From a bacterium (GTDB lineage: Bacteria; SZUA-79; Acidulodesulfobacterales; Acidulodesulfobacteraceae): a DNA stretch of 60,643 nucleotides. The stretch's first letter is position 1. Each line of letters begins with the position of its first letter. Both the position numbers and the translations under genes were made by a program. Location of the stretch: NCBI GenBank assembly GCA_021825865.1, contig JAKAFU010000009.1:1-60643 (forward strand), written 5' to 3'. The notes below the pieces were generated by a model. The model did no database searches. It was given only the letters and a program-made list of their open reading frames with translations, and was not told the DNA's origin. This document shows, one piece after another, positions 1 to 60,643 of this stretch.

Positions 1-437
1 TTCCGATCTGAGGTTATATGTCTTGAAGATTCGCTCAGCGGATGACCTTTGCATGCAATAGAAAAACTTTTATACCAGCCGAAAGGTGCACGTTCTATAC
101 GCACATACGGCAACGCATTCTGAAGCTTATTTTTCAGTCCGTCCAGTATTTTTATGGCATCTGACGGTCTTCCCAAATCATTTGATAAGTGTGCATAAGG
201 ATATATTATAATGGTAGGGGGTTTTAGTTCGTTAAATAGTTTTTCAATTTCAATAAGTGCTAAATTAATAATTTCATCAGGCTCTGAAGCATCCGAGCTT
301 TCTATAGTGGAAAAAACTACCAATGAATCATCAAATATACTATTTTCATGAACACTTTCATTTATTTTCTCAGCCATCGGAGTTTTTCCGGTAAGCCCAT
401 AGCTGAAATTATCGGCGTGAATAAGAAGTAATCTCAT
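1..437 (-). CDS. thrS: Threonyl-tRNA synthetase, 5' part with archaeal-type editing domain (runs off window)
   Basis: Reading the minus strand from the ATG at 435-437 gives 145 codons without a stop up to the window edge. The protein begins MRLLLIHADNFSYG and contains IIIYPYAHLSNDLG, RAPFGWYKSF and CKGHPLSESSR. These are the landmarks of the D-aminoacyl-tRNA-deacylase-like editing domain (tRNA-Thr_ED family) at the N-terminus of archaeal threonyl-tRNA synthetases, which removes serine wrongly attached to tRNA-Thr. Bacterial ThrRS normally carries TGS and a different editing domain here. The catalytic part lies outside the window, so I cannot exclude a free-standing editing protein. Identification of the domain is firm; a full-length synthetase is inference. 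Confidence 0.82.
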   Translation of the reverse strand, partial: MRLLLIHADNFSYGLTGKTPMAEKINESVHENSIFDDSLVVFSTIESSDASEPDEIINLALIEIEKLFNELKPPTIIIYPYAHLSNDLGRPSDAIKILDGLKNKLQNALPYVRIERAPFGWYKSFSIACKGHPLSESSRHITSDR

Positions 438-809
438 ATTTTTGCGTATAATTTTTTATTATTATGTTATGTATTATTATGCTGTTAAATTAGATTGAAA
501 TAGATTGGAACAAATTAAAATAAATATAAAGAATCAAACCAGGAACAATTAATATTTAATATTGCGCTGCCTAACATCACTGCCCTTTCCGGCGCGAAGT
601 TCTATAAAATATAGACTGCCGATATAGCAGGTTTCATAAATATTATACTTATATAAAAAATAATTTGCAAATAAATTAAACTTAAAAAAAAATCCCGCCG
701 TTTTTATTTTAAACAGACGGGAATAAACGAAGCTTTAGAAGCTTTATATTGCTGTTGAAATTATTGATTTATAAATTATAGAGAGTTATACTGTCATTGG
801 CATCATTAA
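438..809. other. Spacer between thrS and flxA, no gene seen
   Basis: This holds the thrS upstream region and the end of the flx-hdr transcript. No open frame is convincing. A G+C-richer island lies at about 565-640, with short self-complementary pieces (for example CTATAAAATATAG), in contrast to the A/T runs around it. It sits upstream of thrS on its strand and could be a leader or small RNA, but I recognise no T-box or other known motif. The flxA terminator is described separately. Confidence 0.4.
684..722 (-). terminator. Rho-independent terminator of the hdr-flx operon
   Basis: On the minus strand TCCCGTC pairs with GGCGGGA (one G-T pair), and after a two-base mismatch a further T/A step extends the stem. 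A run of nine T follows at once. It lies about 90 bases after the flxA stop and is correctly oriented for the leftward operon. Confidence 0.72.
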
Positions 810-1631
810 CTAAAAGTCGTTAGGCATGGCTTCAATCTCTTTAGCCGTGAAAACAGGTCCTTCTTTGCAAACATAAACACTGCCGATATTGCACCTTCCG
901 CATTTTCCGATACCGCATTTCATTCTGTTTTCAAGAGTAGTGATTATATCTTCTTTGTCAAACCCCATTTTTTCTAAAGATTTTAAGACAAATTTTATCA
1001 TAATAGGAGGACCGCAGACAACGGCTACCGCATTATTGCCTTTAACAGGCAATTCTTCAAGTATAGTAGGAACAAAGCCGACCCTGCCTTTCCAATCAGG
1101 TGTTTCTCCTCCAGGGTCTACCGTAATTACAACATCGGTATTTGCAAAAGATTTCCATTCTTCAATCGCCTTTTTATACATTAAATCCATTACGGTTTTT
1201 GCGCCGTATAATACCGTTATTTTTCCGTAATCATTTCTTTCGTCCAGACAATACTCAAGAATTGATTTGACCGGCGCCATTCCGATTCCGCCTCCGATAA
1301 ATATTATGTCTTTGCCTTTCATCTTGCCCGTGTCAAAAAAATTACCGTAAGGACCTCTAAAACCTATACTGTCTCCTACATTCAAACTGTTGATGCCTGA
1401 GGTAGCTCTTCCTGACGTTCTGAAACTGAATTCAAAAAATTCTTTTCTTAAAGAAGACGAAGCGAAACCGAATGTGGATTCCCCTTCTCCTATACAGGAA
1501 AATTCTCCGAACTGACCAGGCAGATAATCAATGCTCGCGCCGTCGACCGTTAGTCTTACGGTTTTTGTATCAGGGGTCTCTTGAATTATTTCTTTAATAA
1601 CCGCCAGCTTAGGCAAATAAATGTTTTCCAT
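810..1631 (-). CDS. flxA: FlxA-like NAD(P)H:flavin oxidoreductase subunit
   Basis: 273 residues. An FAD-binding ferredoxin-reductase barrel (about 8-100, with LPGQFGEFS and a GPYGNFF loop) precedes an NAD(P)-binding domain (IIFIGGGIGMAPV, about 109-121). The C-terminus has a PyrK-like [2Fe-2S] motif, C-x4-C-x2-C then a fourth Cys (CGIGKCGRC...VC). Family members move electrons between NAD(P)H and iron-sulfur partners in the cytoplasm. As the last gene of an operon with hdrCBA and the other flx genes, it is best read as the NADH-binding entry of a FlxABCD-HdrABC complex. The sulfhydrogenase gamma subunit and AsrB are close relatives; gene context decides. Confidence 0.85.
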   Translation of the reverse strand: MENIYLPKLAVIKEIIQETPDTKTVRLTVDGASIDYLPGQFGEFSCIGEGESTFGFASSSLRKEFFEFSFRTSGRATSGINSLNVGDSIGFRGPYGNFFDTGKMKGKDIIFIGGGIGMAPVKSILEYCLDERNDYGKITVLYGAKTVMDLMYKKAIEEWKSFANTDVVITVDPGGETPDWKGRVGFVPTILEELPVKGNNAVAVVCGPPIMIKFVLKSLEKMGFDKEDIITTLENRMKCGIGKCGRCNIGSVYVCKEGPVFTAKEIEAMPNDF

Positions 1632-1835
1632 TTCAAATCCTTATTAATTATATGTCTTAATTGATTTTAATTTAACTTAATTTGCTTTATATTCATTGCG
1701 TTATATTAATTAATATTTATTTTTTATTGCTTTATACTGCTTTATATTGTTTATCAATATTTACTTTATAATTATTGTATTTACTTTATATTTTTAATAA
1801 TATTTAAAACTTCATTGAGGTTAAACCTTATAAGA

Positions 1836-2909
1836 TTAATCTCCTGCGGAACTTTCCATAAGCGACAATTCAGAGGTTATTTCTCTCAAATCTATGTCTT
1901 CAGGACAGTTTCTTGAACATCTGCCGCATCCCACGCATAAATATTTATTAAATTTTTCATTGTATATTTTAAATTTATGCATAAGTCTCTGTCTGTATCT
2001 GTCGCCCTGCGTTACTCTCGGATTATGCCCCGACGTGTGCAGCGTGAATATTCCAAACTGGCAGGAATCCCAATTTCTTATCCTTTTGCCCTTTTCATTA
2101 GTCCCTTCGTCCTGAATATCAAAACAATGGCATGTCGGACAGGTATATGTGCATATACCGCATCCAATACACGATAAAAACTTTTCCTGAAAATAGCTGC
2201 TCGTAAAATTTTTATCAAGAAAACCTTGTGTTTTTTTAATGTCAAACGCAGCTTTCCAGTCTTTATCGGCAGGAAATGCATCTTTTGAAATTTCTTTAAA
2301 CAAACCGGCGTTCTCGGAACTTGAATTTATAAGCTCCAGTCCTTTTTCGGTAATTACTTTTGCAAAATATCCGCTGCCGCCTTTTTTAAGTAAAATATCA
2401 GAACCGTACGAACTTTCCGGAGACAGTTGAGCTTCTGTGCAAAAGCAGTAATTATCAGGCTGAACGCATGCAATAGATATTATATATAAATTTTTAAATT
2501 TTTCATTAAAAAATTCGTCTTTATAGTCCCAGTTAAAAACTTTTTCCATAATAGGTCCTGCACCCGCATCGCATGGTCTCGAACCGAATATTATTCTCTT
2601 TCCGGTTTTTTTGCCGCTGTTTACGCTGCCGCCATCCGCACCGATATTTTCTATGGGGTCTAAGATATTAATATTACTGCCCGAAATGGAGTATTCAAAT
2701 AATGTTTCTGTTTTTGGAAGCAAATATTCTTTAAAAGACAGTTTAGGAAGCAGAATATTTAAATCTGCATCTTTAAAATCGGTTATTTTATCATAAAACG
2801 TATCGCCGTCTTTATCTTTCGGAGCTATTACTTCGTCATCCTGCGCAATTAAATTATTTACAAATTTTTCTATGTTGTCCGAAGAAATTTCATAATATTT
2901 TTCTTCCAT
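1836..2909 (-). CDS. flxB: FlxB-like 4Fe-4S dicluster subunit
   Basis: 357 residues. The C-terminal third has two ferredoxin-like motifs, CIGCGICTYTCPTCHCFD and CVGCGRCSRNCPEDIDL, separated by the stretch RNWDSCQFG...HNPRVT. That arrangement is typical of the beta subunits of sulfhydrogenase and anaerobic sulfite reductase A, and of FlxB. The N-terminal part has further cysteines (GSRPCDAGA, CVQPDNYCFC). It should relay electrons from FlxA. It lies 204 bases upstream of flxA with the same direction, and no hydrogenase large subunit or siroheme sulfite reductase is nearby, which favours Flx over those alternatives. Confidence 0.82.
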   Translation of the reverse strand: MEEKYYEISSDNIEKFVNNLIAQDDEVIAPKDKDGDTFYDKITDFKDADLNILLPKLSFKEYLLPKTETLFEYSISGSNINILDPIENIGADGGSVNSGKKTGKRIIFGSRPCDAGAGPIMEKVFNWDYKDEFFNEKFKNLYIISIACVQPDNYCFCTEAQLSPESSYGSDILLKKGGSGYFAKVITEKGLELINSSSENAGLFKEISKDAFPADKDWKAAFDIKKTQGFLDKNFTSSYFQEKFLSCIGCGICTYTCPTCHCFDIQDEGTNEKGKRIRNWDSCQFGIFTLHTSGHNPRVTQGDRYRQRLMHKFKIYNEKFNKYLCVGCGRCSRNCPEDIDLREITSELSLMESSAGD

Positions 2910-3091
2910 AAGCTGTTTTCTCCATCAAGAATATTAATTTACGGAATATTTCCGTATATACCTTTTGTTTATGTTTGTTTATTTTAACTTAAATATATCT
3001 AATTTAAACTTATTTAATTCAAACTTATTTAATTCAAATGTATATATTTTAATTCTTTAATTGTTATTTATTCCTTATTATTTATTATCTA

Positions 3092-3991
3092 TTACTTTAT
3101 AAATTCATTAAAATCGTTAGCGTCAAATGTACCAAAAACAGGTTTAGCGTTAATATCGACGCCTGATTTGTAGCCGAATTTTTCAAAGACGTCCCTTGCC
3201 ATTTTCTCATTTACTAGCATAAGCGGGATATTAACAGGACATGCTCTTTCGCATTCGCCGCAGCCGATACATCTGCCGGAAAGATGATAAGCTCTGATCA
3301 TATTCCACTGAGCGTTACCTGTTTCTTCAATATTGGTTTCAATCCATTGCGGTGTATTTTTTTCTACTATACACCTTGTGCAGTAGCATAAGGGACAAGC
3401 CTGCCTGCATGCATAACATTTTATGCATTTTTCAAATTCTTTCTGCCAAAACATATTTCTGTCTTCAACACTCATGGCATCAAGTTCTTCTATTTTTGCA
3501 TAAGGCTTAATATCTCCGTTTATTTCAAAAGCCGGTTCGTCCGATTCAACAAGATAATCATAAAGCAGAGGGGTATGTACCTCGCAAACTAAACACTTAT
3601 CGTAAACCGTGGATTGTTTAACGGAATCTTCCCCTTTGTCAGCCAAATTTTGCTTCACCACTCCGCGGCATTCGACTCCGATAATTTTTATATTATCCCT
3701 TGAAAGTTGATATTCCTGAATTAAAGTATTAACCGCTTTTTCATCGCACCCTTTAACAATGAGACCGACTTTCCCAAATTTTTTCACTTCAGGTTTTTTC
3801 AAGAAAACCGCTAAATCCTGAACGCAGTGAGCATTGAAAGATAATTTAGATACATCGTCAGGGTCTGTAATAAAAACTGAACGCATTCTTAAAGGATTAG
3901 ACCCTTTAGTAAAACCTATAATTAGATTTACTTCTTTATTTTCTAAAAGTTCTTTTGCGGTTTTTTGCAGCTTATCATTCATTTTTTCCAT
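3092..3991 (-). CDS. flxC: FlxC-like iron-sulfur subunit
   Basis: 299 residues. The N-terminal half resembles the FrhB-type coenzyme F420/ferredoxin oxidoreductase fold (VGLIVKGCDEKAV; VECRGVV). The second half carries two ferredoxin motifs, CIKCYACRQACPLCYCTRC and CIGCGECERACPVN. In FlxABCD-HdrABC complexes this subunit is thought to carry electrons between the flavin subunit and the MvhD-like FlxD. The start at 3991 is supported by CAGGA about ten bases upstream. The operon position between flxD and flxB fits. Confidence 0.8.
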   Translation of the reverse strand: MEKMNDKLQKTAKELLENKEVNLIIGFTKGSNPLRMRSVFITDPDDVSKLSFNAHCVQDLAVFLKKPEVKKFGKVGLIVKGCDEKAVNTLIQEYQLSRDNIKIIGVECRGVVKQNLADKGEDSVKQSTVYDKCLVCEVHTPLLYDYLVESDEPAFEINGDIKPYAKIEELDAMSVEDRNMFWQKEFEKCIKCYACRQACPLCYCTRCIVEKNTPQWIETNIEETGNAQWNMIRAYHLSGRCIGCGECERACPVNIPLMLVNEKMARDVFEKFGYKSGVDINAKPVFGTFDANDFNEFIK

Positions 3992-4287
3992 AAGATATAT
4001 CCTGTTTGGGCTGATGTTATATATTATTGGTTGTATTATAAAATATATAATTAGACATACATTTATTATACATATTAATTATCATATATATTAATCTCAT
4101 ATAATTAACTATAAGATATTTATTACATTGCTTACTTAGTTATTTTGTCAATTAACTAATTAATAAATATAATTAATAAATAATATATTCAGTTGTTTTT
4201 TTGTTAATCGGCTAATTAATAAATAATAAATTTAATTATCTTGCCTATTAGTCAGTTAATTAATTAACTAATTATTCATTTATTTAA

Positions 4288-4785
4288 TTATTTTTTACTG
4301 AATATATCGCTATTGTCAGGTAATAATTTTATTTTATTTGTAAATTCATTTATAACTGAAACCCATTTATTTCCCTCAGACGCGCTTATCCACGAAAATT
4401 CTACCCTGTTTATATCAACTCCTAAATAGCTCAATAAATCCCTGAATGCAGTATATTTTCTTCTTGAATGGTAATTGCCGCTGGTATAATGGCAATCACC
4501 CGGGTGGCATCCTGAAACTAACACGCCCTTTGCACCTTTTTTAAACGCTTCCACAACAAACAGCGGGTCTATTCTGCCTGTACACGGCAATTTAATTACC
4601 CTGACATTTTCAGCGTATTTCATTCTGCTTGTTCCAGCCAGATCCGCCCCGTTGTAAGTACACCAGTTGCAAACAAAGGCAATTATGCGCGGCTCTTTAT
4701 CTTTATCTTCACCTTTTGCGCTGCCCGCCGAATATTCTTTCTCATCCCGGGCGTTCTGAACGTCTTCGACTATGTTGTTTTCCAT
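4288..4785 (-). CDS. flxD: FlxD, MvhD-like electron-transfer subunit
   Basis: The core starts FVCNWCTYNGADLAGTSRM and continues with LPCTGRIDP and VSGCHPGDCHY, which define the MvhD / methyl-viologen-reducing-hydrogenase delta family. That protein holds a [2Fe-2S] cluster and docks on HdrA. The reading frame can be opened further upstream at a TTG (4800), but that codon lies inside the ribosome binding site GGAG, so the ATG at 4783-4785 is chosen. An acidic N-terminal tail of about 35 residues precedes the conserved domain. It sits directly after hdrA in the operon, which fits its role of linking Flx to Hdr. Confidence 0.87.
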   Translation of the reverse strand: MENNIVEDVQNARDEKEYSAGSAKGEDKDKEPRIIAFVCNWCTYNGADLAGTSRMKYAENVRVIKLPCTGRIDPLFVVEAFKKGAKGVLVSGCHPGDCHYTSGNYHSRRKYTAFRDLLSYLGVDINRVEFSWISASEGNKWVSVINEFTNKIKLLPDNSDIFSKK

Positions 4786-5037
4786 GTAAATCTGCTCCAA
4801 TGTATGTTTAACAATTATTCAAGTGTATCAGTAGTGTATCAATTGTCTATTTATTTATATTTAAATATTAAACAGACTTAATAACAAACACATTTAATAT
4901 TCTATTAAAATCCGCCAATTAAAAATCTGCAATTTACAACAGTAATTAAAAACAGCAAGTTAAATCGGTAGATTAGACTAAATCCCCGATATGCAATTCA
5001 TGTAATTTTCAATGCATATTGCACATTTGCGCACTCT

Positions 5038-7020
5038 TCAAACGGCAAGTGATTTTATCTCCGCAAAAATCTGCTCGTCTAAATAGCCTTTTAAGTCAAT
5101 TGATTTAGAAAAACATGCATTTACGCAAGCGCCGCATCCTGCGCATAACCCTGAATTAACATTTGCAACAACTTTTAAAACATTGCCGTTTCTGTCCTTA
5201 ATTTCTTCTTTGCTTATTGCGCTGTACGCACAGACTCTCCTGCAGTAAAAACATCCCACGCACGTCGTCTTATTAACAGAAGCAATCGTTCCTTCAACTT
5301 CATACTCGCTTTTTGAAAATAGTCCGAGTATTTTAGACGCGGCTGCAGAACCGGAAACAACAGATTCAGGAATATCTCGCGGACCCTGAGCCATTCCGGC
5401 AAGATATATGCCGGCAGTTGAAGACTCGGCAGGACGAAGTTTAGGATGAGATTCAGTATAAAAACCATATTTATCGTATGAGATACCGAGCATTTGCGCC
5501 ATCTTATCGGAACCTTTTTTAGGTATAACGCCGGTTGCAAGCACAACCATATCGGCAGCAATTTCAACCTGATTCCCGGACAGTGTATCTGCGCCTTTAA
5601 CAATCAGCTTGCCATTGTCTTCGTATATCTTAGAAACCCTGCCTCTTAAATATATAGCGCCTTCATTTTCCATCGTACCTCTGACAAATTCTTCATAACC
5701 TTTGCTCGTTGCCCTTATGTCTATATAAAAAACGTAGCTTTGAGAACCATGAACCTTGTGCGCAAATAATTTTGCGTGTTTAGCGGTATACATACAGCAA
5801 ACTTTCGAACAGTAAGGAACGCCTTTTTCAGGGTCTCTTGAACCGACGCATTGAATAAAAACAATCGTCTCTGGAGTTTTACCGTCTGACGGTCTTTTAA
5901 CAACGCCTTCGGTAGGTCCGGAAGCCGACAAAAGCCTTTCAAACTGCAATCCTGAAATCACATCTTTAAATTGGCCGTAGCCGTATTCGCCGTATAAAGA
6001 ATTTTCCATTAAATCATAACCTGTTGCGGCAACAATAGCGCCTACTTTTTCTTCTATTATTTCATCCTGCAAATCAAAATTTATACATTTAGGTCCGCAG
6101 GCATCATAACATTTTTGACATTTGCCGCCTTTTTTGTAATGCAGGCAAACACTTCTGTCTATAACCGGAATTAACGGAACCGCTTGCGGAAATGGAACAT
6201 AAATAGCAGTCCTCTCGGATAAATTAACATTAAATTCACTTTTTACATTTTTATGCATAGGACAGATATTCCAGCAATCTCCGCAGCCTGTGCAATCTTT
6301 TTCGACTATGCTTCTCGCCTTCTTTTTTATTTTTACGTTAAAATTTCCTATATAGCCGGAAACTTCTTCTAATTCAGAATATGTGTAAAGTTTTATATTA
6401 GGATGCTGATATACTTCTACCATTTTAGGAGTCATTATGCAGCTGGAACAGTCGAGAGTGGGAAATGTCTCATCAAGCTGTATCATTTTTCCGCCGATAG
6501 AAGGCTCTTTTTCGACAAGAATAACCTCAACACCGCCGTTTGCAATGTCAAGTGCAGCCTGTATTCCTGAAATCCCGCCTCCTATAACGAGGGCTTTCTT
6601 CGTCAGGGGCACCCTGACATCCTCGATAGGTTTGTTCTTCTTTACTTTTTCAACCATCATTTTCAGCAGGTCTATTGCTTTTTCCGTCGCCTTTTCTTTA
6701 TCTTCGTGCACCCATGAAACCTGTTCTCTGATATTTGCTATTTCAATAAAATAAGGATTAAGACCTTCTTTTACGGCGGCTTTCCTGAATGTATTTTCAT
6801 GCATATGCGGAGAGCAGGCGGCAAGAACGACACCCGTGAGATTTTTATCTTTAATCATTTTTCTCAAGGTATTCTGCCCAGGGTCGGAACACATATACTT
6901 GTAATCAACCGCTTCAACAACTCCCGGGATTTTAGCAGCCTCTTCGGCTACTCTTTTAACGTCTACGGTTCCTGCAATATTGGAACCGCACCAGCAAACA
7001 AATACTCCTATTCGTGCCAT
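5038..7020 (-). CDS. hdrA: Heterodisulfide reductase subunit A (FAD, iron-sulfur)
   Basis: 660 residues, normal HdrA length. The N-terminal domain has FVCWCGSNI (from residue 7). The FAD site VIGGGISGIQAALDIA is at about 145-160. Next come LDCSSCIMTPKM (about 189-200), CTGCGDCWNICP (243-254) and two C-terminal ferredoxin motifs (CVGCFYCRRVC and CAGCGACVNAC). HdrA is the flavin-bearing hub of Hdr complexes and the presumed site of flavin-based electron bifurcation. No selenocysteine-type fusion is seen. With FlxABCD it should take electrons from NADH and pass them to HdrBC and ferredoxin. Confidence 0.95.
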   Translation of the reverse strand: MARIGVFVCWCGSNIAGTVDVKRVAEEAAKIPGVVEAVDYKYMCSDPGQNTLRKMIKDKNLTGVVLAACSPHMHENTFRKAAVKEGLNPYFIEIANIREQVSWVHEDKEKATEKAIDLLKMMVEKVKKNKPIEDVRVPLTKKALVIGGGISGIQAALDIANGGVEVILVEKEPSIGGKMIQLDETFPTLDCSSCIMTPKMVEVYQHPNIKLYTYSELEEVSGYIGNFNVKIKKKARSIVEKDCTGCGDCWNICPMHKNVKSEFNVNLSERTAIYVPFPQAVPLIPVIDRSVCLHYKKGGKCQKCYDACGPKCINFDLQDEIIEEKVGAIVAATGYDLMENSLYGEYGYGQFKDVISGLQFERLLSASGPTEGVVKRPSDGKTPETIVFIQCVGSRDPEKGVPYCSKVCCMYTAKHAKLFAHKVHGSQSYVFYIDIRATSKGYEEFVRGTMENEGAIYLRGRVSKIYEDNGKLIVKGADTLSGNQVEIAADMVVLATGVIPKKGSDKMAQMLGISYDKYGFYTESHPKLRPAESSTAGIYLAGMAQGPRDIPESVVSGSAAASKILGLFSKSEYEVEGTIASVNKTTCVGCFYCRRVCAYSAISKEEIKDRNGNVLKVVANVNSGLCAGCGACVNACFSKSIDLKGYLDEQIFAEIKSLAV

Positions 7021-7119
7021 AATATATTTACCTCGGTATAAATAACAAACAAATTTAATTTCATAATGCGCAATATATTTAATTTAATTTATGCAATATA
7101 AACGCAGCCTGATATTACA

Positions 7120-7153
7120 TGCATGATATTATGACGTGCACACGTATCATGCA
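7120..7153. other. Stem-loop in the hdrB-hdrA spacer
   Basis: TGCATGAT at 7120-7127 pairs with ATCATGCA at 7146-7153, and the inner ACGTG and CACGT also pair around CA. It lies between two co-directional genes with no following T-run in the operon direction, so an RNA processing or stability element is more likely than a terminator. Confidence 0.45.
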
Positions 7154-7276
7154 ATATAATATAATTTAATTTATTTAATACGCTGTTATCTAATGCGCTA
7201 TTTTAAGTTAACGCACCGTAATATATACAGGACATAATAATAAATATCCGGTATAGCGTATAATTAATAATAAAAG

Positions 7277-8143
7277 TTACGATATTTTTTTCAATACTTT
7301 ATCGGCAGTTACCATATGTCCGCCAATAGCCAGTTCCTCCGGAGAAAAACCGAAAGCAAGCCCCAAGAGTTCAGTAATAAACAGAACGGGCAGCCCTATC
7401 CTTTCCGCATATTTTCTTTCTATCTCCCTCTGTCTGACATCAAGATTAGAATGGCATAACGGACAGGCAACGACTACGAGGTCGGCGCCGTGTTCTTTAA
7501 TATCATATAAAATCTTTCCCGTTAAAGCCATAACAACGTCAGGTTTTGACAGCGAATTAATAGCTCCGCAACACTCTGTTTTGTAAGAATAATCCACCGG
7601 AACAGCTCCGGTTAAAGCAACTAATTCATCCATTGATACGGGTCTGTCAGGGTCGTCAAACTTCATGACCTTAGGCGGTCTTACTAAAAGACATCCGTAA
7701 TATGATGCAACTTTTAAACCTGACAGAGGTTTTTTAACCAACGATTTTATTTTTTCTTTACCTGCCACGTTAATTAAGAACTCAAGCATATTCGATATAT
7801 TAAGGGAATTACTGTAAGGCATTTCTAATGAATCCGTTATCTTCTTCTTTAGGATATCGTCGGAACCCATTTCATATTTTGCCGTTTTTAATCTGCTTGA
7901 ACAAGCGGCGCAAGGTGCCAGCACTTCTTCAAAACCGTTGTTTTCGGCAATTGCAAGATTCCTTGCAGGAAGAGCTACTGACAAATTATGATTCAGACTA
8001 TGAGCAGCGGAAGCTCCGCAGCAATTCCAATCGGGAATTTCCTGAATTTCAATATTTAATGCTTCCAATATTTTTAAAAGAGATACTTCATATTCAAACG
8101 ATGTCCCCTTAAGGCTGCATCCGGGATAATATGCCAGTTTCAT
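7277..8143 (-). CDS. hdrB: Heterodisulfide reductase subunit B
   Basis: 288 residues with two complete cysteine-rich CCG domains. The first has YYPGC, NCCGAS and CAAC; the second has YYGC, ECCGA and CPLC. Each CCG domain can bind a non-cubane [4Fe-4S] cluster that splits a disulfide substrate, as established for methanogen HdrB. The neighbours hdrC (upstream) and hdrA (downstream) complete the HdrABC unit. In bacteria the physiological disulfide is unknown for most Hdr complexes; DsrC is a candidate partner in sulfate reducers but is not encoded in this window. Confidence 0.93.
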   Translation of the reverse strand: MKLAYYPGCSLKGTSFEYEVSLLKILEALNIEIQEIPDWNCCGASAAHSLNHNLSVALPARNLAIAENNGFEEVLAPCAACSSRLKTAKYEMGSDDILKKKITDSLEMPYSNSLNISNMLEFLINVAGKEKIKSLVKKPLSGLKVASYYGCLLVRPPKVMKFDDPDRPVSMDELVALTGAVPVDYSYKTECCGAINSLSKPDVVMALTGKILYDIKEHGADLVVVACPLCHSNLDVRQREIERKYAERIGLPVLFITELLGLAFGFSPEELAIGGHMVTADKVLKKIS

Positions 8144-8409
8144 ATATTGTATTTTACAGTTAAGCTTTTAACTAAACCGTCCTCCGTTTATTTTATAAAA
8201 ATGAATAACAACCGATTATTAATTGTATAATTTATTACTTTTTAACTATTCTTATCTATAATTAATTATTACCTGCCGCTTATGACTTATTATTAAATTA
8301 TTGCTGATTACTGCTTACCGGCCATTGCTAATTACTTATTAGCAATTAATTATTAACCGTTAATTATTAATTGCTAAGCGTTAAATTGTATAAGCCGCAT
8401 ATTATTTAA

Positions 8410-8958
8410 TTATTCAAAATCTTTAAATATTTTGGCAATCTGATTTATATCGGAAACTTTATCGCTATGCATCTTTAATTTTCCTTTTTCAATCATCTTT
8501 GGCGCAAGGAACATATCTCTAAAAAGATGTTTAGTCTTCAGCTTATATTTCCCGACTAATTCAAGCTCAAAAATTCTGCCGTTAGATTTAACATTGTCCA
8601 GAAAAACCTCATGAAAAGTTTGAACTTCTTTTTCAGTTTTTGATTCTATACCTCTGTTAACGGCAATCTCGCGCAGCACATCCATTATGCCCGCCACTTC
8701 AAAACCTTTAGGACATCTTGTGGAACATGTATTGCAAGAAACACACAGCCATATAGTTTTAGAATTTAGAACCCTGTCTGCCATGCCTAGTTCCGTCATT
8801 TTAATAATCTGATTCGGCGTAAAGTCCATTTCAAAATTTACAGGGCATCCCGCAGAGCATTTTCCGCATTGATAACATTTTGCAAGCTTATCATGCAGTT
8901 TAGATTCTACTTCTCTTGCAAAATTTCTTCTTTCCTGTTCATTTATAACTGTTTTCAT
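8410..8958 (-). CDS. hdrC: Heterodisulfide reductase subunit C
   Basis: 182 residues with two ferredoxin motifs, CYQCGKCSAGCPV (about 33-45) and CVSCNTCSTRCPKG, followed by the FEVAGIMDVLREIA helix typical of HdrC. It carries electrons from HdrA to HdrB. It is the first gene of the seven-gene leftward hdrCBA-flxDCBA operon. A striking 38-base inverted repeat lies 36 bases before its start codon, suggesting that the operon is controlled there. Confidence 0.93.
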   Translation of the reverse strand: MKTVINEQERRNFAREVESKLHDKLAKCYQCGKCSAGCPVNFEMDFTPNQIIKMTELGMADRVLNSKTIWLCVSCNTCSTRCPKGFEVAGIMDVLREIAVNRGIESKTEKEVQTFHEVFLDNVKSNGRIFELELVGKYKLKTKHLFRDMFLAPKMIEKGKLKMHSDKVSDINQIAKIFKDFE

Positions 8959-8994
8959 AATATAATTTCCATTTTTTTTATTCTATTATTTTTT

Positions 8995-9032
8995 TACTTT
9001 TATTGTACAATCTTTATTGTACAATAAAAGTA
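8995..9032. promoter_or_regulatory. 17-bp perfect inverted repeat upstream of hdrC, probable operator
   Basis: The arms at 8995-9011 and 9016-9032 are perfectly complementary around CTTT. Each arm itself contains the palindrome ATTGTACAAT (9002-9011 and 9016-9025). Flanking bases give no T-run for termination of addB on the minus strand. On the minus strand TTGTAC could serve as a -35 box, with TAGAAT about 19 bases later as -10. I read it as a binding site for a dimeric regulator of the hdr-flx operon. The regulator is not identified. Confidence 0.6.
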
Positions 9033-9135
9033 TTACGTCTTATTTATTAACAAAATTAATACTAAAATTAATACACTGTTTTAAAAAATGAAGTCTTTTT
9101 ATTTTATTAGATTTAAAAACAATAGTCAAGTAATT

Positions 9136-12100
9136 TTAGTTGAAAATTTTTCCGCACAATAAAGAATAAGAACAGTACCCGCAGACTATATCGTCTGAAT
9201 AATCCGGAACAAAAGGCTTTTCTTCATTTAATATTTCTTTGAGCACATTGGCTAAAGACGGCATAATGATATTTTCCATTATATATGCGCCGTCATTATT
9301 TTCTTTGTCAGCGTTAAACATATACTGCCTGTATTTATCTTTACCCGCTCTAATATCATTAGATACCATGCCGAGACATGCATTGATTTTAGCGTAATCG
9401 CCTGCGGCGGCATTACGGCGAGTCTGCGCTGCGGCTTTTTTATTATCCGCGTTCAACACCGCCTGTTTGAATAAATAAATATACACCGGAAGCTGAAAAG
9501 ATTTTATAAATTCTTTTATCTTGCTTCTGTCTGTCAGCGGTTTCCCGCCGCAATGAGCGTTCAGCTTGTCTATATCCGGCTTTACCGCATGTTTGCCGGT
9601 TTTATAGTCTATAATAATATAACTTTCGCCCCTATCCAAGCTGTTGTCATTATTATCGTTATCGTCACTATTCTCATTATTGCCGTTATTCCCGATGCCG
9701 TTATTTTTAAATTTGTCTATTCTGTCTAGTATTCCAAAAAGTTTTACCGTTTTCCCGCAATTTATCTGAGCCGGGTTTGCTTCGTCTTTACCGATATTAA
9801 ACTCTGCTTCAATCTTGCGTTCTAATCCTAAAACTTCCCATCCTTTCTTATTAAGACAGTTATTTGATAAATCATGCTTAATAAAATTAAATAGTAAATT
9901 TTTGGACGTTTCTTTTACTAAAAAATCATCCGCTTCATTCCCGCATCCGTCGATTATTCCGTTTATTTTTTCTTTAATATAATTGTCTGCAAAATAGTCA
10001 TTCGCAGCCCTATCTGTCTTCATATGAATCTCCATACCCGCTTCCGCATTGGTATAAATATTCGTATTTGCGCCGGTATTTCTATTTTTATTTATATCCG
10101 TATTTGTATTTGCAAACATATTTATATTTGTACTATTTGCGCAGTTTTTATTAAAATATTTCGTCGTTAAAAAATCTTCATAAAATTTCTTAAGAACTCT
10201 GTGCTCAAATATTCCTACGCGCTCAGCCCTTATATAATCCGTTTTTATTGTATCCGCTTCGGAAAGTCCGGCTATATATTTATAATAAAATTGCACCGGA
10301 CAATTTATATATGTATCTATTGCGGTAACGGAAAGTTTTTTAAATATATTATCTATTATTTCTAATATCGGTTTATTTTTTTTAATTTCAAAATCATAAC
10401 TGCTCTTTTGTAAAATATCAGTCTTAAAACTTAATATGTTTATATTTTTTATATCAAGTTTTTTTGCTTTTTTTTCTTCATCCCATATAATTTCTTCAAT
10501 AAATCTGCTTCTTATCTTATTATCGTTTTTAATATAAATTAGGTCAGCCTCGCGCGCTCCGAAAATTAATCTTCTAAAATAGTATCTATATAACGCCTCA
10601 TAGTCAGTATAACATAATATACCTAATTTTTTTCTCAATGTATAAGGCAGCAGCGGGTCATATTTTTTTACCGGAGGTAAAATATCTTCATTTGCATCAA
10701 ATATTACAACTTTATCGAACTTTAAAGCTCTTGTCTCGAGAAGCCCCATAATTTGCAGACCTTTAAGAGGTATGCCTTTAAAAGCGGCAAATTCATTATC
10801 TATATAATATTTAAATAATCTGAATATTGATTTTTGCTTCATTATTTCATTGCTGCAATAAGAATTGCCGAATATATTAAGTATTTCTATTATCTTTTCC
10901 GTGAATTCCGGCGCTGATTTGTAGTCTGCTGCGGCGCTGCTGCTATCGCTTTCATTAATTATTATTTTGTTGATTATTTCAGATATTTTATTTGAAAAGT
11001 TTTCAGGGGTAGTTTCATCTGCTTCAAAATTTATAAAAAATAGCTCATGAATTTTTTTTACAGTATCTATAAGAACATGGGTATTTTCATTATCATTGTA
11101 ATTACAGCCGCCATTGCCGCTGCCGTCGGCTGAAACATCGGCGCACAAAGCCTTGTCTTCGTTATTATAAATAGTGTTGCGGACACATGCCGCCGCGTCT
11201 TCTGCGTCTTTAAGAGGAACATCAAAACTCAAAACCGTGTTTTCAATATCATTAAGCGTAATATAGCTATAATTGTTTGAAATTATATATTCTTCTGCAG
11301 CATTTGCCGCAGAAACAGCGCCTTCACCGCATAGCATCTTAACATACGGATGTTTTAATAAATTAATATAATCTTTTGCAAAATATCTATATTTATATCC
11401 GTATTTATATCCGTGATTATTTTTTTTATTACTATCCTTCTCTTCTGTGCCGCTATTTCTTATACCGTTTTCATTTTTTTCCGGCAATTTTGTTCCTTGA
11501 ACTTTAGATACAAGAGCAAGTAATGAATAGAGCGGCGTTCGTTTTAAGGAATACCCCATAGTTATATTGTAATCGCAATCTATATAATTTATTACATGAT
11601 ATAGAAGCGGCATCAGCGTATTAGAATCTGGTAAAATAATGGCGCTGGTTTCCGGAACAAAATTGCTTTTATCCAAAATATTTATATTTCTTTTCGATTC
11701 TAATTCAGAATGCACATCGAACCCTTCATGAAAATTTAAAATAGTGCTATTATCGCTATTCTGCGAATTTTTCTGCAGATTTTTTGGAAAAATAGGCTCA
11801 ATTTCAGGGTTGCCGAGTGCATTAATTAATTTTGAAACAATATAATCTTTTGAATATTCCTCTTTTTTTAAAGATTCAAATTGAGTATAAAATTCTGCGT
11901 CTTTGCTTTCAGCAAGGGTTTTAAAAATATACGCTTCGGTTTTATTAAGCGAGATAAATCCTGCAAGGTAGATTTTTTTGAATCCATTTCTAAAATTATC
12001 TATATTTCCACTTATATCTTCATTTATATTTTTTAAAAATATATTTGCGCCGCTCTTAATGTATTCTAACGCATCAATATAGTCTAACCCGGGCGAAGAC

Positions 12101-12936
12101 AGATTGTTTTCGTATAATTTATTGTGAAAATTTTCGCGTATCACCGACAAGCTGTTATAAAATCTGCCGACACTTTCAGGCGTATCAGGCAGATAAGATT
12201 TTAAAGATTTCAGCTCACTATTTTTTACAGCTTCGGCGTCCAATTCGTTAATTACATTGAACAGCTGCAGTCCCCATGGAAAAAAATCATCGAATTTCTT
12301 TATATTTCTAAAGCCGATATTGATATTTATACTGTCATTACTTTTATCAATATTTTTGCTATCACCGCCTGTGCCTGCCGCACCTGCCGGAGCAGCAGTA
12401 TTTTTCTGATTTAAAACATAACTTTCCGCTTTAAAAATCTCCTTTGTGATATTATATAAAAACCATACGGCATCAATAATGCTTATATCTTTTCGAATAC
12501 CGCAAGATTTTTCAGCGATAAATTTAATAAATTCATTTATTGAAAAAGTATGCGGAGGTTTGTAAGGAGCGCCTATTTTATCAGAAAGGATATTTTTTAA
12601 ATATAAAGCAGGCCTTTTTCCTGCAAAAACTACGGCATATTTCGAAAAATCTCTGCCTGCTGTTTTACTTTTTTTTATATTATTTTTTATATATTCATTT
12701 TCGGCGTAATTATTATACGCTCTGCCGCGAGCGTCGCTGCAGCTGCTCTGAGTATCGCCGCTATTGCTGCTGCCGGTATTGCCGTTTATAATATTATTAT
12801 TAAAATGATTACAATCCGCATTATAACTCGCATTGCTGCCGTAATTAGAGTCGTTAACACCGTCAGTTTCGTCTATTAATTTTTCTGCTATATGTTCAAT
12901 AATAGAGTCTTTATATGTCAGAGCGTAAATTTTCAT
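9136..12936 (-). CDS. addB: AddB-like PD-(D/E)XK exonuclease subunit
   Basis: 1266 residues. The C-terminal part has a RecB-family nuclease: GILDRID, IIIDYKTGK (Asp and Lys of the catalytic motif) and QLPVYIYLF. An iron-sulfur staple is suggested by NCPVQFYY plus the terminal C-x2-C-x5-C (CGYCSYSLLC), as in AddB. The N-terminal region lacks a clear Walker A, as expected for the AddB helicase-like scaffold. With the AddA-like gene upstream it should resect double-strand ends for recombination. Oddities are Asn/Ser-rich low-complexity inserts near residues 25-90, 960-990 and 1090-1105, encoded partly by hexamer repeats. Divergent, so the symbol is by domain layout and context. Confidence 0.8.
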   Translation of the reverse strand: MKIYALTYKDSIIEHIAEKLIDETDGVNDSNYGSNASYNADCNHFNNNIINGNTGSSNSGDTQSSCSDARGRAYNNYAENEYIKNNIKKSKTAGRDFSKYAVVFAGKRPALYLKNILSDKIGAPYKPPHTFSINEFIKFIAEKSCGIRKDISIIDAVWFLYNITKEIFKAESYVLNQKNTAAPAGAAGTGGDSKNIDKSNDSININIGFRNIKKFDDFFPWGLQLFNVINELDAEAVKNSELKSLKSYLPDTPESVGRFYNSLSVIRENFHNKLYENNLSSPGLDYIDALEYIKSGANIFLKNINEDISGNIDNFRNGFKKIYLAGFISLNKTEAYIFKTLAESKDAEFYTQFESLKKEEYSKDYIVSKLINALGNPEIEPIFPKNLQKNSQNSDNSTILNFHEGFDVHSELESKRNINILDKSNFVPETSAIILPDSNTLMPLLYHVINYIDCDYNITMGYSLKRTPLYSLLALVSKVQGTKLPEKNENGIRNSGTEEKDSNKKNNHGYKYGYKYRYFAKDYINLLKHPYVKMLCGEGAVSAANAAEEYIISNNYSYITLNDIENTVLSFDVPLKDAEDAAACVRNTIYNNEDKALCADVSADGSGNGGCNYNDNENTHVLIDTVKKIHELFFINFEADETTPENFSNKISEIINKIIINESDSSSAAADYKSAPEFTEKIIEILNIFGNSYCSNEIMKQKSIFRLFKYYIDNEFAAFKGIPLKGLQIMGLLETRALKFDKVVIFDANEDILPPVKKYDPLLPYTLRKKLGILCYTDYEALYRYYFRRLIFGAREADLIYIKNDNKIRSRFIEEIIWDEEKKAKKLDIKNINILSFKTDILQKSSYDFEIKKNKPILEIIDNIFKKLSVTAIDTYINCPVQFYYKYIAGLSEADTIKTDYIRAERVGIFEHRVLKKFYEDFLTTKYFNKNCANSTNINMFANTNTDINKNRNTGANTNIYTNAEAGMEIHMKTDRAANDYFADNYIKEKINGIIDGCGNEADDFLVKETSKNLLFNFIKHDLSNNCLNKKGWEVLGLERKIEAEFNIGKDEANPAQINCGKTVKLFGILDRIDKFKNNGIGNNGNNENSDDNDNNDNSLDRGESYIIIDYKTGKHAVKPDIDKLNAHCGGKPLTDRSKIKEFIKSFQLPVYIYLFKQAVLNADNKKAAAQTRRNAAAGDYAKINACLGMVSNDIRAGKDKYRQYMFNADKENNDGAYIMENIIMPSLANVLKEILNEEKPFVPDYSDDIVCGYCSYSLLCGKIFN
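10045..10140 (-). repeat. Degenerate hexamer repeats inside addB
   Basis: A run of GTATTT/GCATTG-like hexamers (plus-strand reading) keeps the frame and encodes alternating Asn and Thr/Ile (NTNTDINKNR...). A closely similar hexamer run occurs in rimO at 17676-17765. Confidence 0.7.
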
Positions 12937-13038
12937 TGCAATTACCTTGTGTTATAATAAAACAGTATTAATTATTAATTATTTTTTATGGCTATTCTTC
13001 CGCGACTATATTATTTATTTATTTTCTTTATTTATTAA

Positions 13039-16000
13039 TTAATTAATACTTATAATATTATCGTCGGCGCTGTTGACGACGATGCAGCCGTTAAAAAACA
13101 AATTTATTAATCTATTTTTATGAATACCTATCTTGGGCGGCAATAAAATATAAAGTTCATTTTCCGCTCTTGTCAGCGTTACATAAAAAAGATTTAATTC
13201 GTCTATAAAATTTAATGATTTTTGGCGTATATACGAAACTACAGATTTTACGGCAGCTTTATCTTCTTCGGTTATTGTTTCATACATACTTGTTTCAGAT
13301 ATGCTTGTTTCATACATGCTTGTTTCAGATGTAATTGTTTCATATTTTATTTCCGAGCGTTCTGCAAAATCTGAATACGCATCAGCATTCAATTCATCAT
13401 TTAAATTTAACGCATCACTATTTTCAATATTTTCAATAAGAACTTTGACGATGCTTAATAAAAAATTCTGTCCTGTTTTATCTGCATAGTCAAGCGCAAT
13501 GCCGCAGCCTGTATAATCGCCGTTCTCATTGCCGCCGATGTTGTTTGAACTTAAATAATCAACTATTATCTTATTCGGACTGTCAACTTTTAAACCTGCA
13601 TAAGGAATAATAACTATCGGAAACTGTAAACCTTTAGATTTATGCATAGTTAAAACGTTCACGGCATCTTTGTCAGAATTAAGTTTAACTAAAAATAATT
13701 TTTCTTCAGATTTAACGTTTTCAAAAAAATCTATAAACTCTCCCAAACTGTTTTCACTTTCCTGTTCTCTGTTTTTTAAAAGTTCAAGAAGGTGCATAAA
13801 GAATCCAAGATTATTTTTAAAATTTTCATAAATATTAAATTTTTGATAAAACATACATACAAAATCGTAAGGCGGGTAATAGCCTGCGCTGTTTATTAAA
13901 GGTTCAAAATAATAATCCCGTGCAATATTTTCTTGAAACCACTTTTTAAAATACGGATAAATAAACTTCTTATCTCTATTTTGCGCAACGAAATAATTGA
14001 GCTCATTTTTAAAAGCGGCGAAAAAATCTGATGCACTAAACATGGAGTCAAATATTGAACCGCTTATAAAATTAATTAGAGAAAGATTATCGGAAGGTTT
14101 ATTTATAAATTTCATAAAACTGATAACTTCTTTAATCAGAGCGTTATTTCTTATATCGGCGTTCTGCTCCGATTCTGCCGGTATTCCGTCACGTTTTAAT
14201 CTGAGAACTATATTGCTTGATTCTTGATTTGTGCGTGTCAGAATTGCAATATCTTTATATTTGTAATTTCTGGTTTTTATATCCTCTATTATATTTATAG
14301 TTTTTTCTAAACATATTTCTTTAATTTTCTGAGAATTTAAAGCATCATCAGAAAATATATCTGCGTTGCCGAAAGTGCTATCGCTGCCATTGCTGCCGTC
14401 ATTACCTGTATCATCGGAAATATATTCTTTTTCGCTGTTTTTATTATATCCTGTTCTCTCATTTGCCGTCTGTTCGTATGCCGTTTGCTCATGTGCTGTC
14501 TGGTCATACCCGTTTTGTTTTTCTAAAATCCTCTCAATATAAATGCGCCCGCCGCCGCTCTCCTTTTTAAAAAGTTTGTCGGGTGATTCCTGTTCATGGT
14601 CTTTATATACCGTATTTATAAGCTGTGCAATATTTTTATTTACGAGACTATCTATAGAGCCGGCTGAAAGCTGCGAATCTGAACATACAGAATCCTTAAA
14701 ATGAACGGAATTTGATAATAAGCGGGAAACTAAATTTTCAGGGCTGAAAGTTTGATTGAAAAAGCTTATAAGTTCTTTTTTCGACCTGAAATTATAAGAA
14801 AGTTTTTCTTCGTAAAAATTATTTTCGTAGATAATATTTTCACTGCGGAAATCGTCCATAACCTCATCGAATAAATCGGCGTCTCCTCCTTTAAATCTAT
14901 ATATTGACTGTTTTTTATCCCCTACATAAAAAAATGTACCGCCGTTTGCAATGCTGTTGCCGACCAATGCTTTTATGTTTTCCCATTGAAGCCTGTCCGT
15001 GTCCTGAAATTCATCTATAAGATAATGATAAATTTTTTCTCCGATATTAAAATATATCTCAGGCACTCTGTTATTTCTTATCAATTCATTTATTTTTATT
15101 TTCAATTCATCTATAAATATATTGCCGTCGTTTTTAGATTTTTCCGCTATAATTTTTTTTACTTCTTTTAGTATTTTTATATAAGAATAAAATTTTATGC
15201 CGTTGACTGTCAAAATAATATTTTTAATGCTTTCTCTTATACTGTCCCATGTCTGCTGAAGTCTGATTAAAATAAGCGCCGCTTCATTAACAGCCGTTTC
15301 TTTATGATTGTCTTCATTATTAAAATCAGACGCATTATTCAAATTATTAAACTTATCAAACTTATTATTATTATTTAACCTATCCGGCTTATTTATATTA
15401 TTTAAATTATCTAAATTAGTTAAATTATCCAAGCCCTCTAAGCTTTTAGCATTTGTTATAAGTTGACGTATATCTTTTTTAAGAAGATAAGCCGAACTGA
15501 AATCCATTTTTGAAATTTTCGCTAACCCTTTTAATACATTTTTATTCAAAGCTATCCCTTTAGCTTTAGATTTTGCTTGAGATTTAGATTGGGATTGAGA
15601 AACTGTTTTTGCTTTTCCTGCCGTTCTAACTTCAAAGTTATCTGATATATTTATATTGTTGAAAGCCTCTATTGAATTAACCAATTCCTGCAATTTTCCG
15701 CCGCAATCATGCACATCGTCTGTTTCGAAAGGTCTTTCGTATATGCCGTTAATGTTTTTTTCTATATAATCATGCGATTTAATTAAATAATCTTCGTCAT
15801 TCGGGACGCTGAAATATTTACCTTCCGTATTTTCAATATTCCTTAATTCTTTTATCGTTTCTACGATTGCCTTGCGCGGATTGAAACTGCTTTTGCCTTC
15901 TATAACCGTGTAATTTTTAATGAATTCCTTAAACATATTTTTTATTTCTCTGCCTTTGTTTCCGTCTGGCCCGTCTGACCCGTTTGACCATTCAGCCGAG

Positions 16001-16578
16001 TCTGATGCGCTTGACGGAACCGACGCGTCCGATGCATCTAAAAGCAGACTGTCTAACGCATATTCTATATAAGACGTCGGATTCATAATTATATTAAACC
16101 CGGGTTTTATATCGGTCTCAAGTAAAGATGCTTTAATTATATCCGTTAAAAAACTGTCTATTGTTTTCACATTAAAGTCTGAATAATTTTTAATGATGTT
16201 ATCTGCAATAAACAAAGCCTTTTCTTGAATATTTTTTGTATTCGCGCTGCTGCCGGTGCCGGTAATTTCGTAATTTATGTCTATCACTTTTTTAACCTGT
16301 TCTATCGCATCCTTGTCTCCTATAGCAATAGACTTGAGCAGATTCAGAATGCGGTCTTTCATTTCTCCCGCAGCTTTGTTTGTAAATGTTATAGCTATAA
16401 TATTATTTAAATTATTTGTGTTAGTATTATTTGATTTTATTTTAGAAGACAAAAGAAACTGAACATATCTGAGGGAAAGATTATGCGTTTTGCCGCTTCC
16501 TGCAGATGCAGACAACTGGAAAATATGCGGAAACACAAGTTCTTTATCGTTTTTTAAAGGATTAGCGATATTATCCAT
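13039..16578 (-). CDS. addA: AddA-like UvrD/RecB-family helicase without a nuclease domain
   Basis: 1179 residues. Helicase motifs appear in order: Walker A SASAGSGKT (about 23-31), ITFTNKAAGEM, YLIDEFQDTD (Walker B), YVGDKKQSIYRFKGGD, TMHKSKGLQFPIVI and FYVTLTRAENELYI. The protein ends about 35 residues after the last motif, so the C-terminal nuclease domain of classical AddA is absent and only the partner addB supplies one. It follows rimO by 64 bases and precedes addB by 102. Several hydrophilic inserts swell it: an NLNN/NNNKF run (about 380-415), a QTAHEQTAYEQT run and a five-residue ETS repeat near the end. Confidence 0.85.
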   Translation of the reverse strand: MDNIANPLKNDKELVFPHIFQLSASAGSGKTHNLSLRYVQFLLSSKIKSNNTNTNNLNNIIAITFTNKAAGEMKDRILNLLKSIAIGDKDAIEQVKKVIDINYEITGTGSSANTKNIQEKALFIADNIIKNYSDFNVKTIDSFLTDIIKASLLETDIKPGFNIIMNPTSYIEYALDSLLLDASDASVPSSASDSAEWSNGSDGPDGNKGREIKNMFKEFIKNYTVIEGKSSFNPRKAIVETIKELRNIENTEGKYFSVPNDEDYLIKSHDYIEKNINGIYERPFETDDVHDCGGKLQELVNSIEAFNNINISDNFEVRTAGKAKTVSQSQSKSQAKSKAKGIALNKNVLKGLAKISKMDFSSAYLLKKDIRQLITNAKSLEGLDNLTNLDNLNNINKPDRLNNNNKFDKFNNLNNASDFNNEDNHKETAVNEAALILIRLQQTWDSIRESIKNIILTVNGIKFYSYIKILKEVKKIIAEKSKNDGNIFIDELKIKINELIRNNRVPEIYFNIGEKIYHYLIDEFQDTDRLQWENIKALVGNSIANGGTFFYVGDKKQSIYRFKGGDADLFDEVMDDFRSENIIYENNFYEEKLSYNFRSKKELISFFNQTFSPENLVSRLLSNSVHFKDSVCSDSQLSAGSIDSLVNKNIAQLINTVYKDHEQESPDKLFKKESGGGRIYIERILEKQNGYDQTAHEQTAYEQTANERTGYNKNSEKEYISDDTGNDGSNGSDSTFGNADIFSDDALNSQKIKEICLEKTINIIEDIKTRNYKYKDIAILTRTNQESSNIVLRLKRDGIPAESEQNADIRNNALIKEVISFMKFINKPSDNLSLINFISGSIFDSMFSASDFFAAFKNELNYFVAQNRDKKFIYPYFKKWFQENIARDYYFEPLINSAGYYPPYDFVCMFYQKFNIYENFKNNLGFFMHLLELLKNREQESENSLGEFIDFFENVKSEEKLFLVKLNSDKDAVNVLTMHKSKGLQFPIVIIPYAGLKVDSPNKIIVDYLSSNNIGGNENGDYTGCGIALDYADKTGQNFLLSIVKVLIENIENSDALNLNDELNADAYSDFAERSEIKYETITSETSMYETSISETSMYETITEEDKAAVKSVVSYIRQKSLNFIDELNLFYVTLTRAENELYILLPPKIGIHKNRLINLFFNGCIVVNSADDNIISIN
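13276..13350 (-). repeat. Five tandem 15-bp units inside addA
   Basis: Plus-strand units at 13276, 13291, 13306, 13321 and 13336 all begin TGTTTCA and differ by a few bases. They encode a five-residue repeat of the type YETSM/SETSI close to the C-terminal helicase motifs. Unit length is a multiple of three, so copy-number change would keep the frame. Confidence 0.9.
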
Positions 16579-16642
16579 TTGTTTACCTGAATATTTTATC
16601 TGTACAATAAACGTTCATTTATCTTTATTATTTAAATTTGTT

Positions 16643-18118
16643 TCAATTTTTCTGACTGCAGTCAATACCGTATAAATCATAATCTTTTTGTTTCGTGATT
16701 TTTATCCGTAAAAAATCGGCTTCTTCATTCTTTTTTATGACGCCTTTCATGACGCCGGCATTAGTTATCCCGCCGTTTATTTTGCCGGTTATTCCGCCTT
16801 TATTTTCGGAATAGATATAAGTGCAGCCGTCGATATCCGGCGCCTGAAAGTAAGTTCTTGTCCGGATAATATTTTTACCGCTATGCTCGTTATCTATAAT
16901 CGCTTCATACTGCTTTCCTTTATATTTTGCAAATATTTCAGGCAGCAATGAATTTTGCAGCTCCATAAGCGTTTTATATCTTTCGTTTTTTAATTTTACG
17001 CCTATCTTATTTTTAAGCTCAAAAGATGCTGCATCTCGTTCGTCTGAATATTTAAAAACTCCAAGATTATCAAACTTTGTTTCTTTGACAAAGGACAGCA
17101 ATTCATTAAAATCATCTTCAGTTTCCCCAGGAAAGCCGCATATCAGTGACGTTCTCAGCGCAATATCCGGAATTTCTGTTTTAAATTTCTCAATCAGCCT
17201 TAATATAGTTTTTTGAGCGGTTGCTCTTTTCATCAATTTTAATATATTGTCGCTTATGTGCTGAACCGGCATATCGGCATATTTAAGAATTTTTTCTTCA
17301 TTTTTAATAAGCGATATCAAATTCTCGGTTATAAGAGAGGGATAAATATACATAAGCCTTATCCATTTTATTTTCTTAATTTTTATCAGCTCTTTTAATA
17401 AAGTGTATAGACCGTCTTTGATATTGCGGTCAACGCCATAATAAGAAATATCCTGAGAAATTATTATTAATTCTCTCACGCCGTTTTCTGACAAATACAA
17501 TGCTTCTTTTTTCAAATCTTCAATATTTTTGGATTTATAAACACCTCTTATTGACGGTATTACACAAAAAGAACAATGTCTGTCGCATCCTTCCGAAATT
17601 TTTAAATAAGCCGTTCTTTTTAGATTAAAATGCTCTCTTTCTATAAATTGACTATTAGTATCCGTATTAAAATTTGTATTTGCATTGGTATTGCTATTGG
17701 TATTCGCATTCGCATTTAAGTCTATATTTATATTTGTATTTACATTTACATTCGAATCTGTATTGAGTTTTTTTGCAATATCGGCAATAGCAGTTTCGTC
17801 AAAGGTAGATAAAAAATAATCAACTTCAGGTAAGTCTTTTATAAGGACATCTTTATTATTGTTGACCATACATCCCGTTACTATTATATGCTTAATACCG
17901 CCTTCAAGTTTGTGATTGATAGTTTCCACTATTATATCGATAGATTCTTTTCTGGCTTTCTCAAGAAAACCGCATGTATTTATTATGCATATATCGCTTC
18001 CTAAAATTTCAGGACTAAAAATAAGCCCTTCTCTTTTTAAAATAGTAAACATATCTTCAGAATCAACCTGATTCTTTGGGCATCCTAGACTTATAAGATG
18101 AAATTTTAAATTTTTCAT
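16643..18118 (-). CDS. rimO: Ribosomal protein S12 methylthiotransferase RimO
   Basis: 491 residues. The N-terminal UPF0004 domain has SLGCPKNQVDSE (11-22), NTCGF (47-51) and TGCM (81-84), holding the auxiliary cluster. The radical SAM core has CDRHCSFC, and a TRAM-like C-terminus follows. SLGCPKN-VDSE separates RimO from MiaB and MtaB. It methylthiolates an aspartate of ribosomal protein S12. An Asn/Thr-rich insert at residues about 119-156, coded by hexamer repeats, lengthens the linker between the UPF0004 and radical SAM domains and is absent from typical family members. First gene of rimO-addA-addB. Confidence 0.95.
   Translation of the reverse strand: MKNLKFHLISLGCPKNQVDSEDMFTILKREGLIFSPEILGSDICIINTCGFLEKARKESIDIIVETINHKLEGGIKHIIVTGCMVNNNKDVLIKDLPEVDYFLSTFDETAIADIAKKLNTDSNVNVNTNINIDLNANANTNSNTNANTNFNTDTNSQFIEREHFNLKRTAYLKISEGCDRHCSFCVIPSIRGVYKSKNIEDLKKEALYLSENGVRELIIISQDISYYGVDRNIKDGLYTLLKELIKIKKIKWIRLMYIYPSLITENLISLIKNEEKILKYADMPVQHISDNILKLMKRATAQKTILRLIEKFKTEIPDIALRTSLICGFPGETEDDFNELLSFVKETKFDNLGVFKYSDERDAASFELKNKIGVKLKNERYKTLMELQNSLLPEIFAKYKGKQYEAIIDNEHSGKNIIRTRTYFQAPDIDGCTYIYSENKGGITGKINGGITNAGVMKGVIKKNEEADFLRIKITKQKDYDLYGIDCSQKN
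17676..17765 (-). repeat. About fifteen hexamer repeats inside rimO
   Basis: Plus-strand hexamers such as GTATTT, GCATTG, GTATTC, GCATTC and ACATTT follow one another in phase. On the coding strand they give Asn at every second position (NVNVNTNINIDLNANANT and onwards). The run falls exactly between two domains of the enzyme. Confidence 0.9.
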
Positions 18119-18546
18119 GTCGGTTTTTATTTTGTTTAATATTATAATAAATTGTAAATAAAACTGTTTATACCGAGTTTACAAAACGGCGCTATAATAA
18201 AATTATAAATAAAACTATAATAAAGCTATATAATAAATAAAATCTAAGTCAAAAAAATTCTCTGAAATTATACAAGCTGCCGCATACACCATTATTATAG
18301 TTATATAAAGGTTATATTAAGTTATACAAACTGTATGCATACATCATTATTCATTATTATAGATATATAAGAATTATATAATAGTTATATGAGCCGTATA
18401 TATGCCATTAATCATTAATATGAACTAATTTATATTAATTTATATAAACTAGTTGTGCTAGATGCGGTTTCAATATGCTATAATGCAGTAAATAAAACAT
18501 TATGAATGAAATCGGAAATTTAATAGAAGAATAATTAAAAAATATT
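18119..18546. promoter_or_regulatory. Divergent promoter region between rimO and tolC
   Basis: 428 bases without a gene. It is very AT-rich with near-repeated phrases around 18280-18420 (ATTATTATAGTTATATAA, GTTATATTAAGTTATAC). An extended -10 element TGCTATAAT at 18476-18484 points to the right, about 63 bases before the tolC start codon; a weak TTGTGC lies upstream. The promoter is inferred from motif match only. Confidence 0.4.
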
Positions 18547-20097
18547 ATGAAATCAACAAAGTCTAATTATACCAAATTTTTTGCGTTATGTTCCGTTTTT
18601 TTAACAGTCTCGTTAATTCTTTCGTTATCCTGCACTGCCGCTTCATACTCCGGCACATTAAAGCTTTCGAAAAAAACAGGTCAGACGGGCTATTTAGAAA
18701 AAACGGGTTATGCCTATACCGGATATTACGAAAACAAAAGCAATATTGGAAACTATCTTATCCCTGTTTCTAAAACAGCAATTAAAAAAACGTTTAAGAT
18801 TATAAATACAGGGATACGCAATAGATATATCAGCCTTAAACAGGCGCTAAAATTAGCTTTGGCAAATTACCCCGGTATATTATCAGGCAAATACAATTAT
18901 CTTAATTATGTCTATTTAAATAACGAATCAACCTATAAATATTATCCCCAAATTTCAGCTAATGCCGGATTCACAAAAGAAACCGTCATGAATGTGAACA
19001 ACAAGGGAGAGGCTCAAACTATCGGAAATCAAGTGCTCATCCAAAACGTCAATCAAAATTATTTTGTAAATAATTACAGCGGAAGTATTAACGCTACATT
19101 GGAATTATATTCTTTCGGTTCGCGTTATTATAATTATCTTCAATCAAAATATAATATGCTGAGTCAGAAATATGCATACAATCTCACTATTAATAACGAT
19201 TTATACAATGTCGTATTTGATTTCGAATCATATTTTGAGGCTCAACAGTTAGAACAAGCGGACAGAGAAAATTTAAAAAACGATGAGATTCAGTATAAAT
19301 CGGCTTATGCTTTTTATAAGGTAGGGACGGGAGACCTGCTTGACGCCGAAACCGCTAAAGCTACTATGGAAACGGCTAAAGCATCTTATATAAATTCTAC
19401 TTTTAATGTAAAAATAGCAAAACTTGCGCTTTTAAATTCTATCGGCTTATCGCCTGAAAACGGTAAAAATGCGGTCAGATACCATTTTGTAAATTCAGTG
19501 TCGTTTAAATCTTTTAAAACAAAATTAAAAAATCTGCTGTCAAAAGGGCTTAAACATAATCCTCAGCTAAAGCAGGCGGCTTTTGCGGTTAAATCGTCTA
19601 ACGCCTCGGTACGGCAGGCTGTTTCAGGCTATTATCCTTCTTTAAGCGCAAGTTTTAATTATACCGGAGAAAATTCATCTTTTCCTTTAAACAGAAACTA
19701 TTCAGTTGGTATAGCCGTTAATATTCCTATATTTAACGGATTTTTGACGGAAAATCAGGTAGGAGCCGCAAAAGCTCAGTTAAATAGCAGCATCTGGAAT
19801 AAACGTTTAGTTAAAAATAATCTTATATACGATGTTTCTAACGATTACTACAATATAATTAATCAATATTTGACGGCAAGAGCTCTGCGCCAATCCGTCG
19901 TGTCTTCAAAACTGGCGTACAAACTGGCTCTTAAAAGCTATCAGGTGGGGGTAGGCTCAATGGTGCAGCTTGTAACCGCAAATTCTCAATATATAACGAG
20001 CAAAACAAATTATATAAATGCAGAATTTACATATTTTTATGAAAAAGCTAAGCTGTATTCAGACCTTGGTCTGCTTATACATCACTATTTAAAATGA
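18547..20097 (+). CDS. TolC-family outer-membrane efflux protein
   Basis: 516 residues. A signal peptide is evident (hydrophobic core FALCSVFLTVSLILSLSC, then SAAS-like small residues). Two OEP repeats follow, with the characteristic alpha-helical pattern: SLKQALKLALANYPGILSG, then later PQLKQAAFAVKSSNASVRQAVSGYYPSLSAS, quoted here only in part as landmarks of each half. It would form the outer-membrane channel of a tripartite exporter with the following MacA-like and MacB-like genes. The coding end (20066-20095) is copied once more just downstream. Confidence 0.88.
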   Translation: MKSTKSNYTKFFALCSVFLTVSLILSLSCTAASYSGTLKLSKKTGQTGYLEKTGYAYTGYYENKSNIGNYLIPVSKTAIKKTFKIINTGIRNRYISLKQALKLALANYPGILSGKYNYLNYVYLNNESTYKYYPQISANAGFTKETVMNVNNKGEAQTIGNQVLIQNVNQNYFVNNYSGSINATLELYSFGSRYYNYLQSKYNMLSQKYAYNLTINNDLYNVVFDFESYFEAQQLEQADRENLKNDEIQYKSAYAFYKVGTGDLLDAETAKATMETAKASYINSTFNVKIAKLALLNSIGLSPENGKNAVRYHFVNSVSFKSFKTKLKNLLSKGLKHNPQLKQAAFAVKSSNASVRQAVSGYYPSLSASFNYTGENSSFPLNRNYSVGIAVNIPIFNGFLTENQVGAAKAQLNSSIWNKRLVKNNLIYDVSNDYYNIINQYLTARALRQSVVSSKLAYKLALKSYQVGVGSMVQLVTANSQYITSKTNYINAEFTYFYEKAKLYSDLGLLIHHYLK

Positions 20098-20186
20098 TTT
20101 AATTAATTACATGATGCGTTCATATTTTGGTCTGCTTATACATCACTATTTAAAATTATTCATTTATTTAATTAATTACATGATGC
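20066..20186 (+). repeat. Tandem duplication of the tolC 3' end
   Basis: The 30 bases at 20066-20095, covering the last codons and stop region of the tolC-like gene, recur exactly at 20127-20156. AATTAATTACATGATGC at 20101-20117 recurs at 20170-20186. A roughly 60-base segment has therefore been duplicated, with a small insertion in the second copy. No gene product is affected. Confidence 0.9.
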
Positions 20187-20388
20187 ATCTAATTTAAAAT
20201 GATTTATCTAAAAATGATTGAAAATGCGGCAATTTTTACCGGTTAATCGACTCTCATACTAACCAAGTAAAATATTACATATTAGCTGACTAATAACTAA
20301 TCTGTTTAATCTATTGATTAATATATTATTTATAACCGGACAGTTCATAATTTATATAAATTTATAATTTACGGAGATTTAAATTCTG

Positions 20389-21591
20389 ATGAAAAGCAAG
20401 AAAAAATTATACGCAGTTATCGTTATTATTTTGATAGCTATCGGTTTAGCGGTATATTTAATAAAAAAAACGGGCGCGCCGTCATATTCTTATAATTTAT
20501 ATAGGATAAAACCTATAACTATTCAAAAATCGGTACTGACGACCGGCACGATAAATCCTGTTAACACAATAAATGTAGGAGCTCAAGTTTCAGGTCTTAT
20601 CAGCAAACTTGACGTCTGGTATAACACCAGAGTAAAGAAAGGGCAGCTTTTAGCAGAAATAGACCCTACAACGTTTACTGAAAGAGTAAATATGGATAAA
20701 GCGACATTATCATCGGCACAGGCAAATATCCAGAAACAGATTGCATTATTAAATTACGACAGACTAACCTACATCAGGGATAAAAAATTATGGGCGGAAA
20801 ATTTAATATCCCATTCAACTGAACAAAATGCAAAAAGCATTTATCTTCAAGACATAGCTCAGCTAAAATATTTAAAAAGTATTGAGGCATCCGACGAATC
20901 CCAGCTAAAGATTGATGAAACAAATCTGTCATACTGCAAAATATATTCTCCTGTTAACGGCGTTGTTATAAATGTTGCGGTAGCGGTCGGACAGACCGTC
21001 GCATCAAGTTTCCAGACGCCGACGCTTTTTACTATCGGCGAAAATATAAGCAAAATGGAAATTGATACTACAACAAACGAAGCAGACCTCGGAGGTATAA
21101 AAAAAGGGGACAAGGTCTCTTTCACGGTATATGCGTATCCCGATAAAACATTTTACGGATATGTACATAACGTGCGAATTAATCCAACCACCGTTTCAGG
21201 TGTTGTAAGCTATAACGTAACTATTTTTTTTGACAATAAAAATCATTTACTTTTACCCGGTATGACCGCTATACCTAAAATTTATATCGAAAAAAAATCG
21301 AATGTGATTGCCGTGCCGAATACGGCGCTGAGATTTGTTCCCGCAAATGAAAATAAATACATACTAAATAAAATTACCGATGAATTAAAATCAGGCGAGG
21401 GCGTGGTCTGGATTTTAGAAAAACATAAACCTGTCCCTGTTATTGTAAAATTAGGAATTAATAACAACAGTTATACCGAAGTAATTTCAAAAAAAATAAA
21501 GAAAGGTTCCGAAGTTATAACGGGATTAAATACGCCAGGCAATTTACAAAATCAGCAGTTTCACGGACCAAAAAGAAAAATGTTCTTTTAA
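20389..21591 (+). CDS. MacA-like periplasmic membrane-fusion protein
   Basis: 400 residues. An N-terminal membrane anchor (LYAVIVIILIAIGLAVYLI) is followed by the lipoyl-like half QVSGLISKLDVWYNTRVKKG, a helical hairpin rich in Ala/Gln, the second lipoyl half SPVNGVVINVAVAVGQTV, and the beta-barrel with LLPGMTAIPKI. This is the HlyD/MacA adaptor layout that bridges the inner-membrane pump to the TolC channel. It lies between tolC-like and macB-type genes in one rightward operon. The transported substrate is not evident. Confidence 0.88.
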   Translation: MKSKKKLYAVIVIILIAIGLAVYLIKKTGAPSYSYNLYRIKPITIQKSVLTTGTINPVNTINVGAQVSGLISKLDVWYNTRVKKGQLLAEIDPTTFTERVNMDKATLSSAQANIQKQIALLNYDRLTYIRDKKLWAENLISHSTEQNAKSIYLQDIAQLKYLKSIEASDESQLKIDETNLSYCKIYSPVNGVVINVAVAVGQTVASSFQTPTLFTIGENISKMEIDTTTNEADLGGIKKGDKVSFTVYAYPDKTFYGYVHNVRINPTTVSGVVSYNVTIFFDNKNHLLLPGMTAIPKIYIEKKSNVIAVPNTALRFVPANENKYILNKITDELKSGEGVVWILEKHKPVPVIVKLGINNNSYTEVISKKIKKGSEVITGLNTPGNLQNQQFHGPKRKMFF

Positions 21592-21637
21592 TTAAACATT
21601 ATTAAACTAAATTAACTAAATAATTTTTCATTAAAAA

Positions 21638-22333
21638 ATGGACGGCAATATAAACAAAACGGTAATAAGACTTGAGCATATAGGGATGATTTATAAAACA
21701 GGCACAATTAATTACGAGGCTTTGAAAGATATTAATCTAACTATATATAAAGGGGAGTTTTTTTCAATTATGGGCGCTTCAGGTTCCGGAAAATCGACAT
21801 TAATGAACATCCTCGGCTGTTTAGACCAGCCTACTTCCGGAAAATATTTTCTTGAAGACGAAGATGTTTCTACGCTGAGCAAAGACCGTCTGGCTGATAT
21901 AAGGAATAAAAAAATAGGCTTTGTATTTCAGGGTTTTAACCTCATTCAGAGACTTTCTATAATAGAAAATGTTGAATTGCCTCTGTTTTATGCCGGCGTA
22001 CCGCATAAAGAGGCTAATATTGAAGCGAAAAAAGCTCTGCGTTTAGTTGATATTGCGGAAAACAAAGAAAATAATTTCCCCAATCAGATATCCGGCGGGG
22101 AGCAGCAAAGAGTCGCTATTGCAAGGGCAATAGTTCACAATGCCTCAATAATTATGGCCGACGAACCGACAGGCAACCTTGATTCCGTGAGAAGCAACGA
22201 ACTCATGTCTTTTTTTAAAAAAATAAACGATGAGAGAAACGTCACAATAATACTTGTCACGCATGAACCGGATGTAGCCGCTTTTGCAAAAAAACATATA
22301 ATAGTCAAAGACGGTCATATTGTCGACAATTGA
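21638..22333 (+). CDS. MacB/LolD-type ABC transporter ATPase
   Basis: 231 residues. Walker A GASGSGKST, Q-loop FVFQGFNL, signature SGGEQQRVAIARAI, Walker B IIMADEPTGNLD and the switch histidine in VTHEPD are all present. The sequence type (TSGKYFLEDEDV, NVELPL) is that of the MacB/LolD group. In this operon the ATPase and its permease are separate proteins, unlike E. coli MacB where they are fused. It drives the mechanical transport cycle with the permease encoded 235 bases downstream. Confidence 0.92.
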   Translation: MDGNINKTVIRLEHIGMIYKTGTINYEALKDINLTIYKGEFFSIMGASGSGKSTLMNILGCLDQPTSGKYFLEDEDVSTLSKDRLADIRNKKIGFVFQGFNLIQRLSIIENVELPLFYAGVPHKEANIEAKKALRLVDIAENKENNFPNQISGGEQQRVAIARAIVHNASIIMADEPTGNLDSVRSNELMSFFKKINDERNVTIILVTHEPDVAAFAKKHIIVKDGHIVDN

Positions 22334-22568
22334 TAATTAAATAAAATTAACGACAAACACCGTTTTTCTAAATGAATAAATTGTAAATTAATATAAATTA
22401 TGGACCGACACCGTTTTTTATATATTTATTCTTAATATTTTTTGAAATATAAAAATATATTATAGCGGCAAATAAAAATATAAATATAAATAAATTAAAT
22501 AACAATATGCGCCATTAATAAATAATTGGCATCTATCGTAATTAAATTAAAAATGATATAAAAAAATC

Positions 22569-23789
22569 ATGAAATTTCCTATATTACTTGATATACAATC
22601 TGCCTTTAAAACTTTTGCCAGGAATAAAGCCAGGTCTTTCCTTACGACGCTCGGAATAATTATAGGCGTTGCATCGGTAATTGCTACGGTCAGCATAGGT
22701 CAGGGTGCATCGGCTTCGGTTCAGAACGCTATTAATGCTCTCGGCTCTAATCTCTTAATAATTCTTCCCGGTTCGTCTAATCTCGGCGGTGTGCAGACCG
22801 GCTTCGGAGAACTGTCCACCCTGACTTTGCAGGATGCTAAAGCGATAAGAAAACTGCCCGCCGTAAAAACTGACGCAGCAAATATAAGAATGAATGAGCA
22901 GGTCATATGGAGAGGTAACAACTGGGGTACATCCGTCATGGGAACAAGTTCGACATTTCCCGTAATAAAAAAATGGCCTGTAACTAAAGGCGAGTTTTTT
23001 GATAAGCAGCAGGATGATACCGCAGCAAATGTCGCTGTAATAGGAACGACTGTTGCGACACAGCTCTTCGGTCTTATGAATCCCGTCGGTCATATCGTTT
23101 TAATACACAATGTACCGTTTAAAATCATAGGGGAATTAAAGGCCATCGGATTTAACGCATTCGGTCAGGACCAGGATGATATAGTAGCTATACCCATAAC
23201 CACAATGATGGAAAAAATAGCAGGTATATCATGGGTGAATATCATTATGGTATCGGCAAAATCTAAAAAAGATACGGGGTTGGCTCAGAATCAAATAACT
23301 GCCCTTTTGAGACAAAGACATCATATTCCCCCTCATAAACCTAACGATTTTTACGTAAGAAATCTAACTCAAATTGCTCAGACGGCCGGCTCAAGCGCTC
23401 AGATATTTACAATACTTTTAGCAGCCGTAGCCGCCGTTTCTCTGCTGGTAGGAGGCATCGGAATTATGAATATTATGCTTGTATCCGTTACAGAGAGAAC
23501 AAAAGAAATCGGCATAAGAATGGCGGTAGGGGCAAAAAAGAACGATATTCTGAAACAGTTTTTAATTGAATCGTCGGTCTTAAGTCTATTTGGAGGAGTA
23601 CTGGGTATAGGACTCGGCGTAGGTATATCCGATTTAATTTCGCTTATCTCGCCGCTTCATACAATATTAACCATTGAACCTATTATAATATCTATTATAT
23701 TTTCAGTGGCGGTAGGCGTATTTTTCGGCTTTTATCCCGCTTATAAGGCATCAAATTTGAATCCTGTCGAAGCCTTAAGATACGAGTAA
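22569..23789 (+). CDS. MacB-type FtsX-family permease
   Basis: 406 residues. It begins with FARNKARSFLTTLGIIIGVA, the N-terminal membrane segment typical of MacB permeases. A long periplasmic domain follows, then three C-terminal membrane segments (IFTILLAAVAAVSLLVGGIGIMN; a second in the VLSLFGGVLGIGLGVG region; a third at IIISIIFSVAVGVFFGF). The motif VTERTKEIGIRMAVGAK is a family hallmark. It closes the four-gene exporter operon. Substrate candidates include antibiotics, lipopeptides and small proteins, none indicated by the context. Confidence 0.9.
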   Translation: MKFPILLDIQSAFKTFARNKARSFLTTLGIIIGVASVIATVSIGQGASASVQNAINALGSNLLIILPGSSNLGGVQTGFGELSTLTLQDAKAIRKLPAVKTDAANIRMNEQVIWRGNNWGTSVMGTSSTFPVIKKWPVTKGEFFDKQQDDTAANVAVIGTTVATQLFGLMNPVGHIVLIHNVPFKIIGELKAIGFNAFGQDQDDIVAIPITTMMEKIAGISWVNIIMVSAKSKKDTGLAQNQITALLRQRHHIPPHKPNDFYVRNLTQIAQTAGSSAQIFTILLAAVAAVSLLVGGIGIMNIMLVSVTERTKEIGIRMAVGAKKNDILKQFLIESSVLSLFGGVLGIGLGVGISDLISLISPLHTILTIEPIIISIIFSVAVGVFFGFYPAYKASNLNPVEALRYE

Positions 23790-23847
23790 ACGCGTTTTTG
23801 AATTTTTGCTGTATTTTCGCTATATTGTTATGCTATGCCATGCTATG

Positions 23848-25311
23848 CTATACTTCAGCGCTTTTTTTCAGGAACAGAACATTACATCTTCCTTCATTCT
23901 GTTCATACGAGCCGTCTTTTTCTATAAGCATACCTTCAAAAAAGGTATTTGGCGGGATTTCTCGGGCATGGCGTATTTCATCCGTTTCATAATAATCTTC
24001 ACGTTCATCTTGGCTTGCCGTTATTTCGTTTGCGCCGTATATTATATTTCCTTTTATATAATTTGAGCTTATTGCCTGGCCATTTGAAAGACTTAAAAAA
24101 CTTAACGTTTTACCATAAAATTTTTTATGAAAACTATCTTTTTTGTTTAATGAAACATCCCTTAAAATCGCAGTTCTTTGTTTTATTATTTTTGGATTTA
24201 TTTTAATTTTGCTATTCATAAGAAACGCCTCCGTTCCTTTTCTATCCGAATAGGAAAATATGTGCATATAATATATGTCCAATTTGTTTAAATTATTTAG
24301 CGTTTCCGCAAAATATTCTTCGGTCTCTCCGGGAAAACCTGAAATTATATCGGTACCTATAGCGGCATCTTTAATTTTTGAATTTATTTTGTTTATTATA
24401 GCCAGATACTCTTCGAAAGTATAATTCCTTTTCATTGCATTCAATATTTTGTTTGAACCGCTCTGCAGCGGAATATGAAAATGGTTTTGTATTTTTTTAC
24501 TGTTTGCCAGAATATTTATTAAATCGTCATTTAAATGAATGGGGTCGATAGAACTAATCCTTATTTTCACCGGAATATTCAGCTCTTCTATAGCAGACAG
24601 CAGGGCATTAAAATTCTTTTCCGATTTGGCGTCAGAACTATTGTAAGAACCTATATTCATTCCCGATATAATAATTTCTTTAAATCCGGCTTCATAATAT
24701 TCCCTTATAGAAGACAAAACTTCGTTAAAATTTAATGACCAGTGTATTGGTCTTGCCTTAGGTATTATGCAGAATGAGCATTTTATATCGCATCCTTCCT
24801 GTATTTTTAAATTGGCTCTTAGTCTTTTTTGTGCAGAAATAAGCGTTTTTTTTGTATCCGCTATATTATTATTATGCTTGGAATTGTTATAATTTGTCAG
24901 TATATTTAGTTTACTTACGTTATCTATTAATTTGAATCCTGAGTTTTTATATTCATCTTTAGTGTAAGTTTCTTTATTCAGCTGGGCAAAGCATCCGGTA
25001 AGAATAATAGCGCTAAGCGGATATTTGTTTTTTATCCTGTTGAGCATTCTTTTTGTTTCATTATCTGCTTTTTCCGTGACGGAACACGTATTGATAAGAA
25101 ACAGATGTATATGTATTATATGCTCGTCAATTTTGTGCAGATTAGAGGCATCTATAATATTGAATCCGCGATTTCTCAATAATGATTCAAATTGGCCCGC
25201 CTCAAATTGGTTTAACTTGCAGCCTGAGGATATAACGGCGCAGTTTGCTTCACTGCCGCCGGATTTAAATTTTAATATTTCATTATCTAAATAATTGAAA
25301 AAATCATCCAT
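23848..25311 (-). CDS. mtaB: tRNA t6A37 methylthiotransferase MtaB
   Basis: 487 residues. The N-terminal domain has SSGCKLNQFEAGQFE, NTCSVTEKAD and TGCFAQLN. The radical SAM motif is CDIKCSFC in QEGCDIKCSFCIIPKARP, and a TRAM-like end follows. GCKLNQ-E marks MtaB rather than MiaB or RimO. The enzyme adds a methylthio group to N6-threonylcarbamoyladenosine 37 of ANN-decoding tRNAs. It sits 66 bases after the cysteine desulfurase, a plausible sulfur source. Confidence 0.9.
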   Translation of the reverse strand: MDDFFNYLDNEILKFKSGGSEANCAVISSGCKLNQFEAGQFESLLRNRGFNIIDASNLHKIDEHIIHIHLFLINTCSVTEKADNETKRMLNRIKNKYPLSAIILTGCFAQLNKETYTKDEYKNSGFKLIDNVSKLNILTNYNNSKHNNNIADTKKTLISAQKRLRANLKIQEGCDIKCSFCIIPKARPIHWSLNFNEVLSSIREYYEAGFKEIIISGMNIGSYNSSDAKSEKNFNALLSAIEELNIPVKIRISSIDPIHLNDDLINILANSKKIQNHFHIPLQSGSNKILNAMKRNYTFEEYLAIINKINSKIKDAAIGTDIISGFPGETEEYFAETLNNLNKLDIYYMHIFSYSDRKGTEAFLMNSKIKINPKIIKQRTAILRDVSLNKKDSFHKKFYGKTLSFLSLSNGQAISSNYIKGNIIYGANEITASQDEREDYYETDEIRHAREIPPNTFFEGMLIEKDGSYEQNEGRCNVLFLKKSAEV

Positions 25312-25377
25312 TACGACCTATTTTCTGCTGTTATTCAGCTGTCTGTTCAGCTTATTCACTTTATTCAATTTATTTAT

Positions 25378-26544
25378 TCACTGCAGAGACCTTAATTTAA
25401 GCACGGATTTTTTTACAGCGTTTACAGCATATTCTATATCATCTTCGGTCGTCCATCTGCCTATGCTGAATCTTATGGCGGATTGAACCCTTGCGTCTTC
25501 GTACCCGTGAGCTTCAAGAACGTGGGATTTAACCAATGCTCCTGCATTACACGCAGAACCTGCAGAAGCGCTGATACCGTAAAGGTCAAGATTAAATAGC
25601 AGTGTTTCGGCCTTTATTCCGTCGATAGATATGTTTATAGTATTTTTAAGTCTATTTACAGGATGACCGTTTAATCTGACATTATCTACGGCAGAAAATA
25701 ATTTATCCAAAAACATAGAACCCAAAAAATTTATTTTTTTAAGATTTTCTTCCGCATTATTTTTAACTATTTCTAAAGCCTTTGCAATAGAAACTATTCC
25801 TGCAGTGTTCTCTGTACCGCCTCGGTAGCCGCGTTCCTGATGCCCCCCGTGTATTATAGGAGCAACTTTAATGCCCTTTTTAATATACAGCACGCCATTG
25901 CCCTTCATAGCATAAAATTTATGACCTGAAAAACTGCACATATCCAAAGGCGTATCTTTGAGGGAAAAATAATGTTTTCCGATAACCTGCACAACATCGC
26001 TGTGTACCGCAATATTTTCATTTATTTTTTTTATTTCGTTTATAATATTTTTTAACGGAAATATTGTGCCTGTTTCATTGTTAGCGCCCATAACCGAAAT
26101 CAAAACAGTGTTTTCTTTGATTGACGACAGCAGCTCATCTATAAGAAGTTCGCCGAAGTTATTTATGCCTATATATGTGGTCTCAATACCTTGAGTCTCC
26201 AAAAATTGAAAAGTATTTAAAACGGCATGATGCTCCACCGCCGTTGTAATAATATGCAGTTTTCTATTTTGAACTATAGACATGAGACGATTGATATATC
26301 CTATGATAGCAAGATTTATAGATTCTGTTCCAGAAGATGTAAAAATTAATTCATCTTCAGAATTGGCATCTAAAAATAATTTAATAAATTGCCTTGAATC
26401 TTCGAGCAAAATTCTTGCCGTCCTTCCTTCTTCATAAAGGCTGGAGGGATTTCCGGAAACATTCTTTAAAACATCGCATACGCCTTCTAAGACATCCGGG
26501 TCTAAAGGCGTTGTAGCGTTATAGTCTAAATAAATCCTTGGCAT
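25378..26544 (-). CDS. Cysteine desulfurase (NifS/IscS family)
   Basis: 388 residues. YLDYNATTPLDPDVLE opens the protein, TAVEHHAV carries the cofactor-contacting histidines, and the PLP lysine lies in SGHKFYAMKGNG. The active-site cysteine loop reads SAGSACNAGA and RGGTENTAG is intact. The enzyme mobilises sulfur from cysteine as persulfide for iron-sulfur clusters and tRNA thiolation. Context is cysE and an Rrf2 regulator upstream and mtaB downstream; no IscU-type scaffold is adjacent. Given the abundance of iron-sulfur proteins nearby, it is probably a main sulfur source. Confidence 0.93.
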   Translation of the reverse strand: MPRIYLDYNATTPLDPDVLEGVCDVLKNVSGNPSSLYEEGRTARILLEDSRQFIKLFLDANSEDELIFTSSGTESINLAIIGYINRLMSIVQNRKLHIITTAVEHHAVLNTFQFLETQGIETTYIGINNFGELLIDELLSSIKENTVLISVMGANNETGTIFPLKNIINEIKKINENIAVHSDVVQVIGKHYFSLKDTPLDMCSFSGHKFYAMKGNGVLYIKKGIKVAPIIHGGHQERGYRGGTENTAGIVSIAKALEIVKNNAEENLKKINFLGSMFLDKLFSAVDNVRLNGHPVNRLKNTINISIDGIKAETLLFNLDLYGISASAGSACNAGALVKSHVLEAHGYEDARVQSAIRFSIGRWTTEDDIEYAVNAVKKSVLKLRSLQ

Positions 26545-26623
26545 TGTTATGTTTAAATTTATTTTACAATTTACTTACATTTTACTTACATTGTATTGTA
26601 ATTTATTATGCTATATCACAACT

Positions 26624-26706
26624 TATTATGCTTTATATCAATTTATTGTATTACATTGTAACTATTGTACCATATCAAAATCTATTATGCTTTATATCAA
26701 TTTATT
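26624..26706. repeat. Direct repeat in the rrf2-nifS spacer
   Basis: A 24-base phrase beginning TATTATGCTTTATATCAATT occurs exactly at 26624-26647 and 26683-26706. ATTGTATTGTAAT is also repeated on both sides. It fills most of the 185-base gap between the regulator gene and nifS and looks like a tandem repeat of about 59 bases. Confidence 0.85.
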
Positions 26707-26729
26707 ATATTATATTGTATTGTAATTAT

Positions 26730-27227
26730 TTACGATTTATTACAATTTTTATCGGCACTTTTTAAAATTTCCGGCAGGTCATTATTCTTAATATTATAAT
26801 TATTCTTAATATTATATTCTGATATAACATCTGCGATAGAAATTGAATTAAGAAACTCTATAATTTTAGAAGATATAGAATTCCACATGTCAAAAGCTAA
26901 GCATATAGATTGCCTTTCGCATCCTTTTTTATTATGTTCTTTGCTGACGCAGCTTATAATGTCAATAGGCTCAACGGAAGCAATCAGGTCGCCTATAAAT
27001 ATTTTGGACGGCTCCTGATTAAGGAGATAGCCGCCGCCGGGACCTCTAAGGCTTTTAACTATCCCTGCCTTCTTCAATGTAAAAAAAATCTGTTCTAAAT
27101 AGGTTAAAGATATAGACTCGCGCTTAGCAATATCTTTTAAACTAATCGGCACGCTATTATTCTTTGAATTATATGCAAGGTCGATAATGGCTCTTACGGC
27201 ATATTGACCTCTGGAAGATAATCTCAT
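26730..27227 (-). CDS. Rrf2-family transcriptional regulator
   Basis: 165 residues. MRLSSRGQYAVRAIIDLAYN and LKDIAKRESISLTYLEQIF form the winged helix-turn-helix; LRGPGGGYLL is the wing. Three cysteines follow (SCVSKEHNKKGC and SIC), where IscR and CysK-sensing CymR-type proteins differ. The spacing here is C-x9-C-x5-C, not the C-x5-C-x5-C of E. coli IscR. Cluster binding is therefore possible but unproven. It lies between cysE and nifS, so it probably senses iron-sulfur or cysteine status and controls these genes. Confidence 0.88.
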   Translation of the reverse strand: MRLSSRGQYAVRAIIDLAYNSKNNSVPISLKDIAKRESISLTYLEQIFFTLKKAGIVKSLRGPGGGYLLNQEPSKIFIGDLIASVEPIDIISCVSKEHNKKGCERQSICLAFDMWNSISSKIIEFLNSISIADVISEYNIKNNYNIKNNDLPEILKSADKNCNKS

Positions 27228-27243
27228 ATTTTGTCAGTTTGAA

Positions 27244-27900
27244 TTATTTAGCTTTTGAATTTATATCCATATTTTTTATTTTATTTTCCAATTCGGTAAT
27301 TCTTTGCTTTAATGTTTCAATCTCATAGTAATTGGGGTCAAAAAGTTTGTGATGTTCGAGATCCACATGGTCATGAACTTCAGATTCGTCTCTCTTAATA
27401 GATTTAGCCGGAACCCCTGCCACCGTAGAGTGAGGAGGAACGCCGCTGACAACGACGGAATTAGAACCTATCTTGCTGTCATGACCCACCGTAAACGGAC
27501 CTAATATTTTTGCTCCTGCTCCTATCATAACATTATCTTCAATGGTCGGATGCCTCTTTTCTTTTTTCCAGCTTATTCCTCCCAGCGTAACCCCGTGATA
27601 TATTGTAACGTCATTGCCTATTTCAGCCGTTTCCCCTATAACAACCCCCATGCCGTGGTCTATAAAAAACCTTCTGCCTATTTTGGCTCCGGGATGAATT
27701 TCTATACCGGTAATAAATCTTGCAAACTGAGATACTAATCTTGCCGGCAGTTTAACATTATGAATCCATAAAAAATGTGATATTTTATGAAAATATATCG
27801 CATGAAGCCCGGGATAGCAAAGCAAAACCTCTAAAGTGCTTCTTGCCGCGGGGTCTCTTTCAAAAACTGAACTAATATCTTCTTTTATGCTTTTAAACAT
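27244..27900 (-). CDS. cysE: Serine O-acetyltransferase
   Basis: 218 residues. The left-handed beta-helix region reads [25 protein letters not shown], then YHGVTLGG and [20 protein letters not shown], all hallmarks of CysE. Catalytic His and Asp lie in IDHGMG. It makes O-acetylserine, the carbon skeleton for cysteine. It is the first gene of cysE-rrf2-nifS-mtaB, with only 16 bases to the regulator, so cysteine synthesis and sulfur mobilisation are probably co-transcribed. Confidence 0.95.
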
Positions 27901-28317
27901 TAAATTATATATTTCTTAATAATTTTAGCAATATTAATAATTTTAATAATTTTAATAATTTTTTTTTGAATTATTAGAATTATGTTATATAATGAAAAAT
28001 CAAGCTGACATATCACAATTATATCATTGTATTATTGCATAGTTATACTAATATAACAAATTTTATATCTTTTTTAAATATGATTATAAATAAGTCAGGC
28101 AAAAAACATCATCTTAATTTAAATATATTTATAATTAAGCTAAGTAAAAACACAATTCTACTTTAAACATGGTTATATAATTAATATAATTAAGCTAAGT
28201 AAAAACACAATCTGAGTTTGAACATTAAATATGATTATTACACATTTTATATTAAGTAAAAACCTAACAGGAATATAAAAGAAACATAACACTAAAAAAT
28301 CAGGAGTGAAAGAAAAA
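27901..28317. promoter_or_regulatory. Divergent spacer with a degenerate tandem repeat of about 55 bases
   Basis: 417 bases between cysE (leftward) and the thioredoxin-like gene (rightward), so promoters for both should lie here. No confident box is visible. A 26-base phrase, containing TTAAGCTAAGTAAAAACACA, is exactly repeated at 28131-28156 and 28186-28211. Weaker copies lie at about 28085-28110 and 28250-28265. AATTTTAAT units repeat at 27915-27965. Confidence 0.6.
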
Positions 28318-28638
28318 ATGGAGAGAATCATTGTTAAAATTATTACTAAAAATCCGCCTCACGGAAGGTGCAGGATGTACACTTCTATAGTATGGCTTAT
28401 GATGAATTATTATAAAAATGTTACAATAAACATTATACCTGAAATTTATAAGAACACCGATGACCCTGATGCTCCATGCGTTATAGTCAACGGAAAACTC
28501 ATAGAACCCTCTAATACAATTTATGTTTCAGGGGAAGATTTAGTATGTGCTATGAATGAGGCGGGGGCGATATCATATGAAGAAATTCAACCCGATATTC
28601 TTAAATTTGACGAGATTATTGAACAGTGCCTGAGTTGA
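28318..28638 (+). CDS. Small thioredoxin-fold-like protein upstream of mnmA
   Basis: 106 residues from the ATG at 28318, which has AGGAG 11 bases upstream; an in-frame GTG at 28306 overlaps that site and is unlikely to be the start. I do not recognise a named family. The pattern strand-helix-strand-strand-helix with DAPCVIVNGKLIEPSN (a cis-proline-like turn) resembles a thioredoxin fold. The usual C-x2-C is missing: a single Cys stands in GRCRMYTS, another precedes VIVNGK, and a third lies in EDLVCAMNEAG. It ends 14 bases before mnmA, so a part in sulfur relay or redox protection of MnmA is an open possibility. Confidence 0.75.
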   Translation: MERIIVKIITKNPPHGRCRMYTSIVWLMMNYYKNVTINIIPEIYKNTDDPDAPCVIVNGKLIEPSNTIYVSGEDLVCAMNEAGAISYEEIQPDILKFDEIIEQCLS

Positions 28639-28651
28639 TAACGTGTTATAT

Positions 28652-29974
28652 ATGAAAAATGTGAAAAAAACCGTTGCCATTGCCATGTCAGGAGGCGTGG
28701 ACAGTTCTGTAAGCGCTATTATACTGAAAAATAAAGGTTTTAATGTTATTGGACTCTCAATGCGCCTTATCGGAGACTTAAACAATAAAGAGCCGGCTGA
28801 GAAAAGCTGTTGCTCCGTTTCAGACTTAATTGACGCAAAAAGGGTTTGCGTAAAATTAGGCATACCGCATTTTGTTATAAATCTTGAAGATGAATTTAAA
28901 GAAAATGTTATTGCTCAATTCACTAAAGAATATCTTGAAGGAAAAACACCGAATCCATGCATATTATGCAATAAGATTTTAAAATTTGATATTTTGCTGA
29001 AAAGAGCTGCACAGCTTGGCGCAGATTATCTGGCGACCGGACATTACGCAAGGATAACAAAAAAATTAAACGGCGGGTTTAATCTCATAAAAGCAAAAGA
29101 CCCCTTAAAAGACCAGTCGTACGTTTTATATAATTTAAATCAAGAATTATTAAGCAGACTAATCTTCCCAGTGGGCAATTTACATAAATCCGAAATTAGA
29201 AAAATAGCGCTGGAAAATGGATTTAACGAAATTTCAAAAAAGAAAGACAGTGTTGAAATCTGTTTTATACCGGATGGAAATTATCATAAATTTATATTAG
29301 AACAATTGCAATACCCATGCAGTAACGGCAGCGAAGACAACAACGGCAGCTATAACAGTTACGAAACTTATAACCGTTATAGCGGCTGCATTAGAAATAT
29401 GTCCGGCAAAATTATCGGAAAACATAACGGGATATTTCAATATACCATAGGACAGAGAAAAAGACTGGGAATATCTTCTGTTAATCCATTATATGTAATT
29501 AAAATAGACTCCGCGACAAAAGATATATTTGTCGGAACCATGAACGAATGCCTCGGCTCGGAACTTTACATAAATGATTTTAATTTTATCAATGACGGAT
29601 ATAAAAATATGCTTTCAGAATTAAACTTAACTGCAAAAATAAGATATTCTTCTTTAAATTACGAATGTTCTGCGGAAATTATAAATTATGAAATACCGAA
29701 AACAATTATCATAACAAACGATGATAAAAATAACGGCAAAAATTATAAAAATGCCGATTATCAAAACGATTATCAAAATATTGAAAGTTATCACCACCGT
29801 AAAAACTCGGTTAATTTAAAAAATGCTGCAATAGAAAACGGAACGGACGAAGATTTTAAGAAATACAGGGTAAAAATTACATTTAAACAACCCGTCAAAT
29901 TTATAACCCCCGGGCAATCGGCTGTTTTATACAGCGGTATTAAAGTTATAGGCGGCGGAGTAATCGAGATATAG
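28652..29974 (+). CDS. mnmA: tRNA-specific 2-thiouridylase MnmA
   Basis: About 440 residues. AMSGGVDSS is the PP-loop; TPNPCILCNKILKFD and SVEICFIPDGNY carry the catalytic cysteine pair; YTIGQRKRLGI is conserved. The enzyme adds sulfur to U34 of Lys, Glu and Gln tRNAs. A GTG at 28643 would add three residues, but the ATG at 28652 matches the usual MnmA start. Two hydrophilic inserts (a stretch with SNGSEDNNGSYNSYETYN, and an Asn/Lys/Tyr-rich run near residue 360) make it longer than the common 360-370 residues. Confidence 0.94.
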   Translation: MKNVKKTVAIAMSGGVDSSVSAIILKNKGFNVIGLSMRLIGDLNNKEPAEKSCCSVSDLIDAKRVCVKLGIPHFVINLEDEFKENVIAQFTKEYLEGKTPNPCILCNKILKFDILLKRAAQLGADYLATGHYARITKKLNGGFNLIKAKDPLKDQSYVLYNLNQELLSRLIFPVGNLHKSEIRKIALENGFNEISKKKDSVEICFIPDGNYHKFILEQLQYPCSNGSEDNNGSYNSYETYNRYSGCIRNMSGKIIGKHNGIFQYTIGQRKRLGISSVNPLYVIKIDSATKDIFVGTMNECLGSELYINDFNFINDGYKNMLSELNLTAKIRYSSLNYECSAEIINYEIPKTIIITNDDKNNGKNYKNADYQNDYQNIESYHHRKNSVNLKNAAIENGTDEDFKKYRVKITFKQPVKFITPGQSAVLYSGIKVIGGGVIEI

Positions 29975-30014
29975 TTTTTTCACATAATTTAATATAATCG
30001 GATATAATTATTAA

Positions 30015-30833
30015 ATGTATGATATGATAGAATCTCATAAAAGAAACAATGAAAAACTTATTAAAATGAACGGCAATACGCCGAATACCGATAACGAAAC
30101 ATCATCTGATATAACCGCTCTGTTAGATATAAACCAGATTAATACCATTGAAAAACTTATAGGCTATACATTTAAAAACAAAATATATTTAATTACTGCA
30201 TTAATCCATAAGTCTTTTAATAATGAAACAAATTATGAACGGTTGGAATTTCTTGGAGATTCTGTAATAAATACAATTTATTCAGAGGTTTTATATAAAT
30301 ATTTCTCTTTGTATAATGAAGGCGACTTATCAAAATTGAAAGCAATTCTTATAAGTTTGGATAATCTGGCTGAAATAGCCGGAAAATTAACAATCAACGA
30401 TTATATTATTATGGAAAAAGGTGAAATTCTTACAGGAGGCAGGAATAAAAAAAGAATAATAGGCAATGTATATGAATCTATTGCAGGAGCTATTTTTTTA
30501 GATTCCTCATACAATACGGCAAAGACGCTCTTGTTAAATCATTTAAAATACAGCAGCTATTTTTCAAGTCTTGCAAATTTTAACAATAAAAATGCAAATA
30601 TAGAAACCGATTGCAAATCGGCATTGCAGGAGTTAATCCAAAAAAAACATAACACCGTGCCGCAATATTTTGTTTTAAACAAAGAAGGACCCGACCACAG
30701 AAGTATATTTTCGGTATGCGTAAAAATCAATGATAAAATTTACGGCTATGGCAAAGGCGAAACAAAAAAGCATGCTGAACAATCTGCCGCGTCAGCCGCA
30801 TTAAACCGGTTATCCGAAGAAAATAATAAATAA
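30015..30833 (+). CDS. rnc: Ribonuclease III
   Basis: 272 residues. The signature YERLEFLGDSVI and the second acidic cluster VYESIAGAIFLDSS form the catalytic site. A C-terminal double-stranded RNA-binding domain is present (CKSALQELIQKK to KHAEQSAASAALNRL). It processes rRNA and other double-stranded RNA. An N-terminal extension of about 45 polar residues precedes the conserved domain. It lies 40 bases after mnmA and 17 bases before der, consistent with one transcript. Confidence 0.95.
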   Translation: MYDMIESHKRNNEKLIKMNGNTPNTDNETSSDITALLDINQINTIEKLIGYTFKNKIYLITALIHKSFNNETNYERLEFLGDSVINTIYSEVLYKYFSLYNEGDLSKLKAILISLDNLAEIAGKLTINDYIIMEKGEILTGGRNKKRIIGNVYESIAGAIFLDSSYNTAKTLLLNHLKYSSYFSSLANFNNKNANIETDCKSALQELIQKKHNTVPQYFVLNKEGPDHRSIFSVCVKINDKIYGYGKGETKKHAEQSAASAALNRLSEENNK

Positions 30834-30850
30834 GGAATTAATAAAATAAT

Positions 30851-32197
30851 ATGAACAAAAATAAATTTATGACAATGCTTATAGGAAGGCCCAATGTAGG
30901 CAAATCCACCATTTTTAATAAGCTGATAGGTGCGAAAACTGCCCATACTTCCGATATTGCAGGAACGACTGTCGATGTTAACACAAAAGAAGTATCTTAT
31001 ATGAATACTGATTTTTTGCTTGCGGATTCAGGAGGGTTTAATCTGCATCCCGCTAACGAATTAGAAAAACAAATAATAAATATGGTGTTTAAATACGCGG
31101 AAAAGGTTGACTTGTTTCTGCTCGTAGTGGACTACAAAGCGGGACTTATTCCTGAAGATATTGAAATTTACAGAAATTTTATTAAATACGGGGTTAATGT
31201 TTTTTTATTGATTAACAAAGTTGATTCTATAAAAAATATTGAAAATGCCTTGTCGGAATTCGGAAAAATAGGGATAAAAAATAAATTTGCTCTGAGCGCA
31301 GAAAATTCTATAGGCATTGACGATGTGCTTGAGTCAATCGTTGAAGAATTTAAATCTTCTAATCTCAAATGCAAAAAAGATAAGAATGTTGATGAGACTA
31401 TCAAAATTGCAATAGTCGGCAAACCTAACAGCGGTAAATCGACTTATATCAACACCGTATTAAAAGACAATCTGATACAGACCGGCGCTCAACCTGGCAC
31501 GACAAGAGATTCTATAGATTCTGTATTTAATTATAAATGCAAAAAAATAATTTTAATAGACACCGCCGGCATCAGAAAAAAATCCAAACTTGATTTTAAT
31601 TCGGCAAATTTTCAAAAACAGACAATTTCTTCAATTGAAAGGGCAGACATAGTATGTGTATTTATTGATATACAGCATGGCTTAACCCATGATGATTTGT
31701 CCCTGCTAAAATTGGTAACGGTTGAGAAAAAACAGTTCTTAATCGCCTTTACAAAATGGGATATTATCAAACTTGATTCGGAAAGCAATACAATTCAGGA
31801 CATAAAAAATGAAATAGAATTAAATCTGAAAGAATTCGCCGATTCGCACTATATCTTTATATCATCAAAAGAAAATAAAAATATATATAAAATAATAGAT
31901 ATCTGTATTGAGATATACGGTTCCAGAAATATAAAAATAAAAACTTCAGATATAAACGAATTTATATCCGTTCAAAAAAATAATTTGCTGAAAGGCAATA
32001 TATTTAAACATATTGCTTATGGAGTACAGAAAAATACGGATGAAATTTTTATGCCTACTTTTATTTTTTTTACGGATAATAAAGGGAAAATATTTAGCAT
32101 GAAAGATATAAAATTTATAAGAAACACAATCAAAACATATTTTAAAATAAAATCAAATGTTGAGGTTCTAATTGAATATAAAAATTACCAAAAATGA
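30851..32197 (+). CDS. der: GTPase Der (EngA), ribosome assembly
   Basis: 448 residues with two GTPase domains in tandem. The first has GRPNVGKST, DSGG and NKVD; the second has GKPNSGKST, DTAGIRKKSK and TKWD. A KH-like C-terminal domain follows. The double-G layout is unique to Der, which acts in 50S subunit maturation. The G3 box of the first domain reads ADSGG instead of the commoner DTGG. Last gene of the rightward run. Confidence 0.95.
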   Translation: MNKNKFMTMLIGRPNVGKSTIFNKLIGAKTAHTSDIAGTTVDVNTKEVSYMNTDFLLADSGGFNLHPANELEKQIINMVFKYAEKVDLFLLVVDYKAGLIPEDIEIYRNFIKYGVNVFLLINKVDSIKNIENALSEFGKIGIKNKFALSAENSIGIDDVLESIVEEFKSSNLKCKKDKNVDETIKIAIVGKPNSGKSTYINTVLKDNLIQTGAQPGTTRDSIDSVFNYKCKKIILIDTAGIRKKSKLDFNSANFQKQTISSIERADIVCVFIDIQHGLTHDDLSLLKLVTVEKKQFLIAFTKWDIIKLDSESNTIQDIKNEIELNLKEFADSHYIFISSKENKNIYKIIDICIEIYGSRNIKIKTSDINEFISVQKNNLLKGNIFKHIAYGVQKNTDEIFMPTFIFFTDNKGKIFSMKDIKFIRNTIKTYFKIKSNVEVLIEYKNYQK

Positions 32198-32246
32198 AAG
32201 AAGTCAGATTTTTTCTGCTTAAATTTCTGATAATTTTTAATAAAAG

Positions 32247-32333
32247 AAAAGCGCCGCTTCTTAATGAACCAAAATATACGAAACCGGTAAACTAATCATA
32301 AAAAAGAATTTTTTGGTAAAAAAAGCGCCGCTT
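32247..32333. repeat. Short direct repeat in the der/phasin convergent gap
   Basis: AAAAGCGCCGCTT at 32247-32259 and again at 32321-32333, each followed closely by TTAATGAA or TAATGAAA. It lies between convergent genes. The two copies are 74 bases apart and in the same direction. Their G+C content stands out from the surrounding A/T runs. No clear terminator hairpin is formed. Confidence 0.7.
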
Positions 32334-32369
32334 AATGAAACGCATTTAAAAAAAAGCTGCTATTGCTGC

Positions 32370-32666
32370 TTACTTTATTTTCTTATTTAATTCGTCAATC
32401 TTAGCTTCCAATTTTTGAATTTTTTTAGTTAACTCATCAATATCGTAAGTGGTGGCAAAGTTCATTTCGTCTAAAAGTATATCCGATACCTTTTCTTTTA
32501 GTCCATGTAAAATAATGGAAGATTCATGCGTGACTATGTCAATGATTTGTTCTGCCGATTCCTTGCTTTCTTCGTCGGAAATATCAACATAATCATCTAA
32601 TTTTTCTTGCGCTATAATCGAAAATCCCTTTAACGCTTTCAGAATTAAATCTATACTTTCAGACAT
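32370..32666 (-). CDS. Small helical, phasin-like coiled-coil protein
   Basis: 98 residues, almost entirely predicted helix, ending in a heptad-rich segment (IDELTKKIQKLEAKIDELNKKIK region). AAGGAAGG lies just upstream of the start and supports translation. The general look resembles PhaF/PhaI-type phasins or other small coiled-coil proteins, but no motif is decisive. It follows sdhE by 33 bases in the same direction, so it is probably co-transcribed with the succinate dehydrogenase genes. Function unknown. Confidence 0.7.
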   Translation of the reverse strand: MSESIDLILKALKGFSIIAQEKLDDYVDISDEESKESAEQIIDIVTHESSIILHGLKEKVSDILLDEMNFATTYDIDELTKKIQKLEAKIDELNKKIK

Positions 32667-32699
32667 ATCTATTTTCCTTCCTTTTAATTTTTATATAAT

Positions 32700-33590
32700 T
32701 TATTTTAATTTATTTTGTTTAATCTTAGACATTACCGCCCTGAAAGAAATATTATGTCTTGAAAAACCCATTTCTGCATAGCTGCCGCCAAGCGCAACGC
32801 CTATAAGCTGCGGCAGATGCAATACAGGAAGCGATAATTTCTTATTTATATTCATAGCAGCCACGCCTTGATATGTGTCTAAACTCAGATGGCATAAAGG
32901 GCACGGCGTAACCATGACATCTGCCTTGTTTTGCTGAGCCTCATAAATAGCATTTCCTGCTAAAGAAGTGGAAGTAACCTCGTTAACAAGTATAGTCTGA
33001 AATCCGCAGCATTTAGTTCTTCTTACATAAGAAACCGGTTCGGCGCCTAAAGCCTTTATTAATTCTTCAAACCCGGAAGGATTTTCAACATCGTCAAACT
33101 TTACGACGCTGCTGGGTCTCAGTATATGACATCCGTAAAAAGGAGCAACCTTAACACCGTCTAAAGTATAGGTAACGGCTTGCTTTAGTTTATCCAATCC
33201 TATTTCATCCCTGATTATGTAAAGCAAATGCTTAACTTTGACGGTACCGCTATATTTAAGCCCTATCTTAGAAAGATAGGCATTCGTTTTTTCTAGGGAT
33301 TCGGGATTATTAATAAGTTCTTCGTTAACTTCGCTTAATGTTAAAGTACAAGTATTACATACGGTTAAAATATCATATCCCAACTTTTCAGCCAAAGCTA
33401 ATGTTCTTCCATTTATATATAATTTTAAATTATGGTCAAATCCATCTACTACGCCTCCGCCGCAACAAGACGCCTCAGGCATATCAATCAAATTGATGCC
33501 AAGTTTTTTTGCAATAAATCTTGTAGAGTTATCTAATTCTTTTCCGCTTTCCTGCGCAACGCAGCCCGGATAGTATGCGTAATTAATCAT
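32700..33590 (-). CDS. Succinate dehydrogenase/fumarate reductase CCG subunit (SdhE/SdhC-like)
   Basis: 296 residues with two CCG domains: YYPGC, ASCCGGG, CNTC, then FYGC, KCCGF, CPLC. This HdrB-like protein replaces the usual di-heme membrane anchor in the non-classical SdhABE type known from Sulfolobus and from methylmenaquinol:fumarate reductases of Campylobacterota. It overlaps the end of sdhB by eight bases, which argues for translational coupling. A short amphipathic rather than membrane-spanning association is expected. Direction of catalysis (succinate oxidation or fumarate reduction) cannot be told from sequence. Confidence 0.9.
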   Translation of the reverse strand: MINYAYYPGCVAQESGKELDNSTRFIAKKLGINLIDMPEASCCGGGVVDGFDHNLKLYINGRTLALAEKLGYDILTVCNTCTLTLSEVNEELINNPESLEKTNAYLSKIGLKYSGTVKVKHLLYIIRDEIGLDKLKQAVTYTLDGVKVAPFYGCHILRPSSVVKFDDVENPSGFEELIKALGAEPVSYVRRTKCCGFQTILVNEVTSTSLAGNAIYEAQQNKADVMVTPCPLCHLSLDTYQGVAAMNINKKLSLPVLHLPQLIGVALGGSYAEMGFSRHNISFRAVMSKIKQNKLK

Positions 33591-34581
33591 GTTTTTCCTC
33601 CAGATTTAAGTCTTTAAAGGCCACTCTAATATCTTCCATATCTTTTATAAGTTTAAGTCTGAGAGGGGGCATCTTTCCTTTAAGTCCTGCGCCTATAGCA
33701 ACCGGTAAGTCGTTTAAAATGCCGGATATACCGACAGAATCCACTGCTACTTTGATTTCATCAAGTCTTCCTGTTTCCTGAATAGACCTTGCAATACCGA
33801 TAATATGTTTTGCGCCTTTAGAAAAAGTTATGGAGTTTTTAATAGCTTTTTCGTGCATTCTAACAATCACTTTAACCGGCGAAATTCCCTTCGGGCAGAA
33901 TTCCTCGCAAGCCTGACAATGAACGCAGTCAAACATTCCCGCCGATTTTGACCCGTTCACAAGCCGCGAACCGTTTTTATCATTATCTCTCGGGTCTTCG
34001 CTGTATCTGTATAATTTAGCAAGAGCGGCAGGTCCTAAATATTTTGAATTTGCTACGACGCCTCCGCATTCAGAATAGCAGCATTCACATAATATACAGT
34101 TAGGGGTATCGTTGTTTCCCGTTAAATTTTGAAACTCGGTTTTATAATATACAGGCTGTTTGATTTTTTCGCCTTCTTTTAACGCTTTAAAATCGTCGTC
34201 TATATGGTCTGTTTTCCCAAGCAGGTATGGTTTAATTTCTTTAATTTTATCAAAAAAGACTTCCTGGTCAACTATAAGGTCTCTTATTATAGGCATATTG
34301 CCGAGAGGGTCCACTTTTATGACGCCAAATTTTTCAATTTCTGCGCTTACCTGCGTTTTACACGCAAGTTTGGTAATACCGTTTATTTTCATAGCGCATG
34401 AACCGCAAATAGCGCTTCTGCATGACCTCCTGAAACTTAACGTTCCGTCAATCTCTGCTTTAACCTTCATTAACGCATTTAAAACCGTCATACCGGGAAA
34501 ATCATTAAGTACATACTCCTTGTAATATGGCTTTTCGTCAATCTCAGGATTAAATCTATAACTTTTAACTGTGAACTCCAT
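33583..34581 (-). CDS. sdhB: Succinate dehydrogenase/fumarate reductase iron-sulfur subunit
   Basis: 332 residues, longer than the usual 240-260. The [2Fe-2S] motif is CRSAICGSCAMKINGITKLAC. Cluster 2 reads CILCECCYSECGG. Cluster 3 reads CVHCQACEEFCPKG, so a cysteine stands where classical SdhB has a non-cysteine residue; a [4Fe-4S] instead of [3Fe-4S] cluster is predicted, as in the SdhABE type. The C-terminal extension (about 80 residues) is helical. It lies between sdhA and the CCG subunit gene. Confidence 0.93.
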   Translation of the reverse strand: MEFTVKSYRFNPEIDEKPYYKEYVLNDFPGMTVLNALMKVKAEIDGTLSFRRSCRSAICGSCAMKINGITKLACKTQVSAEIEKFGVIKVDPLGNMPIIRDLIVDQEVFFDKIKEIKPYLLGKTDHIDDDFKALKEGEKIKQPVYYKTEFQNLTGNNDTPNCILCECCYSECGGVVANSKYLGPAALAKLYRYSEDPRDNDKNGSRLVNGSKSAGMFDCVHCQACEEFCPKGISPVKVIVRMHEKAIKNSITFSKGAKHIIGIARSIQETGRLDEIKVAVDSVGISGILNDLPVAIGAGLKGKMPPLRLKLIKDMEDIRVAFKDLNLEEKHD

Positions 34582-34696
34582 TATTTGCGACTCCTTAAGC
34601 TATAATCTCCGATTAGTATCTGTGTTATGATATTGGATAACGCAAGTTATGTTTACGTATCCGTAATTTTTTACAACTTGAATTTTTTATAACCTG

Positions 34697-36370
34697 TTAA
34701 TACGTTCTCGGCTGCGGTTTGAACTTTGTAATTGTTACCGGACTAAAATCAAAATCAATTCCGCCGCTTGCATTTAATTTTGCTATTGTATGTTTTAACC
34801 ATTTATCATCGTCTCTTTCCGGAAAATCATTTCTATAATGGGCTCCTCTAGACTCCTGCCTCATTATAGCGCCTCTGGCTATAATTTCTGCTATAAGCAA
34901 TATATTTTTAAATTCGAATGCTTCGACAATATCCGTATTAAAAAGATGCGATTTATCGTCAACTCCGATATTTTTTGCGCGTTCTTTAAGCTCTTCTATC
35001 TTTTCTATGGCTTTTTTCATAAGGGATTCTTCTCTGAACACGCCGACGTTCTTGCGCATATCTTCCTGCAGCTCCGCTTTAAGCAAACCGTGTCTTTCCT
35101 TACCCGCTGATTTCTTAATGTTTTCGAATATCTCTTCGTCCCTTCTGACCGCAGATTCGTCAAACTTGCCAAAATCAACATTTTTAATGTACTCCGCCAT
35201 ATCTATTCCTGCCCGCCGTCCGAAAACTATCGTATCCAGAAGCGAATTTCCGCCTAATCTGTTTGCTCCGTGAACGCTGACGCAGGCAGATTCCCCTGCA
35301 GAATAAAAACCTTCCACCGTAGTTCTGCCGTTGTTATCTGTTTTAATACCTCCCATAGAATAGTGAACCCCGGGTCTTATAGGTATCGGCTCGTAAATAG
35401 GATTAACTCCTTCAAAATCAATTGAAAGCTGCATAATTTGCGGCAATTTTTCCATTATTTTTTCTTTTCCCAGATGACGAACGTCAAGCAAGATAGCTCC
35501 GTCAATGCCTCTTCCTTCATTAATTTCAGTCTGTTCGGCTCTTGCCACGACATCACGCGGGGCTAATTCCATCGCTTTCGGAGCATATTTAGACATAAAT
35601 CTGACTCCAAGCGAATTTAAAAGATAAGCGCCTTCGCCCCTTGCTCCTTCCGTAACAAGAATACCTGTGCTCTTAAGAGTCGTAGGATGGAACTGGACAA
35701 ATTCCATGTCCATAAGGGGAACATCTGCCCTGATAGCAACCGACATACCGTCACCGGTATTTATTAACGCGTTTGTATTGGAAGAATATACCTGACCATA
35801 CCCGCCGGTTGCAAATAAAACAGACTTTGCGGCAATGCCGTGAAACCTTCCCTCTCTTATATCATAAGCCACCACTCCGCTTATTTTTCCATTATCGACA
35901 ACTAAACTTGTGACAAAATATTCATATAAAATTTTCGTATTATATTTAAGAACATTATCAAACAATCCGTGGAGCATCATATGCCCTACAGCATCGGCAT
36001 AATAGCATGACCTGGGGAAACTTTGCCCTCCGAACGGTCTCTGGGCAATACCGCCTTTATCATTTCTGTTAAATACTACCCCCATTTTTTGTAATTCAAG
36101 TATATTGCCCGGGGCTTCGCTCGTTAATATTTCAATCGCGTCCTGGTCGCCAATATAGTCGCTGCCTTTAACGGTGTCAAAAAAATGCGACTCCCACGAA
36201 TCATTTTCGTCAAAAGCGGCATTAACCCCGCCCTGAGCAGCACCGGAGTGCGACCTTGTAGGATATACTTTACTTACTATTACTGCATCTACGCCTCTTT
36301 TTCTGAGTTCGACGCATGCTCTCAGCCCTGCAAGTCCCGCACCAACTATAATAACATCATGTTTTAGCAT
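34697..36370 (-). CDS. sdhA: Succinate dehydrogenase/fumarate reductase flavoprotein
   Basis: 557 residues. The FAD-binding start is VIIVGAGLAGLRACVEL, the flavin-attachment histidine region is SHSGAAQGGVNAA, and substrate residues appear in QFHPTT, RPGVHYSMGGI and HGANRLGGNSLLD. First gene of sdhA-sdhB-CCG-phasin-like. GAGGA lies just before the start codon. Length and motifs are those of a normal SdhA/FrdA. Confidence 0.95.
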   Translation of the reverse strand: MLKHDVIIVGAGLAGLRACVELRKRGVDAVIVSKVYPTRSHSGAAQGGVNAAFDENDSWESHFFDTVKGSDYIGDQDAIEILTSEAPGNILELQKMGVVFNRNDKGGIAQRPFGGQSFPRSCYYADAVGHMMLHGLFDNVLKYNTKILYEYFVTSLVVDNGKISGVVAYDIREGRFHGIAAKSVLFATGGYGQVYSSNTNALINTGDGMSVAIRADVPLMDMEFVQFHPTTLKSTGILVTEGARGEGAYLLNSLGVRFMSKYAPKAMELAPRDVVARAEQTEINEGRGIDGAILLDVRHLGKEKIMEKLPQIMQLSIDFEGVNPIYEPIPIRPGVHYSMGGIKTDNNGRTTVEGFYSAGESACVSVHGANRLGGNSLLDTIVFGRRAGIDMAEYIKNVDFGKFDESAVRRDEEIFENIKKSAGKERHGLLKAELQEDMRKNVGVFREESLMKKAIEKIEELKERAKNIGVDDKSHLFNTDIVEAFEFKNILLIAEIIARGAIMRQESRGAHYRNDFPERDDDKWLKHTIAKLNASGGIDFDFSPVTITKFKPQPRTY

Positions 36371-36721
36371 TTATAGTCCTCTGTTTTTATTCTTTTTTTA
36401 GCATGTTATAATTATTTTTCTAAATTCTTAATATTTTACAATAATTTTATGATAATATTCAATAAAAAAATATGAAAGGTATTTAAATGTAAAAATATTT
36501 TAACTTTTAATAATATAATTCAATTTCATAAATGTTAAGATATTTTATGATTAATATATTTGTTAGTTAAGATATTTTACAGCTAAGATATTTACTGATT
36601 AATATATTTGATAATTAAGATATTTGACAACTGAAACTATTTAATTGTTAATTAGAATATTGTGTACTTAAAAATAAAAATATTGCCGCTATATATTTAT
36701 AAATTTTATATAATTAATATA
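36371..36721. other. Spacer upstream of sdhA with degenerate repeats
   Basis: 351 bases without a gene. It contains the presumed sdhA promoter, which I cannot pinpoint. From about 36530 to 36640 the phrases TTAAGATATTT and GATTAATATATTTG alternate four or five times with small changes, forming a degenerate tandem repeat. Confidence 0.5.
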
Positions 36722-37225
36722 TTATTTTTTAGTGTATTCATATATTCCGCTTTTTCCGCCTTCTTTCCTCAGCAGATAAATATCAGTTATCCTTATAGAT
36801 TTATCAACGGCCTTAAGCATATCGTAAATGGTAAGAGCTGCCACCGAAACGGCTGTAAGACTTTCCATTTCTACACCGGTTTTGCCGGAAATTTTTACTA
36901 TTGACTTAATATTTATACAATTTTTGGATTTAACAGGCTCAAATACTATATCGCAATTTTCAATATTTAAAGGATGACATAAAGGAATGAGTTCCGATGT
37001 TTTTTTTGCAGCCATAATTCCCGCAATTTTAGCGGTAGAAAAAACATCCCCTTTTTTACCTGCTCCCGTTATTGCAAGCTCAAACGCGTCTTGCGACATA
37101 TATACGCTGGCGGCAGCCGTAGCAATTCTGACAGACTCGGTTTTAGACGAAACATCGACCATGGTAGGCATACCGTTTTCATCTAAGTGAGTCAATTTTT
37201 TTTCTTCCGATTTTAATCCATTCAT
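36722..37225 (-). CDS. moaC: Cyclic pyranopterin monophosphate synthase
   Basis: 167 residues. MVDVSSKTESVRIATA, LIPLCHPL, GVEMESLTAVSVAALTIYDM and KGGKSG-like ending (KEGGKSGIYEY) are MoaC hallmarks. It converts the MoaA product into cyclic pyranopterin monophosphate, the first step pair of molybdenum cofactor synthesis. It stands alone here, 9 kb or more from the other cofactor genes in the window, between long AT-rich gaps. Confidence 0.95.
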   Translation of the reverse strand: MNGLKSEEKKLTHLDENGMPTMVDVSSKTESVRIATAAASVYMSQDAFELAITGAGKKGDVFSTAKIAGIMAAKKTSELIPLCHPLNIENCDIVFEPVKSKNCINIKSIVKISGKTGVEMESLTAVSVAALTIYDMLKAVDKSIRITDIYLLRKEGGKSGIYEYTKK

Positions 37226-37729
37226 TATATTAATTATATTATAATTGACCGTTAATTGAAAAAGTAAATTATGTATTTATTTAGTTATTTAATTATTTAG
37301 CCGGTCAGTTATTAAATTATTTATGTAGTTATTTAGTTAGTTAATTAATTAATTAATTAGCCAGTATTGAGTTATTTATTTAATCGGTCAGTTAATTAAC
37401 TATTTTTAGTAGATTAAGTTATACTCATTTAAAATTAATGTTTTTTTGCCGATACTTTTTGCAAGACTCTCTATGTGCAGGTAGATTATATCATAAACAA
37501 AATAAAAATCAAGGATTTAGCAAAAACGGATATTTTTATATATATCCTGCAATGATTCGCAATCGATTTAATATGTGAATTTAATATGTGAATTATATTT
37601 TTACGGATAATATTTTATACATTCGGCAATAACTCGCAATTTATTCAATATCCGATTTAATATTATTATCGTTATGTTATATTTGATATAACGCATTATC
37701 TTACATTTTTACATTGTATATATATAATG
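37226..37729. other. 504-base AT-rich spacer, no gene seen
   Basis: Between moaC and the solute-binding protein gene. The stretch 37270-37400 is built of TTATTTAGTTA and TTAATTAATTAAT phrases. No open frame or RNA is recognisable. Promoter signals for moaC are expected on the left side but not clear. Confidence 0.5.
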
Positions 37730-39403
37730 TCAAGAAATTTTTTCATTCACAAACCAACGCCGTATGTCGTATCCTATTCCGGCAGGCGCAGGCTTAATTC
37801 CTCCGACGGTGGATTTAACGACCGGCATGGCTTCGGGAATATATAAAAACGTATAAGGGCAATCTTCTGCCAATAGACGCTGAATTTCAAAATAATATTT
37901 TTTTTGTATTTTCAAATTGAAAGTGCTTCTCGCCTTTATAAAAAGTTTATTAATCTGCGCATTATTAAACGAAGTAAAGTTTAGACCCTTCGGAACAATA
38001 TCGTTTCCGGAAAATATAGAAGAAGCGTCTGCAGGGTCAGGTGTAATCGTAAAACCCAGCAAAACTGCCTGAAAATTTTTTTTCATTATAAATTCAGAAA
38101 TAAGCGATGTCCATTCCATTACCCTGATATCTACTTTAATACCTATTTTTTTTAAATTTTGCTGCATAATTTCGGCAGCCGAGAGTCTTTCAGGATTTCC
38201 CTGCGGGGTTAATATTGTAAATTTAAACCGTTTGCCGTTCTTAATAAGCCGGCCGTTAATTAAATTCCAGCCGTTTTGTTTTAATAGTCTCAACGCTTTT
38301 TTAGGATTGTACCTATATTTTTTCACGTTTCCGTCGTAGTAATAAGTTCCCGGCATGTAAGGTCCGTAACAATGTCTTCCTAAGCCGAGCAAAGCGCCTT
38401 TTATTATTTCTTTCTTGTTAATTGCATAACTGAGTGCCTGCCTGACTTTCCGTTTTTTAAATAATTTATCGAGAATATTGTACCCTAAAAAAGTAAAACT
38501 TAAAGACGGATGAATATATTTTTTGAATTTTTTAATAAAATTCTTCCCTTTCGATTCAAACTTATACTGTATAGGAGTCAGCCCCATATAATCAATACCG
38601 TCTGATTTCAGCATTAAAAACATGGAGGAAGAATCCGGCACTATTCTGTATATTATCTCTTTTATATGGGGCACTCCCATAAAATAATGCGGATTTGCCT
38701 TTAAAATAATTTCATAGCCGTGAATCCATTTATAAAATTCGTAAGGGCCGGTGCCGACAGGATGGCTTCTCAGTTTGGTAGTTAGTAAATTCTTGCCTTT
38801 CAGAAGAAAACGCGGCAGTATGCTTAGCCCCCAACTCGAAAGAGCCGGCGCATAGGGCTTTTTATACGTAACCTGAAAAATGTATTTTCCTATAGTGCGC
38901 GCTTTTTCGACTTTAAGATAATCCGCAGAGTATGGGGTAGGTGTTTTAGGGTTTATCATAAGATGATAGGTAAACAGAACATCCCTTGCGGTAAAATGGT
39001 GTCCATCCTGCCATAATACATGACGGCGCAGTTTAAAAATAATAGTTCTGCCTCCGTTTGTAATTTTCCATGATTTAGCCAGGTCCGGAACTATTTTTAA
39101 ATTCCTGTTGTACCTGACTAATCCGTCATATATTTGAGATGTGACCTCTGCCGTAGGCGCGTCCGCTGCCATATTGCCTATAAGATTTGTGGCATCGGCC
39201 GACAACCCTATTATAAGTACGCTATTATTTTTATTAAAATTGTTATGGAACGTGCCTGCATAACTTATGTTATTAATACTATGATTATGATGCGCATTTA
39301 CGCGGTTTTTACCGGAAACTGCGCATCCGTTTAAAACTGTTACAGATATTAAAATAAATAATGCGAATAAAAATTTAAAAGCGCTTTTACGGGGTCTAAT
39401 CAT
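37730..39403 (-). CDS. Solute-binding lipoprotein, family 5 (peptide/nickel type)
   Basis: About 557 residues from the ATG at 39401-39403; a GTG at 39436 would add 11 residues but would bury the signal peptide. A lipoprotein signal is clear: positive MIRPRKSAFK, hydrophobic core, lipobox VLNGC (Cys 27). The body has LAKSWKITNGGRTIIFKLR and VRQALSYAINKKEIIKG, typical of DppA/OppA/NikA proteins. No permease or ATPase genes are near, so it is an orphan binding protein for some peptide-like or metal-chelate ligand. Confidence 0.88.
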   Translation of the reverse strand: MIRPRKSAFKFLFALFILISVTVLNGCAVSGKNRVNAHHNHSINNISYAGTFHNNFNKNNSVLIIGLSADATNLIGNMAADAPTAEVTSQIYDGLVRYNRNLKIVPDLAKSWKITNGGRTIIFKLRRHVLWQDGHHFTARDVLFTYHLMINPKTPTPYSADYLKVEKARTIGKYIFQVTYKKPYAPALSSWGLSILPRFLLKGKNLLTTKLRSHPVGTGPYEFYKWIHGYEIILKANPHYFMGVPHIKEIIYRIVPDSSSMFLMLKSDGIDYMGLTPIQYKFESKGKNFIKKFKKYIHPSLSFTFLGYNILDKLFKKRKVRQALSYAINKKEIIKGALLGLGRHCYGPYMPGTYYYDGNVKKYRYNPKKALRLLKQNGWNLINGRLIKNGKRFKFTILTPQGNPERLSAAEIMQQNLKKIGIKVDIRVMEWTSLISEFIMKKNFQAVLLGFTITPDPADASSIFSGNDIVPKGLNFTSFNNAQINKLFIKARSTFNLKIQKKYYFEIQRLLAEDCPYTFLYIPEAMPVVKSTVGGIKPAPAGIGYDIRRWFVNEKIS

Positions 39404-39518
39404 AATGTATAAAAATCCACGGTAAACATATTTCACTTACAGAAATGTAATGAAAATCAAATAGTTATTAAAATATAAAAAGGTCACTTAATAATGGATG
39501 CCTGCATAACTTCATGAT

Positions 39519-40760
39519 TTAGGGATAAGGCGTAAAATTGCGTATTTCATAATCCGCCGGCAGCCCAAACATAAGATTCATATTCTGGAGAGCCTGCAGA
39601 GAAGCTCCTTTTCCCAAATTATCTATAGCGCTGACTAATATGAGATATGCACCGTTCTTTGAAAAAGATATATGACAGCTATTTGAATAAATTACATTTT
39701 TAATGTCAGGCAAAATACCATTTTTCAACAAAACAACAAAACGGCTGCCCTTATAAAAATTATCATAAACATCTTCAATTACATTTTCGCTAATAGCGCT
39801 GCTATTTAATTTAATATAGATTGTCGTTAATATTCCGCGTATTACCGGTATAATATGCGGGGTAAAAATTATTTCGGGATAATATTCCTCAGTATACGTC
39901 TGTTCACATCTCCGTTGAACTTCCGCAGGTTCGGCTCCCCGCTTATGTAAATACGCAGATTCGCCACGCATAAAAGATTTTTCGCTCACAGATGTATCAT
40001 TCGCAGAACAAGCGTTCACAGACGTACCGCATGCAGGTTTATCGTTCGCAGGTTTATGCCCGCACAAAAGTATTTCGCTGCAAATCTTTTCTTTAATTTC
40101 GGGAAGATGCCGATGTTTCCATAAATTATAAGCTCTCACGGAATTTTGAGCTTCGCAAAATAAATTAGAGATATTGGCACTGCTTCGGCCGGCTCCTGAA
40201 ATGCCGGATTTAGAATCGATAATAACGGGACTGCTATAATTTATAATTCCTGCCTTTACGAGAGGCAATAGCGGTAAAAGAGCGCCGGTCGGATAACATC
40301 CGGGATTTGAAATAAACTGAGCTCCTTTAATTTTATCTTCGTAAACATCTGCCAGTCCGTAAACGAAGTATTTATTCAGGTCCGGTGCTGCATGCTTTTC
40401 ATAATTTAATTCGTAGTTTTCTAAGCTGTCAAAACGGAAGTCCGCACCTATATCTATTATTTTAATTAACGGATTGAGCTTTAAAATAGAAGATACTATT
40501 AAAGAACTTTTTCCGTGAGGCAGACACAAGAAAACAGCATCACTCGAAGAAGCTATCAGCTTTTCATCTAATTTTTCAAAATTAATCGAACATCTGCAGC
40601 CGTTGAGCTTATTAAATGAAGGAAATACTTCTGATATTTCTTTGCCCGCATTGCTTTGAGACGTGATGTGAACCAGCTCGACATCTTTTCTTAATAAAAG
40701 CGCATAAGCCAGATAAATTCCGCTGTATCCTGAAGCGCCTACAATAGAGACTTTAATCAT
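39519..40760 (-). CDS. argC: N-acetyl-gamma-glutamyl-phosphate reductase
   Basis: 413 residues against the usual 340-350. NADP-binding VGASGYSG is at 7-13, the catalytic cysteine is C155 in NPGCYPTG, and the active-site histidine lies in KHRHLPEI. The step is the third in arginine synthesis. About 60 extra residues (from HKPANDKPACG to RRCEQTYTEE) sit between EIKEKI and the conserved FTPHIIPVIRGIL. The underlying DNA contains decayed repeats of a GTTCGCAGGTTTAT type. Both flanks of the insert are normal, so the enzyme is probably active. Confidence 0.93.
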   Translation of the reverse strand: MIKVSIVGASGYSGIYLAYALLLRKDVELVHITSQSNAGKEISEVFPSFNKLNGCRCSINFEKLDEKLIASSSDAVFLCLPHGKSSLIVSSILKLNPLIKIIDIGADFRFDSLENYELNYEKHAAPDLNKYFVYGLADVYEDKIKGAQFISNPGCYPTGALLPLLPLVKAGIINYSSPVIIDSKSGISGAGRSSANISNLFCEAQNSVRAYNLWKHRHLPEIKEKICSEILLCGHKPANDKPACGTSVNACSANDTSVSEKSFMRGESAYLHKRGAEPAEVQRRCEQTYTEEYYPEIIFTPHIIPVIRGILTTIYIKLNSSAISENVIEDVYDNFYKGSRFVVLLKNGILPDIKNVIYSNSCHISFSKNGAYLILVSAIDNLGKGASLQALQNMNLMFGLPADYEIRNFTPYP

Positions 40761-40854
40761 AGTTTATAATATATAATAATATAATAATGGATATAATATA
40801 ATAATAGATGCAGTCTTAAAGTTAATTGAATTATAATTAAAACATATAAATAAA

Positions 40855-40903
40855 AATAAAAAAACCAGAAACCACCCATAGCATTCGGAGTAAATTTCTG
40901 GTT
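40855..40903 (-). terminator. Rho-independent terminator after rpsI
   Basis: AAACCAGAAA (40861-40870) pairs perfectly with TTTCTGGTTT (40894-40903). On the minus strand the hairpin is followed by a long T-rich run. It lies 66 bases beyond the rpsI stop. Confidence 0.78.
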
Positions 40904-40968
40904 TATAATACTTGTATTTTAATTTTATAAATAAAGAATAACAAGAGTAATAATAATTATCCTTATAA

Positions 40969-41364
40969 TTATCTTTTTGAAAATTGAAATCTTGCTCTTG
41001 CTCCCTTTTGACCGTACTTTTTCCTTTCCTTAATCCTTGAATCCCTTGTAAGCATACCTGCCTTCGACAGAGTAGTCTTCAATTCCGGATTTAACAGAAG
41101 CAATAAATGGGCAATTGCAAGCTTAATTGCGCCTGCCTGACCGTTAAGACCGCCGCCTCTGACATTGACAAAAACATCATACTTGTCTTCAATAGGGAAA
41201 AATGCAAGCGATTTAACCGCCATGACCCTCTGATTTTCAATAGGAAAATAATCATTGAAATTTTTTCCGTTTACTATTATTTTTCCTTTGCCTTCCTTGA
41301 ACAAAACCCTTGCAATAGAGGTTTTACGTTTTCCGGCTGCCTGCAATATATTTTTTTTAGCCAT
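40969..41364 (-). CDS. rpsI: 30S ribosomal protein S9
   Basis: 131 residues. It has AAGKRKTSIARVLFKEGKG, RGGGLNGQAGAIKLAIA and the conserved basic tail ending KKYGQKGARARFQFSKR. The end SKR contacts tRNA in the ribosomal P site in other bacteria. It follows rplM, the usual bacterial pairing, although 220 bases separate the two here. Confidence 0.97.
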   Translation of the reverse strand: MAKKNILQAAGKRKTSIARVLFKEGKGKIIVNGKNFNDYFPIENQRVMAVKSLAFFPIEDKYDVFVNVRGGGLNGQAGAIKLAIAHLLLLLNPELKTTLSKAGMLTRDSRIKERKKYGQKGARARFQFSKR

Positions 41365-41584
41365 ATTTCAAATTACTCCGTATTTTATTACTTAATTAAT
41401 TTATTTTAATTTTATTTTTTTTCATAAATCTGCAACTTAACTTTTTTAATTTTTAAGTTACGTGTAATTTACGTTCAAGTTATGCAACGTTAATTTAAAC
41501 TATAACCTGTATTGAACCGAACTATAATATGTATAACTTACTGCATACCAATATCAATATACGCTATAATATATACAATATGAT

Positions 41585-42016
41585 TTAAATCATTGTTTTT
41601 ACGTCAACCGCAACTGGATTCTGCGCAATATGCGGATGATTTTCGTCTGCATAAATTTTTAATTTTTTAATTAAAACATCGGCAAGCTTGTTCTTCGGCA
41701 GCATTCCTTTAACGGCATGATAAACTGGAAAAGTCGCATCTTTATGCAGCATATCTTTATAATTAAATGTTTTTAAACCGCCCGGATATCCGCTATGAAA
41801 ATAATATTGCTTGTCTGTATATTTTTTTCCTGTAACTTTAGCTTTTGCACTATTAATGACGACTACAGAATCTCCCTTATTAGCGTAAGGTGCGTAGTCT
41901 GCCTTGTCCTTGCCCATTAATTTATTGGCGATAAAACTTGCAAGCCTCCCTAAGCTTACATCTTTAGCGTCAATTAAAATCCAATTATTTGAAATATCGT
42001 CACCGCTTTTAGACAT
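41585..42016 (-). CDS. rplM: 50S ribosomal protein L13
   Basis: 143 residues from the ATG at 42014-42016. A TTG four codons earlier lies inside the binding site GGAGGA and is not the start. WILIDAKDVSLGRLASFIA, GDSVVVINSAKAKVTGKK and VYHAVKGMLPKNKL are L13 landmarks. First gene of rplM-rpsI. Confidence 0.97.
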   Translation of the reverse strand: MSKSGDDISNNWILIDAKDVSLGRLASFIANKLMGKDKADYAPYANKGDSVVVINSAKAKVTGKKYTDKQYYFHSGYPGGLKTFNYKDMLHKDATFPVYHAVKGMLPKNKLADVLIKKLKIYADENHPHIAQNPVAVDVKTMI

Positions 42017-42201
42017 TTGTTCCTCCAATATGAGATAATTAGTTATTTTCTTATAATATTAATTTTTTGTCAAGAACTTTTTTTAATCAATCTTTCGTAT
42101 TTTAAACATTTCTTGTAATGCACGGTGCTATTTTATTTTATTTTCAGATTCAAAAATACGCAGTAATAAGATGCTATTATCTAGAAAGTCTCAGTGCGGC
42201 T

Positions 42202-42639
42202 TTATTCTATTTTTTTTCTTTTCGCGACATTTAATTTAACCAATTCTCCGCAAACATGGACGCTATATGCTGAGTGCTTTGAACTCTGTGCGACATAATG
42301 GTATGAAGAAGTCATAATCATATTTAAGTATGCGTTTGCGCCTACCTTTTCAGCTTCAGGTTTAATAATTTCATTTATCTTTTTATTTATCCGCAAATAT
42401 TTGAATGTTCCTGAATATTTAAAAGTCCGGCAGTATGTTCCATAGTCTTTTGCAATAATCTTGCCTTTAATGCGGCGTTTTGTAGAAACTAAAAAATTAT
42501 ATTTTTTTGTCTTTATCAGAATTGAAGCCGTACCGGATTTTTTACCGCTAAATTTTTTACTGCAGGCGCTAACCGTTAAAATAATTATAAAAATAGCCGC
42601 CGATATTATTATTATTTTTATATTATTTTTATGTTTCAT
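42202..42639 (-). CDS. Small lipoprotein of unknown function
   Basis: 145 residues. The N-terminus is a lipoprotein signal: charged MKHKNN, a long Ile-rich core and lipobox TVSAC (Cys 26). The mature part is basic and carries KVGANAYLNM, reminiscent of envelope proteins with an EAEKLGAN-type helix, but I cannot name a family. Two cysteines (TYCRTF and HVCGEL) could form a disulfide. No ribosome binding site is obvious. It follows the polyferredoxin gene by 36 bases. Confidence 0.68.
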   Translation of the reverse strand: MKHKNNIKIIIISAAIFIIILTVSACSKKFSGKKSGTASILIKTKKYNFLVSTKRRIKGKIIAKDYGTYCRTFKYSGTFKYLRINKKINEIIKPEAEKVGANAYLNMIMTSSYHYVAQSSKHSAYSVHVCGELVKLNVAKRKKIE

Positions 42640-42675
42640 AAATTATTATTACAACAATAATATTATTTAATGCAA

Positions 42676-43875
42676 TTACGTTATTTTCTTAAATATAACT
42701 TTTTGTGACGAAATATCTTTTAAACCCGCCGGTTTTACCATTTTAACTGCTCCAAAACTACATAGGTCTTTGCATAATTTGCATCCGGTGCATAGATAAG
42801 GGTCAAGTATAACAGCACCGGCTTCATCATTATTATTATACGTTAATGCTCCGGTGGGACAAAATTCCCAGCAATTAGCGCAAAGTAAACAATTTCTATT
42901 TATTGAAGGCAATCTGATATCCAGCAAATCTAAACAATCCGGATTGCATTTTATAAAATTAAACAGTTTAAACCTTTTTTTAAAAAAAAGCTTATTTAGA
43001 TTTTTGTCCTCATTTGATAAAAAAAATTCATTAAAGGGTAATTCTTCTAATGGAAAATTTTTTGCTAACTTTACGGCATTTTCTTTTATAGTTTTGCTCA
43101 TTTCCCGAAAAAATAACCTTCTTTGGGGATATTCATCGATTGAATTATTCACACCATCAAATTCTCCCGGCGTATTTGTGCCGGCGGCAGCATTAATATT
43201 ATCATCTGAGGCGGCTGCAGAAACCGCAATACATTCGCCGTCAGAACCAATATCGGAACTAATTATCTTTTTATTTTCTTTTTCATTATTATTATAAATA
43301 CAGGAAAAATCAAATTTATTATAATCAATAAACTTAATTTTTTCCACTATGTTTATATTATTACCGTCCGCATCTGCCAAACCGTTCAAAATACGATTTA
43401 TTGCTTTCATTTTCTTTTTATAAAAAAAATTATATCTGCAATTTTCGCAGCCGGCGGTGACAAAATTAATCTCTTTAGCATCATTAAGATGTTTTATTAT
43501 ATCGGTATTGTCCACTTCGTTAATGCATGAGACAACTCTGCCGATATTTGACTTAAGATGAGAATCGACCATACTGCAAAAATAATATGCATTATTCCGG
43601 TGCATTAGAACTTTGTCTGATATGTCGGAATCTTCTTTTAAATCAAAAACATAATTAGGACAAATACTTATGCATAATTTGCATAAAGAACATTTATCCG
43701 ATATTTTAATTGCTGAATCATTTATTTCTATAGCCTGTTCCGGACATTTATTTATACATACGTAGCAGCTTGACATAGGGCTTCTGAGCCTTGTGCAATA
43801 ATATTCGTTAATTAAAATTTTATTGCTGTTTTCGCTGCCGCTTATGATTTTATCGATTATTCTTAATAAATTCAT
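42676..43875 (-). CDS. Polyferredoxin-like protein with three or more 4Fe-4S sites
   Basis: 399 residues. An N-terminal motif pair (CYVCINKCPEQ; CSLCKLCISICPN), a middle C-x2-C (GCENCRYNFFY) and a C-terminal pair (CLLCANCWEFCPTG; CTGCKLCKDLCSFG) are seen. The middle has a low-complexity insert (about 205-235) and a helical part. I do not recognise a named family; such proteins often accompany molybdoenzymes. It directly follows mobB (45 bases) and lies in the same leftward run as the molybdoenzyme locus, so an electron-transfer or maturation role is plausible. Confidence 0.85.
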   Translation of the reverse strand: MNLLRIIDKIISGSENSNKILINEYYCTRLRSPMSSCYVCINKCPEQAIEINDSAIKISDKCSLCKLCISICPNYVFDLKEDSDISDKVLMHRNNAYYFCSMVDSHLKSNIGRVVSCINEVDNTDIIKHLNDAKEINFVTAGCENCRYNFFYKKKMKAINRILNGLADADGNNINIVEKIKFIDYNKFDFSCIYNNNEKENKKIISSDIGSDGECIAVSAAASDDNINAAAGTNTPGEFDGVNNSIDEYPQRRLFFREMSKTIKENAVKLAKNFPLEELPFNEFFLSNEDKNLNKLFFKKRFKLFNFIKCNPDCLDLLDIRLPSINRNCLLCANCWEFCPTGALTYNNNDEAGAVILDPYLCTGCKLCKDLCSFGAVKMVKPAGLKDISSQKVIFKKIT

Positions 43876-43920
43876 AGATAAATAAAAAATTAAAAATTGC
43901 GTCTGTCCTGAACAATTCTA

Positions 43921-44523
43921 TTATTTTCCTGTTTTTTCCATCTTATCTTTAATAAACTTCTCTAAAAAAATAGCTATTTTATCAGGTTGATTTATATTAA
44001 TCTGGGGTATTTTCAAATTGTTTATCGTAACATCTCCGCAAACTAATATACAATTTGCATCGTCTGTATATTTTAAACGCAATTCAGGATTTAATTCCTT
44101 TCTGAAAAGCTCAACTTTAGGAATCGTAATATCTCTGAAACCTTCTACTATTAAAATGTCAGCGTCATTAAAAAATTTATTAATTAAATTATCTATCATG
44201 TTAATATTATTAATATTGCTGTCATCGCCGGCGTCATCAGATGCGCAGCAGTCAGGCGCATCATTTTTTTTAATATCGCTAAAAAAAGCCATGGAATTGT
44301 CGGATAAAAGCATAGTGGAAAACGCTCCCGCATGTTTATGCCGCCATGAGTCTTTTCCTTTTATATCCGCTTCAAATTTATGGTCGGTATGTTTTATAGA
44401 AGAAACTCTGTAATTTTTTTCAGCGAATATATGTATCAGTTTTTCTATAAGGGTTGTTTTTCCTGTTCCTGATTTTGCAAGAAATGAAACTGCGAAAGGC
44501 TTGCAAACTGAATTATTTTTCAT
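43921..44523 (-). CDS. mobB: Molybdopterin-guanine dinucleotide biosynthesis protein MobB
   Basis: 200 residues. The P-loop SFLAKSGTGKTTLIEKLI, SSIKHTDHKFEAD, DSWRHKHAGA and ILIVEGFRD define MobB. This small GTPase assists insertion of guanylated molybdenum cofactor. An acidic Asn/Asp insert (DDAGDDSNINNINM) lies near residue 95. It belongs with mobA and moeA upstream in the same direction. Confidence 0.92.
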   Translation of the reverse strand: MKNNSVCKPFAVSFLAKSGTGKTTLIEKLIHIFAEKNYRVSSIKHTDHKFEADIKGKDSWRHKHAGAFSTMLLSDNSMAFFSDIKKNDAPDCCASDDAGDDSNINNINMIDNLINKFFNDADILIVEGFRDITIPKVELFRKELNPELRLKYTDDANCILVCGDVTINNLKIPQININQPDKIAIFLEKFIKDKMEKTGK

Positions 44524-44628
44524 GCCTGTTATATGTTATATGTTATATATTATATATTATATTAAAATACAGCTATTAATAACCTTTTAATAATATTGCA
44601 AAAATTTTTCAATAATTCTTTATTTATG

Positions 44629-45567
44629 CTATATATTTTTTATATTATTAAAGACGTTTATTATATCACAATAATTTCTCGCATTGTTAACTTCAAGTCT
44701 AAATATTTTTGCGTTATCAAATCCTGTCAAAAAATTATACAGATGAGGTTTTATTAAATTAGCCGCTCTTTTTTCTCCATAAAATGTGAGCATCTCTTCA
44801 AAGAGTTCTACAAGTTTATCCAGATTATTTAGCTGAGAGTTTATTTCCGAAAAGTTTATAAAATTTTGAAAAATCCACGGCTTGCCTATGGCTCCTCTAG
44901 CAAACATAATACCATCGGCGGCAGTACTTTCTTTAATATTTTTTGCTGAATAAATATCAAAAATATCACCCGTCGCATAAACAGGTATGGCAATGTTTTT
45001 TTTTAGCAGTGCAGTCAAACTATGGTCAGCTTTTCCGGAAAACATTTGGGCTCTGGTTCTTGGATGAAAAAAAATCGAGTCGACGCCTTCGTTTTCAGCT
45101 ATTTTACAGGATTCAAGATAATTTTTGGAATTTTCGTCAAATCCGCTGCGTAATTTTATCGTTAAAAGGTTATCGTTTCCGATATTATTCTTTACTTCGG
45201 CAATAATTGCCTTAAATTTATCTAAATCTTTTAATGCCGCACTTCCTGCCCCTGTTTTTATAACCTTTTTAGCAGGACATCCGAAATTTATATCTATTGC
45301 TTTAAACCCGGACTGAACTGCCTTTTTTGCAGCTAAACCCATAATATACGGGTCTGACCCGAAAATTTGTATCCCCGTATTTGCCGTATATGAACCGGAA
45401 TATGTTAATTCCAGCGTAGTTTTATCGTTCTTTACATAACCGATAGCGCTTACCATTTCTGTAAAACAAAATGAAGCGCCGTACTTCAAGGCTATTTTTC
45501 TAAAAGGGTAGCCTGTAATTCCCGCCATAGGGGCTAAAATGCAATCCCCTATAATTTGATTATTCAT
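44629..45567 (-). CDS. dus: tRNA-dihydrouridine synthase
   Basis: 312 residues. LAPMAGITGYPFR, INFGCPAKKV with the catalytic cysteine, TIKLRSGFD and HPRTRAQMFSG are family motifs. It reduces uridine in tRNA with FMN. The GCPAKKVIKTGAGSA sequence is of DusB type, although the protein is a little short. It lies between a small hypothetical gene and mobB; a functional link to molybdenum is not implied. Confidence 0.92.
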   Translation of the reverse strand: MNNQIIGDCILAPMAGITGYPFRKIALKYGASFCFTEMVSAIGYVKNDKTTLELTYSGSYTANTGIQIFGSDPYIMGLAAKKAVQSGFKAIDINFGCPAKKVIKTGAGSAALKDLDKFKAIIAEVKNNIGNDNLLTIKLRSGFDENSKNYLESCKIAENEGVDSIFFHPRTRAQMFSGKADHSLTALLKKNIAIPVYATGDIFDIYSAKNIKESTAADGIMFARGAIGKPWIFQNFINFSEINSQLNNLDKLVELFEEMLTFYGEKRAANLIKPHLYNFLTGFDNAKIFRLEVNNARNYCDIINVFNNIKNI

Positions 45568-45744
45568 AATTTTACATAATTAGACAATTATTTGCGTTCC
45601 AGCGCTAAAGCAACATTTCTCCGCTTGCTGCTGAAGCAAAACTTATATTTTTTGCTCTTGCGGTATATTATATAATTAATAAGTTACGGCAATATATCTT
45701 AACCCGACTTACCGCTATTAACGAAAAACACTTAATTTTATTAA

Positions 45745-45951
45745 TCAGCCGTTACAAATTTTATCATCCGGAAAAATTGCCGACGCATAATTTAAATACT
45801 TAATAAATTCCTGCTTTGTAGGTTTTCTTTTTGCTCCCACGTTAAATATTTTTCTTTTTTTTTCATACCATGCGTCAAAATTATCTTCAGGTACATTTTC
45901 AATTTCTATAAGCAGCTGCCGAATTATATTATTGTCATCTTCATTATTCAT
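45745..45951 (-). CDS. Small hypothetical protein
   Basis: 68 residues, acidic then basic, with DAWYEKKRKIFNVG in the middle and a C-terminal Cys. No family recognised. It lies in the leftward run between the FAD/NAD oxidoreductase and dus, which is the main reason to accept it. Ribosome binding signal is weak. Confidence 0.5.
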   Translation of the reverse strand: MNNEDDNNIIRQLLIEIENVPEDNFDAWYEKKRKIFNVGAKRKPTKQEFIKYLNYASAIFPDDKICNG

Positions 45952-46036
45952 ATTTTTAGCCTTTTTTAATTATTTTTTATATATTTTAAATAGTTAAAAT
46001 ATATAGATATTTAAATATATTAAAATCATTTATTTC

Positions 46037-47365
46037 TTATCTCCAGTTAGACCTTGAAAACTGGGGAAGGTCCTCAAAATCGCCTCTTATGGCATAGCCT
46101 TCATTGATGTTATATACTTCAAACTCGTTATCTATAACAAACGAGTATATATTGCCTTTTAAGAATTCATCTTTATATTTCAAACATTTTTCTCCCTGCC
46201 TTATTATAGCGGATAATATGCCCGCTCCTGCAACATCGCCTAAAAGTATTGCTCCTACAAGGACCTGACCGTCATAAACTAATTTTCTATAAATAGATTC
46301 GCCTTCCTGATGAATAAATACGGTTTGCGAAGGATCGTTGGGGTTAGTAAGCCCTATGGTTATAATAGGCAGTCCGTATATCTCAACAGAATTAAGCCCC
46401 ATGCCGCCGTAATATTCTCTGTATATTCCAGCCATATTTGTACCGGCAACCCTTCCTTGTTCGCAGGCAAGAGGAACTATAGCTATTATGTTAGGTTTTT
46501 TATTTAAAATATCGTATGATACTATAGCGTCGCCGCCGGCGTATACATCTTTAATATTGGTCATCATAGTTTTATCTACTATTATTCCTCTATCAATTGT
46601 AATACCGCTGCCTTCAAGAAAGCCTACGTTCGGTCTGACGCCTATTGCCACAATAACAATATCTGCAACAAGCTCCCTGCCGCTTTTCATCATAACGCTC
46701 GTAGGATTGCCTGCCTCGTCTACGTTAATTTTGGTAACGGTGTCGTTAGTAGCCGTGTCAATGCCGTTTTCGTTCAGTTTTTTTGCAGTTATGCCGCCTG
46801 ATATTTCATCAAGGGCCAAACCTAAAACACGCGGAAGGAGTTCTGCGATAGTAACGTGCATATCAAGAGCCCTCAAACCTTCCGATGCTTTCAGACCTAT
46901 CAATCCGCCGCCTATAACTATAGCCTCTTTATGTTTAGCTAATTTTGCGCCTCTTTCCATTTTTTTTGCATCATCAAATTTAGTAAAAGTTCCCATCATA
47001 GGAGATTCGGCGTTAAATCCCTCTATTGGCGGCACAAACGGGACGCCCCCCGGTCCAATAAATAATTTATCGTATTCAATGGACTTATTGTCGTCCAGCA
47101 CTATTTTTTTATCTGCCGTATTTACCGATACAACCCTTTTTCCGAATAATGTTTTATAATTATTTTTTTCGTAATAATCATCATCTTTATACCATATAGT
47201 TTCGTCTGTTGTTTTGCCTTCCAGATAATATGAAATCAAAGGTCTTGCATATGCCTTATATGATTCGTCGGATATTATCGTAATCTCTCCAGTTTTATCA
47301 AATCTTCTTATTGCATCGGCGCATGAAAGACCCGCATAAGAATTACCGATTATTGCATATCTCAT
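46037..47365 (-). CDS. FAD/NAD(P)-dependent oxidoreductase (NirB-N/rubredoxin-reductase-like)
   Basis: 442 residues. FAD-binding IIGNSYAGLSCADAIRR (4-20), NAD-binding IVIGGGLIGLKASEGL, and the second FAD motif DVYAGGDAIVS are intact. A family C-terminal domain follows. AAGGGG precedes the ATG. Proteins of this type accompany CooF-like ferredoxins in carbon monoxide dehydrogenase and aldehyde oxidoreductase clusters, passing electrons to NAD(P). Here the CooF-like gene lies immediately upstream, so the pair probably connects the molybdoenzyme locus to NAD(P)H. No CODH catalytic gene is in the window. Confidence 0.88.
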   Translation of the reverse strand: MRYAIIGNSYAGLSCADAIRRFDKTGEITIISDESYKAYARPLISYYLEGKTTDETIWYKDDDYYEKNNYKTLFGKRVVSVNTADKKIVLDDNKSIEYDKLFIGPGGVPFVPPIEGFNAESPMMGTFTKFDDAKKMERGAKLAKHKEAIVIGGGLIGLKASEGLRALDMHVTIAELLPRVLGLALDEISGGITAKKLNENGIDTATNDTVTKINVDEAGNPTSVMMKSGRELVADIVIVAIGVRPNVGFLEGSGITIDRGIIVDKTMMTNIKDVYAGGDAIVSYDILNKKPNIIAIVPLACEQGRVAGTNMAGIYREYYGGMGLNSVEIYGLPIITIGLTNPNDPSQTVFIHQEGESIYRKLVYDGQVLVGAILLGDVAGAGILSAIIRQGEKCLKYKDEFLKGNIYSFVIDNEFEVYNINEGYAIRGDFEDLPQFSRSNWR

Positions 47366-47579
47366 TTTTATCCCCTTCTTCGTAATTTATATTAATTTGA
47401 CAAACAATATATAAATAAAATAATACATGAGTTTCAATAGATAATACGTAAAAATGTAAAATAGCGCTAATTTAATTTCTTTATTCTGTTTCTGTCATAT
47501 TTCACGGCATGCAATTTATATTGATTTTATAACGAATAACTGCTCGATTTAAATACCGTCTTGCTTTACTTGTTCTTTT

Positions 47580-48161
47580 TTAGCGATTATTATTCTTATA
47601 GCGATTATAATTAATTTTTAAATGGGGTCCGTATAATTTATTTGCAATCATTAACCTTCTTTCATACGAATAATTTTTAATGCCTATTTTCTTTAAAGCT
47701 CCTTTTTTACACGCTTCTACGCATTTTGGTGTTTCTTCATCAATGCACCCGTCGCATTTTGAAGCATAGTGGTCTTTGCCGACCCGTTCTATTGCGCCAA
47801 ACGGACAAACCATGACACACATCCAACATCCTACACATTTTTTGTAATTTGTCAAAGTCCAGCCATTTTCAATATCTCTATATCTTGCGCCTGGCATACA
47901 TGCGTCAACGCACGGTGCTTCTTCGCAATTATGGCATAAAATAGGAAAAAATTTATTTCCTTTAGATTTTATATTAATTCTTGCAGTGTTATACTTTCCG
48001 TATTTTTCCTTCATATGAGTTTCGCAGGCTTGTACGCATGATTTATACTCCTGCCCTTCGCATCCGTCACATTTTGCAGGATAAAGCATTATTTCTATCT
48101 GATTTTTTTTAAGGTCCTCTTTAAGGTTTGTAAGTTTTATACTCTTCATATTGTTTTCCAT
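47580..48161 (-). CDS. CooF/HycB-like ferredoxin with four 4Fe-4S motifs
   Basis: 193 residues. Cysteine groups: CDGCEGQEYKSCVQAC, CHNCEEAPCVDACMPG, CVGCWMCVMVCPFG and CDGCIDEETPKCVEAC. This is the layout of CooF/HycB/DmsB electron-transfer subunits. GGAG lies upstream of the start. It sits between mobA and the FAD/NAD oxidoreductase and is the likely electron partner of the latter. Confidence 0.9.
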   Translation of the reverse strand: MENNMKSIKLTNLKEDLKKNQIEIMLYPAKCDGCEGQEYKSCVQACETHMKEKYGKYNTARINIKSKGNKFFPILCHNCEEAPCVDACMPGARYRDIENGWTLTNYKKCVGCWMCVMVCPFGAIERVGKDHYASKCDGCIDEETPKCVEACKKGALKKIGIKNYSYERRLMIANKLYGPHLKINYNRYKNNNR

Positions 48162-48188
48162 TGCAATGTCTCCAGAAATATAATTTTA

Positions 48189-49577
48189 TTATAATTTTTT
48201 GTAAAAATTTATAGCTTTTTGAATTTTAGCTGCCATAAAAAATAAATTTTTATTTAGATAAAATTTTTTTTCTCTGTTTAAGTAAAAGATAAGTTTTTTT
48301 AAATATATTTTAGCGTTATTATTTTCGTTATAATTATTTATATTGTTGTTATCGTCGTTATAATGAGCATAATTATTGCTAATATTTCTACTATTATTAA
48401 TATTATTTTTACTTTTACTGTAAAGTTTTAAATAATATAATTGATTAGCTAAATAACCGTAAGGCTTGGCTAATTTGCCGCTATGTACGCCTTCCGTTCT
48501 ATTTCTTTTTTTATCATAGTTCAGTTTATCTGATAATCCAAAAAAATTATTTCTTTTAACCGCGATTATGCTTTTTTTATATTCAGTATCTTTATCATTA
48601 TATTCTGATTTACTGTTGCCAAAATCGGCGCCGTTATTAATTCTATTAATTTCACCGCCGGCGACATTGTCGCAATTTATTTTTTTCAGAATACTAGTTA
48701 AACTGTCTTTATCGTTTATATTGCGAAAGCATTCAGATTTTATCTGATTATTTTCTCTAATTATATCATTTATATGAAAATAATAAACCCTGCCGATAAA
48801 TCTTGCAATATTTATTGCATCGTTATAAATAAAGTCGTCATAATTTGCCAAATTTAAAGCATAACTGTTAAGCATTGACAGAATGTCTAACGTTTTTTTT
48901 CTATTATAGCACGCAAGAAGCGGCTCTATTGTAGAATCTGACCACATCGGCATTACAGCGTCGAAATTTTTATAACTGCTGCCTTCGCCCTTTTGTATTT
49001 TATTTATTAAAATATTAGCACAGTCAAAATTAAAAAAAGGAGCGTCGCATTCTAACAATAATACATAATCATTTTTGAGATAATTAAAACAGCTGAAGAT
49101 GCCTTTTAACGGTCCTGCTAATCTGCTATTTTTGTCATCGGCATCGGCTATTATCTTGAAATTTAAATATTTGTTATTGTTATGCTGATTATCCACATCA
49201 GCTTGTATATTTTTATTTTTTGAATCTTTTTTTGTTTTACCGCAATTATGGTCGATATTACCGTCTATTTTATAATTATCAAGTTGTATTTCGACCCTGA
49301 TTTCAATCAATCTCTTTTTATAACTAATGTTTGATTTGCAATTTATTGCAAAATTTGAATTGTTATAAATTTTGTTTAAAATCGTGATTAACGCATATCG
49401 AAATTCATCTAAATTATCTATATCCCTTACGGAAATTATAATATCGTCTGCGACTTTCAGAGCTGTTTCCAAAACCCTTTCAAAAATTGTTCGCCCGTCA
49501 AATACATAAAGGGCTTTATTTTCTCCGAATCTTTTTGACTGTCCTCCCGCCAATATTAAACAGCTTATATTGTCCAT
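48189..49577 (-). CDS. mobA: Molybdenum cofactor guanylyltransferase with long C-terminal extension
   Basis: 462 residues, more than twice the usual 190-210. The N-terminal domain has LILAGGQSKRFGENKALY, RLAGPLKGIFSCF and LLLECDAPFF, all MobA motifs, split by an Asn/Lys-rich insert (about 85-135). After about residue 265 comes a long Asn/Tyr/Lys-rich tail with runs such as NNNINNYNENNN and a final helical FYLNREKKFYLNKNLFFMAAK region. It makes the bis-MGD form used by DMSO-reductase-family enzymes such as the one encoded upstream. It starts seven bases after the PTPS-like gene. Confidence 0.88.
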   Translation of the reverse strand: MDNISCLILAGGQSKRFGENKALYVFDGRTIFERVLETALKVADDIIISVRDIDNLDEFRYALITILNKIYNNSNFAINCKSNISYKKRLIEIRVEIQLDNYKIDGNIDHNCGKTKKDSKNKNIQADVDNQHNNNKYLNFKIIADADDKNSRLAGPLKGIFSCFNYLKNDYVLLLECDAPFFNFDCANILINKIQKGEGSSYKNFDAVMPMWSDSTIEPLLACYNRKKTLDILSMLNSYALNLANYDDFIYNDAINIARFIGRVYYFHINDIIRENNQIKSECFRNINDKDSLTSILKKINCDNVAGGEINRINNGADFGNSKSEYNDKDTEYKKSIIAVKRNNFFGLSDKLNYDKKRNRTEGVHSGKLAKPYGYLANQLYYLKLYSKSKNNINNSRNISNNYAHYNDDNNNINNYNENNNAKIYLKKLIFYLNREKKFYLNKNLFFMAAKIQKAINFYKKL

Positions 49578-49584
49578 TAATTAT

Positions 49585-50073
49585 TTATCTTAAATTTTTT
49601 TTAATTTTTCCTCTCTGTCCGTGACCTTCGCTTAAAACAACTTCTATATAATTAAGCGATGCAAATGCGTCGTCATTTTTAATATCTATAATCAGCTGGT
49701 CAATACAATAAACCGCAAGGTCTTCTATGTTTAAAGACGGAATATTCACTCTGAATATATCAGATTTTGGAATCAGGTAATATTTATTATTAATTTCTAT
49801 ATTATAATGCGTTTGTTTGTCTGTAATTTTTTGAATTGTTTCAGGATAATCCGCCAATAATATTTTGTCCTCAAAAGTTGAACATAATCTGGCTATTATA
49901 GCTTTTAGATTATACAGGTGAACAATTCTTCTTTTATCATCAAATTCACCGTCCACAGCTACGTCTATGTAATGAAAATGCGGATGAATTCTTGAGCAGT
50001 CCCCTCTTCCCGGAACAATATGCATACATTCAAATGTTAATCCTGCTTCCCTTCCTAATAATTCGACTATCAT
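49585..50073 (-). CDS. 6-pyruvoyl-tetrahydropterin synthase (QueD/PTPS) family protein in a Moco operon
   Basis: 162 residues. The zinc site is recognisable: FECMH (H18) and C-x3-H-x-H in CSRIHPH (C26, H30, H32). The fold continues with HLYNLKAIIARLCSTFEDKILL and PSLNIEDLAVYCIDQL, matching the second half of PTPS/QueD. The family's usual Asp-His pair before the KxL helix (LDH) reads FED here, so the catalytic histidine seems replaced. Family enzymes rearrange dihydroneopterin triphosphate. Placement between a MoaA-like gene and mobA suggests a pterin-related step near molybdopterin synthesis. This is inference. Confidence 0.8.
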   Translation of the reverse strand: MIVELLGREAGLTFECMHIVPGRGDCSRIHPHFHYIDVAVDGEFDDKRRIVHLYNLKAIIARLCSTFEDKILLADYPETIQKITDKQTHYNIEINNKYYLIPKSDIFRVNIPSLNIEDLAVYCIDQLIIDIKNDDAFASLNYIEVVLSEGHGQRGKIKKNLR

Positions 50074-50172
50074 AAAACCATCCCTTTTTAATATGTCTAT
50101 ATATATTTTGTATTTGCATATGAGTTGTATTTATATATATCTTATATGCTTATGTTTAACAATTAATTAATA

Positions 50173-51030
50173 CTAATAATTAAAATCGGTCAACTGCCCG
50201 TCCGGAAGCATCCTGAGCCCTGAGCATCTTCCGTTTGACGATAGGCAAACGTCTTTAATGCTGCGGCAAAGGGTTATATTTATCCCTTTATATCTAATTA
50301 TTTTTCTGTCATTATATTTGTCTATATTAAAATCAAGTCCTATTTTTTTTAAAACGCTTACCGGCTCGGCGTAATATTTTTTGTAAACGTTTAAATTTCC
50401 CGTCTCTGATAATTCTATAAATTGCAGATTAAAATTATTTGAACTGCAGAAATCAATTATTTTAAGCATATCTTTTTTATTAGTATTTATTGATTTAAGC
50501 AGAACGGAATCTATTTCTATATTAAAATTTTTTTCGCGTAAGGCTTCTAATCCCTTTATAACTTTACTATAATAATTTTTTCCTGTGAGCAGCCTATATT
50601 TTTCTTCATCAAGCGTATCTAAGCTTATTGAAATTTTTTTCACAAGCGACGGACTTATTTCATCGATTCTTTTGTTGATTAAAGTTCCGTTAGTAGTTAT
50701 ATATATATCTATATCGCCTATTTGTTTTATAGCGTAAATAAGCTGTTTTATTTTTTTATAGAGAAAAGGCTCTCCGCCGGTCAATTTTACTTTTTTAAGA
50801 CCAAATTCCTTTAATGAATAAATCGTGCTGATAATATTTTCAATTTCAAGGCTATGTTTTGAAGATTTAGAAATTCCTTCGTTATGGCAATATAGACAGT
50901 CTTCATTGCATTCTCCGGTCAAAGAAATTCTTAACGAATTAATCGTAAATTCCTTATCTGCGTCATAATAATCCAATTCTGCGCCGACAGGGAACGCTCC
51001 TTCGTAATAATTAAACAAATAATTTTTCAT
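50173..51030 (-). CDS. MoaA-like radical SAM protein, shortened C-terminus
   Basis: 285 residues against 320-340 for MoaA. The radical SAM motif C41-x3-C45-x2-C48 lies in GECNEDCLYCHNEG; KLTGGEPFLYK, ITTNGTLI and ISLDTLDEEKY follow, all MoaA-type. The C-terminus has LCRSIKDVCLSSNGRCSGLRMLPDGQL and stops seven residues later. The canonical C-x2-C-x13-C cluster is rearranged, its last cysteine is missing and there is no terminal GG. Either a divergent GTP 3',8-cyclase or a relative acting on another pterin. It lies in the moeA-moaA-PTPS-mobA run. Confidence 0.82.
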   Translation of the reverse strand: MKNYLFNYYEGAFPVGAELDYYDADKEFTINSLRISLTGECNEDCLYCHNEGISKSSKHSLEIENIISTIYSLKEFGLKKVKLTGGEPFLYKKIKQLIYAIKQIGDIDIYITTNGTLINKRIDEISPSLVKKISISLDTLDEEKYRLLTGKNYYSKVIKGLEALREKNFNIEIDSVLLKSINTNKKDMLKIIDFCSSNNFNLQFIELSETGNLNVYKKYYAEPVSVLKKIGLDFNIDKYNDRKIIRYKGINITLCRSIKDVCLSSNGRCSGLRMLPDGQLTDFNY

Positions 51031-51143
51031 ATTTTAGATTTAAGTCAAAATTAAAATAAATGCATTACAATCAAATTAATTGACACGCTCCATATTACCG
51101 AAACAAAACAAAGAACTTAAAAGACATACTCGTAATCTGTTAG

Positions 51144-52439
51144 TTAAAAAACATTATAATCATTTAAGGTCACCGTGACCTCTTCGCCGGCATGCATAAC
51201 CACAGTTTCCTCGTCCATCGCAAAACTTCCGTTTGCCTTAATCAGCGGCGAAAGCGACCTTGCCGCGGATGGCGGTTTTGGGGGCTGTATAATGGAAGCT
51301 GTTAATTTGCCGTTTCCCTCTTTAGCTATTTTAACCTGAAAATATTTCCGAACGCCTTTTTCTGAAGCGGCCTCTTCTTTTAATATTGCTTTAATTTCAG
51401 GGTATCTTTTATAAATATTATTTATACCGGTCATTTTTTGAATGAACGGTCTTACGAATAAATCAAAAGTTATTATAACAGAATACGGCCATCCGGCTAA
51501 AGCAAAAATGGGCGTATTATTATTAAGCAATCCAAATGAAGTAGGTTTTCCGGGAACAAGATTTAAGCCGTGAAAATATAATTTTCCGGCTTTGCCGATA
51601 GCAGACGGTATCAAATCGTAAAAATTTGTAATTTCTTTGTTATCAAGAACTAAAAAACTTGCGCCTGTTCCGCCGGTTGAAATAAGTAGATTATATTTTT
51701 CGGATTTATCTGCCGATATGAGGGCATTCGTTATGCTTTCTGCATTATCCTCCACCACGCCTATAACTTCCGGAACCCCCCCGGCATCTTTTATCAATGC
51801 TTTTAAAGCGGTAGTATTAATATCATATATTTTATTGTTTTTTAATTCATCCCCTGGCTGTATAAGCTCATTACCCCCGGATAAAATTCCGATAACCGGT
51901 TTTTTAAAAACCGATATATTTTTATATCCAATTCCTGCCAGAGCCGCTATGTCGCATAGTCTAATTTTATCGCCTTTAGAAAACAGCTTTTTACCTGATT
52001 GAATATCATCGCCCACAGGAGAAAGATATGACCCGGACTCAACTTTTTTATCGTATGACACATAACCGCCCGAATAATCTAATGTATCTTCAATTAATAT
52101 AACTGAATCTGCCCCTGGAGGAACCGGCGCGCCCGTCGTAACAAACGCTGCCTCACCGTGATGTATTTCGTTAAGCACATTGTTAAATCCGGCAGTTATC
52201 TGCTGCACAACTTTTAATTTTGTAATTTTATTTTCTGAAAAATCACCGGCTATAACGGCGAAACCGTCAACGGCAGACCTGACAAAAGGCGGAATATCAA
52301 CTTTCGGAATGACATCATTCGACAGAACCCTGTCTAAACTGTCCTCAACAGGTACTTCTTCTTTATCGGTTATTTTTCGTATGTATTGAGCCGTCAGTTC
52401 CAGCAGGTCTGAAGCTTGTTTTTTATTTTTATCGCTCAT
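51144..52439 (-). CDS. moeA: Molybdopterin molybdenumtransferase MoeA
   Basis: 431 residues. VDIPPFVRSAVDGFAV, TTGAPVPPGADSVI, GILSGGNEL, LISTGGTGAS and LVPGKPTSFG are MoeA landmarks in order. It inserts molybdate (or tungstate) into adenylated molybdopterin. It lies between the ACT-like small gene and the MoaA-like gene, downstream of the molybdoenzyme, in the same direction. Confidence 0.95.
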   Translation of the reverse strand: MSDKNKKQASDLLELTAQYIRKITDKEEVPVEDSLDRVLSNDVIPKVDIPPFVRSAVDGFAVIAGDFSENKITKLKVVQQITAGFNNVLNEIHHGEAAFVTTGAPVPPGADSVILIEDTLDYSGGYVSYDKKVESGSYLSPVGDDIQSGKKLFSKGDKIRLCDIAALAGIGYKNISVFKKPVIGILSGGNELIQPGDELKNNKIYDINTTALKALIKDAGGVPEVIGVVEDNAESITNALISADKSEKYNLLISTGGTGASFLVLDNKEITNFYDLIPSAIGKAGKLYFHGLNLVPGKPTSFGLLNNNTPIFALAGWPYSVIITFDLFVRPFIQKMTGINNIYKRYPEIKAILKEEAASEKGVRKYFQVKIAKEGNGKLTASIIQPPKPPSAARSLSPLIKANGSFAMDEETVVMHAGEEVTVTLNDYNVF

Positions 52440-52650
52440 ATTTTGGACATAAATTAAGTTATAATCTTCTTTAATTAAAAAGCCGGCGTATTATCGCTTC
52501 TATAATTTATTATAGATATTATAACGACGCCGGTCTAAAATTTATTGATATAATAAATATTTTCCATTTTACATTCACTATCTTGCCAAATGAAACTTCT
52601 AGAGTGAACAGTTAAAATGAAAAGAAAATAAGCAAAATAAATAAGCAAAA

Positions 52651-52896
52651 TTAAAAATAAGGCTCTACAGGATACATTTTGATACCTGCACCTTCTAATA
52701 TTTTCTTGGCATTTGCTTCATCCTCAAGATTTACGAAGATAGTTGCATGATAAGGCGTGATGCTGGCAACATTTCTTCCTACAATCGCAATTTTTGATTT
52801 TTTTAAAGTATCTTCTGCTTTATCAAAATCTCCATTGTTGTAGTCAACTCTGATAGGCGCATTGTATATAGTTCCGACTGAACTTAACTTTGCCAT
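52651..52896 (-). CDS. Small ACT-like (ferredoxin-fold) protein of unknown function
   Basis: 81 residues, preceded by GGAGG, so it is translated. No cysteine. The predicted order is strand (TIYNAPIRVDY), helix (FDKAEDTLKKS), strand (KIAIVGRN), strand (YHATIFVNLE), helix (ANAKKILEGAG) and strand (IKMYPVEPY), the beta-alpha-beta-beta-alpha-beta of ACT-like domains. I recognise no named family. Its position between the ferredoxin subunit and moeA suggests that it serves the molybdoenzyme, as a chaperone, a regulator or a subunit. Confidence 0.8.
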   Translation of the reverse strand: MAKLSSVGTIYNAPIRVDYNNGDFDKAEDTLKKSKIAIVGRNVASITPYHATIFVNLEDEANAKKILEGAGIKMYPVEPYF

Positions 52897-53023
52897 ATTT
52901 TATCAATCCTCCGTATTAAATAAATATTATTAAATAAATTTAAATAAATATTTGCTATATATATTTATTGTATATTACTCAATTTATATATAGCAAATTA
53001 TAATTTATTCTTAATAAATCAAA

Positions 53024-53677
53024 TCATCCTACTTTAGAACTGTTATCGTTGTCTTCGACAGAAGAAGTACCCTGTGTTGAATGCGGCAAATCAAATCCGA
53101 AGAAGTGTTCCGTCATTTTACGCGCGGTTTTTTCTCTGTCAATTGTTGAAATTCTATTTATATTGCCGAACCAAAGCGCATCCGTAGAACAGAGAGTAAC
53201 GCATGCAGGCAGCAAACCTTCGTCTATTCTGTGTCTGCAATAATCGCATTTTGTAACTTTTCCTGTCGCATCGTTAAACTGTGGCGAACCGAAAGGACAT
53301 GCATGTATGCATGATTTACATCCTATACATGTAGTCGGGTCGTTAAAGACTATGCCGTCCGTTCTTTTTTGCATTGAACCCGTAGGACAGGCTTTAACGC
53401 AGGCTGCATCATCACAATGAAAACAATTCATAGGTAAATATACTGTTTTAAGCTGACCTTTCTTTACAAAATACGGTCCAACCTGTATAACTCTCATTCT
53501 TCTCGGTCCAACCGGAAGATTATGCTCTTTTTTGCAGGATACTTCGCAGGACATACACCCTATACATCTATCAATATTAACCTTCATAGAATATTTAGGG
53601 TTTGAAGATTTAAGAGTTATTCTTGCAGCTCTTTCTTCTCCAAGATGAAATCTGTCAAATCCATATTCAGATGACAT
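53024..53677 (-). CDS. DmsB/PsrB-like four-cluster ferredoxin subunit
   Basis: 217 residues. Motifs: CIGCMSCEVSCKKEH, CFHCDDAACVKACPTG, CIGCKSCIHACPFG and CDYCRHRIDEGLLPACVTLC. This is the standard four-[4Fe-4S] electron-transfer subunit of DMSO-reductase-family enzymes. It follows the catalytic gene after 444 bases. No NrfD-like or other membrane subunit follows, unlike in Psr, Phs or Dms operons, so the electrons probably go to soluble partners. Confidence 0.92.
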   Translation of the reverse strand: MSSEYGFDRFHLGEERAARITLKSSNPKYSMKVNIDRCIGCMSCEVSCKKEHNLPVGPRRMRVIQVGPYFVKKGQLKTVYLPMNCFHCDDAACVKACPTGSMQKRTDGIVFNDPTTCIGCKSCIHACPFGSPQFNDATGKVTKCDYCRHRIDEGLLPACVTLCSTDALWFGNINRISTIDREKTARKMTEHFFGFDLPHSTQGTSSVEDNDNSSKVG

Positions 53678-54121
53678 ATTTGACTCCTTTATAATATAAT
53701 TATTAAAATTATTTTTATATTTATGTATCGTATATCGTTATGTATTGCATAGTTAGAATATACGTAAAATATACACAAATAAATTAAATTTAATGTTTGA
53801 CTATTTTTGTCTTTTCTTATTATTTTTTCTTATTAAACCTTTCTTATTATTTCCTTACTTCTTATACATCATTGTACATCGCCTCATTAAAGATTTAAAA
53901 TTTGACAATAAGGGCATCGCCAATTATATTATCCATTTATTTATACCATTATACGGTACCCTTATTGTCAACGAACAATCCCTGCAGATGCAATTTAAAT
54001 AAAGTTTAACCTTTAGACTGACTGCTGCTATTGATAAGCAATTAAAATTTAATTGACCTAATAATTATAAAAAATTATTTAATTAATAATATAATTATTT
54101 ATCAACATTTGTTAATATTTA
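53678..54121. other. 444-base spacer between molybdoenzyme and ferredoxin genes
   Basis: No convincing gene. A 69-codon frame at 53793-54002 on the plus strand is hydrophobic but has no ribosome binding site and points against the operon. The notable content is the inverted repeat at 53902-53971, listed separately. Confidence 0.5.
53902..53971. repeat. 13-bp perfect inverted repeat around a 44-base centre
   Basis: TTGACAATAAGGG (53902-53914) is the exact reverse complement of CCCTTATTGTCAA (53959-53971). The 70-base unit lies inside the operon spacer. It could be a mini mobile element, an RNA hairpin that sets the ratio of the catalytic gene to downstream genes, or a regulator site. Confidence 0.85.
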
Positions 54122-56668
54122 TTAGTATTTTCTCGTATCGCATGAAACAGGCGTGCACTCTACCGGTTCCTTAAAATTAACTAATTTTTTCCATCCGATA
54201 CTCAATTCGTGATATTCTTTCCAGTGGTTTTTCCACTTACCGACAATAACATCTTTATCCTGATGTTTCGGGTCCCAGACCTCAGGAAATTTTTTCTGTA
54301 AAAATTCAACTACTTTTTTTGCCGTTCCTTCGGGATCTTCATCGCCTTTTCTGTACACTCTGCACAGGATAGCTTTAAATTGAATCTGACCGTAAACAGG
54401 GTCCTTTATAATATCATCGATAACGGTATTAATTGACTCATACGGATGAAAAGGTTGATATCTATCGAAACCAAAATTAGCCCAAATTCCGTCTTCAGGG
54501 ACCATTTCGGTAACCCATGCCGGACCTTCAACCCAGCCTCTGTCATTTTCAACTATTACCATATCCCCGTCTTCAATACCCATAACGGCAGCAGTAGCCG
54601 GATTTATTTCGATATTTCTATCCGGTTCCAACTCATCGTTCCATGGCCACCAATGACCGCCTTCATGAAATGATTGAGCAATTCTGGTAGTATTTAAAAT
54701 AAGCGGATATTTTTTTGCCCTTTCAAAATTTCCTAATGGAGATTCCGAACCTTCAACCTGGGTAGGAACTTTGTACCAGCCGATCTTCTCCAGAGGTTCC
54801 GAAGCAAGTTCAATTTTACCGGAAGGAGTAGGAAATCTTTTGTCTGATTCAGGGTAATTTTCACCTTCTTTATACATTATCCATTTTCCGCGAAGAACGG
54901 CTTCATCGTCCTGAAAAACTGCTTCTTCTTTAGAAAATACAGGCCACATAAGTCCGCCTTTGGGATTTTTCTCAGGATTCAGAACATCATATTTTATGCC
55001 TCTGGTAAAAGGTTCCTGGTCATTAAAGAAATCAGTCATATGTATTTCATTAACCCTGCCTTTGTCGGGGCCGTCTTCATAATAACCCCACGGATTGAAT
55101 TCAACTTCGTTAAAATGACCGACGCCGGCATTTTTTAATCTTTTCGCAATACCGTCAAATACGTCTATGTCTGCCCGATGTTCGTGCTGATAAGGGATTA
55201 TCTTGTTATGCCATTGTATAAGCCTATTATTGCCGTGATGACAAACGCTGTCGGTTTCAACGGATATAGCAATAGGAAATGCTACATGACTGAACATGTA
55301 GGTATGATTCGGATATATAGAAAGATGCACATTAATCATATTTCTTTTCATTGCTTCTTCCATTTTCCACGAGTTCGGAAACTGGGGGAGATGGTCTCCG
55401 TTCCAGATAATACCTTTCACCGGATACGGTTTTTCATACATCATAGCATTTATAATACACGGAACTGAACTATCACCCCATGAAATCAATTTGTCGGTAA
55501 TTTGAGGTCTTTTCGGCAACGGAATATCATGCAGGTCATTCCCGTAATTTAGCGGAGGACGGCAGTTATGAAGCCAATTCCAGCCGCCGCCTTTCACCCC
55601 GATAGAACCGGTTAAGGCAAGAAGAGCCGCAATAGACCTGTTGACATTGTTTGAATTATAAATCTGGGCTGTTCCTAAATTTCCGGTAACGGAAGCAGGT
55701 CTGGCCATACCGAATCTTCTTGCTGCTTCAATTATTGTTTCCTTTGGAATATAAGTAAGTTTTTCAGCACGTTCAGGAGACCATTTCGCGCATTCTTTAG
55801 CATATTCCTCAAAACCTGTTACCCATTTATCGACAAATTCTTTATTATAAAGTTTTTCTTGAATTATTATATTTCCCATAGCAAGAAATAATATCGCATC
55901 TGAGCCTGAGCGGATTCTCATGCCTATATCGCATTTTGAAAGTGTTGCGTTGAAACGCGGGTCTACGCCTATTAAAAAAGCCCCGTTATCGCGTGCATCA
56001 AGAAGATGAGTCATTGTAATGGTTTCTTGCGCAGCCATATTTGTTCCTACAAGCAGAATACATTTTGAATTTTTCCAGTCCTGTGAAGGATTCATAAGTC
56101 TTCCGAGACCTTTTGCCCCAAATACGTAATTCATTGACACACCGGGGCTTTCGCAGCATATAGGACCTTGACCGTAAACATTTGGAGTGCCGAATATTTT
56201 GCCAAATCTTGCAGCTCCTTCTTTGTTGCCGAAAGACGACCTGCCTGTTCTAAAAATAGCAAGAGCTTCAGGTCCCTGTTCGTTATAGAGTTTAATAAGC
56301 CGTTCAGCCGTAAAATCAAGAGCGTCATCCCACGACACGCGTTTGAAATCATCGGTCAAAGACTTTCTCATGTACGGATAGTTTACTCTTAACGGGTCAT
56401 ACCACCACTGAATCTGACCGACACCTTTAGAACAAAGACCTCCTCTATTCTGAGGATGTTCAGAATCGCCCATTACATCAACAATTCTGCCATTTTTTAA
56501 AAATATTTTGAGACCGCATCCGCTTTCACACATATTTGTGCATGTGGAATAACGAACAGTGTCATGCTCTTTGGAAGATTCCTGCGGACGGTGGTCAGGC
56601 TTTATTTTTATAAGTCTGTTATCTTTCACCCTCAAGAATCTTTCTTTGCCTAATTCATCAAAATCCAT
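54122..56668 (-). CDS. DMSO-reductase-family molybdopterin oxidoreductase, catalytic subunit
   Basis: 848 residues from the ATG at 56666-56668; the earlier in-frame ATG (56680) overlaps the binding site GGAGGG. The [4Fe-4S] motif is C43-x3-C47-x3-C51-x27-C79 (CTNMCESGC ... GLCSKG). A molybdenum ligand candidate is one of C171/C172 in GPICCESPG. LLVGTNMAAQE, GGWNWLH and the C-terminal cofactor domain (RIAQSFHEGGHWWPW; INPATAAVMGIEDGD) fit the thiosulfate/polysulfide/arsenate reductase branch. There is no twin-arginine signal, so a cytoplasmic enzyme is predicted. Substrate unknown. Upstream is a CCG gene, downstream its ferredoxin subunit. Confidence 0.92.
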   Translation of the reverse strand: MDFDELGKERFLRVKDNRLIKIKPDHRPQESSKEHDTVRYSTCTNMCESGCGLKIFLKNGRIVDVMGDSEHPQNRGGLCSKGVGQIQWWYDPLRVNYPYMRKSLTDDFKRVSWDDALDFTAERLIKLYNEQGPEALAIFRTGRSSFGNKEGAARFGKIFGTPNVYGQGPICCESPGVSMNYVFGAKGLGRLMNPSQDWKNSKCILLVGTNMAAQETITMTHLLDARDNGAFLIGVDPRFNATLSKCDIGMRIRSGSDAILFLAMGNIIIQEKLYNKEFVDKWVTGFEEYAKECAKWSPERAEKLTYIPKETIIEAARRFGMARPASVTGNLGTAQIYNSNNVNRSIAALLALTGSIGVKGGGWNWLHNCRPPLNYGNDLHDIPLPKRPQITDKLISWGDSSVPCIINAMMYEKPYPVKGIIWNGDHLPQFPNSWKMEEAMKRNMINVHLSIYPNHTYMFSHVAFPIAISVETDSVCHHGNNRLIQWHNKIIPYQHEHRADIDVFDGIAKRLKNAGVGHFNEVEFNPWGYYEDGPDKGRVNEIHMTDFFNDQEPFTRGIKYDVLNPEKNPKGGLMWPVFSKEEAVFQDDEAVLRGKWIMYKEGENYPESDKRFPTPSGKIELASEPLEKIGWYKVPTQVEGSESPLGNFERAKKYPLILNTTRIAQSFHEGGHWWPWNDELEPDRNIEINPATAAVMGIEDGDMVIVENDRGWVEGPAWVTEMVPEDGIWANFGFDRYQPFHPYESINTVIDDIIKDPVYGQIQFKAILCRVYRKGDEDPEGTAKKVVEFLQKKFPEVWDPKHQDKDVIVGKWKNHWKEYHELSIGWKKLVNFKEPVECTPVSCDTRKY

Positions 56669-56710
56669 GTTGCCCTCCATATTATTAATTAATTAACAGT
56701 AAAAATAAAA

Positions 56711-57628
56711 TTAAATGGCGGTTTCTGAATATAAATTAAACGCATAATTTGCATATTCGCCAAGTTCAATCTCTAAACCTGCCAAGTATCCTATAAGCTC
56801 TTCAAAACCGACCATTGGCGCAAATGATTCTAAATCGGACATATCAACGGCATTAACCAAATTTTGTTGACACATGGAACATATTGTTAAAATATAATCT
56901 GAATCGGTTTCATTAGCTTTTTGATTTATTGACTTGAAAAATTCATTTAAACTATTTGCGCTTTCTATTCTTTTATTCCTCAACGGAGTGACATTTTGTT
57001 GTTTCTCGCCGCCGCAGCACTCTGAATACAAAGACACTCTCGCGCCCAGATTTTCTAAGAATTTTGTTAATTGAAGCATATTTTCACGATTATCGTAACA
57101 ACCTGTATAGAGTAATATAGAATGACCTTTTAAATTTTTAACTGCTTTCTTTAAAAAATTTTCTGCGGTTTTATTTTCAACCGCAATCCCGCCGAAATCA
57201 CTTGTTTCTGCATTTGTTTCATTAAGACCGAATAGCAAATCCAGAATATGTTTTGCTCCGGTTTTATCAATATCCGTATCGGACAGAACAGCGTTAAACG
57301 GCCGAAGACTGTAATCTATCTGATTCTTATACATAGAATTTTTATCAACGGTATCGAGAGCTTTATTTATGGATTTACTGCATACCTGACATCCGGTATA
57401 TAAATACTTAGCTCCTTTGCTCTGCGCCAATCCCATATTTCGAAGCGGCATAACGACTTTATTGAAAAATTTATGGTCATAATAACCCGGGGCTGCGCCG
57501 CAGCAATTCCATTCTTCGAGAAGTTCTGCCTCTATATCTAGAAATTCGAAGATTTTATAAAGGTTCTTATTTTTCGCTTTTATATTATTTGACTCCACGC
57601 ATCCGGGGTAATATAATATTTTTTTCAA
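56711..57628 (-). CDS. HdrB-like protein with two CCG domains, partner of the molybdoenzyme
   Basis: 305 residues, starting at a TTG (57626-57628) with GCAGGT upstream. Both CCG domains are complete: YYPGC (C10), NCCGAA (42-43), GCQVC; then YTGC, ECCGGE, CSMC. The protein resembles HdrB and GlpC/SdhE-type subunits and could hold one or two non-cubane clusters for thiol/disulfide or quinone chemistry. It is the first gene before the molybdoenzyme (42 bases), which is an unusual pairing without hdrA or hdrC in the same operon. Confidence 0.87.
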   Translation of the reverse strand: MKKILYYPGCVESNNIKAKNKNLYKIFEFLDIEAELLEEWNCCGAAPGYYDHKFFNKVVMPLRNMGLAQSKGAKYLYTGCQVCSKSINKALDTVDKNSMYKNQIDYSLRPFNAVLSDTDIDKTGAKHILDLLFGLNETNAETSDFGGIAVENKTAENFLKKAVKNLKGHSILLYTGCYDNRENMLQLTKFLENLGARVSLYSECCGGEKQQNVTPLRNKRIESANSLNEFFKSINQKANETDSDYILTICSMCQQNLVNAVDMSDLESFAPMVGFEELIGYLAGLEIELGEYANYAFNLYSETAI

Positions 57629-58458
57629 GATTAAACCTGCTTTATTTTCAATATATATTATTAAATATAGTTAATTTATTATATTATTCTGCCGCTTTAT
57701 TGCTTACTGCAAAAAACTTAATTGTTTTTATTTTTTGCAGTTCAAATAATTAAAAATATTGGTTGATAATTTTAATGGTTATAGAACAATTATTATAATC
57801 TTATTTAAAATCTAAAATCAAGTATTTTTTTGGCAAAAAATTAAATTTATAAAAAATTTTTAAAAAACTATTTTATTATTAACATTATCGATATATATAC
57901 AAAAATATACGCAAAATATGCTGCTTATAACCTAATTTATTAATTTAATTTTTAAAAATATGATAATTATAATTTATCATGTTATATTTAAAACACTTTT
58001 TGGTATTTAATTAACATATAGAAGTATTCAAATATATAAATAATATCAATAAATATTCTATGTCAATAATCTATGTAAATAGTCTATCTATATACATATA
58101 CATACTGACTATCTACTATGTAAATAATCTATCTCAACAATCTATATGAATAATCTATGCAATATAATTGCCTATTGACGCTTTTAATAAATATTTTTAA
58201 TTTTATGCTTTTAATTTTAAAAAACTTTTCAAAAAAATATATGCCTAAAAAAATATAACATTTTAAAAAAATTATTTAATATTATTAAAAAAATATCAAA
58301 AATATATCAAAAAAAAATATTGTAATACAAAACAATTTATGTTATGATTTGTCAACTAATCATTGTTTATGATTTGTTCATGGTTTATGTGTATTTTTTA
58401 TGTTATCTGTTAGTGGCTTAATTTATGTAATATACCCGCAGTAAAGCAATAATGATAT
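57629..58458. other. 830-base AT-rich spacer, no gene seen
   Basis: It lies between the first gene of the molybdoenzyme locus (leftward) and tRNA-Phe (rightward). At 58060-58165 AATCTATGTAAAT-type phrases repeat seven or eight times with variation. The left end holds an 11-bp inverted repeat (listed separately). Promoters for both directions are expected but not identified with confidence. Confidence 0.5.
57706..57741. promoter_or_regulatory. 11-bp perfect inverted repeat upstream of the CCG-molybdoenzyme operon
   Basis: ACTGCAAAAAA (57706-57716) is exactly complementary to TTTTTTGCAGT (57731-57741), with 14 bases between. It lies about 80 bases upstream of the TTG start of the first gene. 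A regulator site or a 5' leader hairpin are the two readings. Confidence 0.5.
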
Positions 58459-58534
<76 letters not shown>

Positions 58535-58562
58535 CCTGAAAAGCTTATAAATCCTGCCTTTG

Positions 58563-58590
58563 ATAGCAATAAAAAATATTGCTATTTTTA
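58563..58590 (+). terminator. Terminator of tRNA-Phe
   Basis: ATAGCAATA (58563-58571) pairs with TATTGCTAT (58577-58585) around five A, and T-rich sequence follows at 58586-58589. It is 29 bases after the tRNA. Confidence 0.72.
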
Positions 58591-58638
58591 AATAAACTAT
58601 GCTATAATATGCTTAAATCGGCTAAAAAATGACAAAAA

Positions 58639-58660
58639 TAATCACCCTTTAGCGCACACA
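58639..58660. repeat. Left copy of a direct repeat flanking the hicA pseudogene
   Basis: TAATCACCCTTTAGCGCACA and two more bases match 59014-59035 at 19 of 22 positions, the last 13 being identical. The copies are 375 bases apart and enclose the hicA relic; the right copy begins inside its stop codon. A perfect palindrome, GTGATTAATCAC, lies between at 58702-58713. Confidence 0.7.
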
Positions 58661-58788
58661 TAGGTTCGGTAAAATCATGGCTTTGATAAAACCGGCTTTA
58701 TGTGATTAATCACGAAATGGCGGATACACTAGATGTCCAAAATAGGCTTAAAAATAATAAGACTATAATTTATCCTATGTAGGTTATT

Positions 58789-59016
58789 TTGGCTAAACTA
58801 AAGATTTTTCCCGGAAAAGGGCTTTACAAGCTATTGAGTCTTTACGGATTTGCTGAAGTCCGCAAACGCGGAAGCCATATAATAATGCAAAAACAAGGCA
58901 AAGAAACTATTATTATAACCGCAACTGTACCGGAACATAAAGAAATAGCATTATGAACACCGCAATCGATAATCAGATAACCCAATCTTCCGCAAGAATT
59001 ATTCGAAACAAAATAA
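58789..59016 (+). pseudogene. hicA: Decayed HicA-type mRNA interferase toxin
   Basis: In one frame from TTG (58789) the translation runs AKLKIFPGKGLYKLLSLYGF, VRKRGSHIIMQK, TVPEHKEIAL, then stop TGA (58954-58956), TPQSIIR, stop TAA (58978-58980), PNLPQELFETK and a natural TAA (59014-59016). KGSH-like RGSH with the catalytic histidine and SIIR...LP-ELFE are HicA (YcfA) family marks. TGA would derive from a Gly codon and TAA from CAA by single changes, and the TTG from ATG. No HicB is directly adjacent. Confidence 0.88.
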
Positions 59017-59041
59017 TCATATTTTAGCGCACACAAAAGTA

Positions 59042-59073
59042 TTATTTAACTTATTAATTAATAAGTTAAATAA
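59042..59073. repeat. 32-bp perfect palindrome
   Basis: Centred in TTATTAATTAATAA, the sequence from 59042 to 59073 is its own reverse complement throughout. It consists mainly of A and T but includes AAC/GTT steps, so it is not a simple AT run. It lies 26 bases after the hicA relic and could be a bidirectional terminator or a cruciform at an old insertion edge. Confidence 0.85.
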
Positions 59074-59175
59074 GTTATAAAGCACATAGGAGGGGGACTG
59101 GAAATCCTTATCTTTATCTAATCCGGCAGTTGCCCGAGAAAATTTATGCTCTATATCCTCCTATTACACTTTATC

Positions 59176-59205
59176 TTGAAATTTGTAATATAAATAGAAT
59201 ATAAT
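59176..59205 (+). promoter_or_regulatory. Sigma-70-type promoter of tRNA-Arg
   Basis: TTGAAA (59176-59181), 18 bases, TATAAT (59200-59205). The tRNA starts 25 bases later. Confidence 0.65.
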
Positions 59206-59230
59206 GTCTAATATCATATAGATTTTAAAT

Positions 59231-59307
59231 GCCCCCGTAGCTCAGTAGGATAGAGCAGAGGTTTCCTAAACCTTTGGTCATCGGTTCGATTCCGGTCGGG
59301 GGCACCA
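59231..59307 (+). tRNA. tRNA-Arg (anticodon CCT)
   Basis: Acceptor GCCCCCG/CGGGGGC, D-arm GCTCAGTAGGATAGAGC, anticodon stem GAGGT/ACCTT with a G-T pair and loop TTCCTAA, T-arm TCGGTTCGATTCCGG. CCA is encoded. It reads AGG codons. Confidence 0.96.
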
Positions 59308-59353
59308 CTTTAAAGGGATAAGGATTTAAAAGGTAGCAAATAGGTAGCAAAAT

Positions 59354-59500
59354 TTAATTAAAATGGCATTCTAAAGCGTCTTTAATATTTTCTTTAAGTT
59401 CTTGGATAGTTTCGCCTTCCATAAAAATAGAATATCCTAAAGCTTCAGCCGCATATCCTGATTTGATGTCTTCTTCTACTATAAGTATAATTTCATTCAT
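59354..59500 (-). CDS. HicB-like small antitoxin-type protein
   Basis: 48 residues: MNEIILIVEEDIKSGYAAEA, then LGYSIFMEGETIQELKENIK and DALECHFN at the end. This is the pattern of the short HicB-like proteins often found beside toxins, sometimes mislabelled as 2-oxoisovalerate dehydrogenase. Its start codon overlaps the stop of the 38-residue ORF upstream. An intact HicA partner is not present in the window; the decayed hicA lies on the other side of tRNA-Arg on the opposite strand. Confidence 0.75.
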   Translation of the reverse strand: MNEIILIVEEDIKSGYAAEALGYSIFMEGETIQELKENIKDALECHFN

Positions 59501-59609
59501 AGTTTTTATCCTTCGTTGGCAACATAAAAAGATATCCTCTTATTTCGCGTAATTCTTGGCGCAATTCTTTTATTTCGGATTTGAGAACTTCTATAGATTC
59601 TTTTTCCAT
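59493..59609 (-). CDS. Tiny coiled-coil ORF coupled to the HicB-like gene
   Basis: 38 residues, starting MEKESIEVLKSEIKELRQEL, a single amphipathic helix. The ATG lies two bases after the stop of the AbiEii relic, and its stop overlaps the ATG of the HicB-like gene (ATGAATGA). Gene order suggests translational coupling. Function unknown. Confidence 0.5.
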   Translation of the reverse strand: MEKESIEVLKSEIKELRQELREIRGYLFMLPTKDKNYE

Positions 59610-59611
59610 AA

Positions 59612-60436
59612 TTATCTTCTAAATTTAATTTTATGTTCCGGCTTATTTTGCAGACTCTGCGTGAAGGCGTCGGGCTGAGGAAGCTGAGATTCAGACTTAA
59701 TGTTAATGTTAGATTCCTGATTGACGAAAGAATCGTCTTCGGGTTTATGCATCGGCAACTCTTTCTCTATTCTATTGAATTTATTTGTAACAATCTGCTC
59801 GAGCGTTACAATATCCTTTTCAAACCTGTCTTTTAAGATTGTATCTTCTTTGTATGCTTCAGAATATCTATTTATTGTATTGTTAATGTTTTTATATATA
59901 TCCTTAATAAAATTAATTTGCCCTGTATTAAGAATCTCGGCATAATTATTGCCCATAAAAATAATATCGTGCAAATCTCATGAAGCAGTTCTGTTTTCAA
60001 AAGCAGCTTTTTTAAAATCAAATAAAAAAGGTAACTTAAAAATTCTTTTACTATTTATTATATTAGTCTCGTTGTTATCGAATTTTTTTCTGAAAGACAT
60101 TTCTATTTTGAGTTTAAAAATATCGTTATTATATGAATTTTTATAATCTATTATATATCTCTTAACATCATCTGTATCTTTTTTTAAATTAATATTGATT
60201 AAATTAAGTTTATTTTCTCCGTAAAATGATAAAAAAGATTCTTTAATGACTGACTCAAGATTTATATGCTTATTTGCGTCAAAATCGAGATATAACGACA
60301 TTCTATCAAGATTATATCCAAATAATAAAGCAGTACCGCCTTTAAGAGCAAGCGAAATATTATTCTGATATATTTTTTTAGTTATAGCGTCCATTAAATT
60401 ATAATGGATTATTTCTTTATCATTTAACGAATTCAT
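59612..60436 (-). pseudogene. AbiEii-type nucleotidyltransferase toxin, broken by a stop
   Basis: One frame runs through 274 codons except for an in-frame TGA at 59978-59980. Before it: LALKGGTALLFGYNLDR and the motif MSLYLDFDANK; around it FENRTAS, stop, DLHDIIFMGNNYAEILNTGQ. The family has R in place of the stop (CGA to TGA), as in RDLHDI. The DxD nucleotidyltransferase signature, normally S-x-D-L-D, reads S-L-Y-L-D, so its first Asp is a Tyr (GAT to TAT). Two separate lesions indicate loss of function. It overlaps the upstream AbiEi-like gene by 17 bases, the usual toxin-antitoxin order. Confidence 0.87.
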
Positions 60437-60643
60437 TTTGCCACCTTAAAAGCACATCTTTCTCGTCCGTTTGAGCATGCGCGAGCATAATCTTAAAATA
60501 TTTCATAAATTCTGCTACGTCTTCGTCTTCCAATAAATAATCATTAAAAATAACATGGTCTGGATAACGTTTAAGGGTAAATATATTATGATATACCATA
60601 TCGGCTATAGCCCTTGCCGGAGATGCGCACTTAATATTGCCTA
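60420..60643 (-). CDS. AbiEi-like antitoxin, 3' part (runs off window)
   Basis: The minus strand frame reads NIKCASPARAIADMVYHN, then a stretch with LLEDEDVAEFMKYFKIM and ends VLLRWQNEFVK. ASPARAIADM is the conserved segment following the winged helix in AbiEi-type antitoxins. The upstream part with the DNA-binding domain lies beyond the window. Its stop codon lies inside the AbiEii relic. Confidence 0.72.
   Translation of the reverse strand, partial: GNIKCASPARAIADMVYHNIFTLKRYPDHVIFNDYLLEDEDVAEFMKYFKIMLAHAQTDEKDVLLRWQNEFVK

Follow-up and report, generated by a model that had tools for sequence, protein, structure and literature searches.

Several described systems resemble, in part, the locus considered here. 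Phenylglyoxylate dehydrogenase (Pad) is a 2-oxoacid:acceptor oxidoreductase without Mo or W, and HDCR has a hydrogenase and lacks an NAD(H) subunit. PsrABC has a NrfD-type membrane anchor, and the methanogen formate dehydrogenase-HdrABC complexes contain HdrA (flavin bifurcation) and HdrC. AorABC is the tungsten aldehyde oxidoreductase of Aromatoleum aromaticum, composed of three subunits (PMC10413684). The window analyzed in this study, the whole 60,643-nucleotide stretch of bacterial DNA, carries ten minus-strand open reading frames in a row at positions 46037-57628. All ten were confirmed at their coordinates, in agreement with the initial annotation, which had described ten leftward genes. 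We found no description of the ten-gene set in the literature searched, whose coverage left out most subscription papers. In gene order, followed by one nearby gene, the features are:

56711-57628, minus strand: CCG (HdrB/SdhE-type) protein, with PF02754 in two stretches
54122-56680, minus strand: Mo/W-bisPGD catalytic subunit (PF00384, PF01568, PF04879; tree; profile alignment to 2vpw; predicted fold)
53024-53677, minus strand: DmsB-type ferredoxin subunit with 16 Cys (PF13247; Cys pattern)
52651-52896, minus strand: 81-aa protein with a predicted ACT fold (AlphaFold model); its gene is next to that of the ferredoxin here and in the majority of bacterial relatives
51144-52439, minus strand: MoeA paralogue, molybdenum insertase family (PF03453/PF00994)
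50173-51030, minus strand: MoaA-like radical SAM protein lacking the GG motif at its C-terminus (PF04055; alignment with E. coli MoaA)
49585-50073, minus strand: PTPS/QueD-superfamily protein (PF01242), also in the Sulfobacillus operon
48189-49577, minus strand: MobA-like nucleotidyltransferase with a long Asn-rich region (PF12804)
47580-48161, minus strand: AorA/PadI/HycB-type ferredoxin with 16 Cys (PF13247; PDB matches 9mqx, HDCR HycB and 8c0z_C AorA)
46037-47365, minus strand: AorC/PadH-type FAD/NAD(H) oxidoreductase (PF07992; PDB match AorC 8c0z_E)
43921-44523, minus strand: MobB-like protein, found close to the operon in the majority of long family loci, though not at a fixed position

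Pfam and NCBIfam support the identities of the ten proteins, with the exception of the 81-aa protein, and they agree with the gene names given earlier, except that the oxidoreductase/ferredoxin pair matches AorC/AorA and PadH/PadI better than a generic CooF pair. The MobB-like gene is probably a cofactor accessory outside the fixed ten. Gene order and strand are unchanged across all ten genes in every one of the 22 long loci, drawn from two phyla: 17 Acidulodesulfobacterales genomes, belonging to the window's family, and 5 Sulfobacillus-like Bacillota. Chance is therefore excluded as an explanation for the arrangement. Intergenic gaps reach 444 bp, and many promoter-like matches occur across the locus, where the DNA is AT-rich. 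Median identity among the long loci is 92% for the catalytic subunit and 91% for the DmsB-type ferredoxin, the latter being 89-100% identical across the window's family. The notion that the catalytic subunit is exceptionally conserved relative to everything else was rejected, as SdhA nearly matches it (88% and 78% in two segments, genome G008 compared with the window).

Hydropathy and Pfam identify no credible membrane anchor among the ten proteins. Hydropathy windows of 19 residues exceed 1.6 only in the FAD/NAD protein and MoeA, both from soluble families, and no NrfD/DmsC/PsrC-type anchor gene is present among the ten, the same ten recurring in all 22 loci. The first 45 residues of the catalytic subunit contain no RR that would mark a Tat signal, and no Tat motif was found at the N-termini of ten of its relatives. 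Hydropathy and domain content thus bear out the earlier remark that the locus lacks a NrfD-like anchor. The contrast drawn at the time with NrfD-anchored relatives holds for the known enzymes, but not within the clade, where other members were also seen without a NrfD-type neighbor.

By its domains and fold, the catalytic subunit is a member of the DMSO reductase superfamily. Its Pfam scores all exceed the cut-offs (PF00384, 109.7 bits; PF01568, 68.6 bits; PF04879, 50.6 bits), Pfam detects DMSO-reductase domains only and no AFOR catalytic domains, and the predicted fold matches Nap, Fdh and acetylene hydratase (for 2nap, Z 38.0, 663 aligned, rmsd 2.3). C47/C51/C55/C83 form an N-terminal [4Fe-4S] motif. 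C175, within GQGP[IL]C[CT]ESPG, is invariant in 22 clade members, aligns with the 2vpw Cys and is the probable metal ligand. C176, suggested by a first HMMER alignment, was rejected when a wider alignment showed Cys or Thr at that position and an invariant C175. In a tree without reference rows for tetrathionate reductase, arsenate reductase, arsenite oxidase, SoeA/SreA and acetylene hydratase, the subunit falls in a fully supported clade that spans Bacteria and Archaea, with other uncharacterized proteins as its nearest neighbors. The PhsA model gives 217 bits against a cut-off of 694, and PhsA sits in another tree group; the ArrA model gives 91 bits against 1600; and PDB members of the groups without reference rows match no better than Fdh/Psr. 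Placement in a DMSO-reductase-family tree, proposed earlier as a check, therefore yields an uncharacterized clade, and the subunit falls inside none of the characterized enzymes tested by tree and family models. A 54% relative from another phylum (G312) lies on a contig too short to show the gene upstream.

The DmsB-type ferredoxin is expected from its Cys pattern to bind four [4Fe-4S] clusters, as is the AorA/PadI/HycB-type ferredoxin. Residues 1-403 of the FAD/NAD protein align with residues 1-403 of AorC (8c0z_E; E 6e-49), the best match in the PDB, and the PadH model gives 278 bits, under its cut-off of 475. In the NAD(H) branch the homology to AorC/AorA is good, and the linkage extends to several further lineages; the enzyme probably exchanges electrons with NAD(H).

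The MoeA and MoaA-like genes are extra paralogues. A second MoeA elsewhere in the genome (G000:C29) is 32% identical to the operon MoeA. In alignments the MoaA-like protein lacks the GG motif, as do the other operon copies, and most C-terminal cluster Cys of canonical MoaA, whereas the genome's other MoaA is canonical and has the motif. The window MobA measures 462 aa including its Asn-rich stretch, compared with ~320 aa in relatives of another genus. The 81-aa protein has no significant Pfam match, and its homologues occur in other phyla. Its AlphaFold model, of moderate confidence (pLDDT 76), resembles the ACT domain of TyrA (VIA Z 9.1, 73 aligned, rmsd 2.4), and Foldseek gives E 6e-3 to the ACT fold. 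Small archaeal proteins encoded between two ferredoxins were considered as ACT homologues by position and rejected, with 8-17% identity and no common motif.

With moderate confidence, we propose that the operon specifies one cytoplasmic NAD(H)-linked Mo (or W) oxidoreductase with cofactor genes that include at least two extra paralogues, an internal electron path, and the CCG protein as a second port. Gene linkage and homology point to complex formation and to the following path. A small soluble substrate would react at a Cys-ligated Mo/W-bisPGD center, and two electrons would pass through the N-terminal cluster of the catalytic subunit to the DmsB-type ferredoxin, then to the AorA/PadI-type ferredoxin, and finally to the FAD of the AorC/PadH-type subunit, where hydride would be exchanged with NAD(H). 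As a lineage-specific component, the CCG protein would provide a second port for electrons through two non-cubane clusters, for exchange either with a thiol, disulfide or persulfide partner or with quinone at a peripheral contact. The ACT protein may be a small regulatory or assembly subunit. We infer the direction, substrate and metal of the enzyme: oxidation of the substrate to NADH is the likelier direction, by analogy with Aor and Pad, and a sulfur oxyanion or organosulfur compound is tentatively put forward as the likeliest substrate class. A hint of sulfur comes from two distant lineages in which TauE/SafE genes lie close to the catalytic gene. The window's genome has the operon but gives no match to dsrA; G008 and G025, conversely, have dsrA and no enzyme genes. 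Because the presence of dsrA and that of the operon do not go together, a connection with sulfate reduction is weakened, and we rejected it. The cytoplasmic redox complex envisaged in the initial annotation is upheld as a soluble, anchor-less, conserved unit that brings an NAD(H) module and cofactor genes of its own; the disulfide or persulfide coupling attached to it stays a hypothesis.

That coupling depends on the CCG protein, which has two complete motifs (C10, C42, C43, C80, C83; C177, C204, C205, C250, C253). These ten Cys are its only Cys, and they are invariant in the family, Sulfobacillus, HdrB and SdhE rows of the alignment. Neighborhood comparison, the check suggested for the CCG linkage, gave a divided result: the gene constantly adjoins the catalytic gene in Acidulodesulfobacterales and Sulfobacillus-like genomes and only there, with no adjacent CCG gene in archaeal, Nitrospirota, Chloroflexota or Actinomycetota relatives. 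It therefore looks like a lineage-specific addition. Mutual identity between the CCG proteins of the two lineages is just 24-26%, no higher than to HdrB; that they are orthologues is judged from the position of their genes.

The model put forward initially treats the CCG protein as a catalytic HdrB-like subunit, with the Mo/W reaction and NAD(H) coupled to a protein or small-molecule disulfide or persulfide at the non-cubane clusters. Both complete motifs with their invariant Cys fit this model, as does a CCG gene that comes first in the operon in both lineages, 30 bp from the catalytic gene. CCG proteins serve quinone-linked enzymes too, however, and the curated SdhE model (46 bits, cut-off 500) scores ahead of HdrB (37 bits), both far below cut-off. 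The ten genes include neither HdrA nor HdrC, the CCG protein diverges quickly (median 50%, against 77% for SdhE), and its gene is not adjacent in other lineages. We regard the model as possible but unlikely. Similarly doubtful is the suggestion that the CCG protein stands in for the missing NrfD anchor through SdhE-like membrane docking, with electrons moving to or from menaquinone. Its nearest curated model is indeed the MFR anchor SdhE, and an SdhAB-SdhE type enzyme is encoded in the same organism (window 32700-36370), but 46 bits against 500 is a weak match and the NAD(H) module already gives an electron sink. An improbable extension is a three-way soluble molybdoenzyme, in which the Mo/W reaction would be connected both to NAD(H) via the AorA/AorC-type branch and to a thiol/disulfide/persulfide carrier at HdrB-type non-cubane clusters, with a cofactor that the GG-less MoaA-like radical SAM and PTPS-like enzymes would tailor.

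Genome G025, which is 99% complete, keeps the four cofactor genes in place but is missing what would flank them: CCG, catalytic, ferredoxin and ACT genes to one side, AorA/AorC-like genes to the other. No catalytic, AorC-like or orthologous CCG copy was found elsewhere in it. This joint absence of enzyme and NAD(H)-module genes supports one functional unit. G008 lacks the catalytic, AorC-like, orthologous CCG and MoeA genes. Nitrospirota, Altiarchaeales and Actinomycetota loci also contain the catalytic-ferredoxin-ACT core and an AorA/AorC-like pair. Archaeal members have no adjacent CCG gene, and in most of them no AorA/AorC pair lies nearby either, which means that electron partners differ between lineages. 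If the ten genes were a historical cluster of general molybdoenzyme cofactor genes beside an unrelated redox enzyme, retention of the former without the latter in G025 would be accounted for, and the retained genes, in the absence of the enzyme genes, probably serve something else there; yet identical order in 22 of 22 loci across two phyla and the joint absence of the other six genes in G025 make this highly doubtful. That the catalytic subunit could be a divergent type of formate dehydrogenase or CO2 reductase, accompanied by ferredoxins and an NAD(H) subunit like those of known formate dehydrogenase complexes, is very unlikely. In favor of it, the PDB sequence that matches best is HDCR FdhF (E 4e-90), the fold matches Nap and Fdh, and the clade lies near the Fdh/Nap group, although outside it. 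Against it, Cys or Thr follows the ligand Cys in place of the Fdh His, Arg is not conserved at the position of the Fdh Arg (a plain formate dehydrogenase was rejected on these two residues), the Fdh-alpha model gives 258 bits against a cut-off of 666, and the genome has a separate formate dehydrogenase (L124, 824 bits against the curated cut-off of 666).

The NAD(H)-linked oxidoreductase that we favor belongs to a clade common to Bacteria and Archaea, with a fixed operon and with subunits conserved to roughly the degree of a core respiratory enzyme; the papers and libraries searched assign it no reaction. It may be important in the energy metabolism of acid mine drainage bacteria, and the operon offers a test case for how unrelated Mo/W enzymes come to share a soluble NAD(H) module and for whether a modified pterin cofactor is the product of the MoaA/PTPS paralogues.

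Among known systems, PsrABC (2vpw) is the second-closest PDB sequence, with an aligned ligand Cys and following VFG motif and a DmsB-type ferredoxin, whereas the operon has no membrane anchor. HDCR contributes the closest PDB sequence to the catalytic clade, FdhF, and matching HycB-like ferredoxins, but the Fdh catalytic His and Arg are not conserved in the operon enzyme. The methanogen formate dehydrogenase-HdrABC complex (7bkb) also joins a Mo/W enzyme with an HdrB-type CCG protein, although HdrA and HdrC are absent from the operon and the catalytic residues differ. FlxABCD-HdrABC is likewise a soluble complex linking NAD(H) to a CCG protein, but has HdrA and no molybdoenzyme subunit. A set of this type is also present in the window, at 810-8958. 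For phenylglyoxylate dehydrogenase, the PadH/PadI models match the FAD/NAD and ferredoxin subunits with scores below curated cut-offs. AorABC differs in its AOR-family catalytic subunit, compared with the DMSO reductase family here, and has no CCG, ACT or second ferredoxin subunits; it is, like the operon enzyme, soluble, and its four-cluster ferredoxin and FAD/NAD subunit are homologous to the products of the last two genes (AorC, E 6e-49; AorA, E 3e-10).

All ten genes of the predicted Mo/W enzyme locus named in the initial annotation were found in a minus-strand row, and Pfam and NCBIfam models support nine of them, an 81-aa protein being the exception.

Gene order of the operon, 5′ end first
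46037–57628, minus strand: genes 1–5, CCG protein, catalytic subunit, DmsB-type ferredoxin, ACT-fold protein, MoeA
46037–57628, minus strand: genes 6–10, MoaA-like protein, PTPS-like protein, MobA, AorA/PadI-type ferredoxin, AorC/PadH-type FAD/NAD protein

The intergenic gaps of 7 to 444 bp make a single transcript plausible. As initially claimed, no credible membrane anchor is encoded among the ten genes, and the catalytic subunit carries no twin-arginine signal. Asn-rich low-complexity stretches occur in MobA (48189–49577), which is shorter in relatives of other genera, and in proteins encoded at 9136–12936, 13039–16578 and 16643–18118 (two large helicase/nuclease-like proteins and one RimO-type radical SAM protein).

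The operon is a real, conserved feature. The catalytic gene was found at 89–99% identity in 25 of 30 genomes searched from the window's family, Acidulodesulfobacterales (one copy is split over two contigs), and the MAGs holding the closest copies are designated SZUA-79 and Ca. Acididesulfobacter. In 24/24 unsplit copies it lies between the genes for the DmsB-type ferredoxin and the CCG protein, whose ten Cys all fall within its two CCG motifs. Of two further genomes that gave no catalytic match, G021 and G020, one has the remaining operon genes at the edge of a contig and the other an AorC-like gene of 82% identity. All ten genes occur in identical order on a single strand at 22 of 22 loci, representing the 17 family genomes whose contigs are long enough, together with five Sulfobacillus-like Bacillota; catalytic subunits of Bacillota are 61–63% identical. 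Within the family, the catalytic subunit and its ferredoxin have median identities to the window of 92% and 91%, the NAD(H) pair of about 80%, MoeA of 65%, the MoaA-like protein of 52% and the CCG protein of 50%. Judged against SdhA (78–88%) and SdhE (77%) in the window versus genome G008, the catalytic subunit shows the conservation of a core enzyme, and the CCG protein of the operon is fast-varying. These yardsticks come from 32700–36370 in the window, an SdhAB-SdhE type succinate dehydrogenase/fumarate reductase in which a CCG protein replaces the membrane subunit.

Joint absences were read from two draft genomes. In G025 (99% complete, 6% contamination), moeA, moaA-like, ptps and mobA are still in place (locus L133, contig C34, 4113–8388), and six enzyme genes are missing: the catalytic, ferredoxin, ACT and CCG genes from one flank and the AorA/AorC-like genes from the opposite flank. 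No remnants were found in the two gaps, nor was a catalytic copy or AorC-like protein found elsewhere in G025, where the closest CCG matches reach no more than about 30% identity, comparable to HdrB/SdhE paralogues. The absence of two separated blocks around retained genes provides good evidence for a joint function of the six enzyme genes, and suggests that the cofactor genes serve another use in G025. The second genome, G008 (99% complete), has no catalytic, AorC-like, orthologous CCG or MoeA genes.

Both the operon's MoaA-like protein and the Sulfobacillus copies lack the GG motif and most C-terminal cluster cysteines. The window genome also has a second MoaA, which is canonical and does carry the GG motif at its C-terminus, as well as another MoeA. 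The operon's MoaA-like protein is therefore probably not the organism's GTP cyclase. Together with the PTPS-like protein, the MoaA-like protein may tailor a pterin. A MoaA-like gene downstream of the catalytic gene in Hydrothermarchaeum (locus L105) likewise encodes no GG motif.

The closest match of the operon's FAD/NAD protein, over almost its full length, is AorC from the Aromatoleum tungsten aldehyde oxidoreductase, and the AorA ferredoxin of that enzyme matches the operon's second ferredoxin; each of the two operon ferredoxins has 16 Cys. In the Aromatoleum enzyme, electrons pass from the tungsten site through AorA and FAD to NAD (PMC10413684). With only three Cys, and an acidic residue (TIAE) after its second Rossmann motif, GGGLIG, the FAD/NAD protein would be better suited to exchanging electrons with NAD(H) than to disulfide chemistry. 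The initial annotation had proposed coupling both to NAD(P)H through this pair and to a disulfide or persulfide through the CCG protein, and had grouped the CCG gene with the enzyme and ferredoxin genes for a search across genomes. AorA/AorC-like genes accompany the catalytic gene also in Altiarchaeales and several Nitrospirota and Actinomycetota loci, whereas no CCG gene adjoins it outside the Acidulodesulfobacterales and Sulfobacillus-like lineages. The NAD(H) branch is thus the better-supported half of that model. For the CCG protein, disulfide coupling stands beside a second reading of similar likelihood. We consider the enzyme likely to be a soluble NAD(H)-linked molybdoenzyme. At Nitrospirota loci L079, L082 and L087, HdrA- and HdrB-type genes lie upstream in divergent orientation. 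The window itself holds, at 810–8958 on the minus strand, a FlxABCD-HdrABC-like set in a row, encoding an NAD(H)/FAD protein, iron-sulfur proteins, an MvhD-type protein, HdrA, HdrB and HdrC.

Transporter genes adjoin or neighbour the catalytic gene at several loci. MOT1 molybdate transporters do so in one Bacillota genome, two Chloroflexota genomes and an archaeon (L076), and TauE/SafE-family exporters in two distant lineages: the same archaeon, where the TauE/SafE gene is followed by MOT1, and a Gaiellales genome (L104).

TauE/SafE-family exporter regions near the catalytic gene
L076, 14653–16815: archaeon
L104, 5364–6614: Gaiellales

These neighbours favour Mo as the metal and give a weak hint of a substrate among sulfur compounds. 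The operon and dsrA are not in step: most of the family has dsrA, but the window genome (G000) and four congeners (G001, G003, G004, G005) have the operon with no dsrA match, and G008 and G025 have dsrA with the enzyme genes absent. The passages searched in the order-description paper (PMC6776010) mention no such operon; other molybdoenzymes of the DMSO reductase family described in a Sulfobacillus genome paper are tetrathionate reductase-like and SoeABC-like (PMC4378227).

At Nitrospirota loci L077, L078, L081 and L098 the ACT gene is followed by a gene for a 750–805 aa protein (with a VWA domain in the L078 copy), a recurrence that suggests a dedicated maturation factor; in most of these loci a TorD-type chaperone gene comes next. 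In Hydrothermarchaeum, genes for an AFOR-family tungsten enzyme and a PadI-like ferredoxin (L105, 4007–6357) lie 3.6 kb upstream of the catalytic gene. Downstream of the catalytic gene, three archaeal loci encode a recurring protein, whose L086 copy combines a B12-binding domain with a radical SAM domain.

B12-binding/radical SAM protein at archaeal loci
L086, 15102–17234
L096, 6298–8502
L105, 17269–19527

In a 46-sequence tree whose references leave out TtrA, ArrA, AioA, SoeA/SreA and acetylene hydratase, the catalytic subunit falls in a fully supported clade of 22 members with a long stem (0.85), drawn from Acidulodesulfobacterales, Bacillota, Nitrospirota, Chloroflexota, Actinomycetota, Altiarchaeales and Hydrothermarchaeota. 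The nearest neighbours of the clade are uncharacterised proteins, and E. coli FdhF, FdnG, NapA, NarG and DmsA, like a plasmid PhsA, are placed in other parts of the tree. No NCBIfam equivalog model reached its cut-off with the catalytic subunit. Its closest PDB sequences in a profile search were HDCR FdhF and polysulfide reductase, and its fold is predicted to be of the standard Nap/Fdh kind. Among the motifs that mark the clade are GQGP[IL]C[CT]ESPG, GGGWNWLHNCRP, HHGxNR and FHE..HWWPW. The metal is probably bound by C175, which is followed in these proteins by Cys or Thr, whereas formate dehydrogenase has His at that position.
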